Below, piece after piece: positions 1 to 58,220 of a stretch of 58,220 nt of DNA. Numbering within the stretch: the stretch's first letter is position 1; every line of letters begins with the position of its first letter. Both the position numbers and the translations under genes were made by a program. The stretch is from contig MHEE01000018.1 of NCBI GenBank assembly GCA_001805105.1, positions 1 through 58,220 on the forward strand, given 5' to 3'. The notes under the pieces are model-generated. The model saw only the letters and a list, made by a program, of their open reading frames with translations, was not told the origin of the DNA and did no database searches. Source of the DNA: Nitrospirae bacterium GWF2_44_13 (GTDB taxonomy: Bacteria > Nitrospirota > Thermodesulfovibrionia > Thermodesulfovibrionales > UBA1546).

Positions 1-624
1 CATTCCGAATTGCTCAAGCAGTTTTCTATACTGAAGCGCACAATACTGGCTTCCACGGTCAGAGTGATGTATCAGTCCCTTCGTGGGCCGCTTGGTTGCC
101 ACTGCCCGAAACAATGATTCGCTGACAAGGCTCTTTGTTATCCTTTCTCCCATAGCATAACCGACTATCTCACCATTGAAAATATCCTTATGGCCGGCAA
201 GGTATAGCCAACCTTCTTCTGTAGGTATATATGTTATATCCGATACCCATACTTTGTTAGGCGTCTCTGCCTTGAATTCCTGGTTTAATAAGTTTGCTGC
301 CACAGGCAGTTTATGATCCGAGTCGGTCGTTGCTTTGTATTTCTTTGTCTGTTTGCAATAAAGTCCTTGCTCTCTTTTTATCCGCTTTATGCGGCATATG
401 CCGACATATGTGCCGAAGGCTTCCAACTCTTTCTGAAGTTTCTCTGCTCCGCAGACCCCACGGGTGCGCTTATGCGCTGCTTTTATCTCTACCGTCAGAC
501 GAGCATTTTCCTGCTGTCTCTTTGTAGGCTTCCTGTTAAGCCATGCGTAATATCCGCTCTCTGATACCTTTAAATACCTGCATAATGCCAGTACTGAATA
601 CTTGAGCCGCAGTCCCTTTATCAT
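1..624 (-). CDS. IS3-family transposase OrfB (DDE integrase), truncated by window edge
   Basis: OrfB carries the catalytic DDE integrase of the element. Reading the minus strand from the ATG at 624 gives 208 open codons up to the window edge. An N-terminal HTH_21-type segment with HKRTRGVCGAEKL is followed by the integrase core. The first catalytic Asp lies in VWVSDITYIP and the second in HHSDRGSQY; the third residue (Glu) would lie outside. The ATG overlaps the orfA stop (ATGA) in the -1 frame, and the -1 frame is open from an A7G run in orfA down to this ATG. The protein is therefore probably made mainly as an OrfAB fusion by ribosomal frameshifting. No internal stop is visible, so the element may be active. 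Confidence 0.88.
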   Translation of the reverse strand, partial: MIKGLRLKYSVLALCRYLKVSESGYYAWLNRKPTKRQQENARLTVEIKAAHKRTRGVCGAEKLQKELEAFGTYVGICRIKRIKREQGLYCKQTKKYKATTDSDHKLPVAANLLNQEFKAETPNKVWVSDITYIPTEEGWLYLAGHKDIFNGEIVGYAMGERITKSLVSESLFRAVATKRPTKGLIHHSDRGSQYCALQYRKLLEQFGM

Positions 625-935
625 CGCGCACCTCGCTGCGACTCCTTTGCAAAATACGCTGCCGCTTTTTTTAATATATCCCGCTCCATCTTTACTTCTG
701 CCAGTTCTTTTTTAAGCCTGTAATTTTCCAGCTCTACCTCTGTCAGCGGTCTTTGGTTTTTCCCTATCTCCCCAAGCTTCCCATCCTTATATGCTTTGAC
801 CCAGTTGCTTAAGGTCGTCGGAGCCAACGATAACCTGTTGGCTGCCTCATGCACTGATAAACCGTCCTCTAACACCTGCTTTGCTGCCTCTTGCCGAAAT
901 TCCTTCGTGTACCTTCCATACGGTAATCTCTCCAT
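621..935 (-). CDS. IS3-family transposase OrfA (HTH, Transposase_8)
   Basis: This 104-residue protein has the usual OrfA layout. An N-terminal helix-turn-helix (about residues 8-50, with EFRQEAAKQVLEDG and LAPTTLSNWVKAYKDG) binds the terminal repeats. A leucine-zipper-like heptad region (about 65-92) mediates multimerisation with OrfAB. The run of seven A residues followed by G (minus strand, plus-strand 665-672) near the 3' end matches the A6G slippery motif used for -1 programmed frameshifting in this family. A Shine-Dalgarno-like GGAGGTG lies just upstream of the ATG. Confidence 0.9.
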   Translation of the reverse strand: MERLPYGRYTKEFRQEAAKQVLEDGLSVHEAANRLSLAPTTLSNWVKAYKDGKLGEIGKNQRPLTEVELENYRLKKELAEVKMERDILKKAAAYFAKESQRGAR

Positions 936-980
936 CTGAACACCTCCGTTAAGTTATTTTACCTCAACTTTTGGTGTCCA

Positions 981-1321
981 CTTTTCCTATCCTATCTCAT
1001 TCGCATTTCTTTCCTCCTTTCGTTTTTCTAAATCTTAGCAAATTTTTGCTTTATTTTAAATGACCTGAAATAATTAAGCAGTCTCACTCTGCTTAAAGGG
1101 GAATGACAAGATAATTTTCATGTCCCTTTGTGAGCCGAAGGCTCATGAGGGTTTAGGAGTATATTTTATCATTACAGGGGGAAAAATCAAATCAGAAAAA
1201 TAAAATTTGCCTTTATGATTTAAATCATAGCTTGAACTTCTGCATTCCTTTAAACTAAAGACAATGAAGGCATTTAACGGTCATTGGCCGGGAAAATATT
1301 AACCAAAAGGAGTGCAATCGT
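981..1321. other. Non-coding spacer between the IS end and hcp
   Basis: No convincing ORF or RNA gene is visible. The left part is AT-rich sequence next to the IS terminus. A short inverted motif (GAGCCGAAGGCTC) occurs at about 1134-1146. The right part holds the hcp control region described separately. Confidence 0.6.
1214..1263 (+). promoter_or_regulatory. hcp promoter with a perfect FNR/CRP-type palindrome
   Basis: Positions 1214-1229 read TATGATTTAAATCATA, a perfect 16-bp palindrome containing the FNR-like core TGAT-N4-ATCA. Its centre (1221.5) lies 41.5 bp before position 1263, and a fair -10 hexamer, TAAACT, sits at 1251-1256. This is the geometry of a class II activator-dependent promoter with no good -35. 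CRP/FNR-family regulators (FNR, HcpR, DNR) control hcp in many anaerobes. Which one acts here is inference. Confidence 0.7.
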
Positions 1322-2968
1322 ATGTTTTGTAATCAATGTGAACAAGTTGCAAAAGGCGGTGCATGCCGCACCATAGGAGTCTGCGGAAAGCAGCCTGATA
1401 CAGCAGCGCTTCAGGACTTGCTTATTTATGCGCTCAAGGGGCTTTCCTGCTATGTAGCAGCAGGGAGAAAAGCAGGCATTGTTGACCGAGATGTGAATGT
1501 GTTTACAGTGAGGGCTCTTTTCTCAACCCTTACCAATGTGAGCTTTGACGCCGAAACCATCAGCAATCTCATTTACCGCTGTGTAGAATTGAGGGAGCAG
1601 TTAAAGGAAAAGGTAAAGGCTGCAGGGGTTGATATAAAAGAAACAGAGCCCGCATTGTTCAAACCTGCAAAGACCATTTCAGAGCTTGTGAAGCAGGGAG
1701 AGGAGATAACAGGCATTAGGGCAAAGAGTTCTGTTAATCCTGATATTCAGTCCCTGCAAGAAATCCTGCTTTATGGATTAAAAGGCATTGCTGCATATGC
1801 AGACCATGCCCAAATATTAGGACAGGAAGATGATAAGGTTTACTCCTTCATTCATGAAAGCCTTGATGCACTGGCAAGGAATGAGTCTTCACTTGGAGAT
1901 TGGCTTAACAGTGTGCTTAAGGCAGGAGAGATAAACCTGAAGGTCATGGAGCTTCTTGATACAGCGAATACAGGGAAATACGGACATCCTGTGCCTACAA
2001 AGGTTCCTCTCGGCGTTAAAAAAGGAAAGGCGATACTCGTTTCAGGCCATGACCTGAAAGACCTTGAGGATATCTTGAAACAAAGTGAAGGCAGGGGTAT
2101 CTATGTATATACCCACGGCGAGATGCTTTCATGCCACGGCTATCCTGAATTGAAAAAATATAAGCGCTTCTACGGCCACTACGGAACAGCATGGCAGAAC
2201 CAGCAAAAGGCGTTCGCAGAGTTTCCGGGCGCTATTGTCATGACAACAAACTGCATCCAAAAACCTGTGGAATCATATTCAGACAGGATATTCACGAGTG
2301 GGGTTGTGAGCTGGACAGGAATTCAGCACATATCTAATGGTGACTTCACATCTGTTGTAGAAAAGGCGCTTGCACTGCCAGGATTCCCTGAAGACATGGA
2401 AGGAAAGACAGTAATGACAGGCTTTGCAAGGAATGCAGTATTGTCTGTCGCAGACAAGATAATAGAGGCTGTGAAGAGCAAGGATATACGCCACTTCTTC
2501 CTTGTTGCAGGCTGTGACGGAGCAAAACCGGGAAGGAACTACTACACCGAATTTGTGGAAAAGGTTCCCAAAGACTGTGTTGTCATGACACTGGCATGCG
2601 GTAAGTTCAGATTCTTTGATAAAGACCTCGGAGACATCGGGGGAATCCCTCGCCTTCTTGATATAGGACAGTGCAATGATGCATACTCGGCAATACAGAT
2701 AGCGGTTGCCCTCTCAAAGGCATTTAATGTGAATGTGAATGACCTGCCGCTCTCGATTGTGCTTTCGTGGTATGAACAAAAGGCAGTAGCTATATTGCTC
2801 ACACTCTTATATCTCGGGATTAAGGACATAAGGCTTGGGCCATCACTCCCTGCATTTGTAACGCCTAATGTGCTGGATGTGCTTGTAGAGAAGTTTAATA
2901 TCAAGCCGATTACAACACCCAGCGAAGATTTGGCAGAGATCCTCGGCAATGATGCAGAAACCTGTTAA
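1322..2968 (+). CDS. hcp: Hydroxylamine reductase / hybrid cluster protein (class 1)
   Basis: Hcp is a cytoplasmic iron-sulfur protein. It reduces hydroxylamine to ammonia in vitro and is linked to nitric oxide detoxification and protein S-nitrosylation in vivo. The 548-residue product starts MFCNQCEQ with cysteines at 3, 6, 15 and 21. That CX2CX8CX5C pattern is the class-1 form of strict anaerobes, which binds the N-terminal [4Fe-4S] cluster. Hybrid-cluster ligands are expected in the C-terminal half, where segments such as TNCIQKP, VAGCDGAKPGRNYY and GQCNDAYSA are typical. The ATG follows an AGGAG sequence with about 9-nt spacing. No hcr reductase gene follows, as is normal for class 1. It is monocistronic behind the FNR-like site at 1214-1229. 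Confidence 0.97.
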   Translation: MFCNQCEQVAKGGACRTIGVCGKQPDTAALQDLLIYALKGLSCYVAAGRKAGIVDRDVNVFTVRALFSTLTNVSFDAETISNLIYRCVELREQLKEKVKAAGVDIKETEPALFKPAKTISELVKQGEEITGIRAKSSVNPDIQSLQEILLYGLKGIAAYADHAQILGQEDDKVYSFIHESLDALARNESSLGDWLNSVLKAGEINLKVMELLDTANTGKYGHPVPTKVPLGVKKGKAILVSGHDLKDLEDILKQSEGRGIYVYTHGEMLSCHGYPELKKYKRFYGHYGTAWQNQQKAFAEFPGAIVMTTNCIQKPVESYSDRIFTSGVVSWTGIQHISNGDFTSVVEKALALPGFPEDMEGKTVMTGFARNAVLSVADKIIEAVKSKDIRHFFLVAGCDGAKPGRNYYTEFVEKVPKDCVVMTLACGKFRFFDKDLGDIGGIPRLLDIGQCNDAYSAIQIAVALSKAFNVNVNDLPLSIVLSWYEQKAVAILLTLLYLGIKDIRLGPSLPAFVTPNVLDVLVEKFNIKPITTPSEDLAEILGNDAETC

Positions 2969-3176
2969 GATTAAAAAAAAATCTGTTCGCTGTTAGCCGT
3001 CCGCTGCGGGTAAATCGTTTTCTCATTTCAAGTGGGTAAATCTTCCCTTCCTTGATGGTCTATGACTCGTAGAGGAGGGAATTAAGGGGACAGTTACTCC
3101 TTATTATTTCTAAAACCCCTTGCATATTGGTTTGAGAAAGAGACGAAAAAATCCATATTGAAATTAAAAGAAAGAA

Positions 3177-3647
3177 TCATCCCTTTTCCCTCTTCTTTCT
3201 GATAAATACCAAAGCCAACAAAAGCAAAACAGCCAATATAATAAGAAGCAGGATGCAGTTAAACGGCAGTATGCTTTCTTCGTAAACAACGGTTTTATGG
3301 ACTTGTTCCTGTATGATTATTTTTTCGGGTTCGGCAGTTTCCGGCGCTTTGTTTTCTTCAGCAGGCAAAGCCTTGTTTATCTCATCCGGCTGTGCCGGCT
3401 CTGTCCGGTCTTTCGGAACGGCAGCGGGAGTTTGTTCAGGCCGGATTTGTTTAATTGGATTCCCTTTTTCATCAAGCCGAATCGGCTTCCAGTCTTTATC
3501 ATGCAGGTGATACTCGCCGGTTCTCAATTCCCATTCCGTGCAGTTCTTCCAGCACTTATGCCCGCCCCTGTAATCGGTCCTGCCCGGATGGGCATAGGAA
3601 GAAAATGGGAATAAAAGAAAGAAAATAATTATAACGATGTTTCTCAT
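3177..3647 (-). CDS. Secreted/anchored YHYH-motif protein of unknown function
   Basis: This 156-residue protein begins with a clear signal peptide (about residues 1-19, ending SSYA). The following HPGRTDYRGGHKC, the NC pair and GEYHLHD resemble small secreted proteins with a GRTD-GGH-C-NC-GEYHYH signature, sometimes called YHYH-domain proteins and suspected of binding metal through the His/Cys set. A long Pro/Glu/Ala/Lys-rich low-complexity stretch (about 60-120) leads to a C-terminal transmembrane helix (about 128-149) and a basic tail. The mature domain would sit outside the cytoplasmic membrane, tethered at its C terminus. No function can be assigned and neighbours give no clue. Confidence 0.7.
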   Translation of the reverse strand: MRNIVIIIFFLLFPFSSYAHPGRTDYRGGHKCWKNCTEWELRTGEYHLHDKDWKPIRLDEKGNPIKQIRPEQTPAAVPKDRTEPAQPDEINKALPAEENKAPETAEPEKIIIQEQVHKTVVYEESILPFNCILLLIILAVLLLLALVFIRKKREKG

Positions 3648-3768
3648 TTTCTAACAATTGCTGTCCCTATTTATTTCCTTCGTTGTTATCGTTGAATACT
3701 ATTTTCATGCCATTTGTGAGCCAAAGGCCTGTCTGTGTTTCATGCCAAAATTTTAGATGCTTCCAAAT

Positions 3769-5865
3769 CTATTTCTTGCTTGAAATAAATACGCCGTCCC
3801 AATCAGGAGGAGGCGGTGTTTGAATATATTCACGGCATCTTTCAGCATAAAGTTTTGCCACGGGGTCGCTGTATTCGCCTAAAAGCCCTGTAAAAATATC
3901 AAGCGCATTCTGAAAACCCTTTGCCCTGTAAACCTTCAGCGCCCCGGAAAATCCCTCGGCCAGCTTGACATTGCCGTCTGTAATTAACTCAAAAATCGCA
4001 ACGGGTTTTTCCTTTCCCACAACTCTCATAAGATCTATTTCCCTTAACATAAATTTGCCCTTTACCTTTGAAGCAGTAAACTCGCTCAGGATTATATGGG
4101 TGCCGTAATACTTGTTCTGCCCCTCAAGCCTTGAAGCCAGGTTTACCGTGTCGCCAATCGCCGTATAATCAAATCTCATATCCGCTCCCATATTGCCGAC
4201 AACAGCATATCCGGTATTTATGCCTATTCCTATATCAACAGGAGGAAGCCCTTTCTGTTTAAAACTGCTGTTTATTTCCTTCAATTTATCAATCATTTCT
4301 TTTGCTGTCCTGCATGCCTTTTCAGGGTGATCCGTTACATCCAGAGGTGCGTTATAAATTGCCATCACCGCGTCTCCGATATACTTATCCAACGTCCCTT
4401 TATTTTTCAGGACAACCTCTGTCATAGGGCCAAGATATTCGTTAAGGAGCGAGACAAGCACATCAGGAGCAAGCTTTTCCGAGATGCCCGTAAACCCTCT
4501 TATGTCTGAAAACAGAACCGTTATCTCTTTCTTTGCGCCTCCGAGCGCGAGCCTGTCAGGATTCTTTATTATCTCAGCAACAAGCTCTGGCGAAACATAA
4601 CTCGAAAACGCCTTTTTAAGGTAGCGGTTTTTTCTCTCCACCACAAGGTTCCTGTATGCCTCAGAGCTTATAAATGCCATCGCTGTTGAGGAAAGCGGGT
4701 ACAGCAAACTCATGTCTATGGAATAATTTCTGAACAACAGATAATTGAAAACAGCATATATGCCAGACACAAACATAAAAGCAACAAGCCCCAAAAAGCT
4801 GTTCCTCAATACGCCGAGAAGCAATGTAAGGATTACGGGGAATAACGCCAAACATAAAATCTCAATCGCAATTATCCTTCCATCCCTTAATATGAATCTG
4901 CCCTGAAGAGCATTGGACGCTACAGTTGCATGTATCTCAACTCCGGGGAATGCGGACTCAACAGGAGTTGCCCTCATGTCATAGATGCCGACCTCTGTCG
5001 CGCCCACAAATACAATGCTGTCCTTGAGTTCTTCTTTTTTGATCCTCTTTTTAATAACGTCAACTGCTGACAGCGTGGTGATAGTCCCGCCTTTGCCGTA
5101 GTAATTCACGGTAAGCCTTCCGCTTTCATCAGAAGGAATAGACATATCTCCAAGCCTGAGCAATGAAACGCCAAAAGGTTCCACTTCAAGCATGACCTCC
5201 TTGCCTGTGTAATGCCGCAAGGCCTTTAATGCCAGCGAGGGATAAATTTCTCCGTTATAAAGCATAAGAAGCGTGGATTTTCTTACAGGGCCGTCAGAAT
5301 CAGGGTCTGTATTGAAAAAGCCAAAATCCAGAGCGCCGCGTCCGAGCAAGGGGATATTTGTCTCCACAAAAGGACGCTGATATACTGGAACCTCAGTCAC
5401 ACCTTCTGCAATCTTCAGAAGCTTTATTTTTGAAGACTCTATCTGGGATATAGCCCTTGGGTTTGACTCTTCTTTTTCATCTCTGAAAAAATAACCGAGG
5501 ATTACACTGCCGTTTTTTTCTATGGCTTTGGAAAGGACTGCGTCTTCTCTGCCCTCCGAAGGTTCGGAGAAAACAATATCCAGCGCTGTTACCTTTACCC
5601 CGTATTCTTTCAAGCTATTCAGAAGCCCTGCAAACACAGACCTCTTCCAAGGCCATCTGCCGAGTTCATTGATACTCTTTGAATCTATGGCAACTATCAC
5701 AACCCTTTTGTCAGGCTGAATATTTTTCCGGATTTTAAATCTTGCGTCCTTGAGCTTCAGGTCTACCGCATCAAGGAAATGAAAATTCTGTCTGTAAATG
5801 AAAAAGGTCAGAACTGAAGCAAGAAGACCAATTACAATAAAGGTCAGCAGTTTGGAGTATTTCAT
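3769..5865 (-). CDS. CHASE2-domain adenylate/guanylate cyclase (class III)
   Basis: A 698-residue membrane receptor cyclase that would turn an extracytoplasmic signal into cAMP (or cGMP). After one N-terminal transmembrane helix (about 7-27) comes a CHASE2 sensor domain (about 30-330, with VVIVAIDSKS and FVGATEVGIYDMR), then three closely spaced membrane helices (about 333-400). The catalytic domain (about 445-620) has the metal-binding Asp in LFSDIRGFTG, the second in YIGDAVMAIYN, and the DTVNLASRLEGQN segment. A short TPR-like tail follows. The FecR/TPR gene lies upstream on the same strand 46 bp away and is probably co-transcribed. CHASE2 cyclases are often paired with FecR-like proteins, and the ligand is unknown. 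Confidence 0.93.
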   Translation of the reverse strand: MKYSKLLTFIVIGLLASVLTFFIYRQNFHFLDAVDLKLKDARFKIRKNIQPDKRVVIVAIDSKSINELGRWPWKRSVFAGLLNSLKEYGVKVTALDIVFSEPSEGREDAVLSKAIEKNGSVILGYFFRDEKEESNPRAISQIESSKIKLLKIAEGVTEVPVYQRPFVETNIPLLGRGALDFGFFNTDPDSDGPVRKSTLLMLYNGEIYPSLALKALRHYTGKEVMLEVEPFGVSLLRLGDMSIPSDESGRLTVNYYGKGGTITTLSAVDVIKKRIKKEELKDSIVFVGATEVGIYDMRATPVESAFPGVEIHATVASNALQGRFILRDGRIIAIEILCLALFPVILTLLLGVLRNSFLGLVAFMFVSGIYAVFNYLLFRNYSIDMSLLYPLSSTAMAFISSEAYRNLVVERKNRYLKKAFSSYVSPELVAEIIKNPDRLALGGAKKEITVLFSDIRGFTGISEKLAPDVLVSLLNEYLGPMTEVVLKNKGTLDKYIGDAVMAIYNAPLDVTDHPEKACRTAKEMIDKLKEINSSFKQKGLPPVDIGIGINTGYAVVGNMGADMRFDYTAIGDTVNLASRLEGQNKYYGTHIILSEFTASKVKGKFMLREIDLMRVVGKEKPVAIFELITDGNVKLAEGFSGALKVYRAKGFQNALDIFTGLLGEYSDPVAKLYAERCREYIQTPPPPDWDGVFISSKK

Positions 5866-5911
5866 AGTTGCCCCTTCTCCATGAGTCTAATACAAACCGA
5901 TTTCCTGCTTA

Positions 5912-6958
5912 TTAATCTTTAATTCTCTGGAGATAAGTCTCTACATTGCCTATATGTTTGCCGTTAGGGAATTCGCTTTTATACTGAAGCAGCCTTTCCT
6001 TGGCCCGTTTTGCAAATCCCATTTCATCAAGAAGTATGCCTGTAAGATAGAGCGCCGTCTCACGCTGCGGGCTTACCGGATATTCCTCAAGGATTAGCAA
6101 ATATTCTGCGAGCGCAGCCTCCTGATTTCTAAGGAACCTTGAATAAACAGCTCCCCTTTCAAGCCTGGCATCGCCTCTGATTTCGAGCTTATCGCTAAGG
6201 TCAAGAGCTATCTGAAAAACATAGAGCGCTTCTTCATATTTCCCCGAATCTGCAAGATAATGACCGTGCTGTATGTTCCATCTGGCTATAATATGAGGGA
6301 GATTTCCTGACGCCTCCCACTCTTCCGGCGGCTGGGCTGCCGTGATTTTCTCGAAGCCCTCCTTTGCGGTATATAAAGGCGTGTTCTGTTCAACATTTAC
6401 AGGGTCTGTAGGAGTTATCCCCCTTGTGTTCTGAACCATTGTATCAGCAGTCAGCGGTTTGTTTGAAGCCGAGTCGCCTCCAATCTCCGCAGTTCCTTCA
6501 TTGCCAAACAGCACGTTTGCATAACCCTGCGTCATCATCATAAATTCAGTCCCTTTGATGCCGGCAACTGCCGTGGGGCTTTTCACCTTGAAATTTGTCT
6601 GCTGTCCTGCAAGCCTTGTAACAGTAGCTCTGAGTTTGCCCTGATTTAATTTAAAGACACCTTCCTTTTTATCGGTTGAAACCAGAAACTTGTCTATTTC
6701 AAGTTCTGTGTTATTGGCGAGGGTAAAAGCGCTGCCGTCGGACAGAGACAGTTTGGCCCATCCATTTTTGCCGGTTTTTATCCAGTATCCTTCTTTAAAT
6801 TCCAAGCCTTCCTTTGCTTTTTTATAGGGCACATTGGCTTTGTCTCTCCAGGATACCTCACCGCTGAGCTTTGCAATTTTCCCCGCAGCAGCATACACAG
6901 TGGAAACGAACATAAAGAAACACACATGGACCAGAATCATTGTAAATATCTTTTTCAT
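5912..6958 (-). CDS. FecR-domain protein with C-terminal TPR-like repeats
   Basis: A 348-residue exported protein. I start it at the ATG at 6958 because a signal peptide begins there (MKKIFTMILVHVCFFMFVS...YAAA) and a G-rich Shine-Dalgarno precedes it. An in-frame start 99 bp upstream would bury the signal peptide. The FecR domain (about residues 28-165) contains GEVSWRD, GYWIKTGKNGWAKLSL and SPTAVAGIKGTEFMM, the last being the family hallmark. The C-terminal part (about 225-345) has TPR-like helices (YEEALYVFQIALDLSD and AALAEYLLILEEYP). FecR-fold proteins outside siderophore systems are thought to bind periplasmic partners or wall material. Here the likely partner is the adjacent CHASE2 cyclase (inference). 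Confidence 0.85.
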   Translation of the reverse strand: MKKIFTMILVHVCFFMFVSTVYAAAGKIAKLSGEVSWRDKANVPYKKAKEGLEFKEGYWIKTGKNGWAKLSLSDGSAFTLANNTELEIDKFLVSTDKKEGVFKLNQGKLRATVTRLAGQQTNFKVKSPTAVAGIKGTEFMMMTQGYANVLFGNEGTAEIGGDSASNKPLTADTMVQNTRGITPTDPVNVEQNTPLYTAKEGFEKITAAQPPEEWEASGNLPHIIARWNIQHGHYLADSGKYEEALYVFQIALDLSDKLEIRGDARLERGAVYSRFLRNQEAALAEYLLILEEYPVSPQRETALYLTGILLDEMGFAKRAKERLLQYKSEFPNGKHIGNVETYLQRIKD

Positions 6959-7138
6959 AACCGTCCCCCCTAAAAAGGTTTTCAGGCTGCAATCATTTTT
7001 TATCAGGGATTCCCCATACAAAGCATAGAGTCGCCCTCCAGTAAAAATTAATATCAAATATTGCCTTTACTGTCAAGGTAAAAATACCATGCCTGCACCC
7101 AAACCGCTTCTCAATATGCCCTGATGATATTTTTTCCC

Positions 7139-8251
7139 TTAACTATTAACTACGGAAAGAAGGTTCAGTTCTTCATAGATTTCTTCGGGCGTCATTATTG
7201 CGCCGCCCGTTCTTCCGTAAAAAAGAACTTCCGATTTGCCGTTAACGGCAAGCCTTACATCCTCAACCATCTGGCCTGCATTAAGTTCAATCGTGATAAA
7301 CCTCCTCTTGGGATTTGCAAGAGATGCAAGTTCCTTTTCAGGGAAAGGGAAAAGACTGATGGGACGGAAAAATCCTAATCTGGAACCTTCATTCCTCAAC
7401 TTCTTGACAGCAGAAAACGCTATGCGCGCTGCAGTTCCGAACGCAACAACTATTGTATCGGCGTCTTCTGTGCCGAACATCTCAAATCTCACTTCATCTT
7501 CTTTCATCTTCCTGTATTTTTCCTGAAGAATACTGTTTCTGAATTCAAGCTGGCCTTCGCCCATATAGAGGGACCTGATTACATTGGGCTCTCTCATGCA
7601 TGACCCCTCTCCTGATTTGATCACATTCGGGCTTCTCCCTCCGCACCCTGTCAGCGCCCATGTCTTTTCAGGAAGGCCGGGCATTATATAAGGCGTCTGA
7701 TAAAAAGGCTCCATCATCTGGCCCAGTATCCCGTCGCCGAGAATCATTGCAGGATTCCGGTATTCATCCGCCTTATCAAAGGCAAGCATGGTCAGATCCC
7801 AGAGTTCCTGAAGATTATAAGGAGCATATACAAGAAGTTTATAATCGCCGTGCCCGCCGCCTTTTACCGTCTGAAAATAATCCGCCTGGCTGCCTGATAT
7901 GTTTCCAAGTCCTGGCCCTCCCCTCTGCATATTTACAATCACAGAAGGAAGCTCTGCTCCGCACAGATAGGAAACAGTCTCCTGCATCAGGCTTATGCCG
8001 GGGCTGCTTGAGGATGTCATAGCCCTCGCGCCCGCAGCAGAGGCGCCGTACACCATATTTATTGCAGCTAATTCGCTTTCAGCCTGAATAAATACTCCGC
8101 CCTCATCTTCCATACGCCACGACATATATTCAGGGATTTCATTTTGCGGGGTTATAGGATAGCCTGCATAAAAACGGCAGCCTGCCTTAATCGCCGCCTC
8201 TGCAATGACCTCATTGCCCCTCATGAAAATCTTTTTAGCCATCAAAAACAT
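7139..8251 (-). CDS. vorB: 2-oxoacid:ferredoxin oxidoreductase alpha subunit (VorB/KorA type), orphan
   Basis: Encodes the pyrimidine/core-binding alpha subunit of a 2-oxoacid:ferredoxin oxidoreductase (3-methyl-2-oxobutanoate or 2-oxoglutarate type). The complex oxidatively decarboxylates a 2-oxoacid to acyl-CoA and reduces ferredoxin. The N-terminal RGNEVIAEAAIKAGCRFYAG and GYPITPQNEIPEYM, the SSSSPGISLMQE loop and the C-terminal transketolase-like domain II (FRPISLFPFPEKEL) are all typical. Length (370 residues, or 367 from the internal MAKK) is full. The usual beta (TPP-binding), gamma and delta subunits are not next to it: it is flanked by an unrelated FecR gene and divergent glyQ. Substrate specificity cannot be read from the sequence. 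Confidence 0.88.
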   Translation of the reverse strand: MFLMAKKIFMRGNEVIAEAAIKAGCRFYAGYPITPQNEIPEYMSWRMEDEGGVFIQAESELAAINMVYGASAAGARAMTSSSSPGISLMQETVSYLCGAELPSVIVNMQRGGPGLGNISGSQADYFQTVKGGGHGDYKLLVYAPYNLQELWDLTMLAFDKADEYRNPAMILGDGILGQMMEPFYQTPYIMPGLPEKTWALTGCGGRSPNVIKSGEGSCMREPNVIRSLYMGEGQLEFRNSILQEKYRKMKEDEVRFEMFGTEDADTIVVAFGTAARIAFSAVKKLRNEGSRLGFFRPISLFPFPEKELASLANPKRRFITIELNAGQMVEDVRLAVNGKSEVLFYGRTGGAIMTPEEIYEELNLLSVVNS

Positions 8252-8317
8252 TATATCACATTTGACAAAACTCTTACCCTTACATTATGATTTTTTCACA
8301 ATGCCGGGGAGACGTTA

Positions 8318-9193
8318 ATGTATTTTCAAGAACTGATTTTAAAGCTTCATGAATTCTGGTCAAGGCAGGGCTGTGTCCTGCTCCAGCCTTATGACATTGA
8401 AGTCGGCGCAGGGACCTTCCATCCTGCAACCTTCTTCAAAGTCCTTGGGCCCGAGCCGTGGAAAACAGCTTATGTCGAACCTTCAAGAAGGCCTACAGAC
8501 GGCAGATACGGCGAGAACCCGAACAGGCTTCAGCATTATTACCAGTATCAGGTAGTCCTTAAGCCCTCGCCAAGTGAAAGTCAGGAAATTTATCTTGAAA
8601 GCCTCACATATCTCGGCATAGAGCCTCAAAAACATGACATACGCTTTGTGGAAGATGACTGGGAATCCCCGACACTCGGCGCATGGGGGCTCGGGTGGGA
8701 GGTCTGGCTGGACGGGATGGAGATAACCCAGTTCACATATTTCCAGCAGGTTGGAAGCATTGACCTAAAGCCTGTGTCGCTTGAGATAACATACGGGCTT
8801 GAAAGAATTGCCATGTACCTTCAGAACGTAGACAATGTATTCAACCTTGAGTGGTCACATGGCATAAAATACGGCGACATTCACCATATTGATGAAGTAG
8901 AATTTTCAAAATATAATTTTGACCATGCAGACACGGAACTTCTCATAAAGCAATTTGAAGCTTATGAAAAAGAATCCATAAGGCTAAATAAACTCGGACT
9001 CGTTCTTCCGTCATACGAGTTCTGCCTTAAGTGTTCTCACACGTTCAATCTTCTGGACGCCAGGGGAGCTATCTCTGTAACAGAGAGGACAGGCTATATT
9101 GCGCGGGTGCGTAACCTTGCAAGGCTGTGCGCGCATGCGTATCTAAAACAGAGAGAAGAAATGGGCTTCCCGCTGCTGAAGAGTTCAATTTAA
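8318..9193 (+). CDS. glyQ: Glycyl-tRNA synthetase alpha subunit
   Basis: The alpha subunit of the heterotetrameric bacterial GlyRS (alpha2beta2) holds the class II aminoacylation site that joins glycine to tRNA-Gly. The 291-residue length is standard. Motifs include [20 protein letters not shown] near the N terminus, [20 protein letters not shown] (motif 2 region) and [16 protein letters not shown] (motif 3). It is normally followed directly by glyS. Here glyS lies about 3.6 kb downstream, beyond several accessory genes. Confidence 0.97.
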
Positions 9194-9228
9194 CAAGCCA
9201 AAATTGTCCGGATGCTTAGTGATTTTTC

Positions 9229-9263
9229 TTGACGAAACCTGCGATTTCTCCTAAAATCATCCC
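9229..9263 (+). promoter_or_regulatory. Strong sigma70-type promoter of the TIR-SI3 gene
   Basis: TTGACG at 9229-9234 and TAAAAT at 9252-9257 are separated by exactly 17 bp, which is near consensus. Transcription would start at about 9263, giving a leader of about 75 nt with GGAGG at 9324-9328 in front of the ATG at 9339. The gene therefore does not depend on glyQ read-through. Confidence 0.75.
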
Positions 9264-9338
9264 AAAAGACTCATGCGACATAAAAATAATATGTTAAGCC
9301 AAATATGACACACACGCAAGAACGGAGGCAAACGGCGG

Positions 9339-10580
9339 ATGTTAGTTTTTCTAAGTTGGTCGGGACCAAAGAGTAAAATAATAGCTGAAACGCTGAAGCA
9401 GTGGCTTGTTCAGGTAATTCAGGCAGTTGATCCTTGGATGTCCTCTGATATAGCGAAGGGTAGCCGTTGGAATTCTGAAGTCGCCGCAAAACTCGAAGAC
9501 TCAAAGTTTGCCATCATCTGCCTCACCCGCGAAAACTTAGATGCACGATGGATACTATTTGAAGCAGGTGCCGTTTCCAAACTTAATGATTCCTCAGTTT
9601 GCACTTTTTTACTTGATATTACACCCGCCGAGGTGGAACAACCGTTGAGCCAGTTTCAGCATACTACAATTGAAAAAAGCGATTTCCGTAAACTAGCGCA
9701 TACGATTAATGATGCTGTTTTGCGTGCAGGTGAGAGAAGTCTTCCGGCACAAACGTTGGATGGTATTTTTGAAACCTTCTGGCCACAGTTGCAAGAGGCG
9801 TTGGTAGATATTAGTGAAATGCAATACGCAGAAGAACGGAAGCCACGAACTGACCGGGCAATCCTTGAGGAAATTGTTGAAATACTTAGGAATCAGGAGC
9901 GTAGACAAAGTGGTAAGACAGAAGAAGTCCATCTCCGGCCTTCTGACAATACACAGGCTTTCCCCGGAAAAGACATCATCAAAGCGTGGCTAACAATGAG
10001 ATTACACGCATTTGAGACGGCAATCTTTGCCGGACATCTTCGATATATGCTGTTCGATATGAAAAAAAAGAAATATGTCTTTGATAAATCTCTTGCAATT
10101 AGGAACAGGGAAGGTATCTGGGTTGTAAACAGACGGCACGCACAGATAGCCATTATCGATGACGCAGGCAAGGTTTTAGAGGAGATTCGAGTTGGCTATG
10201 GAGATAGGATTATGCTTCCTGACGGTAGTGCTGCAGCCGCCAACCAAAAACTCATCCAGAGAGATCCTCTTTCAACACCGATAATAACGGAGGTTGGCGG
10301 AAAAGTTGCCTTTGGTGATTTGATCGAAAATGTTAGTTTCGTAGAAGAGGTGGACACATTTACAGGACAAAAATTCAAAGTCATAATCGATTGGCCGAGC
10401 AGTCTCAGACCCCGTATCGCATTAAAAGACAATAAAGGGCGAACAGTGAAACTGCCGGGAACAGATTATCCAGCCCGTTATCTTCTTCCCGCTGGCACCA
10501 TTATATTAGTTGAAAAGGGGGATGATTTAGTCGCTGGCGATGTATTGGGAAGGATTCCGATTGAAATCACTGCGGCTTAA
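9339..10580 (+). CDS. TIR-domain protein fused to an RNA polymerase beta-prime SI3-like domain
   Basis: I know no described family with this architecture. Residues about 1-150 are a bacterial TIR domain: MLVFLSWSG (strand A), SSDIAKGSRWNSEVAAKLED, FAIICLTREN, and ARWILFEAGA, where E75 is the expected NADase catalytic glutamate. Residues about 160-190 are a helical linker. Residues about 246-409 align along their length with residues 947-1111 of the beta-prime subunit at 46602-50717, with roughly 70 identities over 160 columns by hand and one gap. Shared strings include TPIITEVGG, AFGD, VIID, RPRI and ARYLLPAG. In beta-prime this region is SI3, the sandwich-barrel-hybrid insertion in the trigger loop. 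The copy stops just before the conserved ITGGLPRV trigger helix. Own promoter, Shine-Dalgarno and terminator make it a single-gene cassette. A defence role is inference: TIR domains of immune systems hydrolyse NAD+ on sensing infection, and SI3 could be the sensor. Confidence 0.9.
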   Translation: MLVFLSWSGPKSKIIAETLKQWLVQVIQAVDPWMSSDIAKGSRWNSEVAAKLEDSKFAIICLTRENLDARWILFEAGAVSKLNDSSVCTFLLDITPAEVEQPLSQFQHTTIEKSDFRKLAHTINDAVLRAGERSLPAQTLDGIFETFWPQLQEALVDISEMQYAEERKPRTDRAILEEIVEILRNQERRQSGKTEEVHLRPSDNTQAFPGKDIIKAWLTMRLHAFETAIFAGHLRYMLFDMKKKKYVFDKSLAIRNREGIWVVNRRHAQIAIIDDAGKVLEEIRVGYGDRIMLPDGSAAAANQKLIQRDPLSTPIITEVGGKVAFGDLIENVSFVEEVDTFTGQKFKVIIDWPSSLRPRIALKDNKGRTVKLPGTDYPARYLLPAGTIILVEKGDDLVAGDVLGRIPIEITAA

Positions 10581-10593
10581 CACCCGGCTCGAT

Positions 10594-10622
10594 CCGACCG
10601 GGATTAAGCCCGGTCGGTTTTT
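10594..10622 (+). terminator. Intrinsic terminator after the TIR-SI3 gene
   Basis: A perfect 9-bp GC-rich stem (CCGACCGGG at 10594-10602, CCCGGTCGG at 10609-10617) with a 6-nt loop is followed by TTTTT. It lies 13 bp after the stop codon. Confidence 0.9.
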
Positions 10623-10804
10623 GCAAAGGCTGGTTGCCCGCGCGGGGTATTTCGGGCATTGATATAATTAAGATTGCGGCATGAGGGAATTGGTGTTCAC
10701 TGTTGACATCCTGCCTCATAGCATATTTGTGTTTTGACTTTTTACTCTAAAATATTTAAAAATATACACACATGCTTTAATAAAAAAATGCGAGGTGAAA
10801 ATAT

Positions 10805-11017
10805 ATGGTATTACAACTCGACCAAATGACAACAAGGGATAAAATTCGGGCTATGGAATTATTGTGGGATGATTTATGTAAACATGCAAATGCAGTCGCT
10901 TCACCATCATGGCATAAAGATATTTTAGCTCAGCGTGAAAAATCTGTGGCCAAGGGCAAAGAAAAATTTAATGATTGGGACGGAGAAAAAGAAAGAATTA
11001 GAAAATCCTGCAAATGA
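10805..11017 (+). CDS. Antitoxin, addiction-module component family
   Basis: This 70-residue acidic/basic protein resembles the small family often annotated as putative addiction module component. TTRDKIRAMELLWDDLCK is an N-terminal amphipathic helix, and the SPSWHKDILAQREKSVAKGK and FNDWDGEKERIRK segments are the recurring C-terminal motif that wraps the cognate toxin. A GAGGTG Shine-Dalgarno sits 7 nt before the ATG. The stop overlaps the toxin start (ATGA), so translation is coupled. Upstream, a TTGAC hexamer at 10734-10739 with an AT-rich region behind it could be its promoter. It should neutralise the ParE/RelE-type toxin encoded next. Confidence 0.85.
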   Translation: MVLQLDQMTTRDKIRAMELLWDDLCKHANAVASPSWHKDILAQREKSVAKGKEKFNDWDGEKERIRKSCK

Positions 11018-11304
11018 AAATTCGTATTCTTGAATCCGCGTCGCAAGACTTGATAGATGGATTTCATTTCTATGATAAACAATCAGTCGGCCTCGGGAGT
11101 TATTTTATAGACGCTCTATTTTCTGACATTGATTCCTTACAAATTTACGCCGGAATCCATTCCATATACTTCGGTTATCATCGCATGCTTTCAAAACGTT
11201 TTCCGTTTGCCATCTATTATAAATTATCTGATACTGAAGCATTGGTTTATGCGATTCTTGATTGTCGTAGAAATCCTGTCTGGATAAAAAAACAATTAAG
11301 ATAA
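11014..11304 (+). CDS. Toxin, RelE/ParE superfamily
   Basis: This 96-residue protein has the RelE/ParE fold signature: an N-terminal strand (MKIRILESASQDLID), a helical hairpin (FHFYDKQSVGLGSYFIDALFSDI), and C-terminal strands with RFPFAIYYKL and VYAILDCRRNPVWIKK. The last of these matches the usual ILHxxRxP.xW ending of the family. ParE members poison gyrase and RelE members cleave mRNA on the ribosome; which applies is not readable here. It overlaps the antitoxin by 4 bp. The pair lies in the accessory stretch between glyQ and glyS. Confidence 0.88.
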   Translation: MKIRILESASQDLIDGFHFYDKQSVGLGSYFIDALFSDIDSLQIYAGIHSIYFGYHRMLSKRFPFAIYYKLSDTEALVYAILDCRRNPVWIKKQLR

Positions 11305-11448
11305 TTTTAACAAAGCGCTGCGCTGAACGGCGAGTATGCCGCCAGTGAGCTTTAGCGGTTAGACTATGAGTGAGACCGCGCGGTACGCTTCCCTCACATT
11401 TTCCATTACTTAATCTAAAACCTTTAAGCGAACCCGCACATATACGCA

Positions 11449-12663
11449 CTACCACTCAATTTTCTGCGTCTTTAAAAAATTCTGAGCCGACTTGTCTCCT
11501 AACCTTGCAGCTTTCCTGATGTCTTCCACTGCCTTGTAAGTGTCGCCGAGCAGCCCATATACCCTGCCCCTGTTGAAATAAGCCTCAGAATCGCCGGGAT
11601 TCAGCTCCACAGCCTTGTTAAAATCCTCAAGCGCCTTGTGATAATTTCCCGATTCGGCATAAGCAAGCCCCCTGTAAAAATAAGCCTTCTCATATTCGGG
11701 ATTTATCTTTATTGCATGGCTGAAATCTTCAAGCGCCTGCTGCTCTTTTCCCAGCGCTCCATAGGCAACTCCGCGATAGCAATAAGCCTCTTCATGTTTG
11801 GGACTCAATTTTACAGCCATGGAGTAGTCCTTAACAGCCTGCTGATAACTGCCTGACCTTAGATGGGCATTTCCGCGGGAAACATAAGCCTTAGCATATT
11901 TAGGATTTAGCTTTATAGCCTTTGTAATGTCCCTAACAGCATATTGATTGTTGCCGGCTTCCCCATAGGCATTCCCTCTAAAGACATAAAACTTCTCATT
12001 ATTAGGATTTAATTTTATGGCCTTTGTAAACGCCTCTACTGCTTTCTGCGGGTTGCCGGAATTCACAAGCACACACCCATTTTCAAACCAGTCAATTGCG
12101 CCTAAAATCTTTACTGCCTCATTATACTGTCCTACTGTCTTTCCACCTGCATTGCCTGCTTCCTGCCGTTCTTTTAATTTTTCAATTCTTCTTAAAAACC
12201 CTGATGCTTTCTTCCTTACCTCTTCTATCTCTCTTATATATCCCTTATTCCTATTGAGAACGGCAATAGACTTAACTATTTCATCAGGATTAACAGAAAC
12301 CCCTGCTTTAACATAAAAGGTATTCTTATCCCATTTCTGTTCTATCACCTCAGTCTTTACAATTACCGAGATAAGAGCCGTAGCCTGATTTTTAGTGAGT
12401 TGAAGGTTTTTTATCACTGCCTTGCTCTCAAGATACGCTTCTACTTCCCCGAATAAAAGCCGCTTCGCATTCTCCATGGCAATTACACGGGCAGAACCCT
12501 TGTTGTCAAGCTCTCCTGCCTGATAGGTATATTCCTTCTGGAAAGAAACCGTTTCAGCAAAAGCAGTCCCTGCCGTCAGAAATGTAAAAGCAATGAGCAT
12601 CAGGATAAAGGCCCTCTTTATAGAAATGCCACAAAGAACCTGCCAGTTGAAGATTTTTTTCAT
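11449..12663 (-). CDS. Exported TPR-repeat protein with FlgT/LPP20-like N-terminal domain
   Basis: I place the start at the ATG at 12663 (404 residues). An in-frame ATG 24 bp upstream is possible. A signal peptide ends GTAFA before ETVSF. The N-terminal domain (about residues 35-150) has SARVIAMENAKRLLFGEVEAYLES and a following strand region, reminiscent of the SARVxAxxNA motif of LPP20/FlgT-like outer-membrane-associated domains. A basic coiled segment (about 140-170) leads to about five TPR units, each with an A-x4-TKAIKLNP-like core (AVEAFTKAIKLNP, AVKDYSMAVKLSP, ALEDFSHAIKINP, ALEDFNKAVELNP). It is probably a periplasmic or outer-membrane scaffold. The gene runs opposite to its neighbours and has no evident link to glycyl-tRNA synthesis. 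Confidence 0.82.
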   Translation of the reverse strand: MKKIFNWQVLCGISIKRAFILMLIAFTFLTAGTAFAETVSFQKEYTYQAGELDNKGSARVIAMENAKRLLFGEVEAYLESKAVIKNLQLTKNQATALISVIVKTEVIEQKWDKNTFYVKAGVSVNPDEIVKSIAVLNRNKGYIREIEEVRKKASGFLRRIEKLKERQEAGNAGGKTVGQYNEAVKILGAIDWFENGCVLVNSGNPQKAVEAFTKAIKLNPNNEKFYVFRGNAYGEAGNNQYAVRDITKAIKLNPKYAKAYVSRGNAHLRSGSYQQAVKDYSMAVKLSPKHEEAYCYRGVAYGALGKEQQALEDFSHAIKINPEYEKAYFYRGLAYAESGNYHKALEDFNKAVELNPGDSEAYFNRGRVYGLLGDTYKAVEDIRKAARLGDKSAQNFLKTQKIEW

Positions 12664-12727
12664 ATTTGAATACCCATGCTCCGTCATTGCTAATGCTTCA
12701 TAGACAATCTATCAGACCATGCTTCTC

Positions 12728-12763
12728 TTGTCAATAATCTCTCATAAGGTTATAATGTTCTCA
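12728..12763 (+). promoter_or_regulatory. Near-consensus sigma70 promoter of glyS
   Basis: TTGTCA at 12728-12733, a 17-bp spacer and a perfect TATAAT at 12751-12756 predict transcription from about 12763. This lies 22 bp before the chosen glyS ATG and downstream of the first in-frame ATG at 12719, which supports the later start. It shows glyS has its own promoter after separation from glyQ. Confidence 0.78.
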
Positions 12764-12784
12764 AAAAAACAGAGGGAATATTTA

Positions 12785-14863
12785 ATGACAAGAAATGAGA
12801 CCCTGAGCTCATCGCTGCTTTTAGAAATAGGCACAGAAGACATCCCTGCAAGGTTTCTGCCCTCTGCCATACGGCAATTAAAGGAGAATACAGAGACGAT
12901 ATTCAAAGAGAATCATATAAGGTTCTCAGAAGTAAAAACATTGGGCTCTCCGCGAAGACTCGCAGTGATTGCAAACGGAATCCCGCCGATGCAGGAAGAC
13001 AGAACAAAAGAAATATTCGGGCCTTCCAAAAAAGCGGCTTTTGATGCTGACGGCAGGCATACAAAGGCAGCAACAGGATTTGCCAACTCTCAGGGCATAA
13101 GAGTGGAAAAGCTTGTTGTAAAAAAGAAAGATAAAGGAGAATATGTTGTTGCAGTCATAGAAGAAAAAGGCATTTTTGTCAGAGAACTCCTGCCTGACAT
13201 ACTCAAAAAAATTGTGCTTTCAGTGCATCTTCCGAAATCAATGAGATGGGGCGGCAATGACATGAGATTTATACGGCCTATCAGATGGCTGCTGTCTCTG
13301 TTTGATAACGAAACAATAAGTTTTGAGATAGAAGGAATAAAAAGCAGCAATATGACCCGCGGGCACAGATTCCTATCGCCTGCCGCTTTTCAGATAAAAG
13401 AAATACCGGCTTACACAAAATTGCTTGCAAATAACCATGTGATAGTTGACCCCCAGGAAAGGAAAAAGATTATAACAGAAAAAGCTGAGAAGCTCTCATC
13501 TTCCATAAATGGGAAAATCATCAAAGATGAAGAACTCATTGAGACTGTCTCAAATCTCGTAGAATATCCAGTTCCTGTGTTGGGCAGCTTTTCAGAAGAA
13601 TATCTTAAACTTCCAAAGGAACTGCTTATAACGGTAATGAGAGAACATCAGAAATACTTTGCAATTGAAGATATTAAAGGCGTGCTTACGAATTACTTTA
13701 TCATTATAAGCAACACCACTGAAGAAAACTCTGAGACTGTCAAGATTGGAGCGGAACGTGTTATCAGGGCCAGATTTGAGGATGCAAAATTCTATTTTGA
13801 AGAAGACTGCAGGAAAAAACTTGAAGACAGAATAAACGGCCTTAAAAATGTGGTGTATCAGGAAAAACTCGGGAACCTCTACGAGAAAGCATTGAGGGTC
13901 AAAACCCTTGCGTCATATCTTGCGTCAAAAATAAATGCCTCTCTAACGCAAAAGGCCGAAAGAGCAGCGCTTCTCTCCAAAACAGACCTCCTGACAGGAG
14001 TCGTAAGGGAATTCCCAGAACTTCAGGGAATTATTGGGAAATACTATGCGGGCAATGACAAGGAAGACACAGAAGTCGCAGCCGCTTTGATGGAACAGTA
14101 TCTGCCCGCATATCAAGGCGGCAGAATGCCTGAAACAGAGACAGGCGCTATTCTCAGCCTTGCAGACAAACTGGATAATATAACCTCATTCTTCTCTGTC
14201 GGACTTACGCCGACAGGCTCGGAAGACCCTTTTGCATTAAGGAGACAGACGCTTGCAGTCATAGCAATACTGCTGAACAATGGCTATGCATTATCGCTCA
14301 ACGATCTTGTTGCTGCTTCTCTGAAAAATCTAAAAGATACTAAGCAATCGGGAGAAATTGCAGAAACAGTGCTCAGATTTTTTGAACAGAGGCTTGAGCC
14401 TTTGTTTTTATCAGAAGGGCATGGTTCCGATATAATCCAATCTGTACTCCATCTCTCTGCAGAAATCCCGTTAAAAGAAATGCGAAGAAGGCTTCAGGCT
14501 GTTAAGGAATTTAAGGAAACAGAGGACTACAGTAATTTTCTCAGTGCCATAAAAAGGGTGAAAAATATTACCCCCGCCACTGCGCTTCCTTCGTTAAAGG
14601 TGAAACTGCTCCATGCAGATCCGGAGAAAAAACTCTACGAGATATTCACCTCGATAAAAACCAAACTCGGAAGCCTGATAGATGGACACAAATATTCCGA
14701 AGCGCTGAGAATTCTTTCGGGATTGACTGCGCCGATAAACCATTTTTTCGATAATGTACTTGTAATGGACAAACAGGAAGAAATCAAACTCAACAGGCTT
14801 GCGCTGCTGAAAGATATCTGGACACTCGCATCATCAATAGCGGATTTTTCAAAACTGCAGTAA
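12785..14863 (+). CDS. glyS: Glycyl-tRNA synthetase beta subunit
   Basis: The beta subunit of alpha2beta2 GlyRS binds tRNA-Gly and completes the enzyme with GlyQ. Starting at ATG 12785 (GAGGG Shine-Dalgarno 8 nt upstream) gives 692 residues, the family norm. An upstream ATG at 12719 precedes the promoter and is rejected. The N terminus LLLEIGTEDIPARFLPSAI is diagnostic, as are SPRRLAVIANGIP, MRWGGNDMRFIRPIRWLLSL and the mid-protein GIIGKYYA and LADKLDNITSFF segments (HD-type region). A DALR-like anticodon-binding domain ends the protein (LLHADPEKKLYEIFTSIK onwards). Confidence 0.96.
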   Translation: MTRNETLSSSLLLEIGTEDIPARFLPSAIRQLKENTETIFKENHIRFSEVKTLGSPRRLAVIANGIPPMQEDRTKEIFGPSKKAAFDADGRHTKAATGFANSQGIRVEKLVVKKKDKGEYVVAVIEEKGIFVRELLPDILKKIVLSVHLPKSMRWGGNDMRFIRPIRWLLSLFDNETISFEIEGIKSSNMTRGHRFLSPAAFQIKEIPAYTKLLANNHVIVDPQERKKIITEKAEKLSSSINGKIIKDEELIETVSNLVEYPVPVLGSFSEEYLKLPKELLITVMREHQKYFAIEDIKGVLTNYFIIISNTTEENSETVKIGAERVIRARFEDAKFYFEEDCRKKLEDRINGLKNVVYQEKLGNLYEKALRVKTLASYLASKINASLTQKAERAALLSKTDLLTGVVREFPELQGIIGKYYAGNDKEDTEVAAALMEQYLPAYQGGRMPETETGAILSLADKLDNITSFFSVGLTPTGSEDPFALRRQTLAVIAILLNNGYALSLNDLVAASLKNLKDTKQSGEIAETVLRFFEQRLEPLFLSEGHGSDIIQSVLHLSAEIPLKEMRRRLQAVKEFKETEDYSNFLSAIKRVKNITPATALPSLKVKLLHADPEKKLYEIFTSIKTKLGSLIDGHKYSEALRILSGLTAPINHFFDNVLVMDKQEEIKLNRLALLKDIWTLASSIADFSKLQ

Positions 14864-14879
14864 AGATTTACCGATAATT

Positions 14880-14903
14880 ATTCCCTGAACAGCAGGAATT
14901 TTT
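14880..14903 (+). terminator. Probable weak terminator after glyS
   Basis: ATTCCCTG (14880-14887) pairs with CAGGAAT (14893-14899) with one bulged C and is followed by a T run. It lies between the convergent glyS and yedF genes. Confidence 0.45.
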
Positions 14904-14912
14904 AGCATTAAA

Positions 14913-15515
14913 TCATATCCAAACAACTTTCTGAAAGTCCTTAATCCCCTCTACAATATGATTTGTGGTGCCGCGGTATCCAACCTTCAATTCCGATTCA
15001 ATATCATAGTATTTCAGGCATGTGCCGCATGAAAATATCTCAACTCCCATTCCTTCGATTTCCTTGAGTATTGGAATAACATCTTCATTGCCGGTGGTCA
15101 ATTTCACTCCCGCATTTAAAAAAAATATTGTGTGAGGAATTTCTTTAGTTGCCTTCATTGTCTCAAAAAAACCCTTGATTAATACCTTGCCAAGCGATTC
15201 CTCTTTTCCCATCGTATCTGTACCGATGATAAGCAGGAGATCTTTCTTTTTTTCTTCTGACTCTAAACTCTGACCCTCAAACCCTGCACTCTCTTTCTCG
15301 CACGAATGACCCTTCACTATTTTTACACGCCAGCAGCCATCTTGTTTTTCTACCTCGGAGTAACAACCGCTTTTGGCTGCAAATCTTGAAAGATTCTCTA
15401 CGGAAGCCTCATTGTCAACAAGTACCTCAACAATACCTTCCTGGATTATAGAAAGGGCTTCTTCCGCCATCATGAGAGGCTTCGGGCATCCAAGGCCTCT
15501 CGCATCTATGAGCAT
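14913..15515 (-). CDS. yedF: YedF: TusA-DsrE fusion, sulfurtransferase-like selenium-metabolism protein
   Basis: A 200-residue two-domain protein of the YedF family, which co-occurs with selenium-utilisation genes. Residues 1-70 are a TusA-like domain (MLIDARGLGCPKPLMMAEEA) with the conserved Cys at position 10. A polar linker (about 70-90) connects to a DsrE/DsrF-like domain (about 92-200) with LLIIGTDTMGKE, HTIFFLNAGVKL and the SCGTCLKYYD cysteine pair. Proteins of this type are thought to carry sulfur or selenium as persulfide/perselenide. AAAGGAG precedes the ATG. It is the next gene downstream of the selenocysteine-type tRNA on the same strand, 80 bp away, and the LysR gene further upstream is also of a selenium-associated type. 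Confidence 0.9.
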   Translation of the reverse strand: MLIDARGLGCPKPLMMAEEALSIIQEGIVEVLVDNEASVENLSRFAAKSGCYSEVEKQDGCWRVKIVKGHSCEKESAGFEGQSLESEEKKKDLLLIIGTDTMGKEESLGKVLIKGFFETMKATKEIPHTIFFLNAGVKLTTGNEDVIPILKEIEGMGVEIFSCGTCLKYYDIESELKVGYRGTTNHIVEGIKDFQKVVWI

Positions 15516-15595
15516 GACTTATCTCCTTTCTGACACTCGTTCATAATAAAAACTCTTACTAAATCTCCTGTTTTTTGCCGATAACTTTGTGCCAT

Positions 15596-15691
15596 TGGAG
15601 AGGAGTAGTGGGAATCGAACCCACCACGGCAAATCTTGTTACCGTAATACTGGTTTTGCAGACCAGACGGGGCACCAGCCCCATACCCCTC
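15596..15691 (-). tRNA. Selenocysteine-type tRNA body with cysteine anticodon GCA and U73
   Basis: The 96-nt RNA folds as a bacterial tRNA-Sec. It has an 8-bp acceptor stem (GAGGGGTA/TACTCCTC, one G-U), a long D stem (GGGGC/GCCCC, possibly extended by U-G) closed by a 4-nt loop UGGU, and an anticodon stem CTGGT/ACCAG. The variable arm is 7 bp (ACGGTAA/TTGCCGT) with a 6-nt loop. The T stem is 5 bp (GTGGG/CCCAC) with loop TTCGATT, giving an 8/5 branch, and CCA is encoded. The 7-nt loop CTGCAAA places the anticodon GCA at 15657-15659, which reads Cys UGC/UGU instead of UGA. The discriminator is U73, a CysRS identity base; tRNA-Sec normally has G73. Its 5' end is 4 bp after the transglutaminase stop, and yedF follows. 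It may insert Cys or Sec at Cys codons. Confidence 0.88.
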
Positions 15692-15695
15692 GTTC

Positions 15696-16724
15696 CTAAA
15701 GCTCTTTAAAGCTTATCTTGTATCCAAGATTGAATCCGAACAGATCCTCATTTAATGCCTTTCCATCAACCTCTGCATAAGGATACATAAAGTAATTCAG
15801 CTTCCCATCTTTCTGCGCCGGATTAAGTATTAGGTCTCTGCCGGACTGATATGCAATTCTGCTCTCATCGACCGCGCCAAAGAAATACTCAACAAGCGAT
15901 TTAACATCATTTAAATTGTCTGTTTTTTTCTCAAGCATTGCCTTTCTGACATCGGAGGGGTCAACGGGAACCCATCCGTATCCCGGCACATAAAACTCTG
16001 CCCAGCAGTGCTGGTTCTTTGTCATATCTCCTGTCTTGCCTTTGGGCATGCGTATACCGAATATCTCTCTTGCCGGAACCCCGGCGCTTCTTGAAAGGGC
16101 AACAAACACAGAACTAATATCTCCACACTTGCCTCCAAGTGAAACAATGAGCTTTTCGACCTCGCCGAAGCCGCAGCCCTTTACATCCGGGTCACGATGC
16201 ATGTTATTCACGATCCAGTCGTAAACTGCCCTTGCCTTTGCTAAATTGGAGCTTTTGCCTTTTGTAATCTGTGCTGCAAGATATTTAACCTTTCCGTCGG
16301 TAGGGCCAAGCCTTGTTGCTTTTAAATAGCCTTTGAATTCTTCCTTTGAAAAAGACAATTCCCTTTCAGGGAAATCCGCCTTAACCGCCTCATTTCTTTT
16401 AACCTTAAAGGAATACGTCAAAACTCTTTCTTTTAAAGCTCCATTCCATTCAGCATAGAGCGCCATATTGCCGTATCTGCCTTCCCTGTAAATGCCGCTT
16501 TTTGAAAAATTACCGGTAATATTTACATCTTCAATTGTCTGGTTCTCGTCCGATACCGGATAGGGAATCCACAAACTCACCCTCTTTGATTCTGCCTTAG
16601 CCTGCAGGTTTACATTAATAGTAACCTCTGCTCTTCGTTCTTTAACCTTGACACCTGCCGCAAAAGTAATTGCTGCAAGAGAAAAGGCCACTATCGCTGC
16701 AAAGACAAATCCACGCGCTTTCAC
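15696..16724 (-). CDS. Exported transglutaminase-like (cysteine protease fold) protein
   Basis: A 342-residue protein with a signal peptide (about residues 1-23). Its Ig/beta-rich N-terminal half (about 28-135) has VSLWIPYPVSDENQ, and the transglutaminase core spans about 145-265. The catalytic triad is visible: C200 in GGKCGDISSVF, H239 in NQHCWAEFYV and D255 in VPVDPSD. Bacterial proteins of this class act as periplasmic proteases, amidases or cross-linkers, and the substrate is unknown. The stop codon lies 4 bp from the 5' end of the selenocysteine-type tRNA on the same strand, so the tRNA may be processed from this gene's transcript. Confidence 0.88.
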   Translation of the reverse strand: MKARGFVFAAIVAFSLAAITFAAGVKVKERRAEVTINVNLQAKAESKRVSLWIPYPVSDENQTIEDVNITGNFSKSGIYREGRYGNMALYAEWNGALKERVLTYSFKVKRNEAVKADFPERELSFSKEEFKGYLKATRLGPTDGKVKYLAAQITKGKSSNLAKARAVYDWIVNNMHRDPDVKGCGFGEVEKLIVSLGGKCGDISSVFVALSRSAGVPAREIFGIRMPKGKTGDMTKNQHCWAEFYVPGYGWVPVDPSDVRKAMLEKKTDNLNDVKSLVEYFFGAVDESRIAYQSGRDLILNPAQKDGKLNYFMYPYAEVDGKALNEDLFGFNLGYKISFKEL

Positions 16725-16835
16725 TCAGCTTCCTCCTGTAATTAAATGATAAAAAATTTTAAATAATACCGAACTGCATGTCCAATAGATAATATTGATA
16801 AGTTGAATGGAATCTATAGATTTTTTAGATAAGAA

Positions 16836-17726
16836 CTATGCTTTGCCTTTGAGGTAAAGGTAATCGATGAAAAGCCGGTAACTTTTCGGAAACGTGCGCT
16901 TTCTGTGGGTGATAATATAAAAACTTCTCTTCATATTAAGCCCCTTTACTTTTACCTCCCTGAGTATTCCCAGCTTAAGGTCGTCTCTTACGGCCACTCT
17001 GGAAAGAATGGAAGCGCCAAGCCCTGATTTTACGGCTTCCTTTACAGCATCCGTAGAGCCTAAGACAGCAACAACATTTAGGTCTTTTACATCAATGCCC
17101 CTCCCTGAGAGATGCCTTTCCATTGTCTTTCTTGTACCGGAACCTTCTTCTCTCAGCAAAAAAGGCATACCGGTTATGTTTTTCATAGAAATGGTTTTCC
17201 TGCCCAAAGCCTTAGCAGATGAAACTAATATAAGCTCATCCTCAACAAGAGGGCGGTATTCCAGCTTTCTGTTCTCCATCTTTGCTCCTACAATACCAAG
17301 AAGCAATTGATCACATGCCACCATATCAGTTATCTTTTTTGAGTCTTCTATAATCACCTGAAAAGATATTTCCTTATATTTCTTTTTGAATTCTGAAACA
17401 ATGGATGGAATTATATATGTTCCCGGTATGGTGCTTGCGCCAATTATAATTTCTCCTCCTATGTCGTCTTTGATCCGGCAGATGCCGGATTTGATTTCTT
17501 CAAGGTTTTCTATTATCTCGGAGGCGCGAGAATAAAGAAGTTCGGCTTCTTTTGTCGGGATTATTGTCCTCCCTACCCTGTCAAAAAGTTTGCAGCCGAG
17601 TTCATCTTCAACAGCCTTTATATGACTGCTTATGGTAGGCTGCGTCAGGCTAAGCTGTTCCGAGGCTTTTGAGAAGCTCCTGTTTTTAAATACGGCTGTA
17701 AAAACTTTAAGGTGATGTATATCCAT
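16836..17726 (-). CDS. LysR-family regulator, selenium-metabolism-associated type
   Basis: A 296-residue LysR-type transcriptional regulator. The N-terminal winged HTH (residues 1-60: DIHHLKVFTAVFKNRSFSKA, LTQPTISSHIKAVEDELGCK, LFDRVGRTIIPTKEAELLY) is followed by a two-lobed effector domain (about 90-290; ILVSSAKALG, LREEGSGTRKTMERHL). The N-terminal wording closely resembles the subfamily that annotators call selenium metabolism-associated LysR regulators; this is from memory and untested here. The nearby YedF and Sec-type tRNA agree with that. It ends a tightly spaced operon (14 bp after acpS) and precedes the transglutaminase, tRNA and yedF on the same strand, which may be its targets. Confidence 0.87.
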   Translation of the reverse strand: MDIHHLKVFTAVFKNRSFSKASEQLSLTQPTISSHIKAVEDELGCKLFDRVGRTIIPTKEAELLYSRASEIIENLEEIKSGICRIKDDIGGEIIIGASTIPGTYIIPSIVSEFKKKYKEISFQVIIEDSKKITDMVACDQLLLGIVGAKMENRKLEYRPLVEDELILVSSAKALGRKTISMKNITGMPFLLREEGSGTRKTMERHLSGRGIDVKDLNVVAVLGSTDAVKEAVKSGLGASILSRVAVRDDLKLGILREVKVKGLNMKRSFYIITHRKRTFPKSYRLFIDYLYLKGKA

Positions 17727-17740
17727 GAGTCAGTTAGTAA

Positions 17741-18112
17741 TTACTTTTCAAGCACAATGCAGGCAATGCCGTATTCTTTTTCATGGCTCAGGCTGAGCGC
17801 AGTCTGTTTTATTTTCTTTTCCTCAAAAAACTTCTCCAGCCTGCCTGCCGTCTTTATGACGGGCCTGCCATTTGCAGCATTTATAACCTCAATATCAGTC
17901 AGCGACACAGAAACCTCAGAGCCTATCGCTTTAATCAGCGCCTCTTTTGCCGCAAAACGGACTGCAAGGGAGAAATAAGGGTTCTTTTTTTCATAACAGT
18001 ATGAAATCTCATTTTTCGTAAAAACCCTCTCAAGAAATTTCCTGCCCCACCTGTCAACAACATCCTTCATCCGCTCAATCTTAACAAGGTCTATGCCGAC
18101 ACCGTAAATCAT
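17741..18112 (-). CDS. acpS: Holo-[acyl-carrier-protein] synthase
   Basis: AcpS transfers 4'-phosphopantetheine from CoA to the serine of acyl carrier protein, activating fatty-acid synthesis. The 123-residue length is standard. YGVGIDLVKIERM carries the Mg-binding Asp and FAAKEALIKAIG the conserved Glu/Lys helix; the C-terminal LSLSHEKEYGIACIVLE ends the family core. It follows pdxJ by 18 bp, a very common bacterial gene order, and precedes the LysR gene by 14 bp. Confidence 0.96.
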   Translation of the reverse strand: MIYGVGIDLVKIERMKDVVDRWGRKFLERVFTKNEISYCYEKKNPYFSLAVRFAAKEALIKAIGSEVSVSLTDIEVINAANGRPVIKTAGRLEKFFEEKKIKQTALSLSHEKEYGIACIVLEK

Positions 18113-18130
18113 TATTTTTTCCCCCGTCTA

Positions 18131-18844
18131 TTAGCCACAGATAAGCTCCTTCATCTCCCTAACAGCCCTTTCAATCCCTACAAGCACTGCCCTGGCTATA
18201 ATACTGTGCCCTATATATAATCCTCTCAGTCCCTCTATGGCAGCTATATTTTTAACATTAAAATAATTAAGGCCGTGTCCTGCATTAGCGCCAAGACCCA
18301 GACCCAATGCATCTTTGACAGACCGCGCGACCTTTATAAGTTCTTTTTCCCGTCTGCCGCTCCTTGCATTTGCATAAAGGCCTGTATGTATCTCCACCAT
18401 ATCAGCGCCCGTTTCTTTAGATATGGCAATTTCATCGGTTGACGGATTTATAAAAAGGCTGACCGGTATCCCTGCGCCATGAATCCTCCTGATTGCATTT
18501 TCAAGATTTGATCTCTGCCGTTTCACATCAAGCCCGCCTTCTGTCGTAAGCTCTTCACGTTTCTCGGGAACCAGTGTTACCATGTCAGGCTTTACCTTCA
18601 AGGCGATGCCTATCATCTCTTTTGTAGCTGCCATCTCCAGATTTAACTCAACAGGGATGACTTCCCTTAATATCCTTAAATCCCTGTCATGTATGTGCCT
18701 CCTGTCCTCCCTGAGATGGACTGTAATGCCGTCAGCACCGCCCAATACTGCAAGAGTCGCTGCCATAACAGGATCAGGCTCTATGCCTTTCCTTGCCTCT
18801 CTCACAGTAGCAATATGGTCAACGTTAACTCCGAGAATCATCAA
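18131..18844 (-). CDS. pdxJ: Pyridoxine 5'-phosphate synthase
   Basis: PdxJ condenses 1-deoxy-D-xylulose 5-phosphate with 3-amino-2-oxopropyl phosphate to pyridoxine 5'-phosphate (DXP-dependent vitamin B6 route). The 237-residue TIM barrel begins LGVNVDHIATVREARKG, with HLREDRRHIHDRD and LNLEMAATKEM active-site loops and GANAGHGLNYFNV near the C terminus. The gene lies 5 bp after ydcF and 18 bp before acpS in the same operon. Confidence 0.97.
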   Translation of the reverse strand: MMILGVNVDHIATVREARKGIEPDPVMAATLAVLGGADGITVHLREDRRHIHDRDLRILREVIPVELNLEMAATKEMIGIALKVKPDMVTLVPEKREELTTEGGLDVKRQRSNLENAIRRIHGAGIPVSLFINPSTDEIAISKETGADMVEIHTGLYANARSGRREKELIKVARSVKDALGLGLGANAGHGLNYFNVKNIAAIEGLRGLYIGHSIIARAVLVGIERAVREMKELICG

Positions 18845-18849
18845 ACCTC

Positions 18850-19605
18850 CTAATATGCAAATCTATAAAACATTAATCCCAAATATTCACGCAGGGCTAC
18901 CGTTACATCCTCAAAGTTTCCAGGCAGATAACTTTCCCATCCATATTTTTTGTTCTTCCAAGTTCTGAAGTTAGCAGGCACAGGAAGAACTTCAACGCCA
19001 ACTTTTCCAAAACTCATTATAGCACGTTTCATGTGACAGGCAGATGTTACAAGAATCGGCTTTTTATACTTTAACTTCTTACAAATTTCCATGGTGTATT
19101 TAGCATTCTCAATTGTATCCCTGCTTTTGTCTTCCGCAATAATCTTATCGGAGGGTGCTCCAAGATCAACCAGAAACCGCTTAACGATGATTGCCTCTGC
19201 CTTTCTTCCCTTGAATACATTTCCCCCAGACACGATTATCGGAATGCCAAGTTTCTTTTGCAGTCTGACAGCAGTCATAATTCTTCCCATCATCTCTCCT
19301 GACGGAGCGCCTGTGCCCGATAAATCGGGCGCTTCATCGGAAACACCGCCTCCAAGAAGTATGATTACATCACCTCTGGGATCTTCCGGTATTTTAAAAT
19401 CAGATTCTAAACCCCTGAGCATTGGATCTGAAACAGGCGATATCGAAAGAGCCCACATAAAAATACCTATCGAGCAATTAAGAAACCCTGTCTTCCAGTA
19501 TTTCCTTAAAAAAAGACATAGCCCTGAGAACATCAATAAAAAAATAAATATCCCGGGCGGCATAAGAAATGGAGTCAATATTTTCTTAAACATGAACATT
19601 TTCAA
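18850..19605 (-). CDS. YdcF/ElyC family (DUF218) membrane protein
   Basis: A 251-residue protein with two N-terminal transmembrane segments (about 12-32 and 36-55) and a DUF218 domain (about 78-235). The domain shows VIILLGGGVSDEAPDL, IPIIVSGGNVFKG, EDKSRDTIENAKYTMEI and ILVTSACHMKRAIMSF, as in ElyC/SanA-type proteins linked to envelope biogenesis and lipid-carrier metabolism. The first two residues before MFKK offer alternative starts. Its ATG overlaps the nrdJ stop (ATGA). Confidence 0.88.
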   Translation of the reverse strand: MKMFMFKKILTPFLMPPGIFIFLLMFSGLCLFLRKYWKTGFLNCSIGIFMWALSISPVSDPMLRGLESDFKIPEDPRGDVIILLGGGVSDEAPDLSGTGAPSGEMMGRIMTAVRLQKKLGIPIIVSGGNVFKGRKAEAIIVKRFLVDLGAPSDKIIAEDKSRDTIENAKYTMEICKKLKYKKPILVTSACHMKRAIMSFGKVGVEVLPVPANFRTWKNKKYGWESYLPGNFEDVTVALREYLGLMFYRFAY

Positions 19606-21323
19606 TCAGAATCTCTGAATCTAACAAGAGTCCCTATTTTTTTAATGCCGTATCTGAAAATAGTGATGCCTTTGCACCCCTTCTCATAAGCAAGCAGAAA
19701 AGCCCTCTCAACATCTTCTCTTTTTGCCTTATGCGGCATGTTTATGGTCTTTGAAACCGCATTGTCCGTAAATTCCTGAAAACATGCCTGCATCTCTATG
19801 TGATCTTCAAATGGAATCTCATGAGTAGTCTTAAACAGTTTCCTGACATCATTAGGGACTTCTTTAATGCTGTAAAGATTCCCCTTGTTTATGACCTTTT
19901 CTTTTAATTCCTTTGAATAAAAACCGCGTCTCTTTGCAATATTTAAAAAATACCTGTTAATCTCAAATAGTTCGGTGTCAAGAATAAGCCTCTTGTATGC
20001 AAGTGCAAACAGCGGCTCTATCCCGCTTGAGCAATCCGCAACTATGGAGAGAGTCCCTGTAGGCGCTATCGTGGTTGTGGTCGCATTCCTCACTCGGGGC
20101 ATGCCGGGCGCATCATAGACAGAGCCTTTGAAATTCAGAAAGACACCGCGCTGCTGCGCCAGTCCTACAGATGCATTCTTTGACTCATCGCTTATAAACT
20201 TCATTATTTTTCTCCCAAATTCAAACGCCTTTTTGTGATTGTAAGGCAACCCAAGGAGTATTAACATATCAGCCCATCCCATAACACCGAGGCCTATCTT
20301 TCTGTTTCCTTTATGCATTGTCTCTATGGCAGGCAGAGGATATTTATTCACATCTATGGAATTATCCAGAAATCTTACTGCAGTTCTTATGTCATTTGAC
20401 AGGGAATCGTAATCTATCAGGGGTTTTGCCTGCCCGTCCGCCGGCTCTTTTACATATTTTGAAAGGTTCAGCGACCCCAGAATACATGCCTCGTATGGAA
20501 GCAGAGGCTGCTCGCCGCAGGGATTTGTTGACTCAATAATGCCGATATGTGGAGTCGGATTATCCCTGTTAATCCTGTCAATGAATACAAGTCCAGGATC
20601 TCCTGTCTCCCATGCGCTCTCAACAAGTTCCTTAAAAACATCGCGCGCCTTCAGCCTCCCGGCAGATGCCTTGTTCCTAGGATTTACAAGCTCATATTCA
20701 CCGTCATTTTTAAGGGCATCCATAAACGCATCTGTCGCTGAAACAGAGATATTAAAGTTTGTAAGCTCTCCCTCAGCCCTTTTTATGCGGATGAAATCAA
20801 GAATATCAGGGTGGTCAATGCGCAGTATTCCCATATTAGCTCCGCGCCTTGCTCCGCCTTGTTTTATGACGTCTGTTGCAGTGTTATATATCTTCATAAA
20901 AGAGACAGGGCCGCTTGCAATGCCTCCCGTTGAACGCACAATATCAGACTTGGGCCTTAACCGCGTAAAAGAAAAACCTGTGCCGCCGCCGCTTTGAAGT
21001 ATCAATGCGGCATTTTTCAGGGTATCAAATATGGAATGTATTGAGTCATCCACAGGAAGCACAAAACATGCGGCAAGCTGTCCTATCTCTTTTCCCGCAT
21101 TCATCAGTGTCGGAGAATTCGGAAGGAATTTAAGAGATGCCATCAACTCGTAAAATTTCTCTTCCCACTCAGCGGCATTACCACCGTGCTGAGTCTCGGC
21201 AGCCGCAATAGTCCTTGCAACCCTCCTGAACATTCCTTCAGGAGTTTCTATAACCTTCCCTCTTTCGTCCTTAAGGAGATACCTTGCCTTAAGCGCCTTA
21301 AGAGCATTTTCAGTCAAATTCAT
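19602..21323 (-). CDS. nrdJ: Adenosylcobalamin-dependent (class II) ribonucleotide reductase, short form
   Basis: NrdJ reduces ribonucleotides to deoxyribonucleotides using a thiyl radical generated from adenosylcobalamin, oxygen-independently. The 573-residue chain has FLPNSPTLMNAGKEIGQLAAC with the first redox Cys, NPCGEQPLLPYEACILGSLN with the radical Cys and its partner, and APTGTLSIVADCSSGIEP. Compared with long NrdJ proteins (about 750 residues or more), the C-terminal swinging-arm cysteine pair and zinc-ribbon-like tail are absent; the protein ends shortly after KGCKGITIFRYG. It starts 47 bp after the SurA-like gene and overlaps ydcF. The short form may use an external thiol donor (inference). 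Confidence 0.93.
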   Translation of the reverse strand: MNLTENALKALKARYLLKDERGKVIETPEGMFRRVARTIAAAETQHGGNAAEWEEKFYELMASLKFLPNSPTLMNAGKEIGQLAACFVLPVDDSIHSIFDTLKNAALILQSGGGTGFSFTRLRPKSDIVRSTGGIASGPVSFMKIYNTATDVIKQGGARRGANMGILRIDHPDILDFIRIKRAEGELTNFNISVSATDAFMDALKNDGEYELVNPRNKASAGRLKARDVFKELVESAWETGDPGLVFIDRINRDNPTPHIGIIESTNPCGEQPLLPYEACILGSLNLSKYVKEPADGQAKPLIDYDSLSNDIRTAVRFLDNSIDVNKYPLPAIETMHKGNRKIGLGVMGWADMLILLGLPYNHKKAFEFGRKIMKFISDESKNASVGLAQQRGVFLNFKGSVYDAPGMPRVRNATTTTIAPTGTLSIVADCSSGIEPLFALAYKRLILDTELFEINRYFLNIAKRRGFYSKELKEKVINKGNLYSIKEVPNDVRKLFKTTHEIPFEDHIEMQACFQEFTDNAVSKTINMPHKAKREDVERAFLLAYEKGCKGITIFRYGIKKIGTLVRFRDSD

Positions 21324-21370
21324 AAGAACATTATATCAGAAAAATTTCTGCAGTAGAGTTGGTGGAATGT

Positions 21371-21871
21371 CTAATTGTTAAGTTGAATCTTTATATACGC
21401 CTTTGACCTTAAATCCTCAATATGCTTTTTCAGCCTTATATTGACCTCTTTTTCAACCAGATATTCCTCAATCTTTTCCCTTGAATCGTCAAACTCAGCC
21501 TTGCCGAATTCCTTTCTGTTTTTATCGTAGAATTCCCTCAGATCGTCCTCTGTGATCTTTATGAACGTCCTGAGCTTTAACTCGATATACTCCCTGATAG
21601 ACTCATCCGGATTAGCTCCCTCTATACGCAGCTTCTTTGCCTCGCGCAAAAGGAGCATCCTGTTTATCTTCGTGTTCAACACCTCTTCTTTTTTTATATC
21701 AGGCCTCAGTTTTGCCGCAGCCTTATAATTATCCTCAAGGTCGCTCAAGGTTATTGCCTTGTCATCAACAAAAGCAACCACCCTATCAACTACCTCTGCG
21801 AAAACAAACGGCAGATTGATGGCCAGCAAAACTGCACAGCCTAAAAATAGAGAGACTTTAGTTCCTTTCAT
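21371..21871 (-). CDS. SurA N-terminal-domain-like periplasmic chaperone, no PPIase domain
   Basis: A 166-residue exported protein (signal peptide about 1-25, ending VFAE). [20 protein letters not shown] is the hallmark N-terminal motif of SurA/PrsA-type chaperones. A helical bundle follows ([51 protein letters not shown]). No parvulin prolyl-isomerase domain is present, so this is the short chaperone-only form. It heads the minus-strand operon leading into nrdJ. Confidence 0.83.
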
Positions 21872-21899
21872 TTTATACTCTTAATCTTACATCAAAAAA

Positions 21900-21936
21900 T
21901 TGAATATTTTCCATGCCCTCATGTATTATATGGGTC
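21900..21936 (+). promoter_or_regulatory. Predicted sigma70 promoter of hisG
   Basis: TTGAAT at 21900-21905, an 18-bp gap and TATTAT at 21924-21929 lie just upstream of hisG, in the divergent spacer with the SurA-like gene. GAGGAG at about 21955-21960 provides the ribosome site before the ATG at 21971. Confidence 0.55.
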
Positions 21937-21970
21937 AGAATATGAAGATAAGTCGAGGAGAAAACTTATT

Positions 21971-22846
21971 ATGAGCAAAATCCTAAAACTCGGGATCCCC
22001 AAGGGAAGCCTTCAGGAGTCAACATTAAAACTTTTCAGAAAGGCAGGATACCACATCTCGGTATCAAGCCGTTCCTACTATCCGTCCTTTGACGACATTG
22101 AAGTTGAGGCGATGCTGATAAGGGCGCAGGAAATGGCAAGATATGTTGAGGACGGAATACTTGACTGCGGACTTACAGGCAAAGACTGGATACTGGAGCA
22201 GAATGCCGACGTGCATGAGGTTGCAGAACTCACCTATGCAAAGGAAGGCCTAAGGCCTGTAAAATGGGTCATTGCCGTGCCGAATGACTCAAAGATAAAA
22301 AGCGTAAAAGGCTTGAACGGCAAACGGATTGCAACAGAGCTTGTAGGGTTTACGAAGAGATACCTCAAGGCAAAAGGGATAAAGGCAGAGGTTGATTTTT
22401 CATGGGGCGCAACAGAGGTAAAACCGCCCTACCTTGCTGATGCCATAGTTGAGCTTACAGAGACAGGCACGTCTTTAAGGGAAAATAACCTGCGAATCGT
22501 TGAAACTATTCTTGAGTCAAGCACAAGATTCATTGCCAATAAAAAGGCGTGGCAGGACAAGTGGAAAAAACAAAAGATGCAAAATATTGTCATGCTCCTG
22601 AAAGGCGCATTGTCTGCCGAGGAGAAAGTCGGGCTTAAGATGAATGTCTCTGAGAGGTCATTTAAACGCGTGATGAGCCTTCTTTCTGCCATGCACTCGC
22701 CGACCATATCTGCGCTTTCGGATAAGGGGTGGTATGCCCTTGAAGTGATAATTGACGAGAAAGTTGTGCGGGATATTATCCCGAAACTGAAAACTGCGGG
22801 AGCGTCAGGCATAGTGGAGTATCAGTTAAATAAAGTGATACCGTAA
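21971..22846 (+). CDS. hisG: ATP phosphoribosyltransferase, long form
   Basis: HisG joins ATP and PRPP in the first, feedback-inhibited step of histidine biosynthesis. At 291 residues it is the long (HisG_L) form with a C-terminal ACT-like regulatory domain (about 220-290), so no HisZ partner is needed. [20 protein letters not shown] opens the protein, [10 protein letters not shown] and [14 protein letters not shown] belong to the PRPP-binding catalytic core, and [19 protein letters not shown] is typical. hisC and hisB follow, but a strong hairpin separates hisG from hisC. Confidence 0.97.
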
Positions 22847-22853
22847 GTATGAG

Positions 22854-22899
22854 AAGGACAGGATATAATTTTTCGCTCAAATACTATCCTGTCCTTTTT
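22854..22899 (+). terminator. Hairpin with T run between hisG and hisC
   Basis: A perfect 12-bp stem, AAGGACAGGATA (22854-22865) with TATCCTGTCCTT (22885-22896), ends in a T run. It lies within the his gene order, so it may terminate most hisG transcripts, act as an attenuator, or stabilise the hisG mRNA 3' end. Confidence 0.7.
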
Positions 22900-22926
22900 A
22901 AGTTATGGGCTAAGAGAAAGAATTAA

Positions 22927-23961
22927 ATGAAGATAAACATAAAGAGCCTTGTCAGACCGAACATCCGCAATCTCACGGCTTATAGCTCAAAAGAGATTCC
23001 ATGCAGGGTGAAGCTTGATGCGAATGAAAGCCCTTATGGTTTTGATATTACTGATGAAATCTTAAAATCAATTAAAACCAACCGCTATCCTGACCCTGAA
23101 GCAAAAACTCTAAAAAAAATTATCGCAAAAAATCTGAGGCTGAATCCCGAGAATATCCTTTTTGGAAACGGCTCCGATGAGCTGATATATTATCTCACAA
23201 CAGTTTTCGGCGGGCCTGTCCTGTATCCTGTTCCCACGTTTTCAATGTACGGCATTATCTCTCAGGCGCTTGGAGAGAAAAGAATAGAAGTTCCTCTCGA
23301 TGATGAATTTGACCTTGATACAGACAGAATACTGTATTTAATTAAAAAAGAAAAACCGGGGATTGTCTTCCTTAGCAGTCCCAATAACCCCACAGGCAAT
23401 TGTTTTTCGGCAGACAGGATTTTAAAGATAGTTGAATCAACCTCACTCGTAGTTATTGATGAGGCATATCAGCCTTTCTCAAGTGAAAAAGGTTTTCTGC
23501 CGATGTTAAACGACTATAAAAATCTTGCGATTCTCAGAACCCTGAGCAAGATAGGCTTTGCAGGACTGCGTATAGGATTTCTGATTGCCGGCAAAGAGAT
23601 AATAAATGAGGTTAATAAGGTAAGGCTGCCGTTTAACTTAAATTCTATTTCTCAGGCGGTTGCAACGGAATTGCTTAAAAACCCCAATACAATAAAATTA
23701 CACATAGGGCTTATTACCTCTGAGAGGGAGAGGCTTCTTAATGAACTGTGGAAGACAAGGGGAATAAAACCCTATCCGTCCGAGGCTAATTTTATATTAT
23801 TCAAAGTTAAGAATTCTGATAAAATCTATTACAGGCTTCTTAAAAAAAGCGTGCTTGTAAGGGATATGAAAGGCGTTGTGAATGGATGTCTCAGGGTAAC
23901 GGTAGGAACAAAAAAAGAAAACAATATTTTTATCAAAGCGCTTAAAGAGGTGATGAAATGA
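22927..23961 (+). CDS. hisC: Histidinol-phosphate aminotransferase
   Basis: HisC is a PLP-dependent class I/II aminotransferase that converts imidazole-acetol phosphate to histidinol phosphate. The 344-residue chain has the typical start [14 protein letters not shown] and [38 protein letters not shown] and [10 protein letters not shown] are cofactor-site motifs, and the PLP lysine is in [15 protein letters not shown]. Its stop overlaps the hisB start. Confidence 0.96.
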
Positions 23962-24545
23962 GAAAGGCGGCAATTAAGAGAAAGACAAAGGAAACAAATA
24001 TCTCGTTGGACTTGAATCTTGACGGCAGAGGAAGTTATTCAATAAACACCTCTATCCAGTTTCTTGACCATATGCTTTCCCTGATGTGCAAACACGGACT
24101 CTTTGATATTAAACTTAAAGCAAAAGGCGATATAGATATTGACGACCATCATACGGTGGAAGACATCGGGATAGTGCTCGGCAAGGCCATTAAGCAGGCA
24201 GTCGGAGACATGAAAGGAATAGCGAGATACGGACAGGCGTCTGTGCCTATGGATGAAGCGCTCGCCTCGGTAAGCCTTGATATCAGCGGAAGGCCCTATT
24301 TTGTTTATAAAGTGGAATTCCCGAAAAAGAGCAAACTGAAGGACTTTGACCCTGACCTTATAGAAGACTTCCTTCAGGCTTTCGTAAGCAACAGCAGCAT
24401 AACGCTCCATATCAACGCTCTTTACGGAAGGAACATACATCATATAATTGAAGCAATTTTTAAAGGTCTTGGCAAGGCGCTCAGAGAAGCAGTTACTATT
24501 AATCCAAGGATGAAAGGTATCCCTTCCACAAAGGGAAAACTTTAG
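23958..24545 (+). CDS. hisB: Imidazoleglycerol-phosphate dehydratase
   Basis: HisB dehydrates imidazole-glycerol phosphate using two Mn ions. The 195-residue monofunctional form lacks the phosphatase domain of enterobacterial HisB. Metal-binding histidine motifs are visible: [24 protein letters not shown] and, in the second half, [20 protein letters not shown]. It overlaps hisC by 4 bp. Confidence 0.97.
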
Positions 24546-24561
24546 CAGAAATATCTCTGAT

Positions 24562-24651
24562 GTCATTCCTGCCCCGTATCTGTGTACGGGATAAACTCCG
24601 GCAGGAATCCAGTATTTATGTTTCTGGATTCCGCATCAAGTGCGGAATGAC
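24562..24651. repeat. Composite palindromic intergenic element
   Basis: The 90-bp segment starts GTCATTCCTG and ends GCGGAATGAC. Internally CCCGTA-N6-TACGGG, CTCCGGCAGGAATCCAG and CTGGATTCCGCA-N5-TGCGGAATGAC give nested inverted repeats. This style (GTCATTCC...GGAATGAC) is common for dispersed palindromic repeats in environmental anaerobes. Only one copy is visible in the window, so dispersal is not shown. It lies between hisB and the HAD gene. Confidence 0.65.
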
Positions 24652-24689
24652 AAAACCATATCCAGCATGACAGACTAAGAGGTAGTTAG

Positions 24690-25352
24690 ATGAACCTGAA
24701 AAATAAGATTCCTCTCGGTAAAATTAAATATGTCCTCCTTGATATGGACGGAACTCTTCTTGATAAGTATTTTGACGATTACTTCTGGGAGCATCTTGTG
24801 CCTGAAAAATATGCCGAGAAAAACAGCATCACATTCGGAAAGGCAAGGGAAGCGCTTCTCATAAAATACAAACGCCATGAAGGCACTTTGAACTGGACTG
24901 ACATAGATTTCTGGTCAAGGGAACTCAATCTCGACATTCCTGCCCTCAAAGAACAGATACGGCACCTGATAGAGATCCATCCTCATGTGGAAGATTTTCT
25001 GAGGATGCTGAAGAAACAAAAGAAAAAAGTTTTTCTTGTTACGAATGCGCATTATAAAGTTTTGGATTTAAAATTTAAGAAAACTGAACTCGGAAAGTAT
25101 TTTGATGCCGCAATTACATCTTTTGAAATGGGATACCCCAAAGAGATGCTTGAATTCTGGAAAAAGGCTGAAAAGAAGCTCGGTTTTGAGAAGGAAAAGA
25201 CACTCTTTGTTGATGACACAGAGGAGATACTGAAAACAGCAAGGAAATACGGGATAAAATACATTATTCACAAGGCAAAGGCAAATTCAAAAATCAAGCC
25301 TAAGCTGTCAAAGGATTTCCAGCATATTTTTGATTTTAGCGAACTGATATGA
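24690..25352 (+). CDS. HAD-superfamily hydrolase, YrfG-like (GMP/IMP 5'-nucleotidase type)
   Basis: A 220-residue HAD phosphatase. The nucleophile D18 and general acid D20 are in LLDMDGTLLD, motif II is LVTNAH, and motifs III/IV are YPKEMLEFW and LFVDDTEEILKTA. The cap region after motif I (KYFDDYFWEHLVPEKYAEKN) resembles YrfG-type purine nucleotidases, but the substrate is not established by the sequence. The gene is in line with the his genes upstream and nadB downstream. Confidence 0.85.
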   Translation: MNLKNKIPLGKIKYVLLDMDGTLLDKYFDDYFWEHLVPEKYAEKNSITFGKAREALLIKYKRHEGTLNWTDIDFWSRELNLDIPALKEQIRHLIEIHPHVEDFLRMLKKQKKKVFLVTNAHYKVLDLKFKKTELGKYFDAAITSFEMGYPKEMLEFWKKAEKKLGFEKEKTLFVDDTEEILKTARKYGIKYIIHKAKANSKIKPKLSKDFQHIFDFSELI

Positions 25353-25388
25353 GAGATTATTTTAAGCATATTGATAAGCAAATAATGT

Positions 25389-26963
25389 ATGGACATAGAA
25401 ACCACTGATTTTTTAATTATCGGAAGCGGGGTTGCCGGACTGAGGGCTGCAATAGAGCTTGCGCCTCACGGGAACGTCCTTGTCGCAACAAAGGACATGC
25501 CCAAAGAAAGCAGCACAGAATACGCGCAGGGAGGCATAGCTGTTGCGCTGAGCGATGAAGATAAAGTCGGGATACATTTTGAAGATACGCTAAAGGCCGG
25601 TGACGGCCTCTGCAATGAGGACGCGGTAAAGATTCTTGTTGAGGAAGGCCCTGAAAGAATTCTTGAGCTCATATCATGGGGCGCTGCATTTGACAAGGAA
25701 GGGACAAAACTTGATTTCACAATAGAAGGAGCACATTCAAGGAAAAGAGTGCTGCATGCGCATGGAGATTCCACAGGCAAGGAACTGGAGCGCGTGCTTT
25801 TGAACAAAGTGCGTTCTTATCCGTCGGTAAAAAAATATCCCTTTGCATTTACAGTGGACCTGATCATAAAAGATGGTGAATGCTGCGGAGCGTATATCCT
25901 GAAGGACAGAAAGATTACTGCAATCATTGCAAAGGCAACCATCCTTTGCACAGGAGGCGCAGGACAGATATTCGCAAGAACAACCAATCCCATGGTGGCA
26001 ACAGGAGACGGCATGGCGATAGCCTTCCGCGCAGGCGCTCAGCTTGAAGATATGGAATTTATCCAGTTTCATCCCACAAGCCTCTACTCTCAGTATGCCC
26101 CGCAGTTTCTGCTCAGCGAGGCAATGAGAGGCGAAGGCGCAATTTTAAGGAATATAAACAAAGAACCTTTTATGAAAAATTATCACTGCGATGCGGAACT
26201 TGCGTCGAGAGATATTGTATCAAGGGCGATAATCTCAGAAATGGTTAAAACTGAAAGCAGCCATGTGTATCTTGACATGACCCATCTCGAAAAAGATTTT
26301 GTCAGAAAACGGTTTCCTCAAATTTATTCTACATGCCTTCGATACAACGTAGACATAACAAGCGACCTGATACCTGTATCCCCGGCTGCCCATTACATCA
26401 TGGGAGGAGTAAAAACTGACTTAAACGGCGTTACAAGCATGAAAAGACTCTCTGCGGCAGGCGAAGTAGCATGCACAGGCGTACACGGCGCAAACAGGCT
26501 TGCAAGCAACAGCCTCCTTGAAGGGCTTGTTTACGGCGCACGCACAGGCAGCACAGCATATCAATCATCTTCTGACATAAAAAATCTGACGGCTGTGAAA
26601 GAGCATGTATCAGAGTATACTGCCGCATATCATTCCATTCCGGAACATGACGAGATACGAATGACTCTGAGAAAGCTCATGTGGGACAGGGTTGGAATAA
26701 TAAGGTGCGGCGAGTCTCTTGAAAAGGCAAGGAAAAAACTTTCAGAATGGGCCTTCATCCTTGATAAAGTCTTTTACACAAGGCGCGAACTTGAATTAAA
26801 AAACATGCTTACTGTTGCAATGATGATCACTGAGGCCGCCTCTCTCAGAAAAGGAAGCGTGGGAGCGCATTACAGATCTGATTTTCCGGAAAAGGGCCAA
26901 GACTGGCAGAAACATATTGCACTGTCCAGAGAAGATGATAGAATAAAATATAGTCCGGCATAA
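25389..26963 (+). CDS. nadB: L-aspartate oxidase
   Basis: NadB is an FAD enzyme that oxidises L-aspartate to iminoaspartate for NAD synthesis; in anaerobes fumarate serves as electron acceptor. The 524-residue chain starts with the dinucleotide-binding motif IIGSGVAGLRAAIELA. SSTEYAQGGIAVALS and HRLASNSLLE-type (here GANRLASNSLLEGLVYGARTG) segments match the family, and the C-terminal helical domain ends the protein. Its start lies 36 bp after the HAD gene. Confidence 0.95.
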   Translation: MDIETTDFLIIGSGVAGLRAAIELAPHGNVLVATKDMPKESSTEYAQGGIAVALSDEDKVGIHFEDTLKAGDGLCNEDAVKILVEEGPERILELISWGAAFDKEGTKLDFTIEGAHSRKRVLHAHGDSTGKELERVLLNKVRSYPSVKKYPFAFTVDLIIKDGECCGAYILKDRKITAIIAKATILCTGGAGQIFARTTNPMVATGDGMAIAFRAGAQLEDMEFIQFHPTSLYSQYAPQFLLSEAMRGEGAILRNINKEPFMKNYHCDAELASRDIVSRAIISEMVKTESSHVYLDMTHLEKDFVRKRFPQIYSTCLRYNVDITSDLIPVSPAAHYIMGGVKTDLNGVTSMKRLSAAGEVACTGVHGANRLASNSLLEGLVYGARTGSTAYQSSSDIKNLTAVKEHVSEYTAAYHSIPEHDEIRMTLRKLMWDRVGIIRCGESLEKARKKLSEWAFILDKVFYTRRELELKNMLTVAMMITEAASLRKGSVGAHYRSDFPEKGQDWQKHIALSREDDRIKYSPA

Positions 26964-26986
26964 GAGATGCCTCAGAAGAGGTGATA

Positions 26987-28405
26987 ATGAATACCAGAAA
27001 AACCAAGATTGTCTGCACAATAGGCCCGGCTTCATCAAGCCGCGAGGCAATACGCTCTCTTATAAGAAAGGGAATGGATGTTGCAAGACTGAACTTCTCT
27101 CACGGTGACCATATCACTTACAAAAAGATTTCAAAACTTATAAGAGATGAATCCGGAAACCTTAAAAAAGCAGTGGCAATCCTGCAGGATCTGCAAGGCA
27201 TAAAGATCAGGGTCGCACTTGTCAGCAACGGTTCAGTAGAGCTTAAAAAAGGCGCAGAGATATTTCTGCACAGCGGCAAAGAGGTCAGCAATGACAAGCA
27301 TATATTCATTTCATATCCTGCGCTCAGAAAAGATATAAAGACAGGCGACAGGATACTTTTTGATGATGGTTTGATTCAGGCAAATGTAACAGACAAAACC
27401 CGTGACGGATTACGGGCGAAAATTATTGAGGGCGGTGTTTTAAGAGATAAAAAAGGAGTCAACCTCCCTCATGTAAAAACAACCCTGCCGTCCTTCACGG
27501 ACAAAGACAAAAACGACCTCAGCTTCGGGTTAACAATCGGTGTTGATTACGCAGCGCTGTCATTTGTAAGAACCGCAAGTGACGTAAGAGTTGTGAAGGA
27601 ATGGCTTAAAAAAAGGCACGCCTCGCTGCCTCTCATAGCAAAGATCGAAAAGCCTGAGGCAATTGATGATATTGACGGCATACTTGATGAGGCGGACGGA
27701 ATAATGATTGCAAGAGGAGACCTCGGAGTTGAGATATCGCCTGAAGAGGTTCCCATAATACAGAAGATGCTTATCAGCAAAGCCAATGATAAAGGAAAGC
27801 TTGTTATAACAGCAACACAGATGCTTGAATCAATGACAGAACATTCAAGGCCGACAAGAGCAGAGGCAACAGATGTTGCAAACGCTGTAATAGACGGCAG
27901 TGATGCGCTCATGCTCTCCGCAGAGACAGCGACAGGGAAATACCCTGTAATTGCAGTAAAGATGATGGACAGGATTATAAGATATACAGAGTCTCAATCC
28001 TTAGCCAGACATGATTATTCCGGCTTTGCCATGCTCTTCTCTGACTTTTCAGGCGCTGTTGCCGAAGCTGCGTGCACCGCAGCCGGAGATATTCACGCAA
28101 AGGCCATTGTTGCATTTACTCAATCGGGGTTTACGGCCAGGCTTGTATCCAAGTTCAGGCCCGAAGTTCCGATAATAGGCGTTACTCCTTATCACAATAT
28201 TAAGCGTAGGATGTCTCTTTACTGGGGAGTTACGCCGATGCTCATATCTCACGTATCTAATACGGATAATATGATTCAGAAAGTAGAAAAATTACTGATT
28301 GCCTCCCAAATAGCAAAAAAAGGTGATAATATAGTCATAACTGCAGGCTCGCCACTCATGAAACGCGGTACAACAAATCTCATAAAACTGCACAAAATTT
28401 CGTAG
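26987..28405 (+). CDS. pyk: Pyruvate kinase
   Basis: Pyruvate kinase transfers phosphate from phosphoenolpyruvate to ADP. I choose the ATG at 26987 (472 residues) with AGAGGTG before it; a GTG two codons earlier is possible. RKTKIVCTIGPASSS, VARLNFSHGDH, the LIAKIEKPEAIDDID and IMIARGDLGVEI active-site signature, and the effector domain C-terminus (GDNIVITAGSPLMKRGTTN) are all present. The extra PEP-utiliser domain seen in some pyruvate kinases is absent. Confidence 0.96.
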   Translation: MNTRKTKIVCTIGPASSSREAIRSLIRKGMDVARLNFSHGDHITYKKISKLIRDESGNLKKAVAILQDLQGIKIRVALVSNGSVELKKGAEIFLHSGKEVSNDKHIFISYPALRKDIKTGDRILFDDGLIQANVTDKTRDGLRAKIIEGGVLRDKKGVNLPHVKTTLPSFTDKDKNDLSFGLTIGVDYAALSFVRTASDVRVVKEWLKKRHASLPLIAKIEKPEAIDDIDGILDEADGIMIARGDLGVEISPEEVPIIQKMLISKANDKGKLVITATQMLESMTEHSRPTRAEATDVANAVIDGSDALMLSAETATGKYPVIAVKMMDRIIRYTESQSLARHDYSGFAMLFSDFSGAVAEAACTAAGDIHAKAIVAFTQSGFTARLVSKFRPEVPIIGVTPYHNIKRRMSLYWGVTPMLISHVSNTDNMIQKVEKLLIASQIAKKGDNIVITAGSPLMKRGTTNLIKLHKIS

Positions 28406-29752
28406 CTAAGGAACTTTTATCTCATACGCCTTAATCTTGCGGTGCAGATTGCTTCTTTCCACATCCAGAATCTCAGCCGTCCTTGATATATTCCAGTTAT
28501 TTTCCTCAAGTTTCTTCGTGATATAGTCCTTCTCAAAGGCGTCTCTTGCATCCTTAAGCGTTTTGTATTGGAAATAGCCAGATCCCTCGTGTTCAACTGG
28601 GATAAAGAGATTCCTGGCGTCTATTATATTTGAAGGCGTCATTATAACAAGCCTCTCTATGACATTCTTAAGTTCCCTTACATTCCCGGGCCAGCCGTAT
28701 GACTGCAGATATTTCAATGCTTCGGGCAGTATCTTTCTGGGAGGCTTGCCGTATTCTGCGGCAAGGGAATCAAGGAAGTATTCAACAAGAAGTGGAATGT
28801 CTTCTTTTCTTTCCCTCAAAGGCGGGATAAATAAAGGTATAACATTCAGCCTGAAGAAGAGGTCTTCCCTGAAACTGCTTTTCCTTACTTCTTCCCTGAG
28901 GTCTTTATTAGTGGCTGCAATTATCCTGACGTCAACATTTATATTCTTATTTCCCCCTACCCGCTGAAACTCCTGAGTCTCAATTACGCGCAGAACCTTT
29001 GCCTGTGTCTGAAGTGACATGTCGCCTATCTCGTCAAGAAATAACGTCCCTCCGTCAGCAAGTTCAAACTTCCCGTTTTTCTTCTCAAATGCTCCTGTGA
29101 AAGAACCTTTCTCATGCCCGAAAAGCTCGCTCTCTATGAGTTCCTGCGGAATGGCAGCGCAATTTACCTCAATAAAAGGCTTCCCTGCCCTCGGGCTTTT
29201 TTCATGCATCAGCCTCGCGGCAACTTCTTTACCGGTGCCGCTTTCTCCAAATATCAGCACACGGCTGTTGCTCCGGGCAGCCATCTCCATCTGTTCCCGC
29301 AATTCTCTTATTTTCTGTGATTCGCCGACAAGCTTCCACTTCCTTGTAAGGTTTTCCTTAAGCGCAATGTTTTCTCTCTCAAGCGTCCTCTTTTCAATAG
29401 CCCTCTTTGACACAAGAAGCACCCTCTCAAGTGAAAGCGGCTTCTCAAGAAAATCATATGCGCCTGTCTGTGTGGCTTTCACAGCAAGTTCAATACTACC
29501 GTGCCCTGATATCATTATTACAGGGACCTCAGGCTTCATCGCCTTTATCTCCTGCAGTGTCTTAATTCCATCCATGCCGGTAAGCCATATATCCAGAAAA
29601 ATAAGGTCGGGAGAAGCCTCCCTGAGTATCCTCACTGCTTCTTCACCTGAGTCTGCAGTCAGAATATCATAGCCTTCATCTTCCAGTATGCCTGAAAGGC
29701 TTTCTCTTATTCCTTCTTCATCGTCAACTATAAGAATTACAGGTTTTGACAC
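28406..29752 (-). CDS. Sigma-54-dependent response regulator (NtrC/NtrX family)
   Basis: A 448-residue transcription activator. The receiver domain (1-120) has phospho-acceptor D54 in LIFLDIWLTGMDG. The AAA+ domain (about 140-375) has Walker A GESGTGKE, the sigma-54 contact loop GSFTGA (a common variant of GAFTGA), and Walker B GGTLFLDEIGD. A Fis-type HTH closes the protein (ISRTAEILDVERSNLHRKIK). It lies 19 bp after the histidine kinase gene, its presumed partner. No -24/-12 promoter was recognised near it. Confidence 0.94.
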   Translation of the reverse strand: MSKPVILIVDDEEGIRESLSGILEDEGYDILTADSGEEAVRILREASPDLIFLDIWLTGMDGIKTLQEIKAMKPEVPVIMISGHGSIELAVKATQTGAYDFLEKPLSLERVLLVSKRAIEKRTLERENIALKENLTRKWKLVGESQKIRELREQMEMAARSNSRVLIFGESGTGKEVAARLMHEKSPRAGKPFIEVNCAAIPQELIESELFGHEKGSFTGAFEKKNGKFELADGGTLFLDEIGDMSLQTQAKVLRVIETQEFQRVGGNKNINVDVRIIAATNKDLREEVRKSSFREDLFFRLNVIPLFIPPLRERKEDIPLLVEYFLDSLAAEYGKPPRKILPEALKYLQSYGWPGNVRELKNVIERLVIMTPSNIIDARNLFIPVEHEGSGYFQYKTLKDARDAFEKDYITKKLEENNWNISRTAEILDVERSNLHRKIKAYEIKVP

Positions 29753-29771
29753 TTTGCCTCTCCTTCCAAGC

Positions 29772-31817
29772 CTATATATCTCTTATTGGCAGTTCTATAG
29801 TAAAGATTGTGCCCTTGGGGCTATTGTCTCTTACCCTGATATATCCCCTGTGTTCCATAACAATTTTGTTTGCAATAGCCAGCCCCAGCCCTGTGCCGTC
29901 TTTTTTTGTAGAGAAATAAGGAAGAAATATTTTGTCTTTATCATCTTCCTTCATTCCTGGGCCGTCGTCTGCAATGTCCATAAAAATCCTGTTTGCCGGC
30001 TTATCCATATAAACTTTAAGTTCTATATTACCACTATTCCCCATTGCCTGAAACGCATTGTCAAAAATATTAATCATCACCCGCTTGAACTGCTCGCCAT
30101 CCATTTCAACAGGCGGCATATCATCCGGCAGCGGCAGTACCACTTTTATATTAAATCCCTTATAATCCTTATAGAGTTCCAGCACTTCTTTGATTATGCC
30201 TGCGAGGTTTGCCGGCATCTTTTTTATCTCGGGCATCTTGCCAAATCTTGAGAACTCATCAACAAGCCTCTTAAGGCTGTCAACCTCATTTACTATGGTC
30301 TTTGTAGAGCGTTCAAATATCTGGCCAAAATCCTTATCCTTCTGTTCCCACTTCTTCATCATTCTTTCTGTTGAAAGCTTTATAGGCGTAAGCGGATTCT
30401 TTATCTCATGCGCTATTCTCCTTGCAACTTCTTCCCATGCAATTGCCTTCTGAGCTTTTATGAGATCGGTAAGGTCGTCAAAGACTACCAGCAGTCCTAT
30501 CGGTGTTGATGCCTTGTCCCTGAGAGTGGTAACAAAGACTCTCAGCATAAGCCTTTTGTCTCCGACTGTCACCCTTACATCTTTCTCTATGCCTTTGAGG
30601 TCTTTAATTATTATCCCGCTGATAAGAGCGTTAAGCTCTTCCGATGCAATTATTGCCGTCAGTTCCCTGTAGTTTTTATTAATCACGTTTTCAACTGTTA
30701 CATTCAATGTAGAACATGCAGCAACATTGATTGTCAGTATCCTGCCATGCACATCAAGGAACACAACACCGGAATTAATATTCGCAAGTATGTTCTCCAT
30801 CCAGAGCCTTTCCCTGTCGGATTTCACATAAGCCTTCTGGAGCGTCTCTTTCCCTTCCTTCAATCCGGACACCATATGATTGAAAGAATTTATCAGCAGC
30901 CCTATCTCATCATCCCTTCTGAGATTAAGGCGGACATCAAGATTTCCTGATGCAACTTCCTCTGTGGCCTGCGCAAGGCTCTGTATGGGGTCCGTAATGC
31001 CTCTTGCAATCCTCAACGCCACCCATAGGGCCATGAACACAACAATCAAAGTAAAGAAGGCAAGGATTAAAATATAGTTCATTTTTAAGGGCACTTTCCA
31101 TGATTCCATGTTCAAATAGTCTTCGTATGCGCTTTTTACCTTTTCAACATTGACCGCAATATCTTTTGGCAAAGTGGTTTCAATAACTACAATTCCAGTC
31201 ATTTTCCCCCCGGAATATTCCGGAATGGCTGCCCTGATTGTATCTCCGTTTTCGCCGGATATGACCTCTGTCCCCTCTTTACCGTCAAATGCGGCCTTAA
31301 TCGTCTCTGTCGGATTTTCAGGGCTCCTGTTCATACGAACTGTTCTATAGCCCGAAGCAGATTTTTCACCTGACACAACTGCCCTTGCAAATTCCATAGC
31401 CCTCTGCCTTTCCATCTCATAAACAGACTTAGCGACATTAAGTGAACTTGTAAGAGGCTGCCTGAACTGGGGGGTCAGAAATTTGTCTATGTAATTCGTA
31501 ACAAGCCCGCTTGCCACAAAGAACAGAAGCACTGCAGGTATAGACGTAAGCACAACAAATATCACGACAATCTTTGTCTTGAATTTATAACCAAGAATCT
31601 TCTGCTTTCTCTCTATGTAGAGCTTTATAAGGTTCTTGCTGACAAAAAATATCAGGGTCAGAAGCGCAATTATATTCAGGTTCAGAAGAACCAGAAGGAT
31701 TACTATTGTCAAAACCGACACCGTTTCAAGCCTGATGTAATACAGCTCAACCGCTGAAGCGGCAATTATAAAAATAAAAAAACCTAAGAATAGCAGTCCG
31801 TTTCTAAGATTTTTCAT
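29772..31817 (-). CDS. NtrY-like membrane sensor histidine kinase
   Basis: A 681-residue sensor with three N-terminal membrane helices (about 7-27, 34-60, 84-106), a periplasmic region (about 107-245) and a fourth helix (about 248-270). A HAMP domain (about 272-325) and a PAS domain (about 340-450) follow. The HisKA phospho-acceptor His is in [17 protein letters not shown], and the ATPase domain has [16 protein letters not shown] and GTGLGLAI. This order is that of NtrY, suggesting redox or nitrogen-related sensing (inference). Its ATG overlaps the stop of the DUF4390 gene. Confidence 0.92.
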
Positions 31818-32428
31818 TTCCCCTGCCCCACACTGAATTTTGAAGAGTCCTTGACTTTGGTGAACTCCTTTTCCGGCACAAAGAAAAACAGATAACTTAT
31901 AACAGGAGGGAGTTTTCTTAATCTGGACTCAACTGTTATTCTGACAAAATAGCCGTCGGGATCAAGTTCTCTTGTATTTGTAAGCTTAAGATCTCTGATA
32001 CTTAATGACCACTTCAATAATGAATCAAGCTCATTGAATCGTTTTTCTATTACTGTCATGCCATCTGATGATGTCGCTACATACTCCTTCTTGACAGGAT
32101 CTGCCCGCAGCGTTTTAACAATAGGTTTTCCCAGAACAAACTCGTCAGGCCAGATTTTCCATACCCTGAAAAGGTCTATATGAAATGTAATCTCTTTTGC
32201 TATCCCGTTTTTCAGATCCCGCAGTTGTTTTTCATCAAGGATAAGCCCTGTTGTAACATATATTTCGTTGTTTACGATCTTCGTTTCCGGACCGATTATC
32301 TCAGCGCACCTTGTTATAGAAGGGAAAAACAACAAACACCCCCAAAAAAGCAAAAAACAAAAAGCAAAACTACATCTCCTGCCTATCAATTTAGACTTGA
32401 CATCTCCCTTGAAAAAATTTATTTTCAT
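31814..32428 (-). CDS. DUF4390 exported protein
   Basis: I start it at the ATG at 32428 (204 residues), directly before a basic N-region and a hydrophobic segment ([15 protein letters not shown]). An open extension further upstream overlaps the divergent gene's leader and looks non-coding. The rest, with [21 protein letters not shown] and [23 protein letters not shown], matches DUF4390. That family is often found directly before NtrY-type kinases and may be a periplasmic accessory of the sensor (inference from context). No strong Shine-Dalgarno is visible and a TATAAT overlaps the start region, so the start is uncertain. Confidence 0.78.
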
Positions 32429-32521
32429 TATAGCATAATAAAGACAGTGAAGAGTGAATAGTAGCAGTGGAACGTGTCGGTGAACAAACACAGAAAACTG
32501 ACACTGAGAAAAGGAGGAGAC

Positions 32522-33004
32522 GTGGAACTCAAAACCGTAAAGATAGATATTCCAGAAAACTGCAATGTCATACTTGGACAGACACATTTTATAAAAACAG
32601 CGGAAGACCTTTATGAAATTGTAATGACAACCGTTCCGCATGCAATTTTTGGAATCGCATTCACTGAAGCGTCAGGCCCGTGCCTGATAAGGACAGAGGG
32701 GAACGACGACGGGCTTATAGATGCCTGCGTAAAAAACCTTCAGGCGCTCGGCGCAGGACATGTATTCTGCATGCTGATGCGCGGAGCCTATCCTATAAAT
32801 GTGCTCAACCAGATTAAGAACTGTCCTGAAGTATGCAGGATATTCTGTGCAACAGCAAATCCCGTTGAAGTTGTTGTAGCCGCTCTATCCCACGGGAACG
32901 GGGTGCTGGGAGTCGTTGACGGTTTAGGACCGAAAGGCATAGAGACGCCTGAAGATAAGGCTCACAGAAAAGAATTTCTAAGAAAGATCGGATACAAACT
33001 GTAA
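32522..33004 (+). CDS. Adenosine-specific kinase (DUF355 family)
   Basis: A 160-residue protein of the family characterised in hyperthermophilic archaea as an adenosine-specific kinase. I use the GTG at 32522 because AGGAGG lies immediately upstream and family members start ELK-x-VKI. The upstream in-frame extension reads through a CACTGACACT-type repeat. Diagnostic segments are NVILGQTHFIKTAEDLYE, EASGPCLIRTEGND, CRIFCATANPVEVVVA and VDGLGPKGIETPEDK. It lies 4 bp before the zinc-ribbon gene and heads the block containing dsrC and dsrMKJOP. Confidence 0.9.
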   Translation: MELKTVKIDIPENCNVILGQTHFIKTAEDLYEIVMTTVPHAIFGIAFTEASGPCLIRTEGNDDGLIDACVKNLQALGAGHVFCMLMRGAYPINVLNQIKNCPEVCRIFCATANPVEVVVAALSHGNGVLGVVDGLGPKGIETPEDKAHRKEFLRKIGYKL

Positions 33005-33008
33005 AACC

Positions 33009-33395
33009 ATGCGAATCAGCGGCAGAGTCAAAAAACCATTATGTCCATTCTGCGGTGAGCCGTTTAAAAAGCCTGAGGATATAAAGGCCGGGCTTGGAAA
33101 TGTTTTTACAGGCGGGAAATGTAAATGCGGAACAGCATACGTCTTCGACCGCTCAGGCCACAATCTCGGTGAGGCTTATGTTGATGCCCTTGTATTTGCC
33201 TGCAACGGTGATTGGGAAAAAGCATGGACGCTAACGCCTGATGCGGACTATAAAATAGAATCTTTCCACTATAATCAGGGAAGCCATCAATTAATAGAGA
33301 GCATAAAGAAAGGCTTACGGACAAGCGAAAACCTCCTGTTCATTAAAGTGGAGAACAAGGCGCAAAGCGGTAAGGAAAACAGCAAGAGACGATAA
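33009..33395 (+). CDS. Hypothetical zinc-ribbon protein upstream of dsrC
   Basis: I do not recognise this 128-residue family. Two cysteine knuckles are visible, CPFCG (residues 12-16) and CKCG (about 38-41), which would bind one zinc or iron. GTAYVFDRSGHNLGEAYVDAL, NGDWEKAWTLTPDADY and FHYNQGSHQLIES form the rest, followed by a basic tail. It sits 4 bp after the adenosine kinase gene and about 210 bp before dsrC. Co-conservation with dsr genes would support a role in sulfur metabolism. Nothing firmer can be said. Confidence 0.7.
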   Translation: MRISGRVKKPLCPFCGEPFKKPEDIKAGLGNVFTGGKCKCGTAYVFDRSGHNLGEAYVDALVFACNGDWEKAWTLTPDADYKIESFHYNQGSHQLIESIKKGLRTSENLLFIKVENKAQSGKENSKRR

Positions 33396-33608
33396 ATAAA
33401 TATAATTTGCAAATATTTTTTTATTTGACCGAATATGTTAAGATATTTTACTGTTTATAGTCCAATTGGGAATCTGATTGCCTTCAAATAATACTTTTTA
33501 TCCTGTAAGAAGGGGTTATTTAGAAGTTAAGGCAAATATTGAGCGGGAGATTTCTCCCCTACTTATATTGAACAAGGAAAATTTTCGGCCAAAAGGAGGG
33601 ACGTAAAA

Positions 33609-33944
33609 ATGCCAACGATGGAAGTTAAGGGGAAACAGATTGAGGTTGATGATGACGGATATATTATTAATCTTGACGACTGGAGCAAGGAACTCGCCAT
33701 ACAAGTGGCGGCACAGGACGGCATCACACTGACGGATGCTCACTGGGAAGTCATTAACTTCCTCAGAGACTACTACAAGCAGTATCAGATTGCGCCCATG
33801 ATAAAAATTCTCGTTAAAGAGATCGGAAAGGCTATGGGGACTGAAAAAGGCAACACAAAGTACCTTTACGAACTTTATCCGGGCGGGCCTGCAAAGCAGG
33901 CATGTAAGTACGCAGGGCTTCCAAAACCAACAGGTTGCGTATAA
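33609..33944 (+). CDS. dsrC: DsrC, sulfite-reduction trisulfide carrier
   Basis: DsrC accepts sulfur from the DsrAB sulfite reductase as a trisulfide, which the DsrMKJOP membrane complex then reduces. The 111-residue protein has GYIINLDDWSKELA, HWEVINFLRDYYKQY and the flexible C-terminal arm with both redox cysteines, C99 and C110 (CX10C, penultimate residue). That marks a true DsrC and not a one-cysteine TusE-like form. AGGAGGG precedes the ATG. The roughly 210-bp leader holds a small GGGAGA/TCTCCC hairpin at about 33543. A terminator-like hairpin follows the gene, so dsrC may be expressed more highly than dsrMKJOP. Confidence 0.96.
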   Translation: MPTMEVKGKQIEVDDDGYIINLDDWSKELAIQVAAQDGITLTDAHWEVINFLRDYYKQYQIAPMIKILVKEIGKAMGTEKGNTKYLYELYPGGPAKQACKYAGLPKPTGCV

Positions 33945-33953
33945 AGAATTAAA

Positions 33954-33989
33954 GAAGTAAGGGGGTTTCCGCCTCTTACTTCTCATTTT
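33954..33989 (+). terminator. Terminator-like hairpin between dsrC and the dsrMKJOP block
   Basis: GAAGTAAG (33954-33961) pairs with CTTACTTC (33975-33982), extended inward by GGG/CC pairs, and is followed by a T-rich stretch. Partial termination here would favour abundant DsrC. Confidence 0.7.
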
Positions 33990-34072
33990 TATCTCTTTAA
34001 GAAAACAGTTAGTTTGTGCGGGAGTTTATCTCCACCGAGCCAAAGAGTTACCGGGAGGGAACAAAGCCGGAC

Positions 34073-34645
34073 ATGAGACTGAACAGCCTCTTAACAGATA
34101 AAAAGGCTTCCATTCTGGAGAAATGGTTTGATGTAATAATAGAGACATACCCTCCTGACACCGCAAGTTTTTTAAAGAATCGAAATAACAGCTTTGCCAA
34201 TCCGACAGGGTCCACTATCTCTCAGGGGATAGAAGATATATTTGATGAACTCCTCAGAGGGCTCAACAGGGAAAAGACTTCTCAGTTCCTTGATGACATT
34301 GTGAGAATAAGGGCAGTTCAGGATTTCACACCCTCTCAGGCGCTCTCTTTTATCTTCCCCTTGAAGAGAATCATCAGAGAAGAACTCGCCGCTGAAATAG
34401 CCGGGAAGCATCTTTCGGATGAAATCCTCGCCCTTGAATCTGAAATCGACGGCCTCGCACTTTCATCATTTGATATTTACATGAAGTGCAGGGAAAAGAT
34501 TTACGACATAAAGGCTAATGAAGTTAAAAGGAGCACCTTCAGGCTCTTGCAAATGGCTAACCTGATAAATGACACCAATGGAGAGGAACCTGATCTCGAA
34601 GGAAGCAATAATCTCAAAATAAAAAGAGGAGAGGTAAAGAAATGA
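34073..34645 (+). CDS. RsbRD-type N-terminal-domain protein upstream of dsrM
   Basis: About 190 residues from the ATG at 34073; a GTG start at 34016 is also open but has no Shine-Dalgarno. LNSLLTDKKASILEKWFDVI and the all-helical, globin-like remainder (RIRAVQDFTPSQALSFIFPL) match the RsbRD N-terminal domain family, originally defined in the stressosome co-antagonist RsbR. No STAS domain follows, so it is a stand-alone sensor domain. The stop overlaps the dsrM start (ATGA), so the two are translationally coupled. Such a protein next to dsrMKJOP recurs in sulfate reducers, and a regulatory or redox-sensing role is inference. Confidence 0.82.
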   Translation: MRLNSLLTDKKASILEKWFDVIIETYPPDTASFLKNRNNSFANPTGSTISQGIEDIFDELLRGLNREKTSQFLDDIVRIRAVQDFTPSQALSFIFPLKRIIREELAAEIAGKHLSDEILALESEIDGLALSSFDIYMKCREKIYDIKANEVKRSTFRLLQMANLINDTNGEEPDLEGSNNLKIKRGEVKK

Positions 34646-35631
34646 GTATCCTATTTTCCTTCTTTGCTGTTATTGCGCTTGTTGTGGCTGCCTACGCAGG
34701 GGTGAAGATAGCAAACCTTCAATTCCTTTTTGGAGTTATCATTCCCTATATTGCAATCGCACTATTTATTCTGGGATTCATCTACCGCGTGCTGAAGTGG
34801 GGAAGCTCTCCTGTGCCGTTCCGCATACCTACAACCTGCGGACAGCAGAAATCCCTGCCGTGGCTAAAACAGAACAAGATTGAAAATCCGTCAAGCACCG
34901 CAGGCGTCATCATCAGGATGGCGCTTGAAGTGCTGCTGTTCCGCTCGCTCTTCAGAAATTTAAAGACACAACTCAGGGATGGCAAGCTTGTATATGGAGA
35001 GGCTAAATGGCTCTGGCTGGCAGGTTTGGCGTTTCACTGGTCTTTCCTCATTATTTTTGTCAGGCACTTCAGGCTGTTCCTCCAGAATACTCCTTCGTTT
35101 ATAAAAACGATTGAGGGACTTGACAGTTTTCTGCAGGTGGGTGTTCCCCTGCTTTACATGACAGATGTTGTTCTTCTCGGGACTGTAACATATCTTTTTC
35201 TTAGGAGAGTTTTCATACCACAGGTAAAATATATGTCTCTCGCAGCCGACTACTTCCCGCTTTTTCTAATACTTGGCATAACTGCATCAGGCGTGTTGAT
35301 GAGATACTTTTACAAGGTGCATATTGTGGGTGTGAAGGAACTCGCTATGGGGCTTGTAAGCTTAAACCCTGTGATACCTCAGGGTATCGGTGTAATTTTT
35401 TATATTCATCTTTTTTTGATAAGCATACTGCTTGCCTACTTCCCGTTGAGCAAACTGATGCATATGGGCGGGGTCTTCCTCAGCCCTACGCGAAATATGG
35501 CAAACAACAGCCGCATGGTAAGACATATAAATCCATGGAATTATCCCGTGCATGTCCACACATATGAGGAATATGAGAATGATTTCAGGAAAAAAATGAA
35601 AAAAGCCGGAATACCTGTAGAAAAGGAGTAA
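34642..35631 (+). CDS. dsrM: DsrM, membrane cytochrome b subunit of DsrMKJOP
   Basis: DsrM is the NarI-like diheme cytochrome b subunit, which exchanges electrons with the menaquinone pool and passes them to DsrK. The 329-residue chain has about six membrane helices (for example LFSFFAVIALVVAAYAG, AGLAFHWSFLIIFVRHFRLF, GVIFYIHLFLISILLAYF). Candidate heme histidines are in the HWSFLIIFVRH and YIHLFL helices. The C-terminal tail (HINPWNYPVHVHTYEEYE) is typical of DsrM. It overlaps the RsbRD-like gene and lies 3 bp before dsrK. Confidence 0.94.
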   Translation: MSILFSFFAVIALVVAAYAGVKIANLQFLFGVIIPYIAIALFILGFIYRVLKWGSSPVPFRIPTTCGQQKSLPWLKQNKIENPSSTAGVIIRMALEVLLFRSLFRNLKTQLRDGKLVYGEAKWLWLAGLAFHWSFLIIFVRHFRLFLQNTPSFIKTIEGLDSFLQVGVPLLYMTDVVLLGTVTYLFLRRVFIPQVKYMSLAADYFPLFLILGITASGVLMRYFYKVHIVGVKELAMGLVSLNPVIPQGIGVIFYIHLFLISILLAYFPLSKLMHMGGVFLSPTRNMANNSRMVRHINPWNYPVHVHTYEEYENDFRKKMKKAGIPVEKE

Positions 35632-35634
35632 CGC

Positions 35635-37251
35635 ATGGCAACAAAATTTACTGCAAAACCAGACGAGCTTTCAAAGATAGACTACAAGCCGCCTAAAAAA
35701 GGATGGCTGGACACGCCTGCTGAATTCAAGGAACACACCTTCTGCTGGGGTGCAAAAGCTAAAAACCTCAATATTGTTGAGTTCCCTAATGCGCGTGACT
35801 GGTCCCCCGCAGAGGAAGACTGGAAGCTCCCGGAAAACTGGCAGGAGATTGTCCTTGAAGGCATAAAAGACAGATTAGGCAAGTACCGTTCTTTCAAACT
35901 GTTTATGGACATTTGCGTCAGGTGCGGCGCCTGCGCTGATAAATGTCACTTCTTCATAGGCGGAGGAGACCCGAAGAATATGCCGGTATTAAGGGCAGAA
36001 CTTCTCAGGTCAATTTACAGAAAATATTTCACTGCATCAGGCAAAATGCTTGGCAAGATTGCCGGCGCAAGGGAGTTAACCTTAGATGTCTTAAAAGAGA
36101 TATGGTATTACTATTACCAGTGTACGGAATGCAGGCGCTGTTCGGTCTTTTGCCCATACGGAATTGATCAGGCTGAGATAACGATGGTGGGAAGAGAACT
36201 TATGAATCTGCTTGGATTGAACACAGACTGGATTTCAGCGCCTGTTGCCAATTGCTACATGAAAGGCAACCACCTCGGTCTTGAGCCGCACACAATAATA
36301 AACAGCATGGAATTCTTTCTTGACGACATAGAGACAATAACAGGCATAAAGATTAAGCCGACCTTCAACAGAAAAGGCGCAGAGATCCTTTTTGTGACCC
36401 CATCAGGCGATCTCTTTGCCGACCCCGGCACTTATACTGCGATGGGCTACCTGATGCTTTTCCATGAGCTCGGTCTTGACTACACATGGAGCACATATGC
36501 ATCAGAAGGAGGAAACTTCGGATTATTTACGTCCAATGAGATGGCCAAAAGGCTCAATGCAAAGATTTATGCGGAAGCAAAGAGGCTCGGCGTGAAATGG
36601 ATCATTGGAGGAGAATGCGGCCATATGTGGAGAGTTGTAAATCAATACATGGATACATGGAACGGCCCTGCTGATTTCCTTGAGGAGCCTGTTTCTCCTA
36701 TAACAGGCACAATTTTTGAGAATGCAAAATCCACAAAAATGGTTCATATAGCAGAATTCACCGCTGACCTTATCAAGAACGGGAAGTTAAAGCTTGACCC
36801 GGGCAGGAATAACCATCTAAAAGTCACATGGCACGATTCGTGTAATACAGCAAGAGGGATGGGGATTCTTGACGAACCAAGATATGTTCTGCGTAATGTA
36901 TGCAACCACTTCCATGAAATGCCTGAAGACACCATCAGGGAAAAGACCTTCTGCTGCGGCAGCGGCACAGGCCTGAACGCCTCCGAAAATATGGACCTCA
37001 GGATGAGGGGCGGTTTCCCCAGAGCCAATGCCGTTAAATACGTCCGGAATAATTATGGCGTAAACATGCTGGCAAACATCTGCGCAATTGACAGGGCAAC
37101 TCTAAAGGCATCAATGGAATACTGGGTGCCCGATGTGAGCGTGTGTGGTCTTCATGAGCTTGTCGGAAACGCCCTCGTAATGACAGGTGAAAAGGAAAGG
37201 ACACAGGATTTGCGTCTTGAACCATTACCTGAAAAGGAGGCTAAAGAATAA
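35635..37251 (+). CDS. dsrK: DsrK, catalytic HdrD-like iron-sulfur subunit
   Basis: DsrK is the cytoplasmic catalytic subunit that reduces the DsrC trisulfide or disulfide, related to heterodisulfide reductase HdrD. The 538 residues contain two [4Fe-4S] motifs (CVRCGACADKC and CTECRRCSVFCP). CCG-type motifs follow, ending in ...FCCGSGTGL, which in this family ligate a noncubane [4Fe-4S] cluster. WHDSCNTARGMG belongs to the same region. The dsrJ start overlaps its stop (TAATG). Confidence 0.95.
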   Translation: MATKFTAKPDELSKIDYKPPKKGWLDTPAEFKEHTFCWGAKAKNLNIVEFPNARDWSPAEEDWKLPENWQEIVLEGIKDRLGKYRSFKLFMDICVRCGACADKCHFFIGGGDPKNMPVLRAELLRSIYRKYFTASGKMLGKIAGARELTLDVLKEIWYYYYQCTECRRCSVFCPYGIDQAEITMVGRELMNLLGLNTDWISAPVANCYMKGNHLGLEPHTIINSMEFFLDDIETITGIKIKPTFNRKGAEILFVTPSGDLFADPGTYTAMGYLMLFHELGLDYTWSTYASEGGNFGLFTSNEMAKRLNAKIYAEAKRLGVKWIIGGECGHMWRVVNQYMDTWNGPADFLEEPVSPITGTIFENAKSTKMVHIAEFTADLIKNGKLKLDPGRNNHLKVTWHDSCNTARGMGILDEPRYVLRNVCNHFHEMPEDTIREKTFCCGSGTGLNASENMDLRMRGGFPRANAVKYVRNNYGVNMLANICAIDRATLKASMEYWVPDVSVCGLHELVGNALVMTGEKERTQDLRLEPLPEKEAKE

Positions 37252-37655
37252 TGAAGATTTACAACGGAGGGAAAATACTTTTAGGCTTGATTATCTTTGG
37301 CGCCCTTTTCGCATCCCCATTCTATCTCAACATGGGCAAGGTCAGCGCTAAACCTGAACTTAAAATTGACACGCCTGAAATCCAGAAACTTGAAGATAAG
37401 AAATGCGTTGAGCCCAAGGAGTTCATGAGGGCGGAACACATGCAGATACTTAATAGCTGGAGAGATGCTGTTGTGCGTAATGGAGACAGGGAACAGATAA
37501 TCATCAGCGGACATAAATACGAAAAGAGCCTTCAGAATGGATGCATGAAATGCCACTCTAACAAAAAGGATTTCTGTGATAAATGTCATAACTACATGGC
37601 TGTAAAACCATACTGCTGGGATTGCCATATAGCGCCAAAGGAGAAGAAGTCGTGA
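37251..37655 (+). CDS. dsrJ: DsrJ, periplasmic triheme cytochrome c
   Basis: DsrJ is the membrane-anchored triheme c-type cytochrome of DsrMKJOP. The 134-residue protein has an uncleaved N-terminal membrane anchor (about 8-27) and three CXXCH heme sites: CMKCH (98-102), CDKCH (109-113) and CWDCH (122-126). C52 is a candidate for the unusual His/Cys heme ligation described for DsrJ. It overlaps dsrK by one base and dsrO by a few bases. Confidence 0.94.
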   Translation: MKIYNGGKILLGLIIFGALFASPFYLNMGKVSAKPELKIDTPEIQKLEDKKCVEPKEFMRAEHMQILNSWRDAVVRNGDREQIIISGHKYEKSLQNGCMKCHSNKKDFCDKCHNYMAVKPYCWDCHIAPKEKKS

Positions 37656-38476
37656 GCATGAACAGAAGAGAATTTTTAAAGATAGCTGGAATTTCTACGA
37701 TAGCCGGTATTGGAGGCACAGCGCTTGCGGGCGGATTGCGGAAAGGCGTGCTCGAGGCTGCTCAGGCCGCGCCGAATACCGATGCCCTCACAGAAAAGAG
37801 ATGGGGAATAGCTATTGACATGAGTAAACTCAAATCAGAGGAAAGCATCAAGAGAGTTACAGAAGCCTGTCACCGCATTCACAATGTTCCGGACTTCAGC
37901 AATACAAAAGACGAGGTGAAGTGGATATGGACTGAAACCTTTGAGCATTCTTTCCCCGGGCAGGAACATAAATTTATGGCTGAGGATATGAAACACAAGC
38001 CTTTTCTGCTGCTCTGCAACCACTGTGATAATCCTGCGTGCGTAAGGGTCTGCCCGACAAAGGCAACATTTAAAAGAAGCGACGGAATAGTGATGCAGGA
38101 TATGCACAGGTGTATCGGATGCAGGTTCTGCATGGCGGCGTGTCCTTTCGGCGCAAGGAGCTTTAACTACAAAAACCCAAGACTTGCCAAAAACCTGCAG
38201 GAATACATGAATCCTGAATTCCCAACAAGGACTATAGGTGTTGTGGAAAAATGCACTTTCTGTTATGAAAGGCTTGCAAAAGGGCTAAAACCTGCATGCG
38301 TGGAAGAATCTAACGGCGCATTGGTATTTGGCGATCTTGATGATCCCGCATCCGAAATCAGAAAGATTCTCGCTTCGAAACATACCATCAGGCGCAAACC
38401 TGAACTCGGAACAGAGCCGAACATTTACTACATAACAGGAGGAAATGACTATGCTGTTGTACCTGAAATCAGGTGA
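37652..38476 (+). CDS. dsrO: DsrO, periplasmic iron-sulfur subunit (Tat signal)
   Basis: DsrO is the ferredoxin-like subunit that links DsrJ to the DsrP membrane protein. The start is taken as GTG 37652, 8 nt after AAAGGAG; ATG 37658 is an alternative. Its N terminus MNRREFLKIAGIS with a following hydrophobic stretch and AQA site is a Tat signal. Four cysteine clusters (CNHCDNPACVRVCP, CIGCRFCMAACP, CTFCYERLAKGLKPAC and related) bind about three or four [4Fe-4S] clusters, as in HybA/NrfC-type proteins. Overlaps dsrJ. Confidence 0.94.
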   Translation: MSMNRREFLKIAGISTIAGIGGTALAGGLRKGVLEAAQAAPNTDALTEKRWGIAIDMSKLKSEESIKRVTEACHRIHNVPDFSNTKDEVKWIWTETFEHSFPGQEHKFMAEDMKHKPFLLLCNHCDNPACVRVCPTKATFKRSDGIVMQDMHRCIGCRFCMAACPFGARSFNYKNPRLAKNLQEYMNPEFPTRTIGVVEKCTFCYERLAKGLKPACVEESNGALVFGDLDDPASEIRKILASKHTIRRKPELGTEPNIYYITGGNDYAVVPEIR

Positions 38477-38512
38477 ATATTATGTCCTGTTCGGAATAGG
38501 AGGTAACTTATA

Positions 38513-39685
38513 ATGCTTGAAAAAGCTCTAAGCGGAAGCAAAAAATACTGGACATGGATTTTTATCCTGCTCGTTTTCATAGGCATAGGAACCGTCAACT
38601 ATCTCAGGCAGTTTCAGACAGGCCTTACAATAACAGGGCTAAGCAGGGATGTCTCGTGGGGTCTTTACATAGGGCAATTCACATTCCTTGTCGGTGTCGC
38701 TGCATCAGGCGTCATGCTTGTTCTACCATACTACCTGCACAATTTCAAGCAGTTCGCAAAAATCACGATACTCGGCGAGTTTCTGGCTGTATCTGCAGTC
38801 ATAATGTGTATGCTGTTCATTTTCGTTGATATGGGCCAGCCGATGAGGGTTATGAATATCTTGCTTTATCCGACTCCGAACTCTGTCATGTTCTGGGATG
38901 CAATGGTTTTAAGCGGTTATCTTGCCTTGAATATAATTATCGGCTGGGTAGTTCTCGGCTCTGATAGGAAAGGCATTGCTCCTCCGAAATGGGTTAAACC
39001 CATTATATACCTTTCAATAGCATGGGCGCCCTTAATCCACACAGTCACCGCATTTCTCTATGCTGGAATTCCGGGAAGGCACTTCTGGCTGACTGCAATC
39101 ATGGCTGCACGATTCCTTGCATCGGCATTTTCAGGAGGCCCGGCTCTGCTGATAATCCTTGCTCTCATTATCAGGAAGACAACCAAATTTGACCCCGGAA
39201 AAGAAGCTATACAGACGCTCGGGAAGATTGTCACATACTTCATGATAACAAACGTATTTTTCTTAGGGCTTGAGTTCTTCACTGCGTTCTACAGCAATAT
39301 ACCCGGACACATGCATCCGTTTAAATACCTCTTTGCCGGATTAGACGGCCACGCAAAACTTGTTCCGCTTATGTGGACATCAGTGATACTGGCGATTGCC
39401 TCAATTGCTCTTCTTATATTCCCTGCGGTAAGGAGGAATGAGTCAACCCTTGCCATAGCCAGCGCTATGGTCTTTATATCACTGTGGATTGACAAGGGAT
39501 TCGGCCTCATCATCGGCGGATTTGTGCCTAATATGTTTGAGAAGGTAACTGAGTACTGGCCTACAATGCCTGAGACTCTTATAACAATCGGCGTCTGGGC
39601 AGCTGGATTTTTGGTGCTTACTATCCTCTATAAGATTGCAATAACAGTGAGGGAAGAGACAGCAGGCGTTGAGATAGAACACTGA
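38513..39685 (+). CDS. dsrP: DsrP, NrfD-like membrane quinone-interacting subunit
   Basis: DsrP is a polytopic NrfD/PsrC-family subunit with about ten membrane helices over 390 residues, forming the second quinone module of DsrMKJOP. Examples are WIFILLVFIGIGTVNYL, FTFLVGVAASGVMLVLPYYL and ILALIIRKTT. GLSRDVSWGLYIGQFTFLVG near the N terminus and HMHPFKYLFAGLDGHAKLVPLMW are characteristic. GGAGGT lies just before the ATG. A strong terminator follows, so dsrMKJOP ends here. Confidence 0.94.
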   Translation: MLEKALSGSKKYWTWIFILLVFIGIGTVNYLRQFQTGLTITGLSRDVSWGLYIGQFTFLVGVAASGVMLVLPYYLHNFKQFAKITILGEFLAVSAVIMCMLFIFVDMGQPMRVMNILLYPTPNSVMFWDAMVLSGYLALNIIIGWVVLGSDRKGIAPPKWVKPIIYLSIAWAPLIHTVTAFLYAGIPGRHFWLTAIMAARFLASAFSGGPALLIILALIIRKTTKFDPGKEAIQTLGKIVTYFMITNVFFLGLEFFTAFYSNIPGHMHPFKYLFAGLDGHAKLVPLMWTSVILAIASIALLIFPAVRRNESTLAIASAMVFISLWIDKGFGLIIGGFVPNMFEKVTEYWPTMPETLITIGVWAAGFLVLTILYKIAITVREETAGVEIEH

Positions 39686-39711
39686 AAAGGGTTCTCACAA
39701 TGATTTTTCCC

Positions 39712-39746
39712 AAGGGCTTCTTTGAATAAAAGAAGCCCTTTTATTT
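39712..39746 (+). terminator. Intrinsic terminator after dsrP
   Basis: A perfect 12-bp stem, AAGGGCTTCTTT (39712-39723) with AAAGAAGCCCTT (39729-39740), is followed by TTATTTT. Confidence 0.9.
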
Positions 39747-39879
39747 TGACATACATATAAAAATTTGGTGGATTTTTTACCCGATTTTATTTTATTATTA
39801 TAAGGGTTCTCTCAATTCAAGAAGGCCAATAAAAGAAAATTTTGAACAACCAAAATTTATTAAGGAGGTGAACGTTTAA

Positions 39880-40065
39880 ATGTGGTTGGTATCAGTTGAT
39901 GCAGACAAGTGTGAGGGCTGCGAAGAATGCGCTAACAACTGTCCTGTCGAAGTTTTCAAGATGGAGGGCGGAAAGGCAAACCCTTATCAGGCAGACCTGT
40001 GCGAGGGTTGCGAGACATGTGTAAGCGTCTGTTCAACAGGGGCAGTTACACTTAAAGAAATGTAG
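39880..40065 (+). CDS. 2[4Fe-4S] ferredoxin
   Basis: This 61-residue ferredoxin has two clostridial-type cluster motifs, CEGCEECANNCP and CEGCETCVSVCS. It is a low-potential electron carrier and follows the dsr block, but it has its own leader (GGAGG before the ATG) and is bounded by terminators on both sides. It is therefore a separate transcription unit. It could serve the sulfite-reduction pathway or the 2-oxoacid oxidoreductases. Confidence 0.93.
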   Translation: MWLVSVDADKCEGCEECANNCPVEVFKMEGGKANPYQADLCEGCETCVSVCSTGAVTLKEM

Positions 40066-40080
40066 GGTCTTCCCTAAAAT

Positions 40081-40131
40081 AATAAATAAAAAAGGGGAAC
40101 ACAGAATCTCTGGTTCCCTTTTTTATTTATT
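40081..40131 (+). terminator. Long bidirectional-looking terminator after the ferredoxin gene
   Basis: AATAAATAAAAAAGGGGAAC (40081-40100) pairs with the facing copy at 40112-40131 with one bulge. The stem has A- and T-tracts on its two arms, so it could stop transcription from either side. Confidence 0.85.
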
Positions 40132-40286
40132 GAGTCTCTCTGTGAACCCCGTTAAAAAGGCGAAGTTTTTCTAACGGGGTGAAGTTTCAAAAACGCTTCC
40201 AGTTTATTGACTGTAACCGTATAATTCTTGTATATTATTCACTGATTTTCACAATAGACTTTTAAAAAATTTTAAAGGAGATTAAG
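40132..40286 (+). promoter_or_regulatory. thrS leader: hairpin and sigma70 promoter
   Basis: An inverted repeat CCCCGTTA (40147-40154) / TAACGGGG (40172-40179) with A/T-rich inner pairs lies first. A promoter follows, TTGACT (40207-40212), 18 bp, TATATT (40231-40236), predicting a start near 40243 and a short leader of about 44 nt. AAAGGAG at 40274-40280 is the ribosome site that decides the ATT start at 40287. There is no room for a TGS domain or a T-box element. Confidence 0.65.
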
Positions 40287-42035
40287 ATTAAAACTAACGC
40301 AGTAAACTTTGCTTCACCCGAAGGCAGGGAGATTTACAGGCACAGCGCCTCACACATCATGGCGCATGCTGTCAAAGAGATATTTCCTGCCGTTAAACTT
40401 GCAATAGGCCCGGCAACAGACGAGGGTTTTTATTACGATTTTGATATGGACCGGCCGTTTACGCCTGAAGACCTTGGTTTGATAGAAAACAAAATGAAAG
40501 AACTAATAAAAAGAAATAACCCGTTTACAAAAAAAATCATGACAAGGAAAGATGCGATAGCGTTGTTTAAAAAAACGGGTGAGGATTATAAGGCGGAGAT
40601 TCTCTCGGAGATTACAGATGATGAGGTGTCTATTTATGAAGAGGGAGGGTTTGTTGACCTGTGCAGGGGGTCCCACGTCCCCTCAACCGGCTCTATCAAG
40701 GCATTCAAGCTCCTCAGCATTGCAGGCGCATACTGGCGCGGAAGCGAAAAAAATAAAATGCTCCAGCGGATTTATGGAACAGCCTTCGATAAAGAAAAAG
40801 ACTTAAAAAACTATCTTGCTTTTCTTGAAGAGGTCAAAAAAAGAGACCATAGAAAACTCGGCAAGGAACTTGACCTTTTCAGCATCAGCGAAGATATCGG
40901 CCCCGGATTAATCCTCTGGCATCCTAACGGCGCAATTATAAGAAAAACCATAGAAGATTTCTGGAGAGATGAGCATTACAAGGCTGGTTATAACCTCCTC
41001 TATTCGCCTCACATAGCAAAACTTAACCTCTGGCAGAGGAGCGGCCATCTTGATTTCTACAGAGAAAATATGTATTCACCGATGGAGATAGACGGCATAG
41101 AATATGAACTCAAGCCTATGAACTGCCCGTTTCATATAAACATCTACAAAAGTTCTCTCAGGAGTTACCGTGAACTCCCAATCAGGTATGCAGAGCTTGG
41201 AACAGTTTACAGATATGAGCGATCAGGTGTGCTCCACGGACTTCTGAGGGTCAGGGGTTTTACACAGGATGACGCACACATATTCTGCAGGGAAGACCAG
41301 ATAGAAAGCGAGATATTAAGCATCCTTGACTTCACGCTTTTTATTCTTAAGACATTCGGCTTTGATTTATATGATGTTTACCTTTCAACCATGCCCGATA
41401 AATATGTCGGGACACTTGAAAACTGGGAAAACTCAACAAACGCCCTGAAACAGGCACTTGAGAAAAAAGGGCTGTCATACCAGGTAGATCCGGGCGAAGG
41501 CGTTTTCTACGGCCCGAAAATAGACATAAAGATAAAAGACTCATTGAACAGGTCATGGCAGTGCAGTACAATCCAGGTTGACTTTAACAACCCTGAGAGG
41601 TTTGATGTTACTTACAGGGGAAGCGATGGAAAAGACCACAGGCCTATAATGATCCACCGCGCCCTTATGGGCTCCCTTGAAAGGTTTTTCGGAATTCTCA
41701 TAGAGCATTATGCCGGTGCCTTCCCATTATGGCTTGCGCCTGTTCAGATTGGAATACTCACAATTTCAGAAAGACATTCCGATTATGCGCTCAAAACTGC
41801 TGACACCTTAAAGCTTAATGGGGTCAGGATTGAGGCCAATCTTGAAAACGAAAAAATCGGACATAAAATCAGAGAAGCCACTATCAGAAAAATGCCCTAT
41901 TTGGTTATAATAGGCGACAAAGAATTAGCTGAGAACAAACTGACGCTCAGAAAACGCAATGGTGAAAACATGGGCTCGTTTACAACAGGCGAGCTTATAC
42001 AGATGATAAAGACTGAGGTAGAAAGCAAGTATTAA
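40287..42035 (+). CDS. thrS: Threonyl-tRNA synthetase lacking the TGS domain, ATT start
   Basis: ThrRS charges tRNA-Thr and edits mischarged serine. The first ATG (40359) would remove the RHSASH editing motif (HXXXH). The frame is open upstream only to a stop at 40263, and AAAGGAG at 40274-40280 is 6 nt before an ATT at 40287. I therefore call an ATT start, giving 582 residues that begin KTNAVNFASPEGREIYRHS. This matches E. coli ThrRS from just before its N2 editing domain, so the roughly 60-residue TGS domain is missing. The catalytic core has CRGSHVPS, PMNCPFHINIY (zinc Cys), RVRGFTQDDAHIF and MIHRALMGSLERF; an anticodon domain ends it. infC, rpmI, rplT and pheS follow. Confidence 0.9.
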   Translation: MKTNAVNFASPEGREIYRHSASHIMAHAVKEIFPAVKLAIGPATDEGFYYDFDMDRPFTPEDLGLIENKMKELIKRNNPFTKKIMTRKDAIALFKKTGEDYKAEILSEITDDEVSIYEEGGFVDLCRGSHVPSTGSIKAFKLLSIAGAYWRGSEKNKMLQRIYGTAFDKEKDLKNYLAFLEEVKKRDHRKLGKELDLFSISEDIGPGLILWHPNGAIIRKTIEDFWRDEHYKAGYNLLYSPHIAKLNLWQRSGHLDFYRENMYSPMEIDGIEYELKPMNCPFHINIYKSSLRSYRELPIRYAELGTVYRYERSGVLHGLLRVRGFTQDDAHIFCREDQIESEILSILDFTLFILKTFGFDLYDVYLSTMPDKYVGTLENWENSTNALKQALEKKGLSYQVDPGEGVFYGPKIDIKIKDSLNRSWQCSTIQVDFNNPERFDVTYRGSDGKDHRPIMIHRALMGSLERFFGILIEHYAGAFPLWLAPVQIGILTISERHSDYALKTADTLKLNGVRIEANLENEKIGHKIREATIRKMPYLVIIGDKELAENKLTLRKRNGENMGSFTTGELIQMIKTEVESKY

Positions 42036-42103
42036 ATATTTAATGTATATAATTCGGTACGCATAAGGCGTTATGTTTCACAAATAAAAACGGAGGTGAA
42101 AGT

Positions 42104-42604
42104 ATAAGCAAACACATAAGGGTAAACGAACAGATAAGGGCAAAGGAAGTCAGACTTATTGACGCTGACGGTAATCAGGCAGGGATTGTTTCTGTCAGAG
42201 AGGCTTTAGAACTTGCTGACCAAAGAGAACTTGATCTGGTGGAGGTATCGCCTGAGGCAAATCCTCCGGTATGCAAACTGCTTGATTTTGGTAAATATAA
42301 ATACCAGATGAGCAAAAAACAGGCTCCGAGCAAAAAGATTGACATAAAAGAGATAAAGATACGGCCTCAAATAGGCATACACGACTTGGAGTTGAAAGTA
42401 AGGAATATAAGGCGTTTTCTGGATGAAGGGCATAAGGCTAAGGTGGTGATGTTCTTCAGGGGAAGAGAGATGGCAAGACCGGAGCTTGGATTGATGGTTT
42501 TCGAAAGGTTGACCCAGATGCTGCCCGGCAAGTTTAATATAGAGATGAAGCAAAAACTTGAAGGTAATCATATTACCATGGTAATTGGGCCAAGCAGTAA
42601 ATAG
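42104..42604 (+). CDS. infC: Translation initiation factor IF-3, ATA start
   Basis: IF-3 binds the 30S subunit, prevents premature 50S joining and proofreads the start codon and initiator tRNA. The frame gives 166 residues (ISKHIRVNEQIRAKEVRLID...), the usual length, if started at ATA 42104. GGAGGT lies 7 nt before it, and no ATG, GTG or TTG is available at the N terminus. Non-AUG starts (AUU in E. coli) are the known basis of IF-3 autoregulation. VSPEANPPVCKLLDFGKYKY and RVxxEGHxAKV-like (RRFLDEGHKAKVVMFFRGRE) mark the two domains. It precedes rpmI and rplT, as is standard. Confidence 0.93.
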   Translation: MSKHIRVNEQIRAKEVRLIDADGNQAGIVSVREALELADQRELDLVEVSPEANPPVCKLLDFGKYKYQMSKKQAPSKKIDIKEIKIRPQIGIHDLELKVRNIRRFLDEGHKAKVVMFFRGREMARPELGLMVFERLTQMLPGKFNIEMKQKLEGNHITMVIGPSSK

Positions 42605-42668
42605 AAATCGTATAAGTCATATAAGACCGATTTGACATATGATAATTGAATTTATTTTGGAGGAATAG

Positions 42669-42866
42669 ATGCCAAAGATGAAAACACATAGAGGGGCGGC
42701 AAAGAGATTTAAGGTTACAGGCACAGGGAAAATAAAGAGGAGCAAGGCTTATAAGAGCCACATCCTTACAGGCAAACCCTCAAAAAGAACAAGAAAGCTT
42801 AGGACTGCGACTCTCGTTTCAAAAGCAGAGCACAGCAAAGTAAAAAAACTTTTACCATATATGTAA
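42669..42866 (+). CDS. rpmI: 50S ribosomal protein bL35
   Basis: This 65-residue basic protein of the large subunit begins [20 protein letters not shown] and has [16 protein letters not shown], the family signature. GGAGG precedes the ATG. Standard position between infC and rplT. Confidence 0.97.
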
Positions 42867-42874
42867 ATAAAAAA

Positions 42875-42955
42875 GATACAAGATACAGGATGCAAGATGC
42901 AGGATCTGGTAAAGAAAAAACATCGTGAATCATGCATCATGAATCGTGCATCGTT
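42875..42955. repeat. Degenerate word-repeat spacer (copy A)
   Basis: Between rpmI and rplT the sequence is built from near-repeated short words: GATACAAGATACAGGATGCAA and then ATCATGCATCATGAATCGTG. The same vocabulary in inverted orientation fills the rplA-rplK spacer at 56610-56682. This is a sequence observation only; function unknown. Confidence 0.6.
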
Positions 42956-42972
42956 TATAGAGGAGGATTAAA

Positions 42973-43332
42973 ATGCCAAGGGCTAAAGGTGGATTTAAAA
43001 CAAGACAGAGAAGAAAGAAAGTTCTTGAACAGGCAAAGGGCTATTATAGCGCAAAGAGCCGCCTGTTCAGGATAGCAACAGAAGCGGTTGACAAGGCGCT
43101 GCAATATGCTTACAGAGACCGCAAGGTAAAAAAACGCGAGTTCAGGTCTCTCTGGATTATAAGGATCAATGCTGCCGTCAGGGCGGCAGGTTTGACTTAC
43201 AGCCAATTTATTACAGGGGCCAAAAAAGCAAAGATTGCCCTGAACAGGAAGGCATTGGCTGATATGGCTTACAGTGATCCAAAGGCATTCAGCGAACTTG
43301 CAGAGTCCGTTAAGAAAAAACTTGCCGCATAA
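42973..43332 (+). CDS. rplT: 50S ribosomal protein bL20
   Basis: This 119-residue assembly protein of the 50S subunit starts [20 protein letters not shown] and contains [20 protein letters not shown] and [21 protein letters not shown]20 is also the autoregulator of infC-rpmI-rplT operons in several bacteria. The site is not identified here. Confidence 0.97.
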
Positions 43333-43352
43333 AAGAGGCGGCAGTTCACTAA

Positions 43353-44366
43353 ATGCTTGACACAGACTCTTTCAAAAAAGCGTTTCTCATTGAATTAGAT
43401 AAGGCTGCGTCTATAGCTGAGCTTCAGCGGGTGCGGATTAAATACCTCGGGAAAAAGGGACTGCTGACAGCTCTGCTTAAAAACCTTTCTACGATACCCA
43501 CTGAAGAAAAACGGCCTTTTGGAAAAGCGGTAAATGAGCTTAAGGGATTCGTTGAAAATGATATTGCCTCAAAAGAATCTGATGTGGGTAATGCAGACCT
43601 TAAGAAAAGACTCTCATCAGAGACTATAGATGTAACGCTTCCTGGCAAATACACGCCTGTAGGCAGGGAACATCCGATAAATAAAGTCCTGAAGGAAATT
43701 GAAGATATTTTTGTTTCAATGGGTTTCGGCATTGAAGAAGGGCCGCAGGTTGAGCTTGATTATTATAATTTTGAAGCATTGAATGTACCGAAAGACCACC
43801 CCGCGCGGGACATGCAGGATACATTTTATATCACGGATGATGTGCTGCTTAGGACCCACACCTCTCCCGTTCAGATAAGGACGATGGAAAAAAAGAAACC
43901 ACCCCTGAGATTCATTGCTCCGGGCAAGGTTTACAGGTGCGATGCTGATATTTCCCATACACCCATGTTTCATCAGGTTGAAGGCCTGATGGTTGATACA
44001 GATGTTTCATTCAGCGACCTCAAGGGCGTGCTTGAGACATTCATCCACAGGATGTTCAGCCCTGAGACTCCAGTTCGGTTCAGGCCCAGCTTTTTCCCGT
44101 TCACAGAGCCCTCGGCAGAAGTGGACATAGGCTGCATATTCTGCAAAGGCAGTGGCTGTCAGGTCTGCAAGAAAACGGGGTGGCTTGAGATACTCGGAGC
44201 CGGCATGGTTAACCCGCGAGTATTTGAAATGGTAGGATATAATCCTGAAATCTATACCGGCTTTGCATTTGGCATGGGCGTTGAAAGGATAACCATGCTC
44301 AAATACGGGATTGACGACATCAGGCTCTTCTTTGAAAATGACCTGCGGTTTTTAAGGCAGTTTTAG
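43353..44366 (+). CDS. pheS: Phenylalanyl-tRNA synthetase alpha subunit, pheT not adjacent
   Basis: PheS is the catalytic subunit of alpha2beta2 PheRS. At 337 residues it is full-length: an N-terminal coiled-coil tRNA-binding region (about 1-85) and the class II core with [51 protein letters not shown] and [17 protein letters not shown]. pheT normally follows directly, but here the next gene is rsgA on the other strand, so the beta subunit must be encoded elsewhere. Confidence 0.96.
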
Positions 44367-44473
44367 AGACTCATTTCCGCAATCCTCATTCTTCCGAATT
44401 GCCGCTAAATACTCACAGTAACAAGCATTTCTAAGAAGACGACATGTCTGAATGTTTCAATTGGGAACGAGAT

Positions 44474-44561
44474 GCATCAGCCGACGCGCCACAAAGACAA
44501 AATGAAAATAGCACCACGCTTACACACGGTCGGCTGGATGCCGGTGTTCGGTGTCCGTTAG
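44474..44561. repeat. Imperfect inverted repeat directly after the rsgA stop
   Basis: GCATCAGCCGAC (44474-44485) faces GTCGGCTGGATGC (44529-44541); one arm has one extra base. GTTAG (44557-44561) abuts the rsgA stop codon. Single-base asymmetry in facing arms next to a gene end resembles an integron attC site, but the outer R-boxes do not fit the consensus, so this is only a resemblance. Confidence 0.4.
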
Positions 44562-45623
44562 TCATCTTTTCATATTCTTTTTTGCTGTCTTAATGAAGCG
44601 TCCAAATGCCCTGTCCTTTCTACGTTTATCCACATACGACATTTCGTGGTACTCAGATTCCTTCTTAAGCTTCATATAGATAGAATAACGCTCTTGACTC
44701 AACTCACCGTTTGTAATTGCAGTAAGAACTGCGCAGCCTGATTCCTGAGTATGGCTGCAATCAGCATAGCGACACGCCATGGAAAGCTCAATCATATCTT
44801 CAAACCCTTTGTTTACACCGTCACTGGCACCCAGAAGGCCTAGTTCTCTCATTCCAGGTGTATCAATGAACATCATTCCTTTGTCAAGAACAATGAGTTG
44901 CCTACGCGCTGTTGTGTGTGTGCCTTCTCCTGTTCCACTGACAGCTTTAGTATCAAGAGCATCCCGTCCAATCAGGTGGTTGATCAGTGTAGTTTTGCCG
45001 ACTCCAGATGATCCAAGCAGACAATATGTGCGCCCCGACATTAATACCTGCTGGAATTCATCAAATCCGGAGCCAGTTATGTTGCTAAGTGCAATAACTC
45101 TGGTCGTGATGCCAGCATGTCTAATAGCCGCAAGCTTCTGTTGCAGCTCATCGTGGGAGATCAAGTCCGTCTTGGCAAGAATGACAATCGGCTCAACATG
45201 ACCGTCAGCTGCCATTACTAAATAGCGAGTCATTCTATGTAGATTAAAGTCAAAGTGACATGACTGAACAATGAAAGCAATGTCGATGTTAGCTGCAATC
45301 ATCTGATAGTCTACTTCTACGCCGGCACATTTTCGGCGTAAAAACGTTTTTCGTGGAAAGACCCCACGGATGATTGCCGAAGTGTCATCATTGTGATACT
45401 GCACGGTGACCCAATCGCCGACACACGGCAGCTCAAACGATGACTCAACATGGAAATAGAACTTTCCTGCAAGTTCAGCAGGAATCTCTCTAAGTTCATT
45501 TCTGATAATGTAGGAATTGCGGTCAACTGCTGACACGCGAGCAATGCCTTGATCTTCGTGGCGTATATCATCTAAATGTGCTTCAAACCAAGGATCAAAA
45601 CCCAGGTCAATCAATTTCATCAT
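44562..45623 (-). CDS. rsgA: Ribosome small-subunit-dependent GTPase A
   Basis: RsgA is a circularly permuted GTPase that acts in late 30S subunit maturation. The 353-residue protein has an N-terminal OB-fold (about 40-110). The permuted G motifs come in order AKTD (G4), GSSGVGKTTLINHL (G1) and DTPGMREL (G3), and a zinc-binding C-terminal region follows with CRYADCSHTQESGC. It belongs to the longer RsgA variety with a 40-residue N-terminal extension. The gene is isolated between 195- and 290-bp spacers, and its codon choice looks more mixed than that of its neighbours. Horizontal acquisition is possible. Confidence 0.93.
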   Translation of the reverse strand: MMKLIDLGFDPWFEAHLDDIRHEDQGIARVSAVDRNSYIIRNELREIPAELAGKFYFHVESSFELPCVGDWVTVQYHNDDTSAIIRGVFPRKTFLRRKCAGVEVDYQMIAANIDIAFIVQSCHFDFNLHRMTRYLVMAADGHVEPIVILAKTDLISHDELQQKLAAIRHAGITTRVIALSNITGSGFDEFQQVLMSGRTYCLLGSSGVGKTTLINHLIGRDALDTKAVSGTGEGTHTTARRQLIVLDKGMMFIDTPGMRELGLLGASDGVNKGFEDMIELSMACRYADCSHTQESGCAVLTAITNGELSQERYSIYMKLKKESEYHEMSYVDKRRKDRAFGRFIKTAKKNMKR

Positions 45624-45911
45624 ATCTTATCACCGAACAATTGCTATGCGAACTGTCGTATTTTCCCCTAAATGTCTAAACTGTAGCATATCCGGAGGAT
45701 TTTTCAAATGAAAAAATCACGTAAAATCAATTGCATGGTATTTCCACTATTTCGTATTTTGCGGTAATATGGACTAAAAGAGAAAGGTCGTAAAATATGG
45801 GGAAATTGTCACCGCTGATTTCTTTTTGATGAAACACGCGGAATATGCCGATACATCACGGGCGCGAGTTACGTGTAGAAATCCGTATCCCGATTTTTAC
45901 AGACGCTCAAC
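45624..45911. other. Non-coding spacer between rsgA and yajQ
   Basis: Just under 300 bp, moderately AT-rich, with no ORF of coding quality, no RNA gene and no clear terminator recognised. Confidence 0.5.
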
Positions 45912-45914
45912 CTC

Positions 45915-46412
45915 TCACCTATAATTCACAAACTCCATATGTATCCCGAAATCTTTTCCTTTGAGCATTGTCATGACTAATTGCAGGTCGTCTATCTTTT
46001 TTGCGCGGACGCGCAGCTGGTCTTTCTGAATCTCTGCCTGAACCTTCATCTTTGAATCCTTAATAATCTTCGCAATCTCCTTTGCCTTTTCCTGCGCTAT
46101 TCCCTGCTGAAGCTTTATGACCTGCCGCACCGTGCTGCTTGCCGCGGGTTCAATCTTGCCGTACTCAAGGGATTTTAGGGATACGCCGCGCTTCACGAGC
46201 TTTGACTGGAGTATGTCTATGACGCTCTTTATCTTGTTCTCATCGTCTGAAATAAGAGTAAGCTCAGCATTTTCCTTGCTGAAATCTATGCTGCTCTTGC
46301 TCCCTTTGAAATCAAACCTCTGGCCAATCTCTTTTGTCGCCTGCTGAACAGAATTTGATACCTCTTGCATGTCAACCTTGCTTACTATATCAAAAGAATG
46401 TTCATCTGCCAT
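45915..46412 (-). CDS. YajQ family nucleotide-binding protein
   Basis: This 165-residue protein of the YajQ family has two RNP-like ferredoxin folds. The start at ATG 46412 follows GGAGG and gives [20 protein letters not shown]; a TTG two codons earlier is possible. [33 protein letters not shown] and the C-terminal [10 protein letters not shown] are diagnostic. Some family members bind cyclic di-GMP and others bind nucleic acid; the role here is unknown. Confidence 0.94.
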
Positions 46413-46535
46413 CTGCAAACCTCCCCATTATTAGTTTACCGCCGGTTTTTTATTTTTAAAAGTTAATCCTGACATACGGTGAATTGTCTCTCTGAATCTT
46501 CTCATGTGAGAGCCTTCCCGATATTTGGAGTGTTT

Positions 46536-46585
46536 AGTTCTGAGTTTGGAGTTTTTATTTCATTCCTGACTCCAAACTCAGAACT
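46536..46585. repeat. 17-bp perfect inverted repeat downstream of rpoC
   Basis: AGTTCTGAGTTTGGAGT (46536-46552) and its exact reverse complement (46569-46585) flank a 16-nt loop. No T run follows on the rpoC strand, so it is not a standard intrinsic terminator, although it could protect the rpoC mRNA 3' end. Confidence 0.75.
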
Positions 46586-46601
46586 CCTGATTCATAACTC
46601 T

Positions 46602-49600
46602 TTATTCTTCCGGAGGAGCAGGTTCTGCAGATGCAAACATCTGCTGTATTTCCCTCTTCACAAATGTGTTCCGGTATTTTGCTATACCTGTACCCGCAGG
46701 AATAACTCTCCCCATTATCACATTTTCCTTCAGTCCCCTGAGTTCATCAACAGAGCCGTTTATGGCAGCCTCTGTAAGAACCCTTGTGGTTTCCTGGAAG
46801 GATGCCGCAGATACAAAACTCTCTGTTGCAAGAGACGCCTTGGTTATGCCTAAAAGCAATGGCTTGCCCTGCGCAGGCTTTTTGCCTTTTCCTTTTATCT
46901 TTGCATTTTCCGCCTGAAACGCCACCCTGTCCACCTGTTCTCCTATCAATAAGTTTGTATCTCCGGAGTCCTCAATCCTTACTTTCTTCATCATCTGCCT
47001 GACGATAACCTCAATGTGTTTATCGTTTATAGAAACGCCCTGCAGACGATAAACCTTCTGAACCTCATCAACAAGATATCTCTGAAGTTCCCTGGGTCCC
47101 AGAATATCAAGTATGCTGTGCGGATTTACCGCTCCATCCATTAACGGCTCGCCTGCCTTGACCCAGTCTCCTTCATGGACGCTGACATGTTTGCCCTTTG
47201 GTATGAGGTATTCTCTTGATTCGCTGCTTCCCTTAACTACAACAACCCTCATGCCTTTATGCGCGCCCTTGAATTCCACCATGCCGTCAATCTCCGTAAC
47301 AATGGCCTGCTCTTTGGGCCGCCTTGCCTCAAACAGTTCCGCAACCCTCGGAAGGCCGCCTGTTATATCCTTTGTCTTTGTGGTTTCACGAGGCATCTTC
47401 GCAAGGATATCGCCCGGAGCAACAATCTGGTTTCTGTCAACGAGTATATGCGCTCCTGCCGGCAGCAGATACCGCGCAAGGTTGCCTGTCGAAGGAATCT
47501 TGAGCGTTACCTTGCCATGCTCATCCTTTATTGATATCCTGGGCCTCATGTTGGTGGGATAATCAATAATAACCCTATGGGAAAGGCCTGTCATCTCATC
47601 CACTTCTTCCTTGATAGTCACGTTCTCAGCAATATCGCCAAAGGCTATTCTTCCACCTACTTCTGTCAGTATCGGAGTTGAATAAGGATCCCATTCAACC
47701 AGCCTCTGTCCGATTTCCACCTTCTGCCCGTTGCCGACAAGAAGCTTTGCTCCATAGACGATAGGGTATTTCTCTTTTTCCCTTCCCTTTGAATCTACAA
47801 CAGCAATGCTTCCGTTTCTATTCGTCACAACCAGCAAAACTTCCCTGTTTTTAACAGTGCTGATATTTACGAACTTTATAGTCCCTGAGTTCTTTGCCTC
47901 AAGCACCGTCTGCTCAACGACCTTTGAGGCTGCGCCGCCTATATGGAAAGTCCTCATTGTCAGCTGGGTGCCCGGTTCGCCTATGGACTGGGCTGCTATG
48001 ACCCCTACTGCTTCTCCGAGTTCAACATGCCCGCCCCTTGCAAGGTCTCTTCCATAACATGCCGCGCAAGCGCCAAACATAGACTGGCAGGTAAGAACAG
48101 ACCGTATCTTTGCCCTGTCTATTCCGGCGTCTATTATTTTTTGGGTCAGTTCTTCATCTATCGGACTATTTTTGCCTGCAATTTTCTCTTTTGATATCGG
48201 GTCTTTTATGTCTTCGGCAATTGTCCTTCCCAATATCCTTTCTTCCAGAGGCTGAATGATTTCGCCGCCCTCTATAAGGGAAGTAACAATTATCCCGTCA
48301 CTGGTGCCGCAATCCTCCTCCATTATAATTACATCCTGTGCAACATCAACCAGCCTCCTCGTAAGGTACCCTGAGTTAGCTGTTTTCAAAGCTGTGTCAG
48401 CAAGGCCTTTCCTTGCGCCATGCGTAGAGATGAAGTACTGCAGCGGGGTGAGGCCTTCCCTGAAGTTTGCAGTAATCGGCGTTTCAATAATCTCGCCTGA
48501 AGGCTTCGCCATAAGGCCTCTCATGCCCGCAAGCTGCCTTATCTGCGCCGTGCTTCCCCTTGCCCCTGAATCAGCCATCATAAAGATGCTGTTAAACGAC
48601 CTTCTTTCCTGCAGGTCTTCCTCTGAAAATTTCTTGCCGTCTTCTGCGCCGAGTTCCTTCATCATCTCATCAGCTATTTTCTCCGTGACATTGGCCCAGA
48701 TATCTATTACCTTATTGTACCGCTCGCCCTGCGTGATAAGACCGTCCCCGTACTGTTTCTGCACGTCAATGACTTCATGCTCGGCTTCTCTTATCATCTC
48801 TGCCTTCTTGGATGGTATATGCATATCCGCCATGCATATGGACACCCCTGATTTTGTGGCATATTCAAATCCGAGTTTCTCAATCTTATCAAGGAACACA
48901 ACCGTTGCCCTCTTGCCGGCATTCGCATAGGAGTATTCTATTATCTTTGTGAGTTCCTTCTTGGTAAGCGTCTTGTTAACAGAAGAAAACGGAATCGCCT
49001 TCGGAACTATCTCGCTGAACAGCGCCCTTCCGCATGTGCTGTCAACAAACTGGCCCTCTATCTTCACCTTTATCCTTGCATGTTCATCGAGGACTCCTGC
49101 GTCATAAGCAATTCTAACGTCCTCTGCCCCGGAAAACACCTTGCCCTCGCCTTTTGCGCCTGTCTTCTCTTTCGTCAGATAATATATTCCTAGAACCATG
49201 TCCTGCGTAGGCACAAGTATCGGTTTTCCGTTTGCAGGCGAAAGGATATTATTAACAGCCATCATCAGAACCCGCGCCTCTATCTGGGCTTCTATTGACA
49301 ATGGCACATGAACTGCCATCTGGTCACCGTCAAAATCAGCGTTGAACGCGGTACATACCAGGGGATGAAGCTTTATTGCCTTTCCTTCAACAAGTATGGG
49401 ATCAAATGCCTGGATACCAAGCCTGTGAAGGGTAGGCGCGCGGTTTAAAAGCACAGGATGTTCTCTGATAACCTCTTCCAGCGCATCCCATACTTCAGGC
49501 TGTTCTTTTTCAACAAGTTTTTTTGCAGCCTTTATTGTGGTAGCAAAACCCTTCTCCTCAAGCCTGCTGAACACAAGCGGCTTGAAGAGTTCCAGCGCCA

Positions 49601-50717
49601 TCTTCTTTGGAAGGCCGCACTGGTGAAGCCTGAGTTCAGGGCCTACTACGATAACAGACCTGCCCGAATAGTCAACGCGCTTTCCTAAAAGATTCTGGCG
49701 GAAACGTCCCTGCTTTCCTTTTATCATGTCACTCAGAGACTTCAACGGCCTCTTCGTTGCCGTCTTCAATACACGGCCTCTTCTGCCGTTATCAAACAAG
49801 GCGTCAACCGCTTCCTGAAGCATCCTTTTCTCATTCTTTATGATTACGCTTGGAGCCTTTAATTCCATCAGCCTCTTTAATCTGTTATTTCTGTTTATTA
49901 CCCTTCTGTAAAGGTCATTCAGGTCTGATGTCGCAAACCTTCCGCCTTCAAGCGGCACCAAGGGCCTGAGGTCAGGCGGCAGAACCGGTATTACATCCAT
50001 TATCATCCACTCCGGCTTGTTCCCTGAATTCTTGAAAGACTCGACAACCTTGAGCCTCTTCGTGAGTTTCTTTTTAACGCCAAGTGATACTGCATCTCGT
50101 ATCTTATTCTTCAGTTCTTTGCTTAGAACATCAAGGTCAACTCTCCTGAGAAGTTCCCTTATTGCTTCAGCGCCCATTCCTGCTTTGAAACTGGCGCCAA
50201 GCTCCGCGCTCTTTTTCTTATATTCGTCTTCTGTGAGAAGTTCTTCCGCTTTAAGTTTTGTATCCCCGCGGTCAATAACAACATAACTTTCAAAATACAG
50301 CACCTTTTCAAGGTGCCGCATTGTCATGTCAAGCAATGTGCCTATTCTGCTCGGCACGCCTTTGAGGAACCAGATATGCGCAACCGGCGTTGAAAGTTCA
50401 ATATGCCCCAGCCTGTATCTTCTGACCTTGGACTGTATTACCTCAACTCCGCACTTATCGCATACAACGCCCCTGTGTTTCATTCTCTTGTATTTTCCGC
50501 ATATGCACTCCCAGTCCTTCATCGGGCCGAAGATTTTTGCACAGAAAAGGCCGTCGCGCTCAGGCTTGAACGTACGATAGTTTATCGTCTCAGGTTTCTT
50601 AACCTCTCCGTAAGACCACTCCCTTATTTTTTCAGGCGAGGCAATTTTAACTCTCAGAGCCTCAAAGTCGGTCGGATTTTTCGGCCTTTGAAAAATAGTA
50701 TAGGTTTCCTCTGCCAA
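46602..50717 (-). CDS. rpoC: DNA-directed RNA polymerase beta-prime subunit with SI3
   Basis: This 1371-residue catalytic subunit carries the N-terminal zinc site ([20 protein letters not shown]), the Mg-binding [12 protein letters not shown] loop, the second zinc region ([15 protein letters not shown]), the trigger helix [14 protein letters not shown] and [19 protein letters not shown]. Between the last two, residues about 946-1111 (plus-strand 47385-47882) form the SI3 sandwich-barrel insertion. A homologous copy of that segment is fused to a TIR domain at 9339-10580 in this window. The start lies 1 bp after the rpoB stop. Last gene of the ribosomal protein/RNA polymerase operon. Confidence 0.98.
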
Positions 50718-50718
50718 G

Positions 50719-53700
50719 CTATTCCCCCTTACCTTTTTTCTCCAGAAGCTCTACATCAAGCGCAAGGCTCTGGAGTTCTTTTATTAATACATGGAAAGAC
50801 TCAGGAACGCCCGGCTCCAGAGTCGCATCGCCCTTAACTATTGCCTCATACATACGGGTTCTGCCGGTTACATCATCACTTTTTACAGTTAGGAACTCCT
50901 GCAGTGTATAGGCTGCGCCGTATGCCTCCAGCGCCCAGACTTCCATCTCGCCCAGCCTCTGGCCTCCGAACTGCGCCTTTCCTCCGAGCGGCTGCTGTGT
51001 TACCAGTGAATAAGGCCCTATTGAGCGCGCATGCATCTTATCGTCAACAAGATGATGAAGTTTCAGCATATACATGTATCCGACAGTCACAGGCCTCATA
51101 AACGGTTCGCCTGTCCTGCCGTCACAAAGCGTTATCTGGCCTGTGCTTGGGAGTCCTGCTTTCTTCAGCATATCCTTTATATCACCCTCTTTTGCTCCTT
51201 CAAATACAGGCGTTGCAACATAAAGTCCCAGCGTCTTTGCCGCCCATCCAAGATGTGTTTCAAGTATCTGCCCCACATTCATTCTTGAAGGAACGCCCAG
51301 CGGGTTCAGGACTACATCCACAGGCGTGCCGTCAGGAAGATACGGCATATCCTCCTCGGGCAATATCATTGCCACTACACCTTTATTCCCGTGCCTTCCC
51401 GCCATCTTATCGCCAACCTGCAGCTTGCGCTTCATGGCTATGTATACTTTGACAAGCTTGTTTACTCCAGGCGGAAGCTCATCGCCTCTTTTAACTCTGT
51501 CAATGCGCTCATCATACCTTGACTCAAGGTAGCGTACATACTGGTTTGCTTCATTGTTTACAATGTCTATTTTTTCTTTCACATCAAAATCAACTATCTT
51601 TACGCCGATCAGATGCTCATTCTTTATTCTCTCTATCTGTTTTTCTGCAAGTTTTTTGCCCTTCTGGCATATAACTTCCTTTGTCTTGTAGTCTTTTACC
51701 TCATCTAAAACCTTCTGGTCCGCAAGCAGATGTCTTATCTTGCGGAATTTATCTTCCTTTACTATCCGTATTTCTTCCTCCAGGTCTCGCTGAAGCCTCA
51801 GAATGTCTTCTTCCTCTATGCTCTTTGCCCTAACGTCTTTCTCTGTGCCTTTTCTTGAAAATACCCTTGCATCTACAACCGTGCCCTCTATCCCCGGCGG
51901 CACATAAAGGCAGCTCTCCTTGACATCCTCAGCTTTTTCCCCGAATATTGCTCTTAAAAGTTTTTCCTCTGGAGTAAGCTGCGTCTCTCCTTTCGGCGTT
52001 ACCTTACCCACAAGTATATCGCCGGGCTTTACCTCAGCCCCGATTCTGATTATGCCGCTTTCATCCAGATCCTTAAGCGCTTCCTCCCCAACATTGGGAA
52101 TATCTCTAGTTATCTCCTCAGGGCCGAGCTTTGTTTCTCTCGACTCCATTTCAAACTCTTCTATATGGACTGATGTGAAAACATCTTCTTTTATAAGCCT
52201 TTTGCTTATGAGGATTGCGTCTTCAAAGTTATATCCTCCCCACGGCATGAATGCAACAAGCACGTTCTTGCCGAGGGCCAGATCACCCATGTCAGTGCAA
52301 GGCCCGTCTGCAAGAACACCGCCTTTTGCAACCGCATCGCCTACATTCACTATAGGTTTCTGGTTTATGCATGTAGCCTGATTCGACCTTTGAAATTTCA
52401 CAAGGCTGTATATATCAACTCCGCCTCCGTCTTCCTTGCTCTTCACAACAATTCTTGAGGCGTCAACACTTTCAACCACGCCTGCTCTCTTTGCCATAAC
52501 AAGCGCGCCTGAGTCCCTTGCAGCCACATATTCCATTCCTGTTCCTACAATAGGCGCATCTGAAGTAAGCAAAGGCACTGCCTGCCTCTGCATATTGGAG
52601 CCCATCAGCGCCCTGTTTGCGTCATCGTTTTCAAGGAAAGGAACCATGGCAGCCGATACGCCGACAATCTGTTTCGGTGATACGTCCATACACTGCACTT
52701 CCTTAGGCGTTACCATTCGGAAATCTCCGCCTACTCTTGCAGAGACAGTCTCGCCGACAAGATGCCCTTTTTTATCTACAGGTGAAGTCGCCTCAGCAAT
52801 AACGAACTTCTCGCCGTCAATAGCAGACAGATATTCAACCTCTTCCGTCACTCTTCCATCCGCAACTTTTCTGTATGGAACCTCTATAAACCCGAATTCA
52901 TTAACTCTTGCATATGTTGCAAGTGATGTTATCAATCCGATGTTAGGGCCTTCAGGCGTCTCAACAGGACATATCCTTCCGTAATGTGTAGGATGAACAT
53001 CCCTGACCTCAAAACCTGCACGCTCTCTGGTGAGGCCCCCGGGGCCAAGCGCTGAGAGTCTCCTTTTATGCGTAATCTCAGACAGGGGATTTGTCTGATC
53101 CATAAACTGGCTGAGCTGGCTTGTGCCGAAGAACTCCTTAACGGCAGCCATAACAGGTTTTGCATTTATCAGGTCGTGCGGCATTGCTTCATCAAGCTCT
53201 GTGAGAGATAATTTCTCTTTTGTTGTCCGCTCCATTCTGACAAGCCCTATCCTAAACTGATTCTCAAGCAGTTCTCCAACGCCTCTTATGCGCCTGTTTC
53301 CAAGGTGATCTATATCGTCAACCTCGCCCTTGCCTGTTCTTAATGAAAGCAGGTAACGCACGATCTCAACTATATCTTTATCTGTAAGGACTCTGGTCTC
53401 AAGCGGTATATCAAGGCCGAGCCTCTTATTTATTTTCAGTCTGCCGACAGGCGAAAGATCATATCTTCTTGCATCAAAAAAAAGGCCCTTGAACAGTTCC
53501 TTTGCTGCGTTGATAGTGGGCGGTTCCCCGGGCCTGAGTTTTCTGTATATCTCAACCAGCGCCTCATCCTGCACATTGACTTTATCCGTCAACAGCGTAT
53601 CCCTGAGGGAAGAAAGATAATGCACATTATCTATAAATAACAGAGCAAGAGAATCTATCCTGGCAATGAGCATCTTATTGAAAATCTCCTCTGTTATAAT

Positions 53701-54648
53701 CTCATTGCCTTCAAGCATCACTTCCCCTGTAGCAGGATCCACTATGTCCTTAAGCGTAATTCTCCCTATTATATCTTCCTTTGAAATAGGTATTTCCTTT
53801 ATATGCGAGGCTTCCATCTTCTTTACTGCGCCTTTTGTAATTTTGCTTCCCTCCTTCACAATTAACTCCTTTGTGTGAGGGGCCATTATGTTCTGGACAG
53901 CCTTTACTCCGACAAGAATATCGCTGACAACTCTCGTAAAATTATTGCCTTTTATCCTGACCGTTTCTACGGGGTAGAATGTCTTTAGAAGTTCCTCATT
54001 GCTGTAGCCAAGCGCTTTGAGCACTATAGTCGCAGGGAGCCTTTTTCTTCTATCAATTCTCACATAGAGGATGTCCTTCGTATCAAATTCAAAGTCAAGC
54101 CATGAACCTCTTGACGGTATCACACGGGCCGAATATAAGATTCTGCCGCTTGCGTGAGTCTTACCCTTGTCATGGCTGAAAAACACACCTGGAGAGCGAT
54201 GAAGCTGGCTGACTATAACACGTTCCGTGCCATTGATGATAAATGTGCCTGTTTCCGTCATCAGCGGTATCTCTCCTATATAAACCTCCTGTTCCCTTGA
54301 CTCTTTCAGCCTCTTATTTTTGCCTTCGGCCTCATAGATATTGAGCCTTACTTTTATCTTCAACGGAGCTGAATATGTAATGCCTTTCTGAAGGCATTCC
54401 CTGACATTGAACTTAGGCTCTTTCATAACATAGCCCAAGAACTCAAATGCAGCTGTTTCGTTATAGTCTGTTATGGGGAAAATACTCAAAATAGCTGCCT
54501 GAAGCCCGACATCCTGTCTCTTGTCAGGCGGGACGTCTTTCTGCAGAAACTGCTCATAAGAATTTTTCTGAATGTCTATAAGGTTTGGCACTTCCATGAA
54601 AGAAGTAACTTTCCCAAAATTCAACCTTTCTCTGAGAATTGTTGCCAT
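50719..54648 (-). CDS. rpoB: DNA-directed RNA polymerase beta subunit
   Basis: The 1309-residue beta subunit forms the other half of the active-site cleft. The rifampicin-region motifs [20 protein letters not shown] and [20 protein letters not shown] are present, as are VCPVETPEG-like ([16 protein letters not shown]), [14 protein letters not shown] and the C-terminal [20 protein letters not shown]. It starts about 160 bp after rplL, with a word-repeat spacer between. Confidence 0.98.
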
Positions 54649-54661
54649 TTTTCTCCCTTTA

Positions 54662-54803
54662 TTTAGTGTTAAGTGTCAGTGTTCAGTGTCAGTCTCTTAC
54701 AGTTCCAGTTTTTAGTGTCTGTGTCAGTGACAAATCTTACCGACACTAAACACTGACACTGAATACTGATTAACTGACACTGCCACACTATTCACTGACA
54801 CTC
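54662..54803. repeat. CACTGACACT/AGTGTCAGTG word-repeat spacer between rplL and rpoB
   Basis: The spacer consists almost entirely of variants of AGTGTCAGTGTTCAG and the complement CACTGACACTGAA, giving extensive self-complementarity. The same words recur in the leader of the adenosine kinase gene (about 32460-32505). No ORF or standard terminator is seen. Confidence 0.65.
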
Positions 54804-54805
54804 GT

Positions 54806-55186
54806 TTATTTTATCTCTACCTTTGCTCCCTGTTCTTCAACCTTTGCCTTAATAGAGTCGGCTTCTTCCTTTGTGACTCCGGTCTTAATAGGCTTCGGAG
54901 CGCCATCAACAAGGTCTTTGGCCTCTTTGAGCCCGAGTCCTGTAATCTCACGAATAACTTTTATTACCTGGATTTTCTTATCACCCACTGAGGCAAGAAT
55001 TACATCAAAACTTGTCTTCTCTTCTGCAGCAGCAGGCGCGCCTGCTGCGCCCGGAGCGGCAGCCATTGCCATCGGGGCTGCTGCTGTTACTCCATACCTT
55101 TCCTCAAACTCCTTAACAAACTTTGACATGTCAAGCACTGTCATATTGTCAAAAAATTCAAAAACCTGCTCTTTTGTTACTGACAT
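54806..55186 (-). CDS. rplL: 50S ribosomal protein bL12 (L7/L12)
   Basis: The 126-residue stalk protein recruits translational GTPases. The N-terminal dimerisation helix pair ([20 protein letters not shown]), an Ala/Pro-rich hinge (about 35-55) and the C-terminal domain with [20 protein letters not shown] and [12 protein letters not shown] are all standard. Confidence 0.98.
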
Positions 55187-55223
55187 TATTTATCCTCCTT
55201 AATTTAACGTAACGCGTAACGTG

Positions 55224-55742
55224 TCACGCACTTTTTTTATTCTTCAATGCTTCTGCTGCGTATGCAAAACTGCCGACTGTCGCCGACAATGCCGCTGCCA
55301 TCTTGCTCAGCGGCGCATTAAATACGCCTGCCAGCATACCGAGGAGAATCTCTCTCGGAGGCAGTGCGGCTATGGACTTGATGTCTTCAGCATTGCAAAG
55401 CATGCCTTCAACAACTCCGCCGCTTACCTTTAGCTTATTATTCTTTTTGGAATACTCAATGATCTTCTTTGCAACCTGCGCAGGATCGGCATAGCCGATG
55501 GCAATCCCGACAGGGCCTTTTAATAAATCACTGATTACAGACAGGCTTGTTTTTGCAGATGCCGCTCTCGCAAGTGTATTCTTTACAACCTTGTACTCAA
55601 TCCCTGCACCGCGCAACAATCGCCTCAATTCAAAAAGCTCGGCAACGGTTAATCCTTTATAATCCGTCAGAACCACTGCTTTTGCCTTTTTGAATCTATC
55701 CTTAAGCTCAGCAATAAGGTGTGTTTTTTCTTCCCTTTTCAG
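55224..55742 (-). CDS. rplJ: 50S ribosomal protein uL10, CTG start
   Basis: L10 anchors the L12 stalk to the ribosome. The first conventional start (GTG at 55676, inside VVLTDYKGLTV) would remove the conserved N-terminal helix. In-frame codons upstream read KREEKTHLIAELKDRFKKAK, typical for L10, and begin at a CTG (55740-55742) 5-6 nt after AAAGGAGG. No ATG, GTG or TTG is available between that site and the GTG. From CTG the protein has 172 residues, the usual length. An L10-leader-like RNA precedes it. Confidence 0.92.
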   Translation of the reverse strand: MKREEKTHLIAELKDRFKKAKAVVLTDYKGLTVAELFELRRLLRGAGIEYKVVKNTLARAASAKTSLSVISDLLKGPVGIAIGYADPAQVAKKIIEYSKKNNKLKVSGGVVEGMLCNAEDIKSIAALPPREILLGMLAGVFNAPLSKMAAALSATVGSFAYAAEALKNKKSA

Positions 55743-55756
55743 TTTATCCTCCTTTC

Positions 55757-55856
55757 CCAGAGACGGGGAAAGCGTCTCGGCAGGCCATCCCTGTATATAG
55801 GGACGATTAAAGTCCCGACTATGCGTCGGGGCTGCCTACTGTCTCTGACATTATTT
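55757..55856 (-). promoter_or_regulatory. L10-leader-like autoregulatory RNA element
   Basis: The minus-strand leader before rplJ has the helices expected of an L10 leader. CCCGAC/GTCGGG and TCCCTA/TAGGGA-like hairpins (CCCTATATACAGGG) lie within an outer GGCAG/CTGCC pairing. Two competing GTCTC/GAGAC pairings are possible, including the hairpin GAGACG-CGTCTC next to the Shine-Dalgarno. In many bacteria L10(L12)4 binds such leaders to repress rplJL. Assignment is by structure, by eye. Confidence 0.7.
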
Positions 55857-55905
55857 AAAATTAAAGTTACCCGCCGAAGCGGGCAACTCTTCACTCTTAA
55901 CTTTC

Positions 55906-56598
55906 TTATTTAGCTGCTGTCAGCCTGCCAACATCAACCTTTACGCCGGGCCCCATCGTAGATGATACAGCCACCTTTTTCAAATATTTGCCTTTGCTTG
56001 TAGGCGGCTTGGCCTTTATTATTGCGTCAATCACTGCCATGGCATTCTCTATGAGCTTCTGATCATCAAATGAGACCTTGCCAATCGGCACATGTATCAA
56101 TCCTGCCTTTTCGGTTTTATACTCTACCTTTCCGGCCTTTATCTCTTTTACAGCTTTTGCCAGATCAAAGGTGACCGTTCCAAGCTTGGGATTCGGCATA
56201 AGTCCCCTCGGACCCAACAATTTACCAAGCTTTCCAACGAGGCCCATTATGTCAGGCGTTGCAACTACCTTATCAAAATCAAACCAGCCCTGCTGTATCT
56301 TTTCAATAAGGTCTTCAGCGCCGACATAATCTGCGCCTGCATCTCTTGCTTCCTTTTCTTTCTCGCCTTTTGCAAATACAATAACCCTTACCTTTTTGCC
56401 TGTCCCATGCGGAAGGACAACAGCGCTTCTGACCATCTGGTCTGTTTTTTTGGCATCAATCCCGAGATTCACAGCCATGTCAACAGTCTCATTAAATTTT
56501 GTAAAGGAAGCTTTCTTTACAAGACCTATGGCATCCTCAATAGAATACTCTTTTCTTCTTTCAACTTTTTCTCTGGCCTCTTTAATCTTCTTGCCCAT
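55906..56598 (-). CDS. rplA: 50S ribosomal protein uL1
   Basis: The 230-residue L1 stalk protein. [75 protein letters not shown] and [10 protein letters not shown] are all family signatures. Confidence 0.98.
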
Positions 56599-56609
56599 CT
56601 ATCTTCTCC

Positions 56610-56682
56610 TCGATTCATGATTCATGATGCACGATACATGATTTCATTTAGCCTGAATCTTGTATCCTGCATCTGTATTGTA
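56610..56682. repeat. Degenerate word-repeat spacer (copy B) between rplK and rplA
   Basis: CGATTCATGATTCATGATGC and then CTTGTATCCTGCATCTGTATTG use the same short words, inverted, as the spacer at 42875-42955. The two places are over 13 kb apart. Confidence 0.6.
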
Positions 56683-57111
56683 TTAATCTATTACATCTAC
56701 TCCCATGCTTCTTGCGGTTCCGCTGATAATCTTTACCGCTGCGTCAATTGAGTTCGCATTGAGATCCGGAAGCTTTGTCTGCGCTACTTCTTTGACCTGC
56801 GCAGAAGTTATTCTGCCAACCTTGTCTTTATTGGGGGTGCCTGACCCCTTAATAATCCCTGCCGCTTTTTTTATTAATTCGGATGCCGGCGGTGTCTTTG
56901 TTATGAATGTAAACGACCTGTCCGAATATACGGTTAAAACAACAGGAATTATAGTGTCACCCAGCGCCTGTGTCTGCGCATTGAATGTCTTGCAAAATTC
57001 CATTATGTTGATGCCGTGCGGGCCAAGCGCCGGGCCTACAGGAGGCGCCGGATTTGCCTTTCCTGCAGGTATCTGCAGTTTCACCTGAGCTGTTACATCT
57101 TTCTTAGCCAT
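56683..57111 (-). CDS. rplK: 50S ribosomal protein uL11
   Basis: The 142-residue protein of the GTPase-associated centre starts with [20 protein letters not shown] and contains [20 protein letters not shown] and, at the C terminus, [20 protein letters not shown]. Directly downstream of nusG. Confidence 0.98.
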
Positions 57112-57160
57112 TCAATCCTCCTAATATAAGTCATATAAGGCCTATACGACTTATTCTTAA

Positions 57161-57685
57161 TTATGCCCGTTCCACCTGGAAAAAATTAAGTTCAACAGGC
57201 GTCTGCCTGCCGAATATGCTGACCATTACCTTGAGCCTTCCATTGTCCATGTCAACATCCTCAATATATCCAAGAAAATTAGAGAAGGGCCCGTCTGTTA
57301 TCCTGACTGTCTCATTCTTCTGATACTGTGTCTTAACCTGAGGGGCGTGGCCTTTCTCCATTTGCTGCAATATAACATCAACCTCTTCCTGTGATAATGC
57401 CACGGGATTTGATCCCCCCACAAAACCAGTCACTCTCGGCGTCTTCCTGACAAGATGCCACGACTCGTCGTCCAGTTCCATCTCAATAAGAATGTATCCC
57501 GGATAGAATTTCTTATTGCTCTCTTTTTTCCCGCCGCCTTTGAGTTCAATTATACGTTCAGTAGGAACCAGAACCTGAGCTATCTTATCCCTAAAATTTT
57601 TCTTGTCTGCCTTGTCCTCTATAGCCTGCTTTACCTTTTCTTCCGAACCTGAATAAGTATGCACAACATACCAGTTTTTTCCCAT
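57161..57685 (-). CDS. nusG: Transcription termination/antitermination factor NusG
   Basis: The 174-residue factor couples RNA polymerase to the ribosome and Rho. The NGN domain (NWYVVHTYSGSEEKVKQAIE, FYPGYILIEMELDDESWHLV, TPRVTGFVGG) and the KOW domain (about 120-174; VRITDGPFSNFLGYIEDVD) are both present. It lies 3 bp after secE. Confidence 0.97.
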   Translation of the reverse strand: MGKNWYVVHTYSGSEEKVKQAIEDKADKKNFRDKIAQVLVPTERIIELKGGGKKESNKKFYPGYILIEMELDDESWHLVRKTPRVTGFVGGSNPVALSQEEVDVILQQMEKGHAPQVKTQYQKNETVRITDGPFSNFLGYIEDVDMDNGRLKVMVSIFGRQTPVELNFFQVERA

Positions 57686-57688
57686 TTC

Positions 57689-57874
57689 TTACCTCAATAA
57701 CCTGCTGACTAATTTTGATAATCCGAGGTCCACAACTCCCAAAAACAGAGATACCACCACAACTGCAATAATAACCACCCATGTAGACCCTATAAGTTCG
57801 TCTTTGCTTGGATAAACAACCTTTTTAACCTCAATCTTCACTTCTTTAAAGAATTCCTTAATCCTGTTAAACAT
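57689..57874 (-). CDS. secE: Preprotein translocase subunit SecE
   Basis: The 61-residue single-span form has a cytoplasmic amphipathic helix (IKEFFKEVKIEVKKVVYPSK, with the conserved E-x-KKVxxPS) and one membrane helix (about 33-55). It stabilises SecY. Standard position between tRNA-Trp and nusG. Confidence 0.95.
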   Translation of the reverse strand: MFNRIKEFFKEVKIEVKKVVYPSKDELIGSTWVVIIAVVVVSLFLGVVDLGLSKLVSRLLR

Positions 57875-57930
57875 ATTTTCTTTCGCCTTTAATTTTTAAT
57901 TTAAAATTTTTAACTCTAAACTTTTTAAAG

Positions 57931-58006
57931 TGGCAGGCCAGGAGGGATTTGAACCCCCAACCCCCGGATTTGGAGTCCGACGCTCTGCCGTTAGAGCTAC
58001 TGGCCT
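57931..58006 (-). tRNA. trnW: tRNA-Trp (CCA)
   Basis: The 76-nt cloverleaf has an acceptor stem AGGCCAG/CTGGCCT, an anticodon stem-loop CGGACTCCAAATCCG with anticodon CCA, a T loop TTCAAAT, a G discriminator and an encoded CCA. Conserved position between rpmG and secE. Confidence 0.97.
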
Positions 58007-58008
58007 TT

Positions 58009-58161
58009 TTATGGCTTTGTCTCCTTATGCGGTGTATGCTTTCTGCAATGCCTGCAGTATTTCTTTCTCTGCAACTTCTCAGTCGTATTCTTCTTGTTCT
58101 TCGTCGTTGAATAATTTCTCTCTTTACACTCTGTACACTGAAAAAGAATTATATCGCGCAT
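58009..58161 (-). CDS. rpmG: 50S ribosomal protein bL33
   Basis: A 50-residue zinc-ribbon form of L33, read directly from the minus strand. [20 protein letters not shown] and [15 protein letters not shown] carry the two CXXC knuckles. The stop is 2 bp from the tRNA-Trp 5' end. Standard operon position after tuf. Confidence 0.95.
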
Positions 58162-58193
58162 CTTTTATCTCCCACTCGCTCTAACTTTTAAAT

Positions 58194-58220
58194 TCACTGT
58201 ATTACCTCTGTCACAACTCC
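58194..58220 (-). CDS. tuf: Elongation factor Tu, last eight codons (cut by window edge)
   Basis: The minus strand from base 58220 reads GVVTEVIQ followed by TGA. This matches the usual C-terminal ending of EF-Tu (GVVTxII/V), and tuf is the expected gene before rpmG. Too short to prove alone; the call rests on order plus ending. Confidence 0.75.
   Translation of the reverse strand, partial: GVVTEVIQ

Follow-up and report, generated by a model that had tools for sequence, protein, structure and literature searches.

Bacteria are already known to use TIR-domain defences, and phages to make proteins directed against RNA polymerase. In plants, NLR immune receptors with integrated decoys carry a copy of the pathogen's target. 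Among described bacterial TIR proteins, SpbK is an NADase whose fused domain lets the portal protein of a phage switch it on (PMC12847820). A three-gene locus of phage AC1, when cloned, acts against lambda, LF82_P8 and P2-like relatives (PMC9122126). The SI3 domain of the polymerase beta-prime subunit (RpoC) lies exposed at the surface and is itself exploited by mobile elements. The T7 kinase Gp0.7 phosphorylates T1068 inside SI3 (PMC2939025, PMC5569994), and TraR, which has relatives in phages and plasmids, contacts SI3 (PMC6970531).

In the open-licence literature, no description was found of an immune protein bearing a copied polymerase domain, nor of a TIR-SI3 or polymerase-decoy system. 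This agrees with a first-pass annotation of the locus considered here, which knew of no described system with such a fusion. The parts are of known kinds, a TIR effector and an SI3, and it is their joint architecture that is apparently undescribed.

The TIR-SI3 gene

The window, meaning the whole 58,220-nucleotide stretch of DNA that was analysed, contains one gene that joins a TIR domain to an SI3. The features needed below are as follows.

9229..9257, + strand: sigma-70-type promoter match TTGACG-17-TAAAAT (consensus match; element conserved)
9324..9328, + strand: GGAGG, likely ribosome-binding site (sequence)
9339..10580, + strand: TIR-SI3 fusion gene, 413 aa (open reading frame, Pfam, PADLOC and similarity to RpoC)
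9339..9788, + strand: TIR domain, about aa 1-150, with the invariant E75 (Pfam TIR_2, fold matches, invariant residues)
9789..10028, + strand: helical linker, about aa 151-230 (the stretch to about 190 is common to the whole TIR family; aa 192-208 are of low confidence)
10029..10577, + strand: complete RpoC SI3 domain, aa 231-413 (structural match to 4iqz_C and sequence matches)
10594..10617, + strand: intrinsic-terminator-like hairpin of 9 pairs, then TTTTT (consensus match)
10805-11017, + strand: antitoxin-like gene (Unstab_antitox, E 1e-11; not part of the fusion)
11014-11304, + strand: likely partner of the antitoxin-like gene (no Pfam match; not part of the fusion)
46602..50717, - strand: host rpoC, encoding the native SI3-bearing beta-prime subunit (open reading frame and similarity)
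47379..47867, - strand: native SI3 inside rpoC (45% identical to the fused SI3)

The open reading frame at 9339-10580 (+) is whole, so the earlier description of an intact 413-codon gene stands. The earlier placing of rpoC at 46602-50717 also holds, with the correction that the gene lies on the minus strand. With its GGAGG, promoter match and terminator-like hairpin, the TIR-SI3 gene looks like a single-gene unit. The promoter and the terminator are consensus matches only, and counts of such matches in the region are near those of shuffles.

The TIR half and its relatives

The N-terminal TIR domain proposed in the first-pass annotation is borne out. Pfam TIR_2 matches aa 3-112 (E 1.7e-8) and the PADLOC TIR-TM profile (PDLC03016) matches aa 1-188 (E 1.2e-63). 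A model of the TIR alone (pLDDT 89.3) has the fold of TIR NADases, with Z scores of 13.6 against SPARTA, 12.7 against SpbK, 12.7 against SARM1 and 11.0 against ThsB. The residue put forward earlier as catalytic, E75, lies within WILFEAGA and is invariant across 42 aligned relatives, as are W71, F74, G77 and A78. The protein thus carries the conserved glutamate of catalytic type, and it is predicted to have NADase activity.

Prophage and viral contigs commonly carry relatives of this TIR, at about 35-48% identity. They keep the TIR and the helix (residues 1-190 of the TIR-SI3 protein) to about residue 190 and then continue into differing, mostly short tails. Prophages carry the family as lone or accessory genes. 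For example, the relative in phage mEp390 is a lone gene between the Q and holin genes. The AC1 TIR protein is a member of the same family. Pfam recognises almost nothing in the other C-termini, apart from weak, mostly helix-turn-helix matches in single members, and the idea that these tails are recognisable host mimics too was therefore rejected. An SI3 among the C-termini of the family was found only in the fusion clade.

The SI3 half

The first-pass annotation had reported that the C-terminal domain is homologous to part of RpoC, and the relationship is clear. Residues 250-411 are 45% identical to this genome's RpoC (E 3.5e-44), and E. coli SI3 (2auk) is matched by the C-terminus with E 2e-25. 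Structure prediction, which had been suggested as a check, also recovers the SI3 fold. The full model was made with AlphaFold2 from aligned sequences of fusions, TIRs and SI3s and has a mean pLDDT of 84.9; its pTM of 0.47 makes the mutual placement of the domains uncertain, as are residues of about 192-208. Within this model, aa 231-408 have the two-SBHM fold: 164 residues align with the crystal structure of E. coli SI3 (4iqz_C), with a Z score of 20.7 and a deviation of 1.5 A. Their structural counterpart in whole polymerases is beta-prime 955-1126. The SI3 in the fusion is therefore whole and domain-exact. It makes up the C-terminal part of a TIR protein of 413 aa and does not lie in a trigger loop inside beta-prime, and other parts of RpoC are absent from the protein.

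How much of the RpoC surface has been kept? One measure is the set of 73 SI3 columns whose conservation in RpoC reaches 90% or more. Of these, 47, 48 and 54 are retained in the three fusions, and the RpoCs of E. coli, Shinella and Legionella keep 44, 42 and 39. All fusions differ from RpoC at several otherwise conserved positions (e.g., W308R and A289D), and given these changes some SI3 contacts may have been lost. The loop bearing T1068, the Gp0.7 target, is absent from the SI3 copy and also from the aligned Nitrospirota RpoCs. A direct carry-over of the T7 Gp0.7 story was rejected because this loop is missing.

These counts bear on the proposal that the SI3 is a structural or oligomerisation module, or binds something other than polymerase, its origin in RpoC being incidental. 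The unrelated C-termini of other family members fit that proposal, as they suggest that the domain needs no specific function, and so do the altered positions. However, the fusions retain as many of the conserved columns as do the SI3s of RpoCs from other phyla, and an oligomeriser needs no such conservation. An incidental SI3 is accordingly judged unlikely.

Distribution and origin

Kinship places the window in Nitrospirota, and probably in Thermodesulfovibrionia. Searches with the TIR and linker were run across the phylum (396 genomes), across the order (176 genomes) and, with strict patterns, in a contig collection. The fusion was found in three genomes, and none was detected beyond these in the same searches. 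Its occurrence is sporadic, with two of the 176 order genomes and one genome of another class. Besides the present genome, G342 (JAMCVZ010000005.1, Nitrospirae FK_Sedi_B_Bin.71) has an intact fusion of 413 aa that is 77% identical. The third genome, G095 (MHEL01000040.1, Nitrospirae RBG_19FT_COMBO_42_15), has a fusion that is frameshifted at the TIR end and shortened in the SI3. The second genome that the first-pass annotation had wanted to see therefore exists. No conserved partner gene was found beside the fusion in G342 or G095. In plasmid and phage collections no match spans both TIR and SI3, and viral-contig relatives align with the TIR and linker only.

The SI3s of the three fusions form one clade (support 100/99) relative to 29 RpoC SI3s, and the clade persists when proteobacterial outgroups are added (100/96). 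Most simply, then, the fusion would have formed once. The first-pass annotation had taken the domain for a copy of the SI3 in this genome's RpoC. It is better seen as an old offshoot, because it belongs to a clade of its own and the RpoC SI3s of several other families are closer to it (up to about 54% identity) than is that of this genome. For the same reasons, recent copying from the host rpoC was rejected.

Another question is whether both halves are maintained. In the comparison of this genome with G342, the TIR has a dN/dS of 0.12 by YN00 (0.09 by NG86), the linker one of 0.10 (0.14) and the SI3 one of 0.14 (0.16). As judged from these substitution ratios, purifying selection acts on both halves. 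The SI3 has nevertheless changed about twice as fast as the TIR (dN 0.171 vs 0.084).

Could the gene be an assembly artefact or a decaying chimera of a TIR gene and an rpoC fragment? The frameshifted, shortened copy in G095 is what such an origin might leave behind. However, a homologue of the same length is intact in an independent genome, dN/dS is low in both halves and the SI3 clade stands apart from all host rpoC genes. This possibility is refuted for this window and can practically be dismissed overall. An artefact or pseudogene was rejected for the same reasons, and the assembly error that the first-pass annotation had named as fatal to its reading is thereby excluded.

The same pair of genomes carries a sign of movement. 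Synonymous divergence (dS, NG86) is 3.8 for the host rpoC, a saturated value, against 1.0 for the fusion, although for the SI3 part of rpoC taken by itself it is 1.3. In G342 the GC content of the fusion is 43%, against 54% for rpoC. These contrasts make horizontal transfer of the fusion between families likely, though not proven.

A scan of the 396 genomes for SI3 alone gave, among the matches listed, RpoC frames and the fusions; the list may lack weaker matches. A closer look at genomes with two SI3 matches brought up a free-standing SI3-like protein of 180 aa with its own ATG at L145:4539-5081 (+) (G164:C20). It is 34-40% identical to RpoC SI3s, its genome is rated 100% complete and no relatives were found in its family except RpoC and the fusion. 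Weaker SI3 matches occur in G368, G362 and G405. Several order genomes have a second full-length RpoC (L146:1876-5904, +; L147:2593-6582, -; L148:2556-6491, +). These are 45-49% identical to the host RpoC and have intact NADFDGD and trigger-loop motifs. In L146 and L147 the second rpoC is preceded by ParB-like and Replic_Relax-like genes and has no adjoining rpoB, so this solo beta-prime is possibly a mobile cassette.

Two further frames are unusual. An SI3 match at G275:C141:3979-4512 (-) lies within an open frame of 2748 aa, which suggests a natural RpoB-RpoC fusion in the phylum. A match at G350:C121:4360-4971 (-) is in two pieces in a 1451-aa frame, which suggests an insertion inside the SI3 of that RpoC. 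Some plasmid and phage collection records (H6, H7, H20, H36, H37) resemble bacterial chromosomes or host contigs, one example being a 2.2 Mb Neisseria 'plasmid'. Matches to rpoC in such records are therefore not evidence of mobile rpoC.

Genomic site

The TIR-SI3 gene sits in the gap between glyQ and glyS, with glyQ upstream and the antitoxin-like pair downstream. The cargo of this gap varies among congeners, which differ in genes of restriction-modification, toxin-antitoxin and transposase types. In G001 it holds conserved genes only; in G003 a cytosine methyltransferase, one unidentified ORF and a Vsr endonuclease; in G005 IS200-type transposases, an antitoxin and HepT-like genes; and in G007 an HNH-repeat protein and a nucleotidyltransferase. 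The variable site spans 9194-12718 of the window and was compared across L101-L107. A near-identical promoter-like element of about 60-70 bp (window 9219-9286, L106:1909-1967, L102:5177-5244) recurs in three species, each time before a different cargo gene, and holds the sigma-70-type promoter match. No membrane-protein genes adjoin the TIR-SI3 gene, and no ThsA-like Pfam match was obtained among the flanking genes scanned (1322 to 15515).

The neighbourhood raises the prospect of a TIR enzyme that works outside phage defence, in a stress response, plasmid exclusion or a transcription-linked function resembling toxin-antitoxin. TIR enzymes are not all defence proteins, and the antitoxin-like pair (10805..11304), which is present in G005 too, lies close by. 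However, neither G342 nor G095 offers a conserved partner, prophages carry members of the family either alone or as accessory genes, and one member belongs to a locus with proven action against phages. A role of this kind is therefore thought decidedly improbable. In contrast, a defence role is well supported by the homology to the AC1 TIR, the variable-cargo site and the likely horizontal spread of the fusion.

A candidate decoy for polymerase-directed phage factors

That a TIR effector and an SI3 are joined in one protein is fully supported. What the SI3 does there is a more tentative matter. The preferred reading, to which a probability of about 0.48 is given, is that TIR-SI3 is a single-gene abortive-infection protein in which the SI3 serves as an integrated decoy for polymerase-directed phage factors. 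At the same odds, a surface domain of RNA polymerase would have been lifted whole into a TIR effector, giving a bacterial immune receptor with an integrated decoy.

The proposed course of events is as follows. The N-terminal TIR would be an NAD+-consuming effector that is presumably inactive at rest. The C-terminal SI3 would be the sensor, displaying a decoy of the beta-prime surface. The trigger would come from a phage or plasmid, as a factor able to bind or modify SI3, perhaps a TraR/DksA-like protein, a kinase or another appropriator of polymerase. Engagement of the SI3 copy would cause TIR domains to cluster or be released, NAD+ would be destroyed and the infection would stop.

One clue in favour is that relatives keep the TIR and helix and swap the C-terminus, which is where a sensor is expected. 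Since this exchangeable C-terminus has acquired exactly an SI3, the domain is best read as bait. Further points in favour are that polymerase-directed factors such as Gp0.7 and TraR already act on SI3, that the copy is domain-exact and constrained, and that SpbK sets an example of a TIR NADase switched on through a fused domain. Against the decoy are the absence of the Gp0.7 target loop, the alteration of positions conserved in RpoC (W308R and A289D among them) and the fact that the AC1 TIR acts alongside membrane proteins encoded in its locus, whereas TIR-SI3 has none beside it.

Perhaps the copy guards rather than baits. It could tether the TIR to RNA polymerase or to a host factor whose normal partner is SI3, and the TIR would fire once host transcription has been shut off or the complex remodelled. 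Native SI3 does pack against the shelf and jaw of beta-prime and make contact with TraR, and many defence systems sense host transcription shut-off. However, native SI3 holds its own docking site in cis, and a copy acting in trans must compete for it. Guarding is thus considered rather unlikely.

Only once demonstrated would the integrated decoy count as a sensing principle new to bacteria. If it is true, TIR-SI3 would be the bacterial counterpart of the plant integrated decoys and a ready-made bait for phage factors that target SI3, so that SI3 as a phage target would become directly testable. A phage protein that had evolved to seize polymerase by its SI3 would also spring the trap.

Comparison with known systems

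The AC1 TIR (PADLOC TIR-TM, PDLC03016; PMC9122126) resembles TIR-SI3 in the TIR and helical linker, with about 42% identity, and this part of an AC1-type TIR-TM locus is homologous. The resemblance stops there. The TIR-TM match in TIR-SI3 ends at aa 188, at profile position 193 of 293, and so does not take in the C-terminus of the model, whereas AC1 itself matches 1-295. The AC1 TIR keeps the family's own C-terminus, where TIR-SI3 has the SI3. The AC1 TIR also has two membrane-protein genes beside it, whose products have strongly hydrophobic segments, whereas TIR-SI3 is without an adjacent membrane partner. An AC1-type three-gene system was rejected because the membrane partner is absent and the C-terminus replaced. 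Thoeris shares TIR enzymes (ThsB) with TIR-SI3 but needs ThsA, and it was rejected because the scanned flanking genes include no ThsA. CapRel unites effector and sensor in one protein, and phage proteins trigger it directly, but it has no TIR (PMC11578894). Neither CapRel nor Thoeris bears a host polymerase domain.

The RpoC SI3 (beta-prime i6) of E. coli and Nitrospirota has the same fold as the fused SI3 and clear sequence homology to it. The fused SI3 differs in being off the trigger loop, joined to a TIR and in a clade separate from the sampled RpoC SI3s. Plant NLR integrated decoys would work alike, although they are not a homologous system and the decoy role in TIR-SI3 is putative.

SpbK of Bacillus subtilis is the closest mechanistic precedent for TIR-SI3. 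In both, one polypeptide combines a TIR NADase with a sensing domain, as predicted in the case of TIR-SI3, and the TIR folds are similar (Z 12.7, 19% identity). However, SpbK has its sensing domain at the N-terminus, where it binds the portal protein of a phage (PMC12847820); this domain is not copied from the host polymerase.

Follow-up and report, generated by a model that had tools for sequence, protein, structure and literature searches.

The window analyzed here, the whole 58,220-nt stretch of DNA from Nitrospirae bacterium GWF2_44_13, carries a tRNA gene on its minus strand at positions 15596 to 15691. ARAGORN identified it as tRNA-Cys with anticodon GCA, and the best-matching Rfam family was tRNA-Sec (RF01852; 60.3 bits against a cut-off of 47; E values of 8.7e-10 in the window search and 7.1e-12 in the genome search). 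The gene's tRNA is a tRNA-Sec by architecture and a tRNA-Cys by anticodon. The acceptor stem, read from the sequence, is GAGGGGUA/UACUCCUC, with 8 bp including one G.U pair, and together with the 5-bp T stem (GUGGG/CCCAC) it makes an 8/5 acceptor-T branch of 13 bp. The D stem (GGGGC/GCCCC) closes a 4-nt loop (UGGU), the anticodon stem (CUGGU/ACCAG) closes the loop CUGCAAA, and the long variable arm has five firm pairs (ACGGU/GCCGU), or seven with two terminal U.G pairs included. The anticodon lies at 15657 to 15659 (minus strand) according to both the sequence and ARAGORN, the discriminator U73 lies at 15599 (minus strand), and the encoded CCA lies at 15596 to 15598. An earlier sequence-only reading had described a Sec-type body with GCA, U73, and CCA and had proposed covariance-model scoring; ARAGORN, the Rfam score, and the sequence itself bear this description out, and of the seven variable-arm pairs that it claimed, five are firm.

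The tRNA gene is part of a minus-strand block in the order LysR_Se, transglutaminase-like gene, tRNA, and yedF. LysR_Se, a selenium metabolism-associated LysR regulator, is encoded at 16836 to 17726 (NF040786; 307.6 bits, cut-off 250). It is followed by a gene at 15696 to 16724 for a transglutaminase-like protein (PF01841; 93.4 bits) with a likely signal peptide, as read from the sequence. The tRNA begins 4 nt past this ORF, and yedF, located at 14913 to 15515, begins 80 nt past the tRNA and encodes a selenium metabolism protein with SirA/TusA-like and DsrE-like parts (TIGR03527; 202.2 bits, cut-off 110). A promoter scan found no excess of sites over shuffles. Elsewhere in the window, between glyQ and glyS on the plus strand (9339 to 10580), there is a gene for a TIR-domain protein (PF13676), the C-terminal half of which matches RNA polymerase beta' models and which is possibly a defence gene.

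Conservation and distribution of the GCA/U73 tRNA

Homologues were collected from 40 Nitrospirota genomes picked for having at least two tRNA-Sec matches, which provided 37 further matches of at least 89 nt. The same GCA/U73 kind was found in 36 of these 37 second-best matches, and the remaining one, L065, was a tRNA-Ser and was left out of the alignment of the window tRNA with its 36 homologues. GCA, U73, and CCA were present in all 37 aligned sequences, and the named pairs were formed in 92.1% of the cells. Both sides had changed in 19 of the 28 pairs, whereas shuffled alignments had a mean of 10.5 (none of 500 shuffles was as high) and slid controls gave 5 to 8 pairs. Because the tRNA is conserved across these homologues, chance and sequencing error are excluded; an error in the anticodon, visible as UCA in relatives, had been named beforehand as grounds for rejecting the sequence-only reading, and it is contradicted by GCA in 37 of 37 sequences. 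Greatly enlarged variable arms were seen at two loci, L052 (tRNA at 2174 to 2292, minus strand; 119 nt) and L073 (tRNA at 3994 to 4120, plus strand; 127 nt).

A covariance model built from the alignment gave the GCA/U73 kind 72 to 103 bits and tRNA-Sec at most 64 bits in a test on 25 sources. According to this model, the tRNA is carried by 62 of 395 Nitrospirota genomes, every one of them within the window's own class, and carriage is patchy, with two of the five genomes of its own genus having it. A pattern scan of 84,980 named species genomes returned 65 loci, mostly in Nitrospirota. Two others came from Thermoleophilia and have U73, one is a common tRNA whose variable loop is short, and a Burkholderiales set has G73. 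A GCA/U73 tRNA like that of the window is thus carried by the Thermoleophilia metagenome-assembled genomes (L172, L183; L338, L350), and of these two genomes one has a UCA tRNA-Sec as well. No phage copies were found by a pattern scan of viral_contigs.

The gene has the appearance of a chimera. In 38 of 46 comparisons, the T stem had the same 5' strand as the tRNA-Sec of the same genome. The window tRNA and the normal tRNA-Cys of its own genome share the anticodon stem-loop core GGUCUGCAAAACC exactly, but the T arm and acceptor of that tRNA-Cys are different. The shared Sec T stem and the shared Cys anticodon core indicate that the body is Sec-like and that the parts read by CysRS are Cys-like. 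All 48 canonical tRNA-Sec genes read had UCA and G73. GCA and U73 are the identity elements of CysRS, and G73 is that of SerRS (excerpts of PMC7609411 and PMC9976931).

Selenium-related neighbors and selenocysteine machinery

The neighborhood was surveyed at 49 tRNA loci, three short loci having been swapped for longer ones. Genes near the tRNA encode YedF (24 loci), LysR family proteins (18), split-Soret cytochrome family proteins (14), transglutaminases (8), a double-cubane reductase (7) and its activase (7), SelB (5), a TsuA/YedE-like transporter (5, mostly directly after the tRNA), a selenocysteine-lyase-like cysteine desulfurase (4), and rhodanese (4). Selenium-linked genes listed previously include those for LysR_Se, YedF, YedE, Sec lyase, activase, 2-hydroxyglutaryl-CoA dehydratase, and transglutaminase, and selenophosphate is the probable signal sensed by LysR_Se (excerpt of PMC5322559). 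Since the neighbors match this list, the tRNA belongs to a selenium-homeostasis neighborhood.

For further comparison, 40 carriers and 40 non-carriers were hand-picked from the 395 Nitrospirota genomes. yedF lay within 6 kb of the tRNA in 22 of the 40 carriers, and among 23 tRNA-yedF pairs it was downstream in 22 and on the same strand in 19. As a control, none of 47 canonical tRNA-Sec genes from yedF-bearing genomes had yedF within 6 kb (48 before G032, the listed match of which was the GCA/U73 tRNA, was left out). yedF occurred in 35 of the 40 carriers, compared with 17 of 40 SelA-positive non-carriers (Fisher test, 4e-5, with ancestry ignored). This gene setting suggests a selenium-responsive backup, perhaps for UGA-coded SelD. 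The literature searched, which covers few subscription papers and gives only a weak negative, held no description of the linkage of such a tRNA to yedF and LysR_Se.

The source genome (1.99 Mb, 18 contigs, 100% complete) contains two matches over the tRNA-Sec cut-off, the window tRNA and a canonical tRNA-Sec with UCA and G73 (G000:C2:32329-32422). It encodes SelA, one SelB, and one full-length CysRS, with no dedicated second SelB or CysRS found, and a normal tRNA-Cys is present among its 46 distinct tRNAs. Its selD (G000:C17:20278-21204) has an in-frame UGA at CAG-U-AAKFSP, and FdhA also has an in-frame UGA, so natural UGA targets are present in this genome. The genome search proposed in the sequence-only reading therefore recovered SelA, SelB, a UGA-containing SelD, the UCA tRNA-Sec, and the normal tRNA-Cys. 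In the 80 comparison genomes, 77 of 78 SelD matches had one in-frame UGA, the exception being a fragment without the N terminus. The tRNA is not required for UGA-coded SelD, because all 77 matches containing the N terminus have the UGA with or without the tRNA. A short hairpin lies downstream of the SelD UGA, and its inner four pairs form in 27 to 30 of 30 SelD genes (L303 to L332; 31 before a false SelD motif match in G120 was left out). Protein-level sequence constraint may be an alternative cause of this conservation.

SelA was found in 59 of the 62 carriers in the phylum-wide set of 395 genomes. Inside the class, the presence of the tRNA does not follow that of SelA, since the tRNA also occurs in 3 of the 13 genomes listed as lacking SelA; the SelA-tRNA link therefore cannot be separated from ancestry. 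The same three genomes led us to reject Sec machinery as a strict requirement. Most carriers have a single SelB and no special CysRS. In five loci from four related genomes, SelB starts at or just past the tRNA, and these SelB copies keep the DR motif in the alignment, the residues of which we take to be the Sec pocket. A CysRS-like gene of ~400 amino acids without the C-terminal end was seen in 19 of 80 genomes (e.g., L258, L259, L260, L261, and L262); 12 of these were among the 40 carriers and 7 among the 40 non-carriers. A role for these short genes was dropped, as they occur in non-carriers too and their coordinates place none of them next to the tRNA. Among the best 10 candidates per genome, no canonical tRNA-Sec was seen in the SelA-bearing carriers G032 and G090, and possibly none in G114, G230, G261, and G357, perhaps as a result of the limit to 10; the stretches around SelA likewise contained no canonical tRNA-Sec.

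Comparison with known tRNAs

A tRNA-Sec-like tRNA-Cys of Desulfotomaculum nigrificans was reportedly described by Vargas-Rodriguez et al. in 2018 and is said to be named tRNA-ReC. Decoding of UGA as Cys by such a tRNA is termed programmed mispairing, and its function has reportedly so far been shown in an E. coli host. The window tRNA resembles the D. nigrificans tRNA in having GCA, a tRNA-Sec-like structure, a coexisting UCA tRNA-Sec, and SelB and CysRS available. Unlike in D. nigrificans, for which function was shown, here we infer it, and the LysR_Se/yedF linkage of the window tRNA was not met in the literature searched. SelB, and not EF-Tu, carries the GCA tRNA of D. nigrificans, which reads Sec UGA as Cys (excerpt of PMC11415595).

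tRNA-Sec-like tRNA-Cys species with U73 and GCA are known from Nitrospirae (excerpt of PMC7609411). The selC* tRNA-Cys that this review credits to Mukai et al. (2017) is like the window tRNA in its tRNA-Sec-like body, U73, and GCA, in having Nitrospirae among its hosts, and in that SelB is beside the tRNA in some lineages. According to the same review, an 8/4 branch with a bulged A51a is characteristic of selC* tRNA-Cys, yet it is dispensable for charging. Unlike this strict form, the window tRNA has an 8/5 branch and no A51a bulge, and an extra T-arm base is absent from all 37 aligned sequences. Also unlike the selC* lineages that have SelB*/CysRS*, the source genome is without a second SelB or a CysRS lacking the anticodon-binding domain. 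Judged by its sequence, the window tRNA is of a kind described before, fitting in every feature compared except the A51a bulge, and we take it as a broader tRNA-Sec-like tRNA-Cys with an 8/5 branch, not the strict 8/4 form. With the canonical tRNA-Sec of its own genome (RF01852) it shares the long acceptor branch, the long variable arm, the 4-nt D loop, and the same T arm; it differs from that copy, which has UCA and G73, also in its acceptor sequence.

The tRNA-Sec of Aeromonas salmonicida likewise combines a Sec body with a Cys anticodon (Mukai et al. 2016). It gives Sec at UGC, unlike the window tRNA, which has U73, pointing to CysRS, in place of the SerRS-type G73, and which coexists with a UCA tRNA-Sec. 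A likely example of the A. salmonicida type was found in Burkholderiales, where the only tRNA-Sec over the cut-off was GCA/G73 in all nine genomes examined (Rubrivivax, Piscinibacter, Leptothrix, and others; L335 to L337 and L339 to L344), out of ~20 such loci from the pattern scan. In Rubrivivax sp. A210, this tRNA follows SelB and faces a formate dehydrogenase (FDH) alpha gene (L360:12270-15242, plus strand) with a UGC codon at the putative Sec position, QARI-C-HSTT; we assume from the FDH motif that this cysteine marks the Sec position. The Burkholderiales are therefore a candidate for lineage-wide Sec at a Cys codon. The arrangement in Rubrivivax sp. A210 is the expected look of such a system and, by difference, suggests that the window tRNA is not one.

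Proposed decoding of UGA and alternative readings

The explanation that we favor, with a probability of roughly 0.7, is that the gene encodes a second, specialized tRNA-Cys on a tRNA-Sec body, which would be charged by CysRS, carried by SelB, and used for Cys at Sec UGA codons. CysRS would recognize U73 and GCA, and the 8-bp acceptor and the Sec-type T stem would keep the tRNA away from EF-Tu and direct it onto SelB. SelB would then take the Cys-tRNA to Sec UGA codons with a SECIS hairpin after them, where GCA would be tolerated despite the G34.A3 mismatch, so that Cys replaces Sec. In the source organism, SelD and FdhA are the predicted natural targets, and the LysR_Se and yedF setting suggests use at low selenophosphate. 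From the sequence, structure, conservation, Sec machinery, UGA genes, and linkage described above, we infer how the tRNA would be charged, delivered by SelB, used at UGA, and regulated. Several points count against this explanation: GCA has to mispair with the last base of UGA, an 8/4 T stem with the A51a bulge was seen in 0 of 37 sequences, a special CysRS or a second SelB is missing from most carriers, carriage and SelA are not matched inside the class, and SelD has its UGA with or without the tRNA. The sequence-only reading had offered a Sec tRNA captured by CysRS, for which the Sec body combined with U73, GCA, and GGUCUGCAAAACC as in the own tRNA-Cys speaks, Sec at Cys codons, which found no support, and a regulatory tRNA-like RNA, which is possible but unlikely; the published reading of Cys at Sec UGA codons was not among its guesses.

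It is unlikely that the gene encodes a minor tRNA-Cys that serves ordinary Cys codons via EF-Tu, or that its product stays uncharged and acts as a regulator or leader of the yedF operon. GCA does pair properly with UGC and UGU, and the position of the tRNA, 4 nt past one ORF and 80 nt ahead of a yedF that is downstream in nearly every pair, is what a leader element needs. However, the identity bases and the CCA are kept and every helix is maintained with covariation, as in a working tRNA, a normal tRNA-Cys is already in the genome, and an 8-bp acceptor weakens EF-Tu binding and favors SelB (excerpt of PMC7609411). We consider it improbable that SelB brings Cys (or Sec) on the window tRNA to chosen Cys codons with a SECIS-like hairpin. 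Codon-anticodon pairing would be perfect there, and neighbors such as YedF and rhodanese are in families that include Sec versions, but such codons are hypothetical, the normal tRNA-Cys would compete, and the organism's own SelD and FdhA use UGA. Most improbable of all is a SerRS-charged, SelA-converted tRNA-Sec that gives Sec at Cys codons in the A. salmonicida manner: the Sec body, the 4-nt D loop, and the likely example in Burkholderiales (G73 and GCA in the sole tRNA-Sec over the cut-off, 9 of 9 genomes) agree with it, but U73 in 37 of 37 sequences against G73 in 48 of 48 UCA tRNA-Sec genes argues against SerRS charging and, with the coexisting UCA tRNA-Sec and the UGA codons of SelD and FdhA, led us to reject it as the main reading.

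With Cys at Sec UGA codons as the preferred reading, the tRNA most likely would let the bacterium use Cys instead of Sec when selenium is short. A tentative extension, possible though doubtful, is a selenium-starvation circuit in which LysR_Se would sense low selenophosphate and switch on the tRNA-yedF block, and the Cys-tRNA and SelB would read the selD UGA, giving Cys-SelD and a partly active FdhA. The literature searched, with few subscription papers in it and hence a weak negative, held no description of such a restart of SelD. If this circuit is real, Cys-SelD would free SelD synthesis from its need for what SelD itself produces, and the tRNA would restart selenium metabolism rather than act as a general suppressor.

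Few natural cases of one codon being deliberately read in two ways are known. Across one class of bacteria, the GCA/U73 tRNA is placed in gene clusters for selenium regulation, with the UGA codons of selD and fdhA as its likely targets, and these clusters and named targets make its function testable in natural hosts, including cultured Thermodesulfovibrio. The discriminator base separates two look-alike tRNAs with GCA, U73 marking the one for Cys and G73 the one for Sec.
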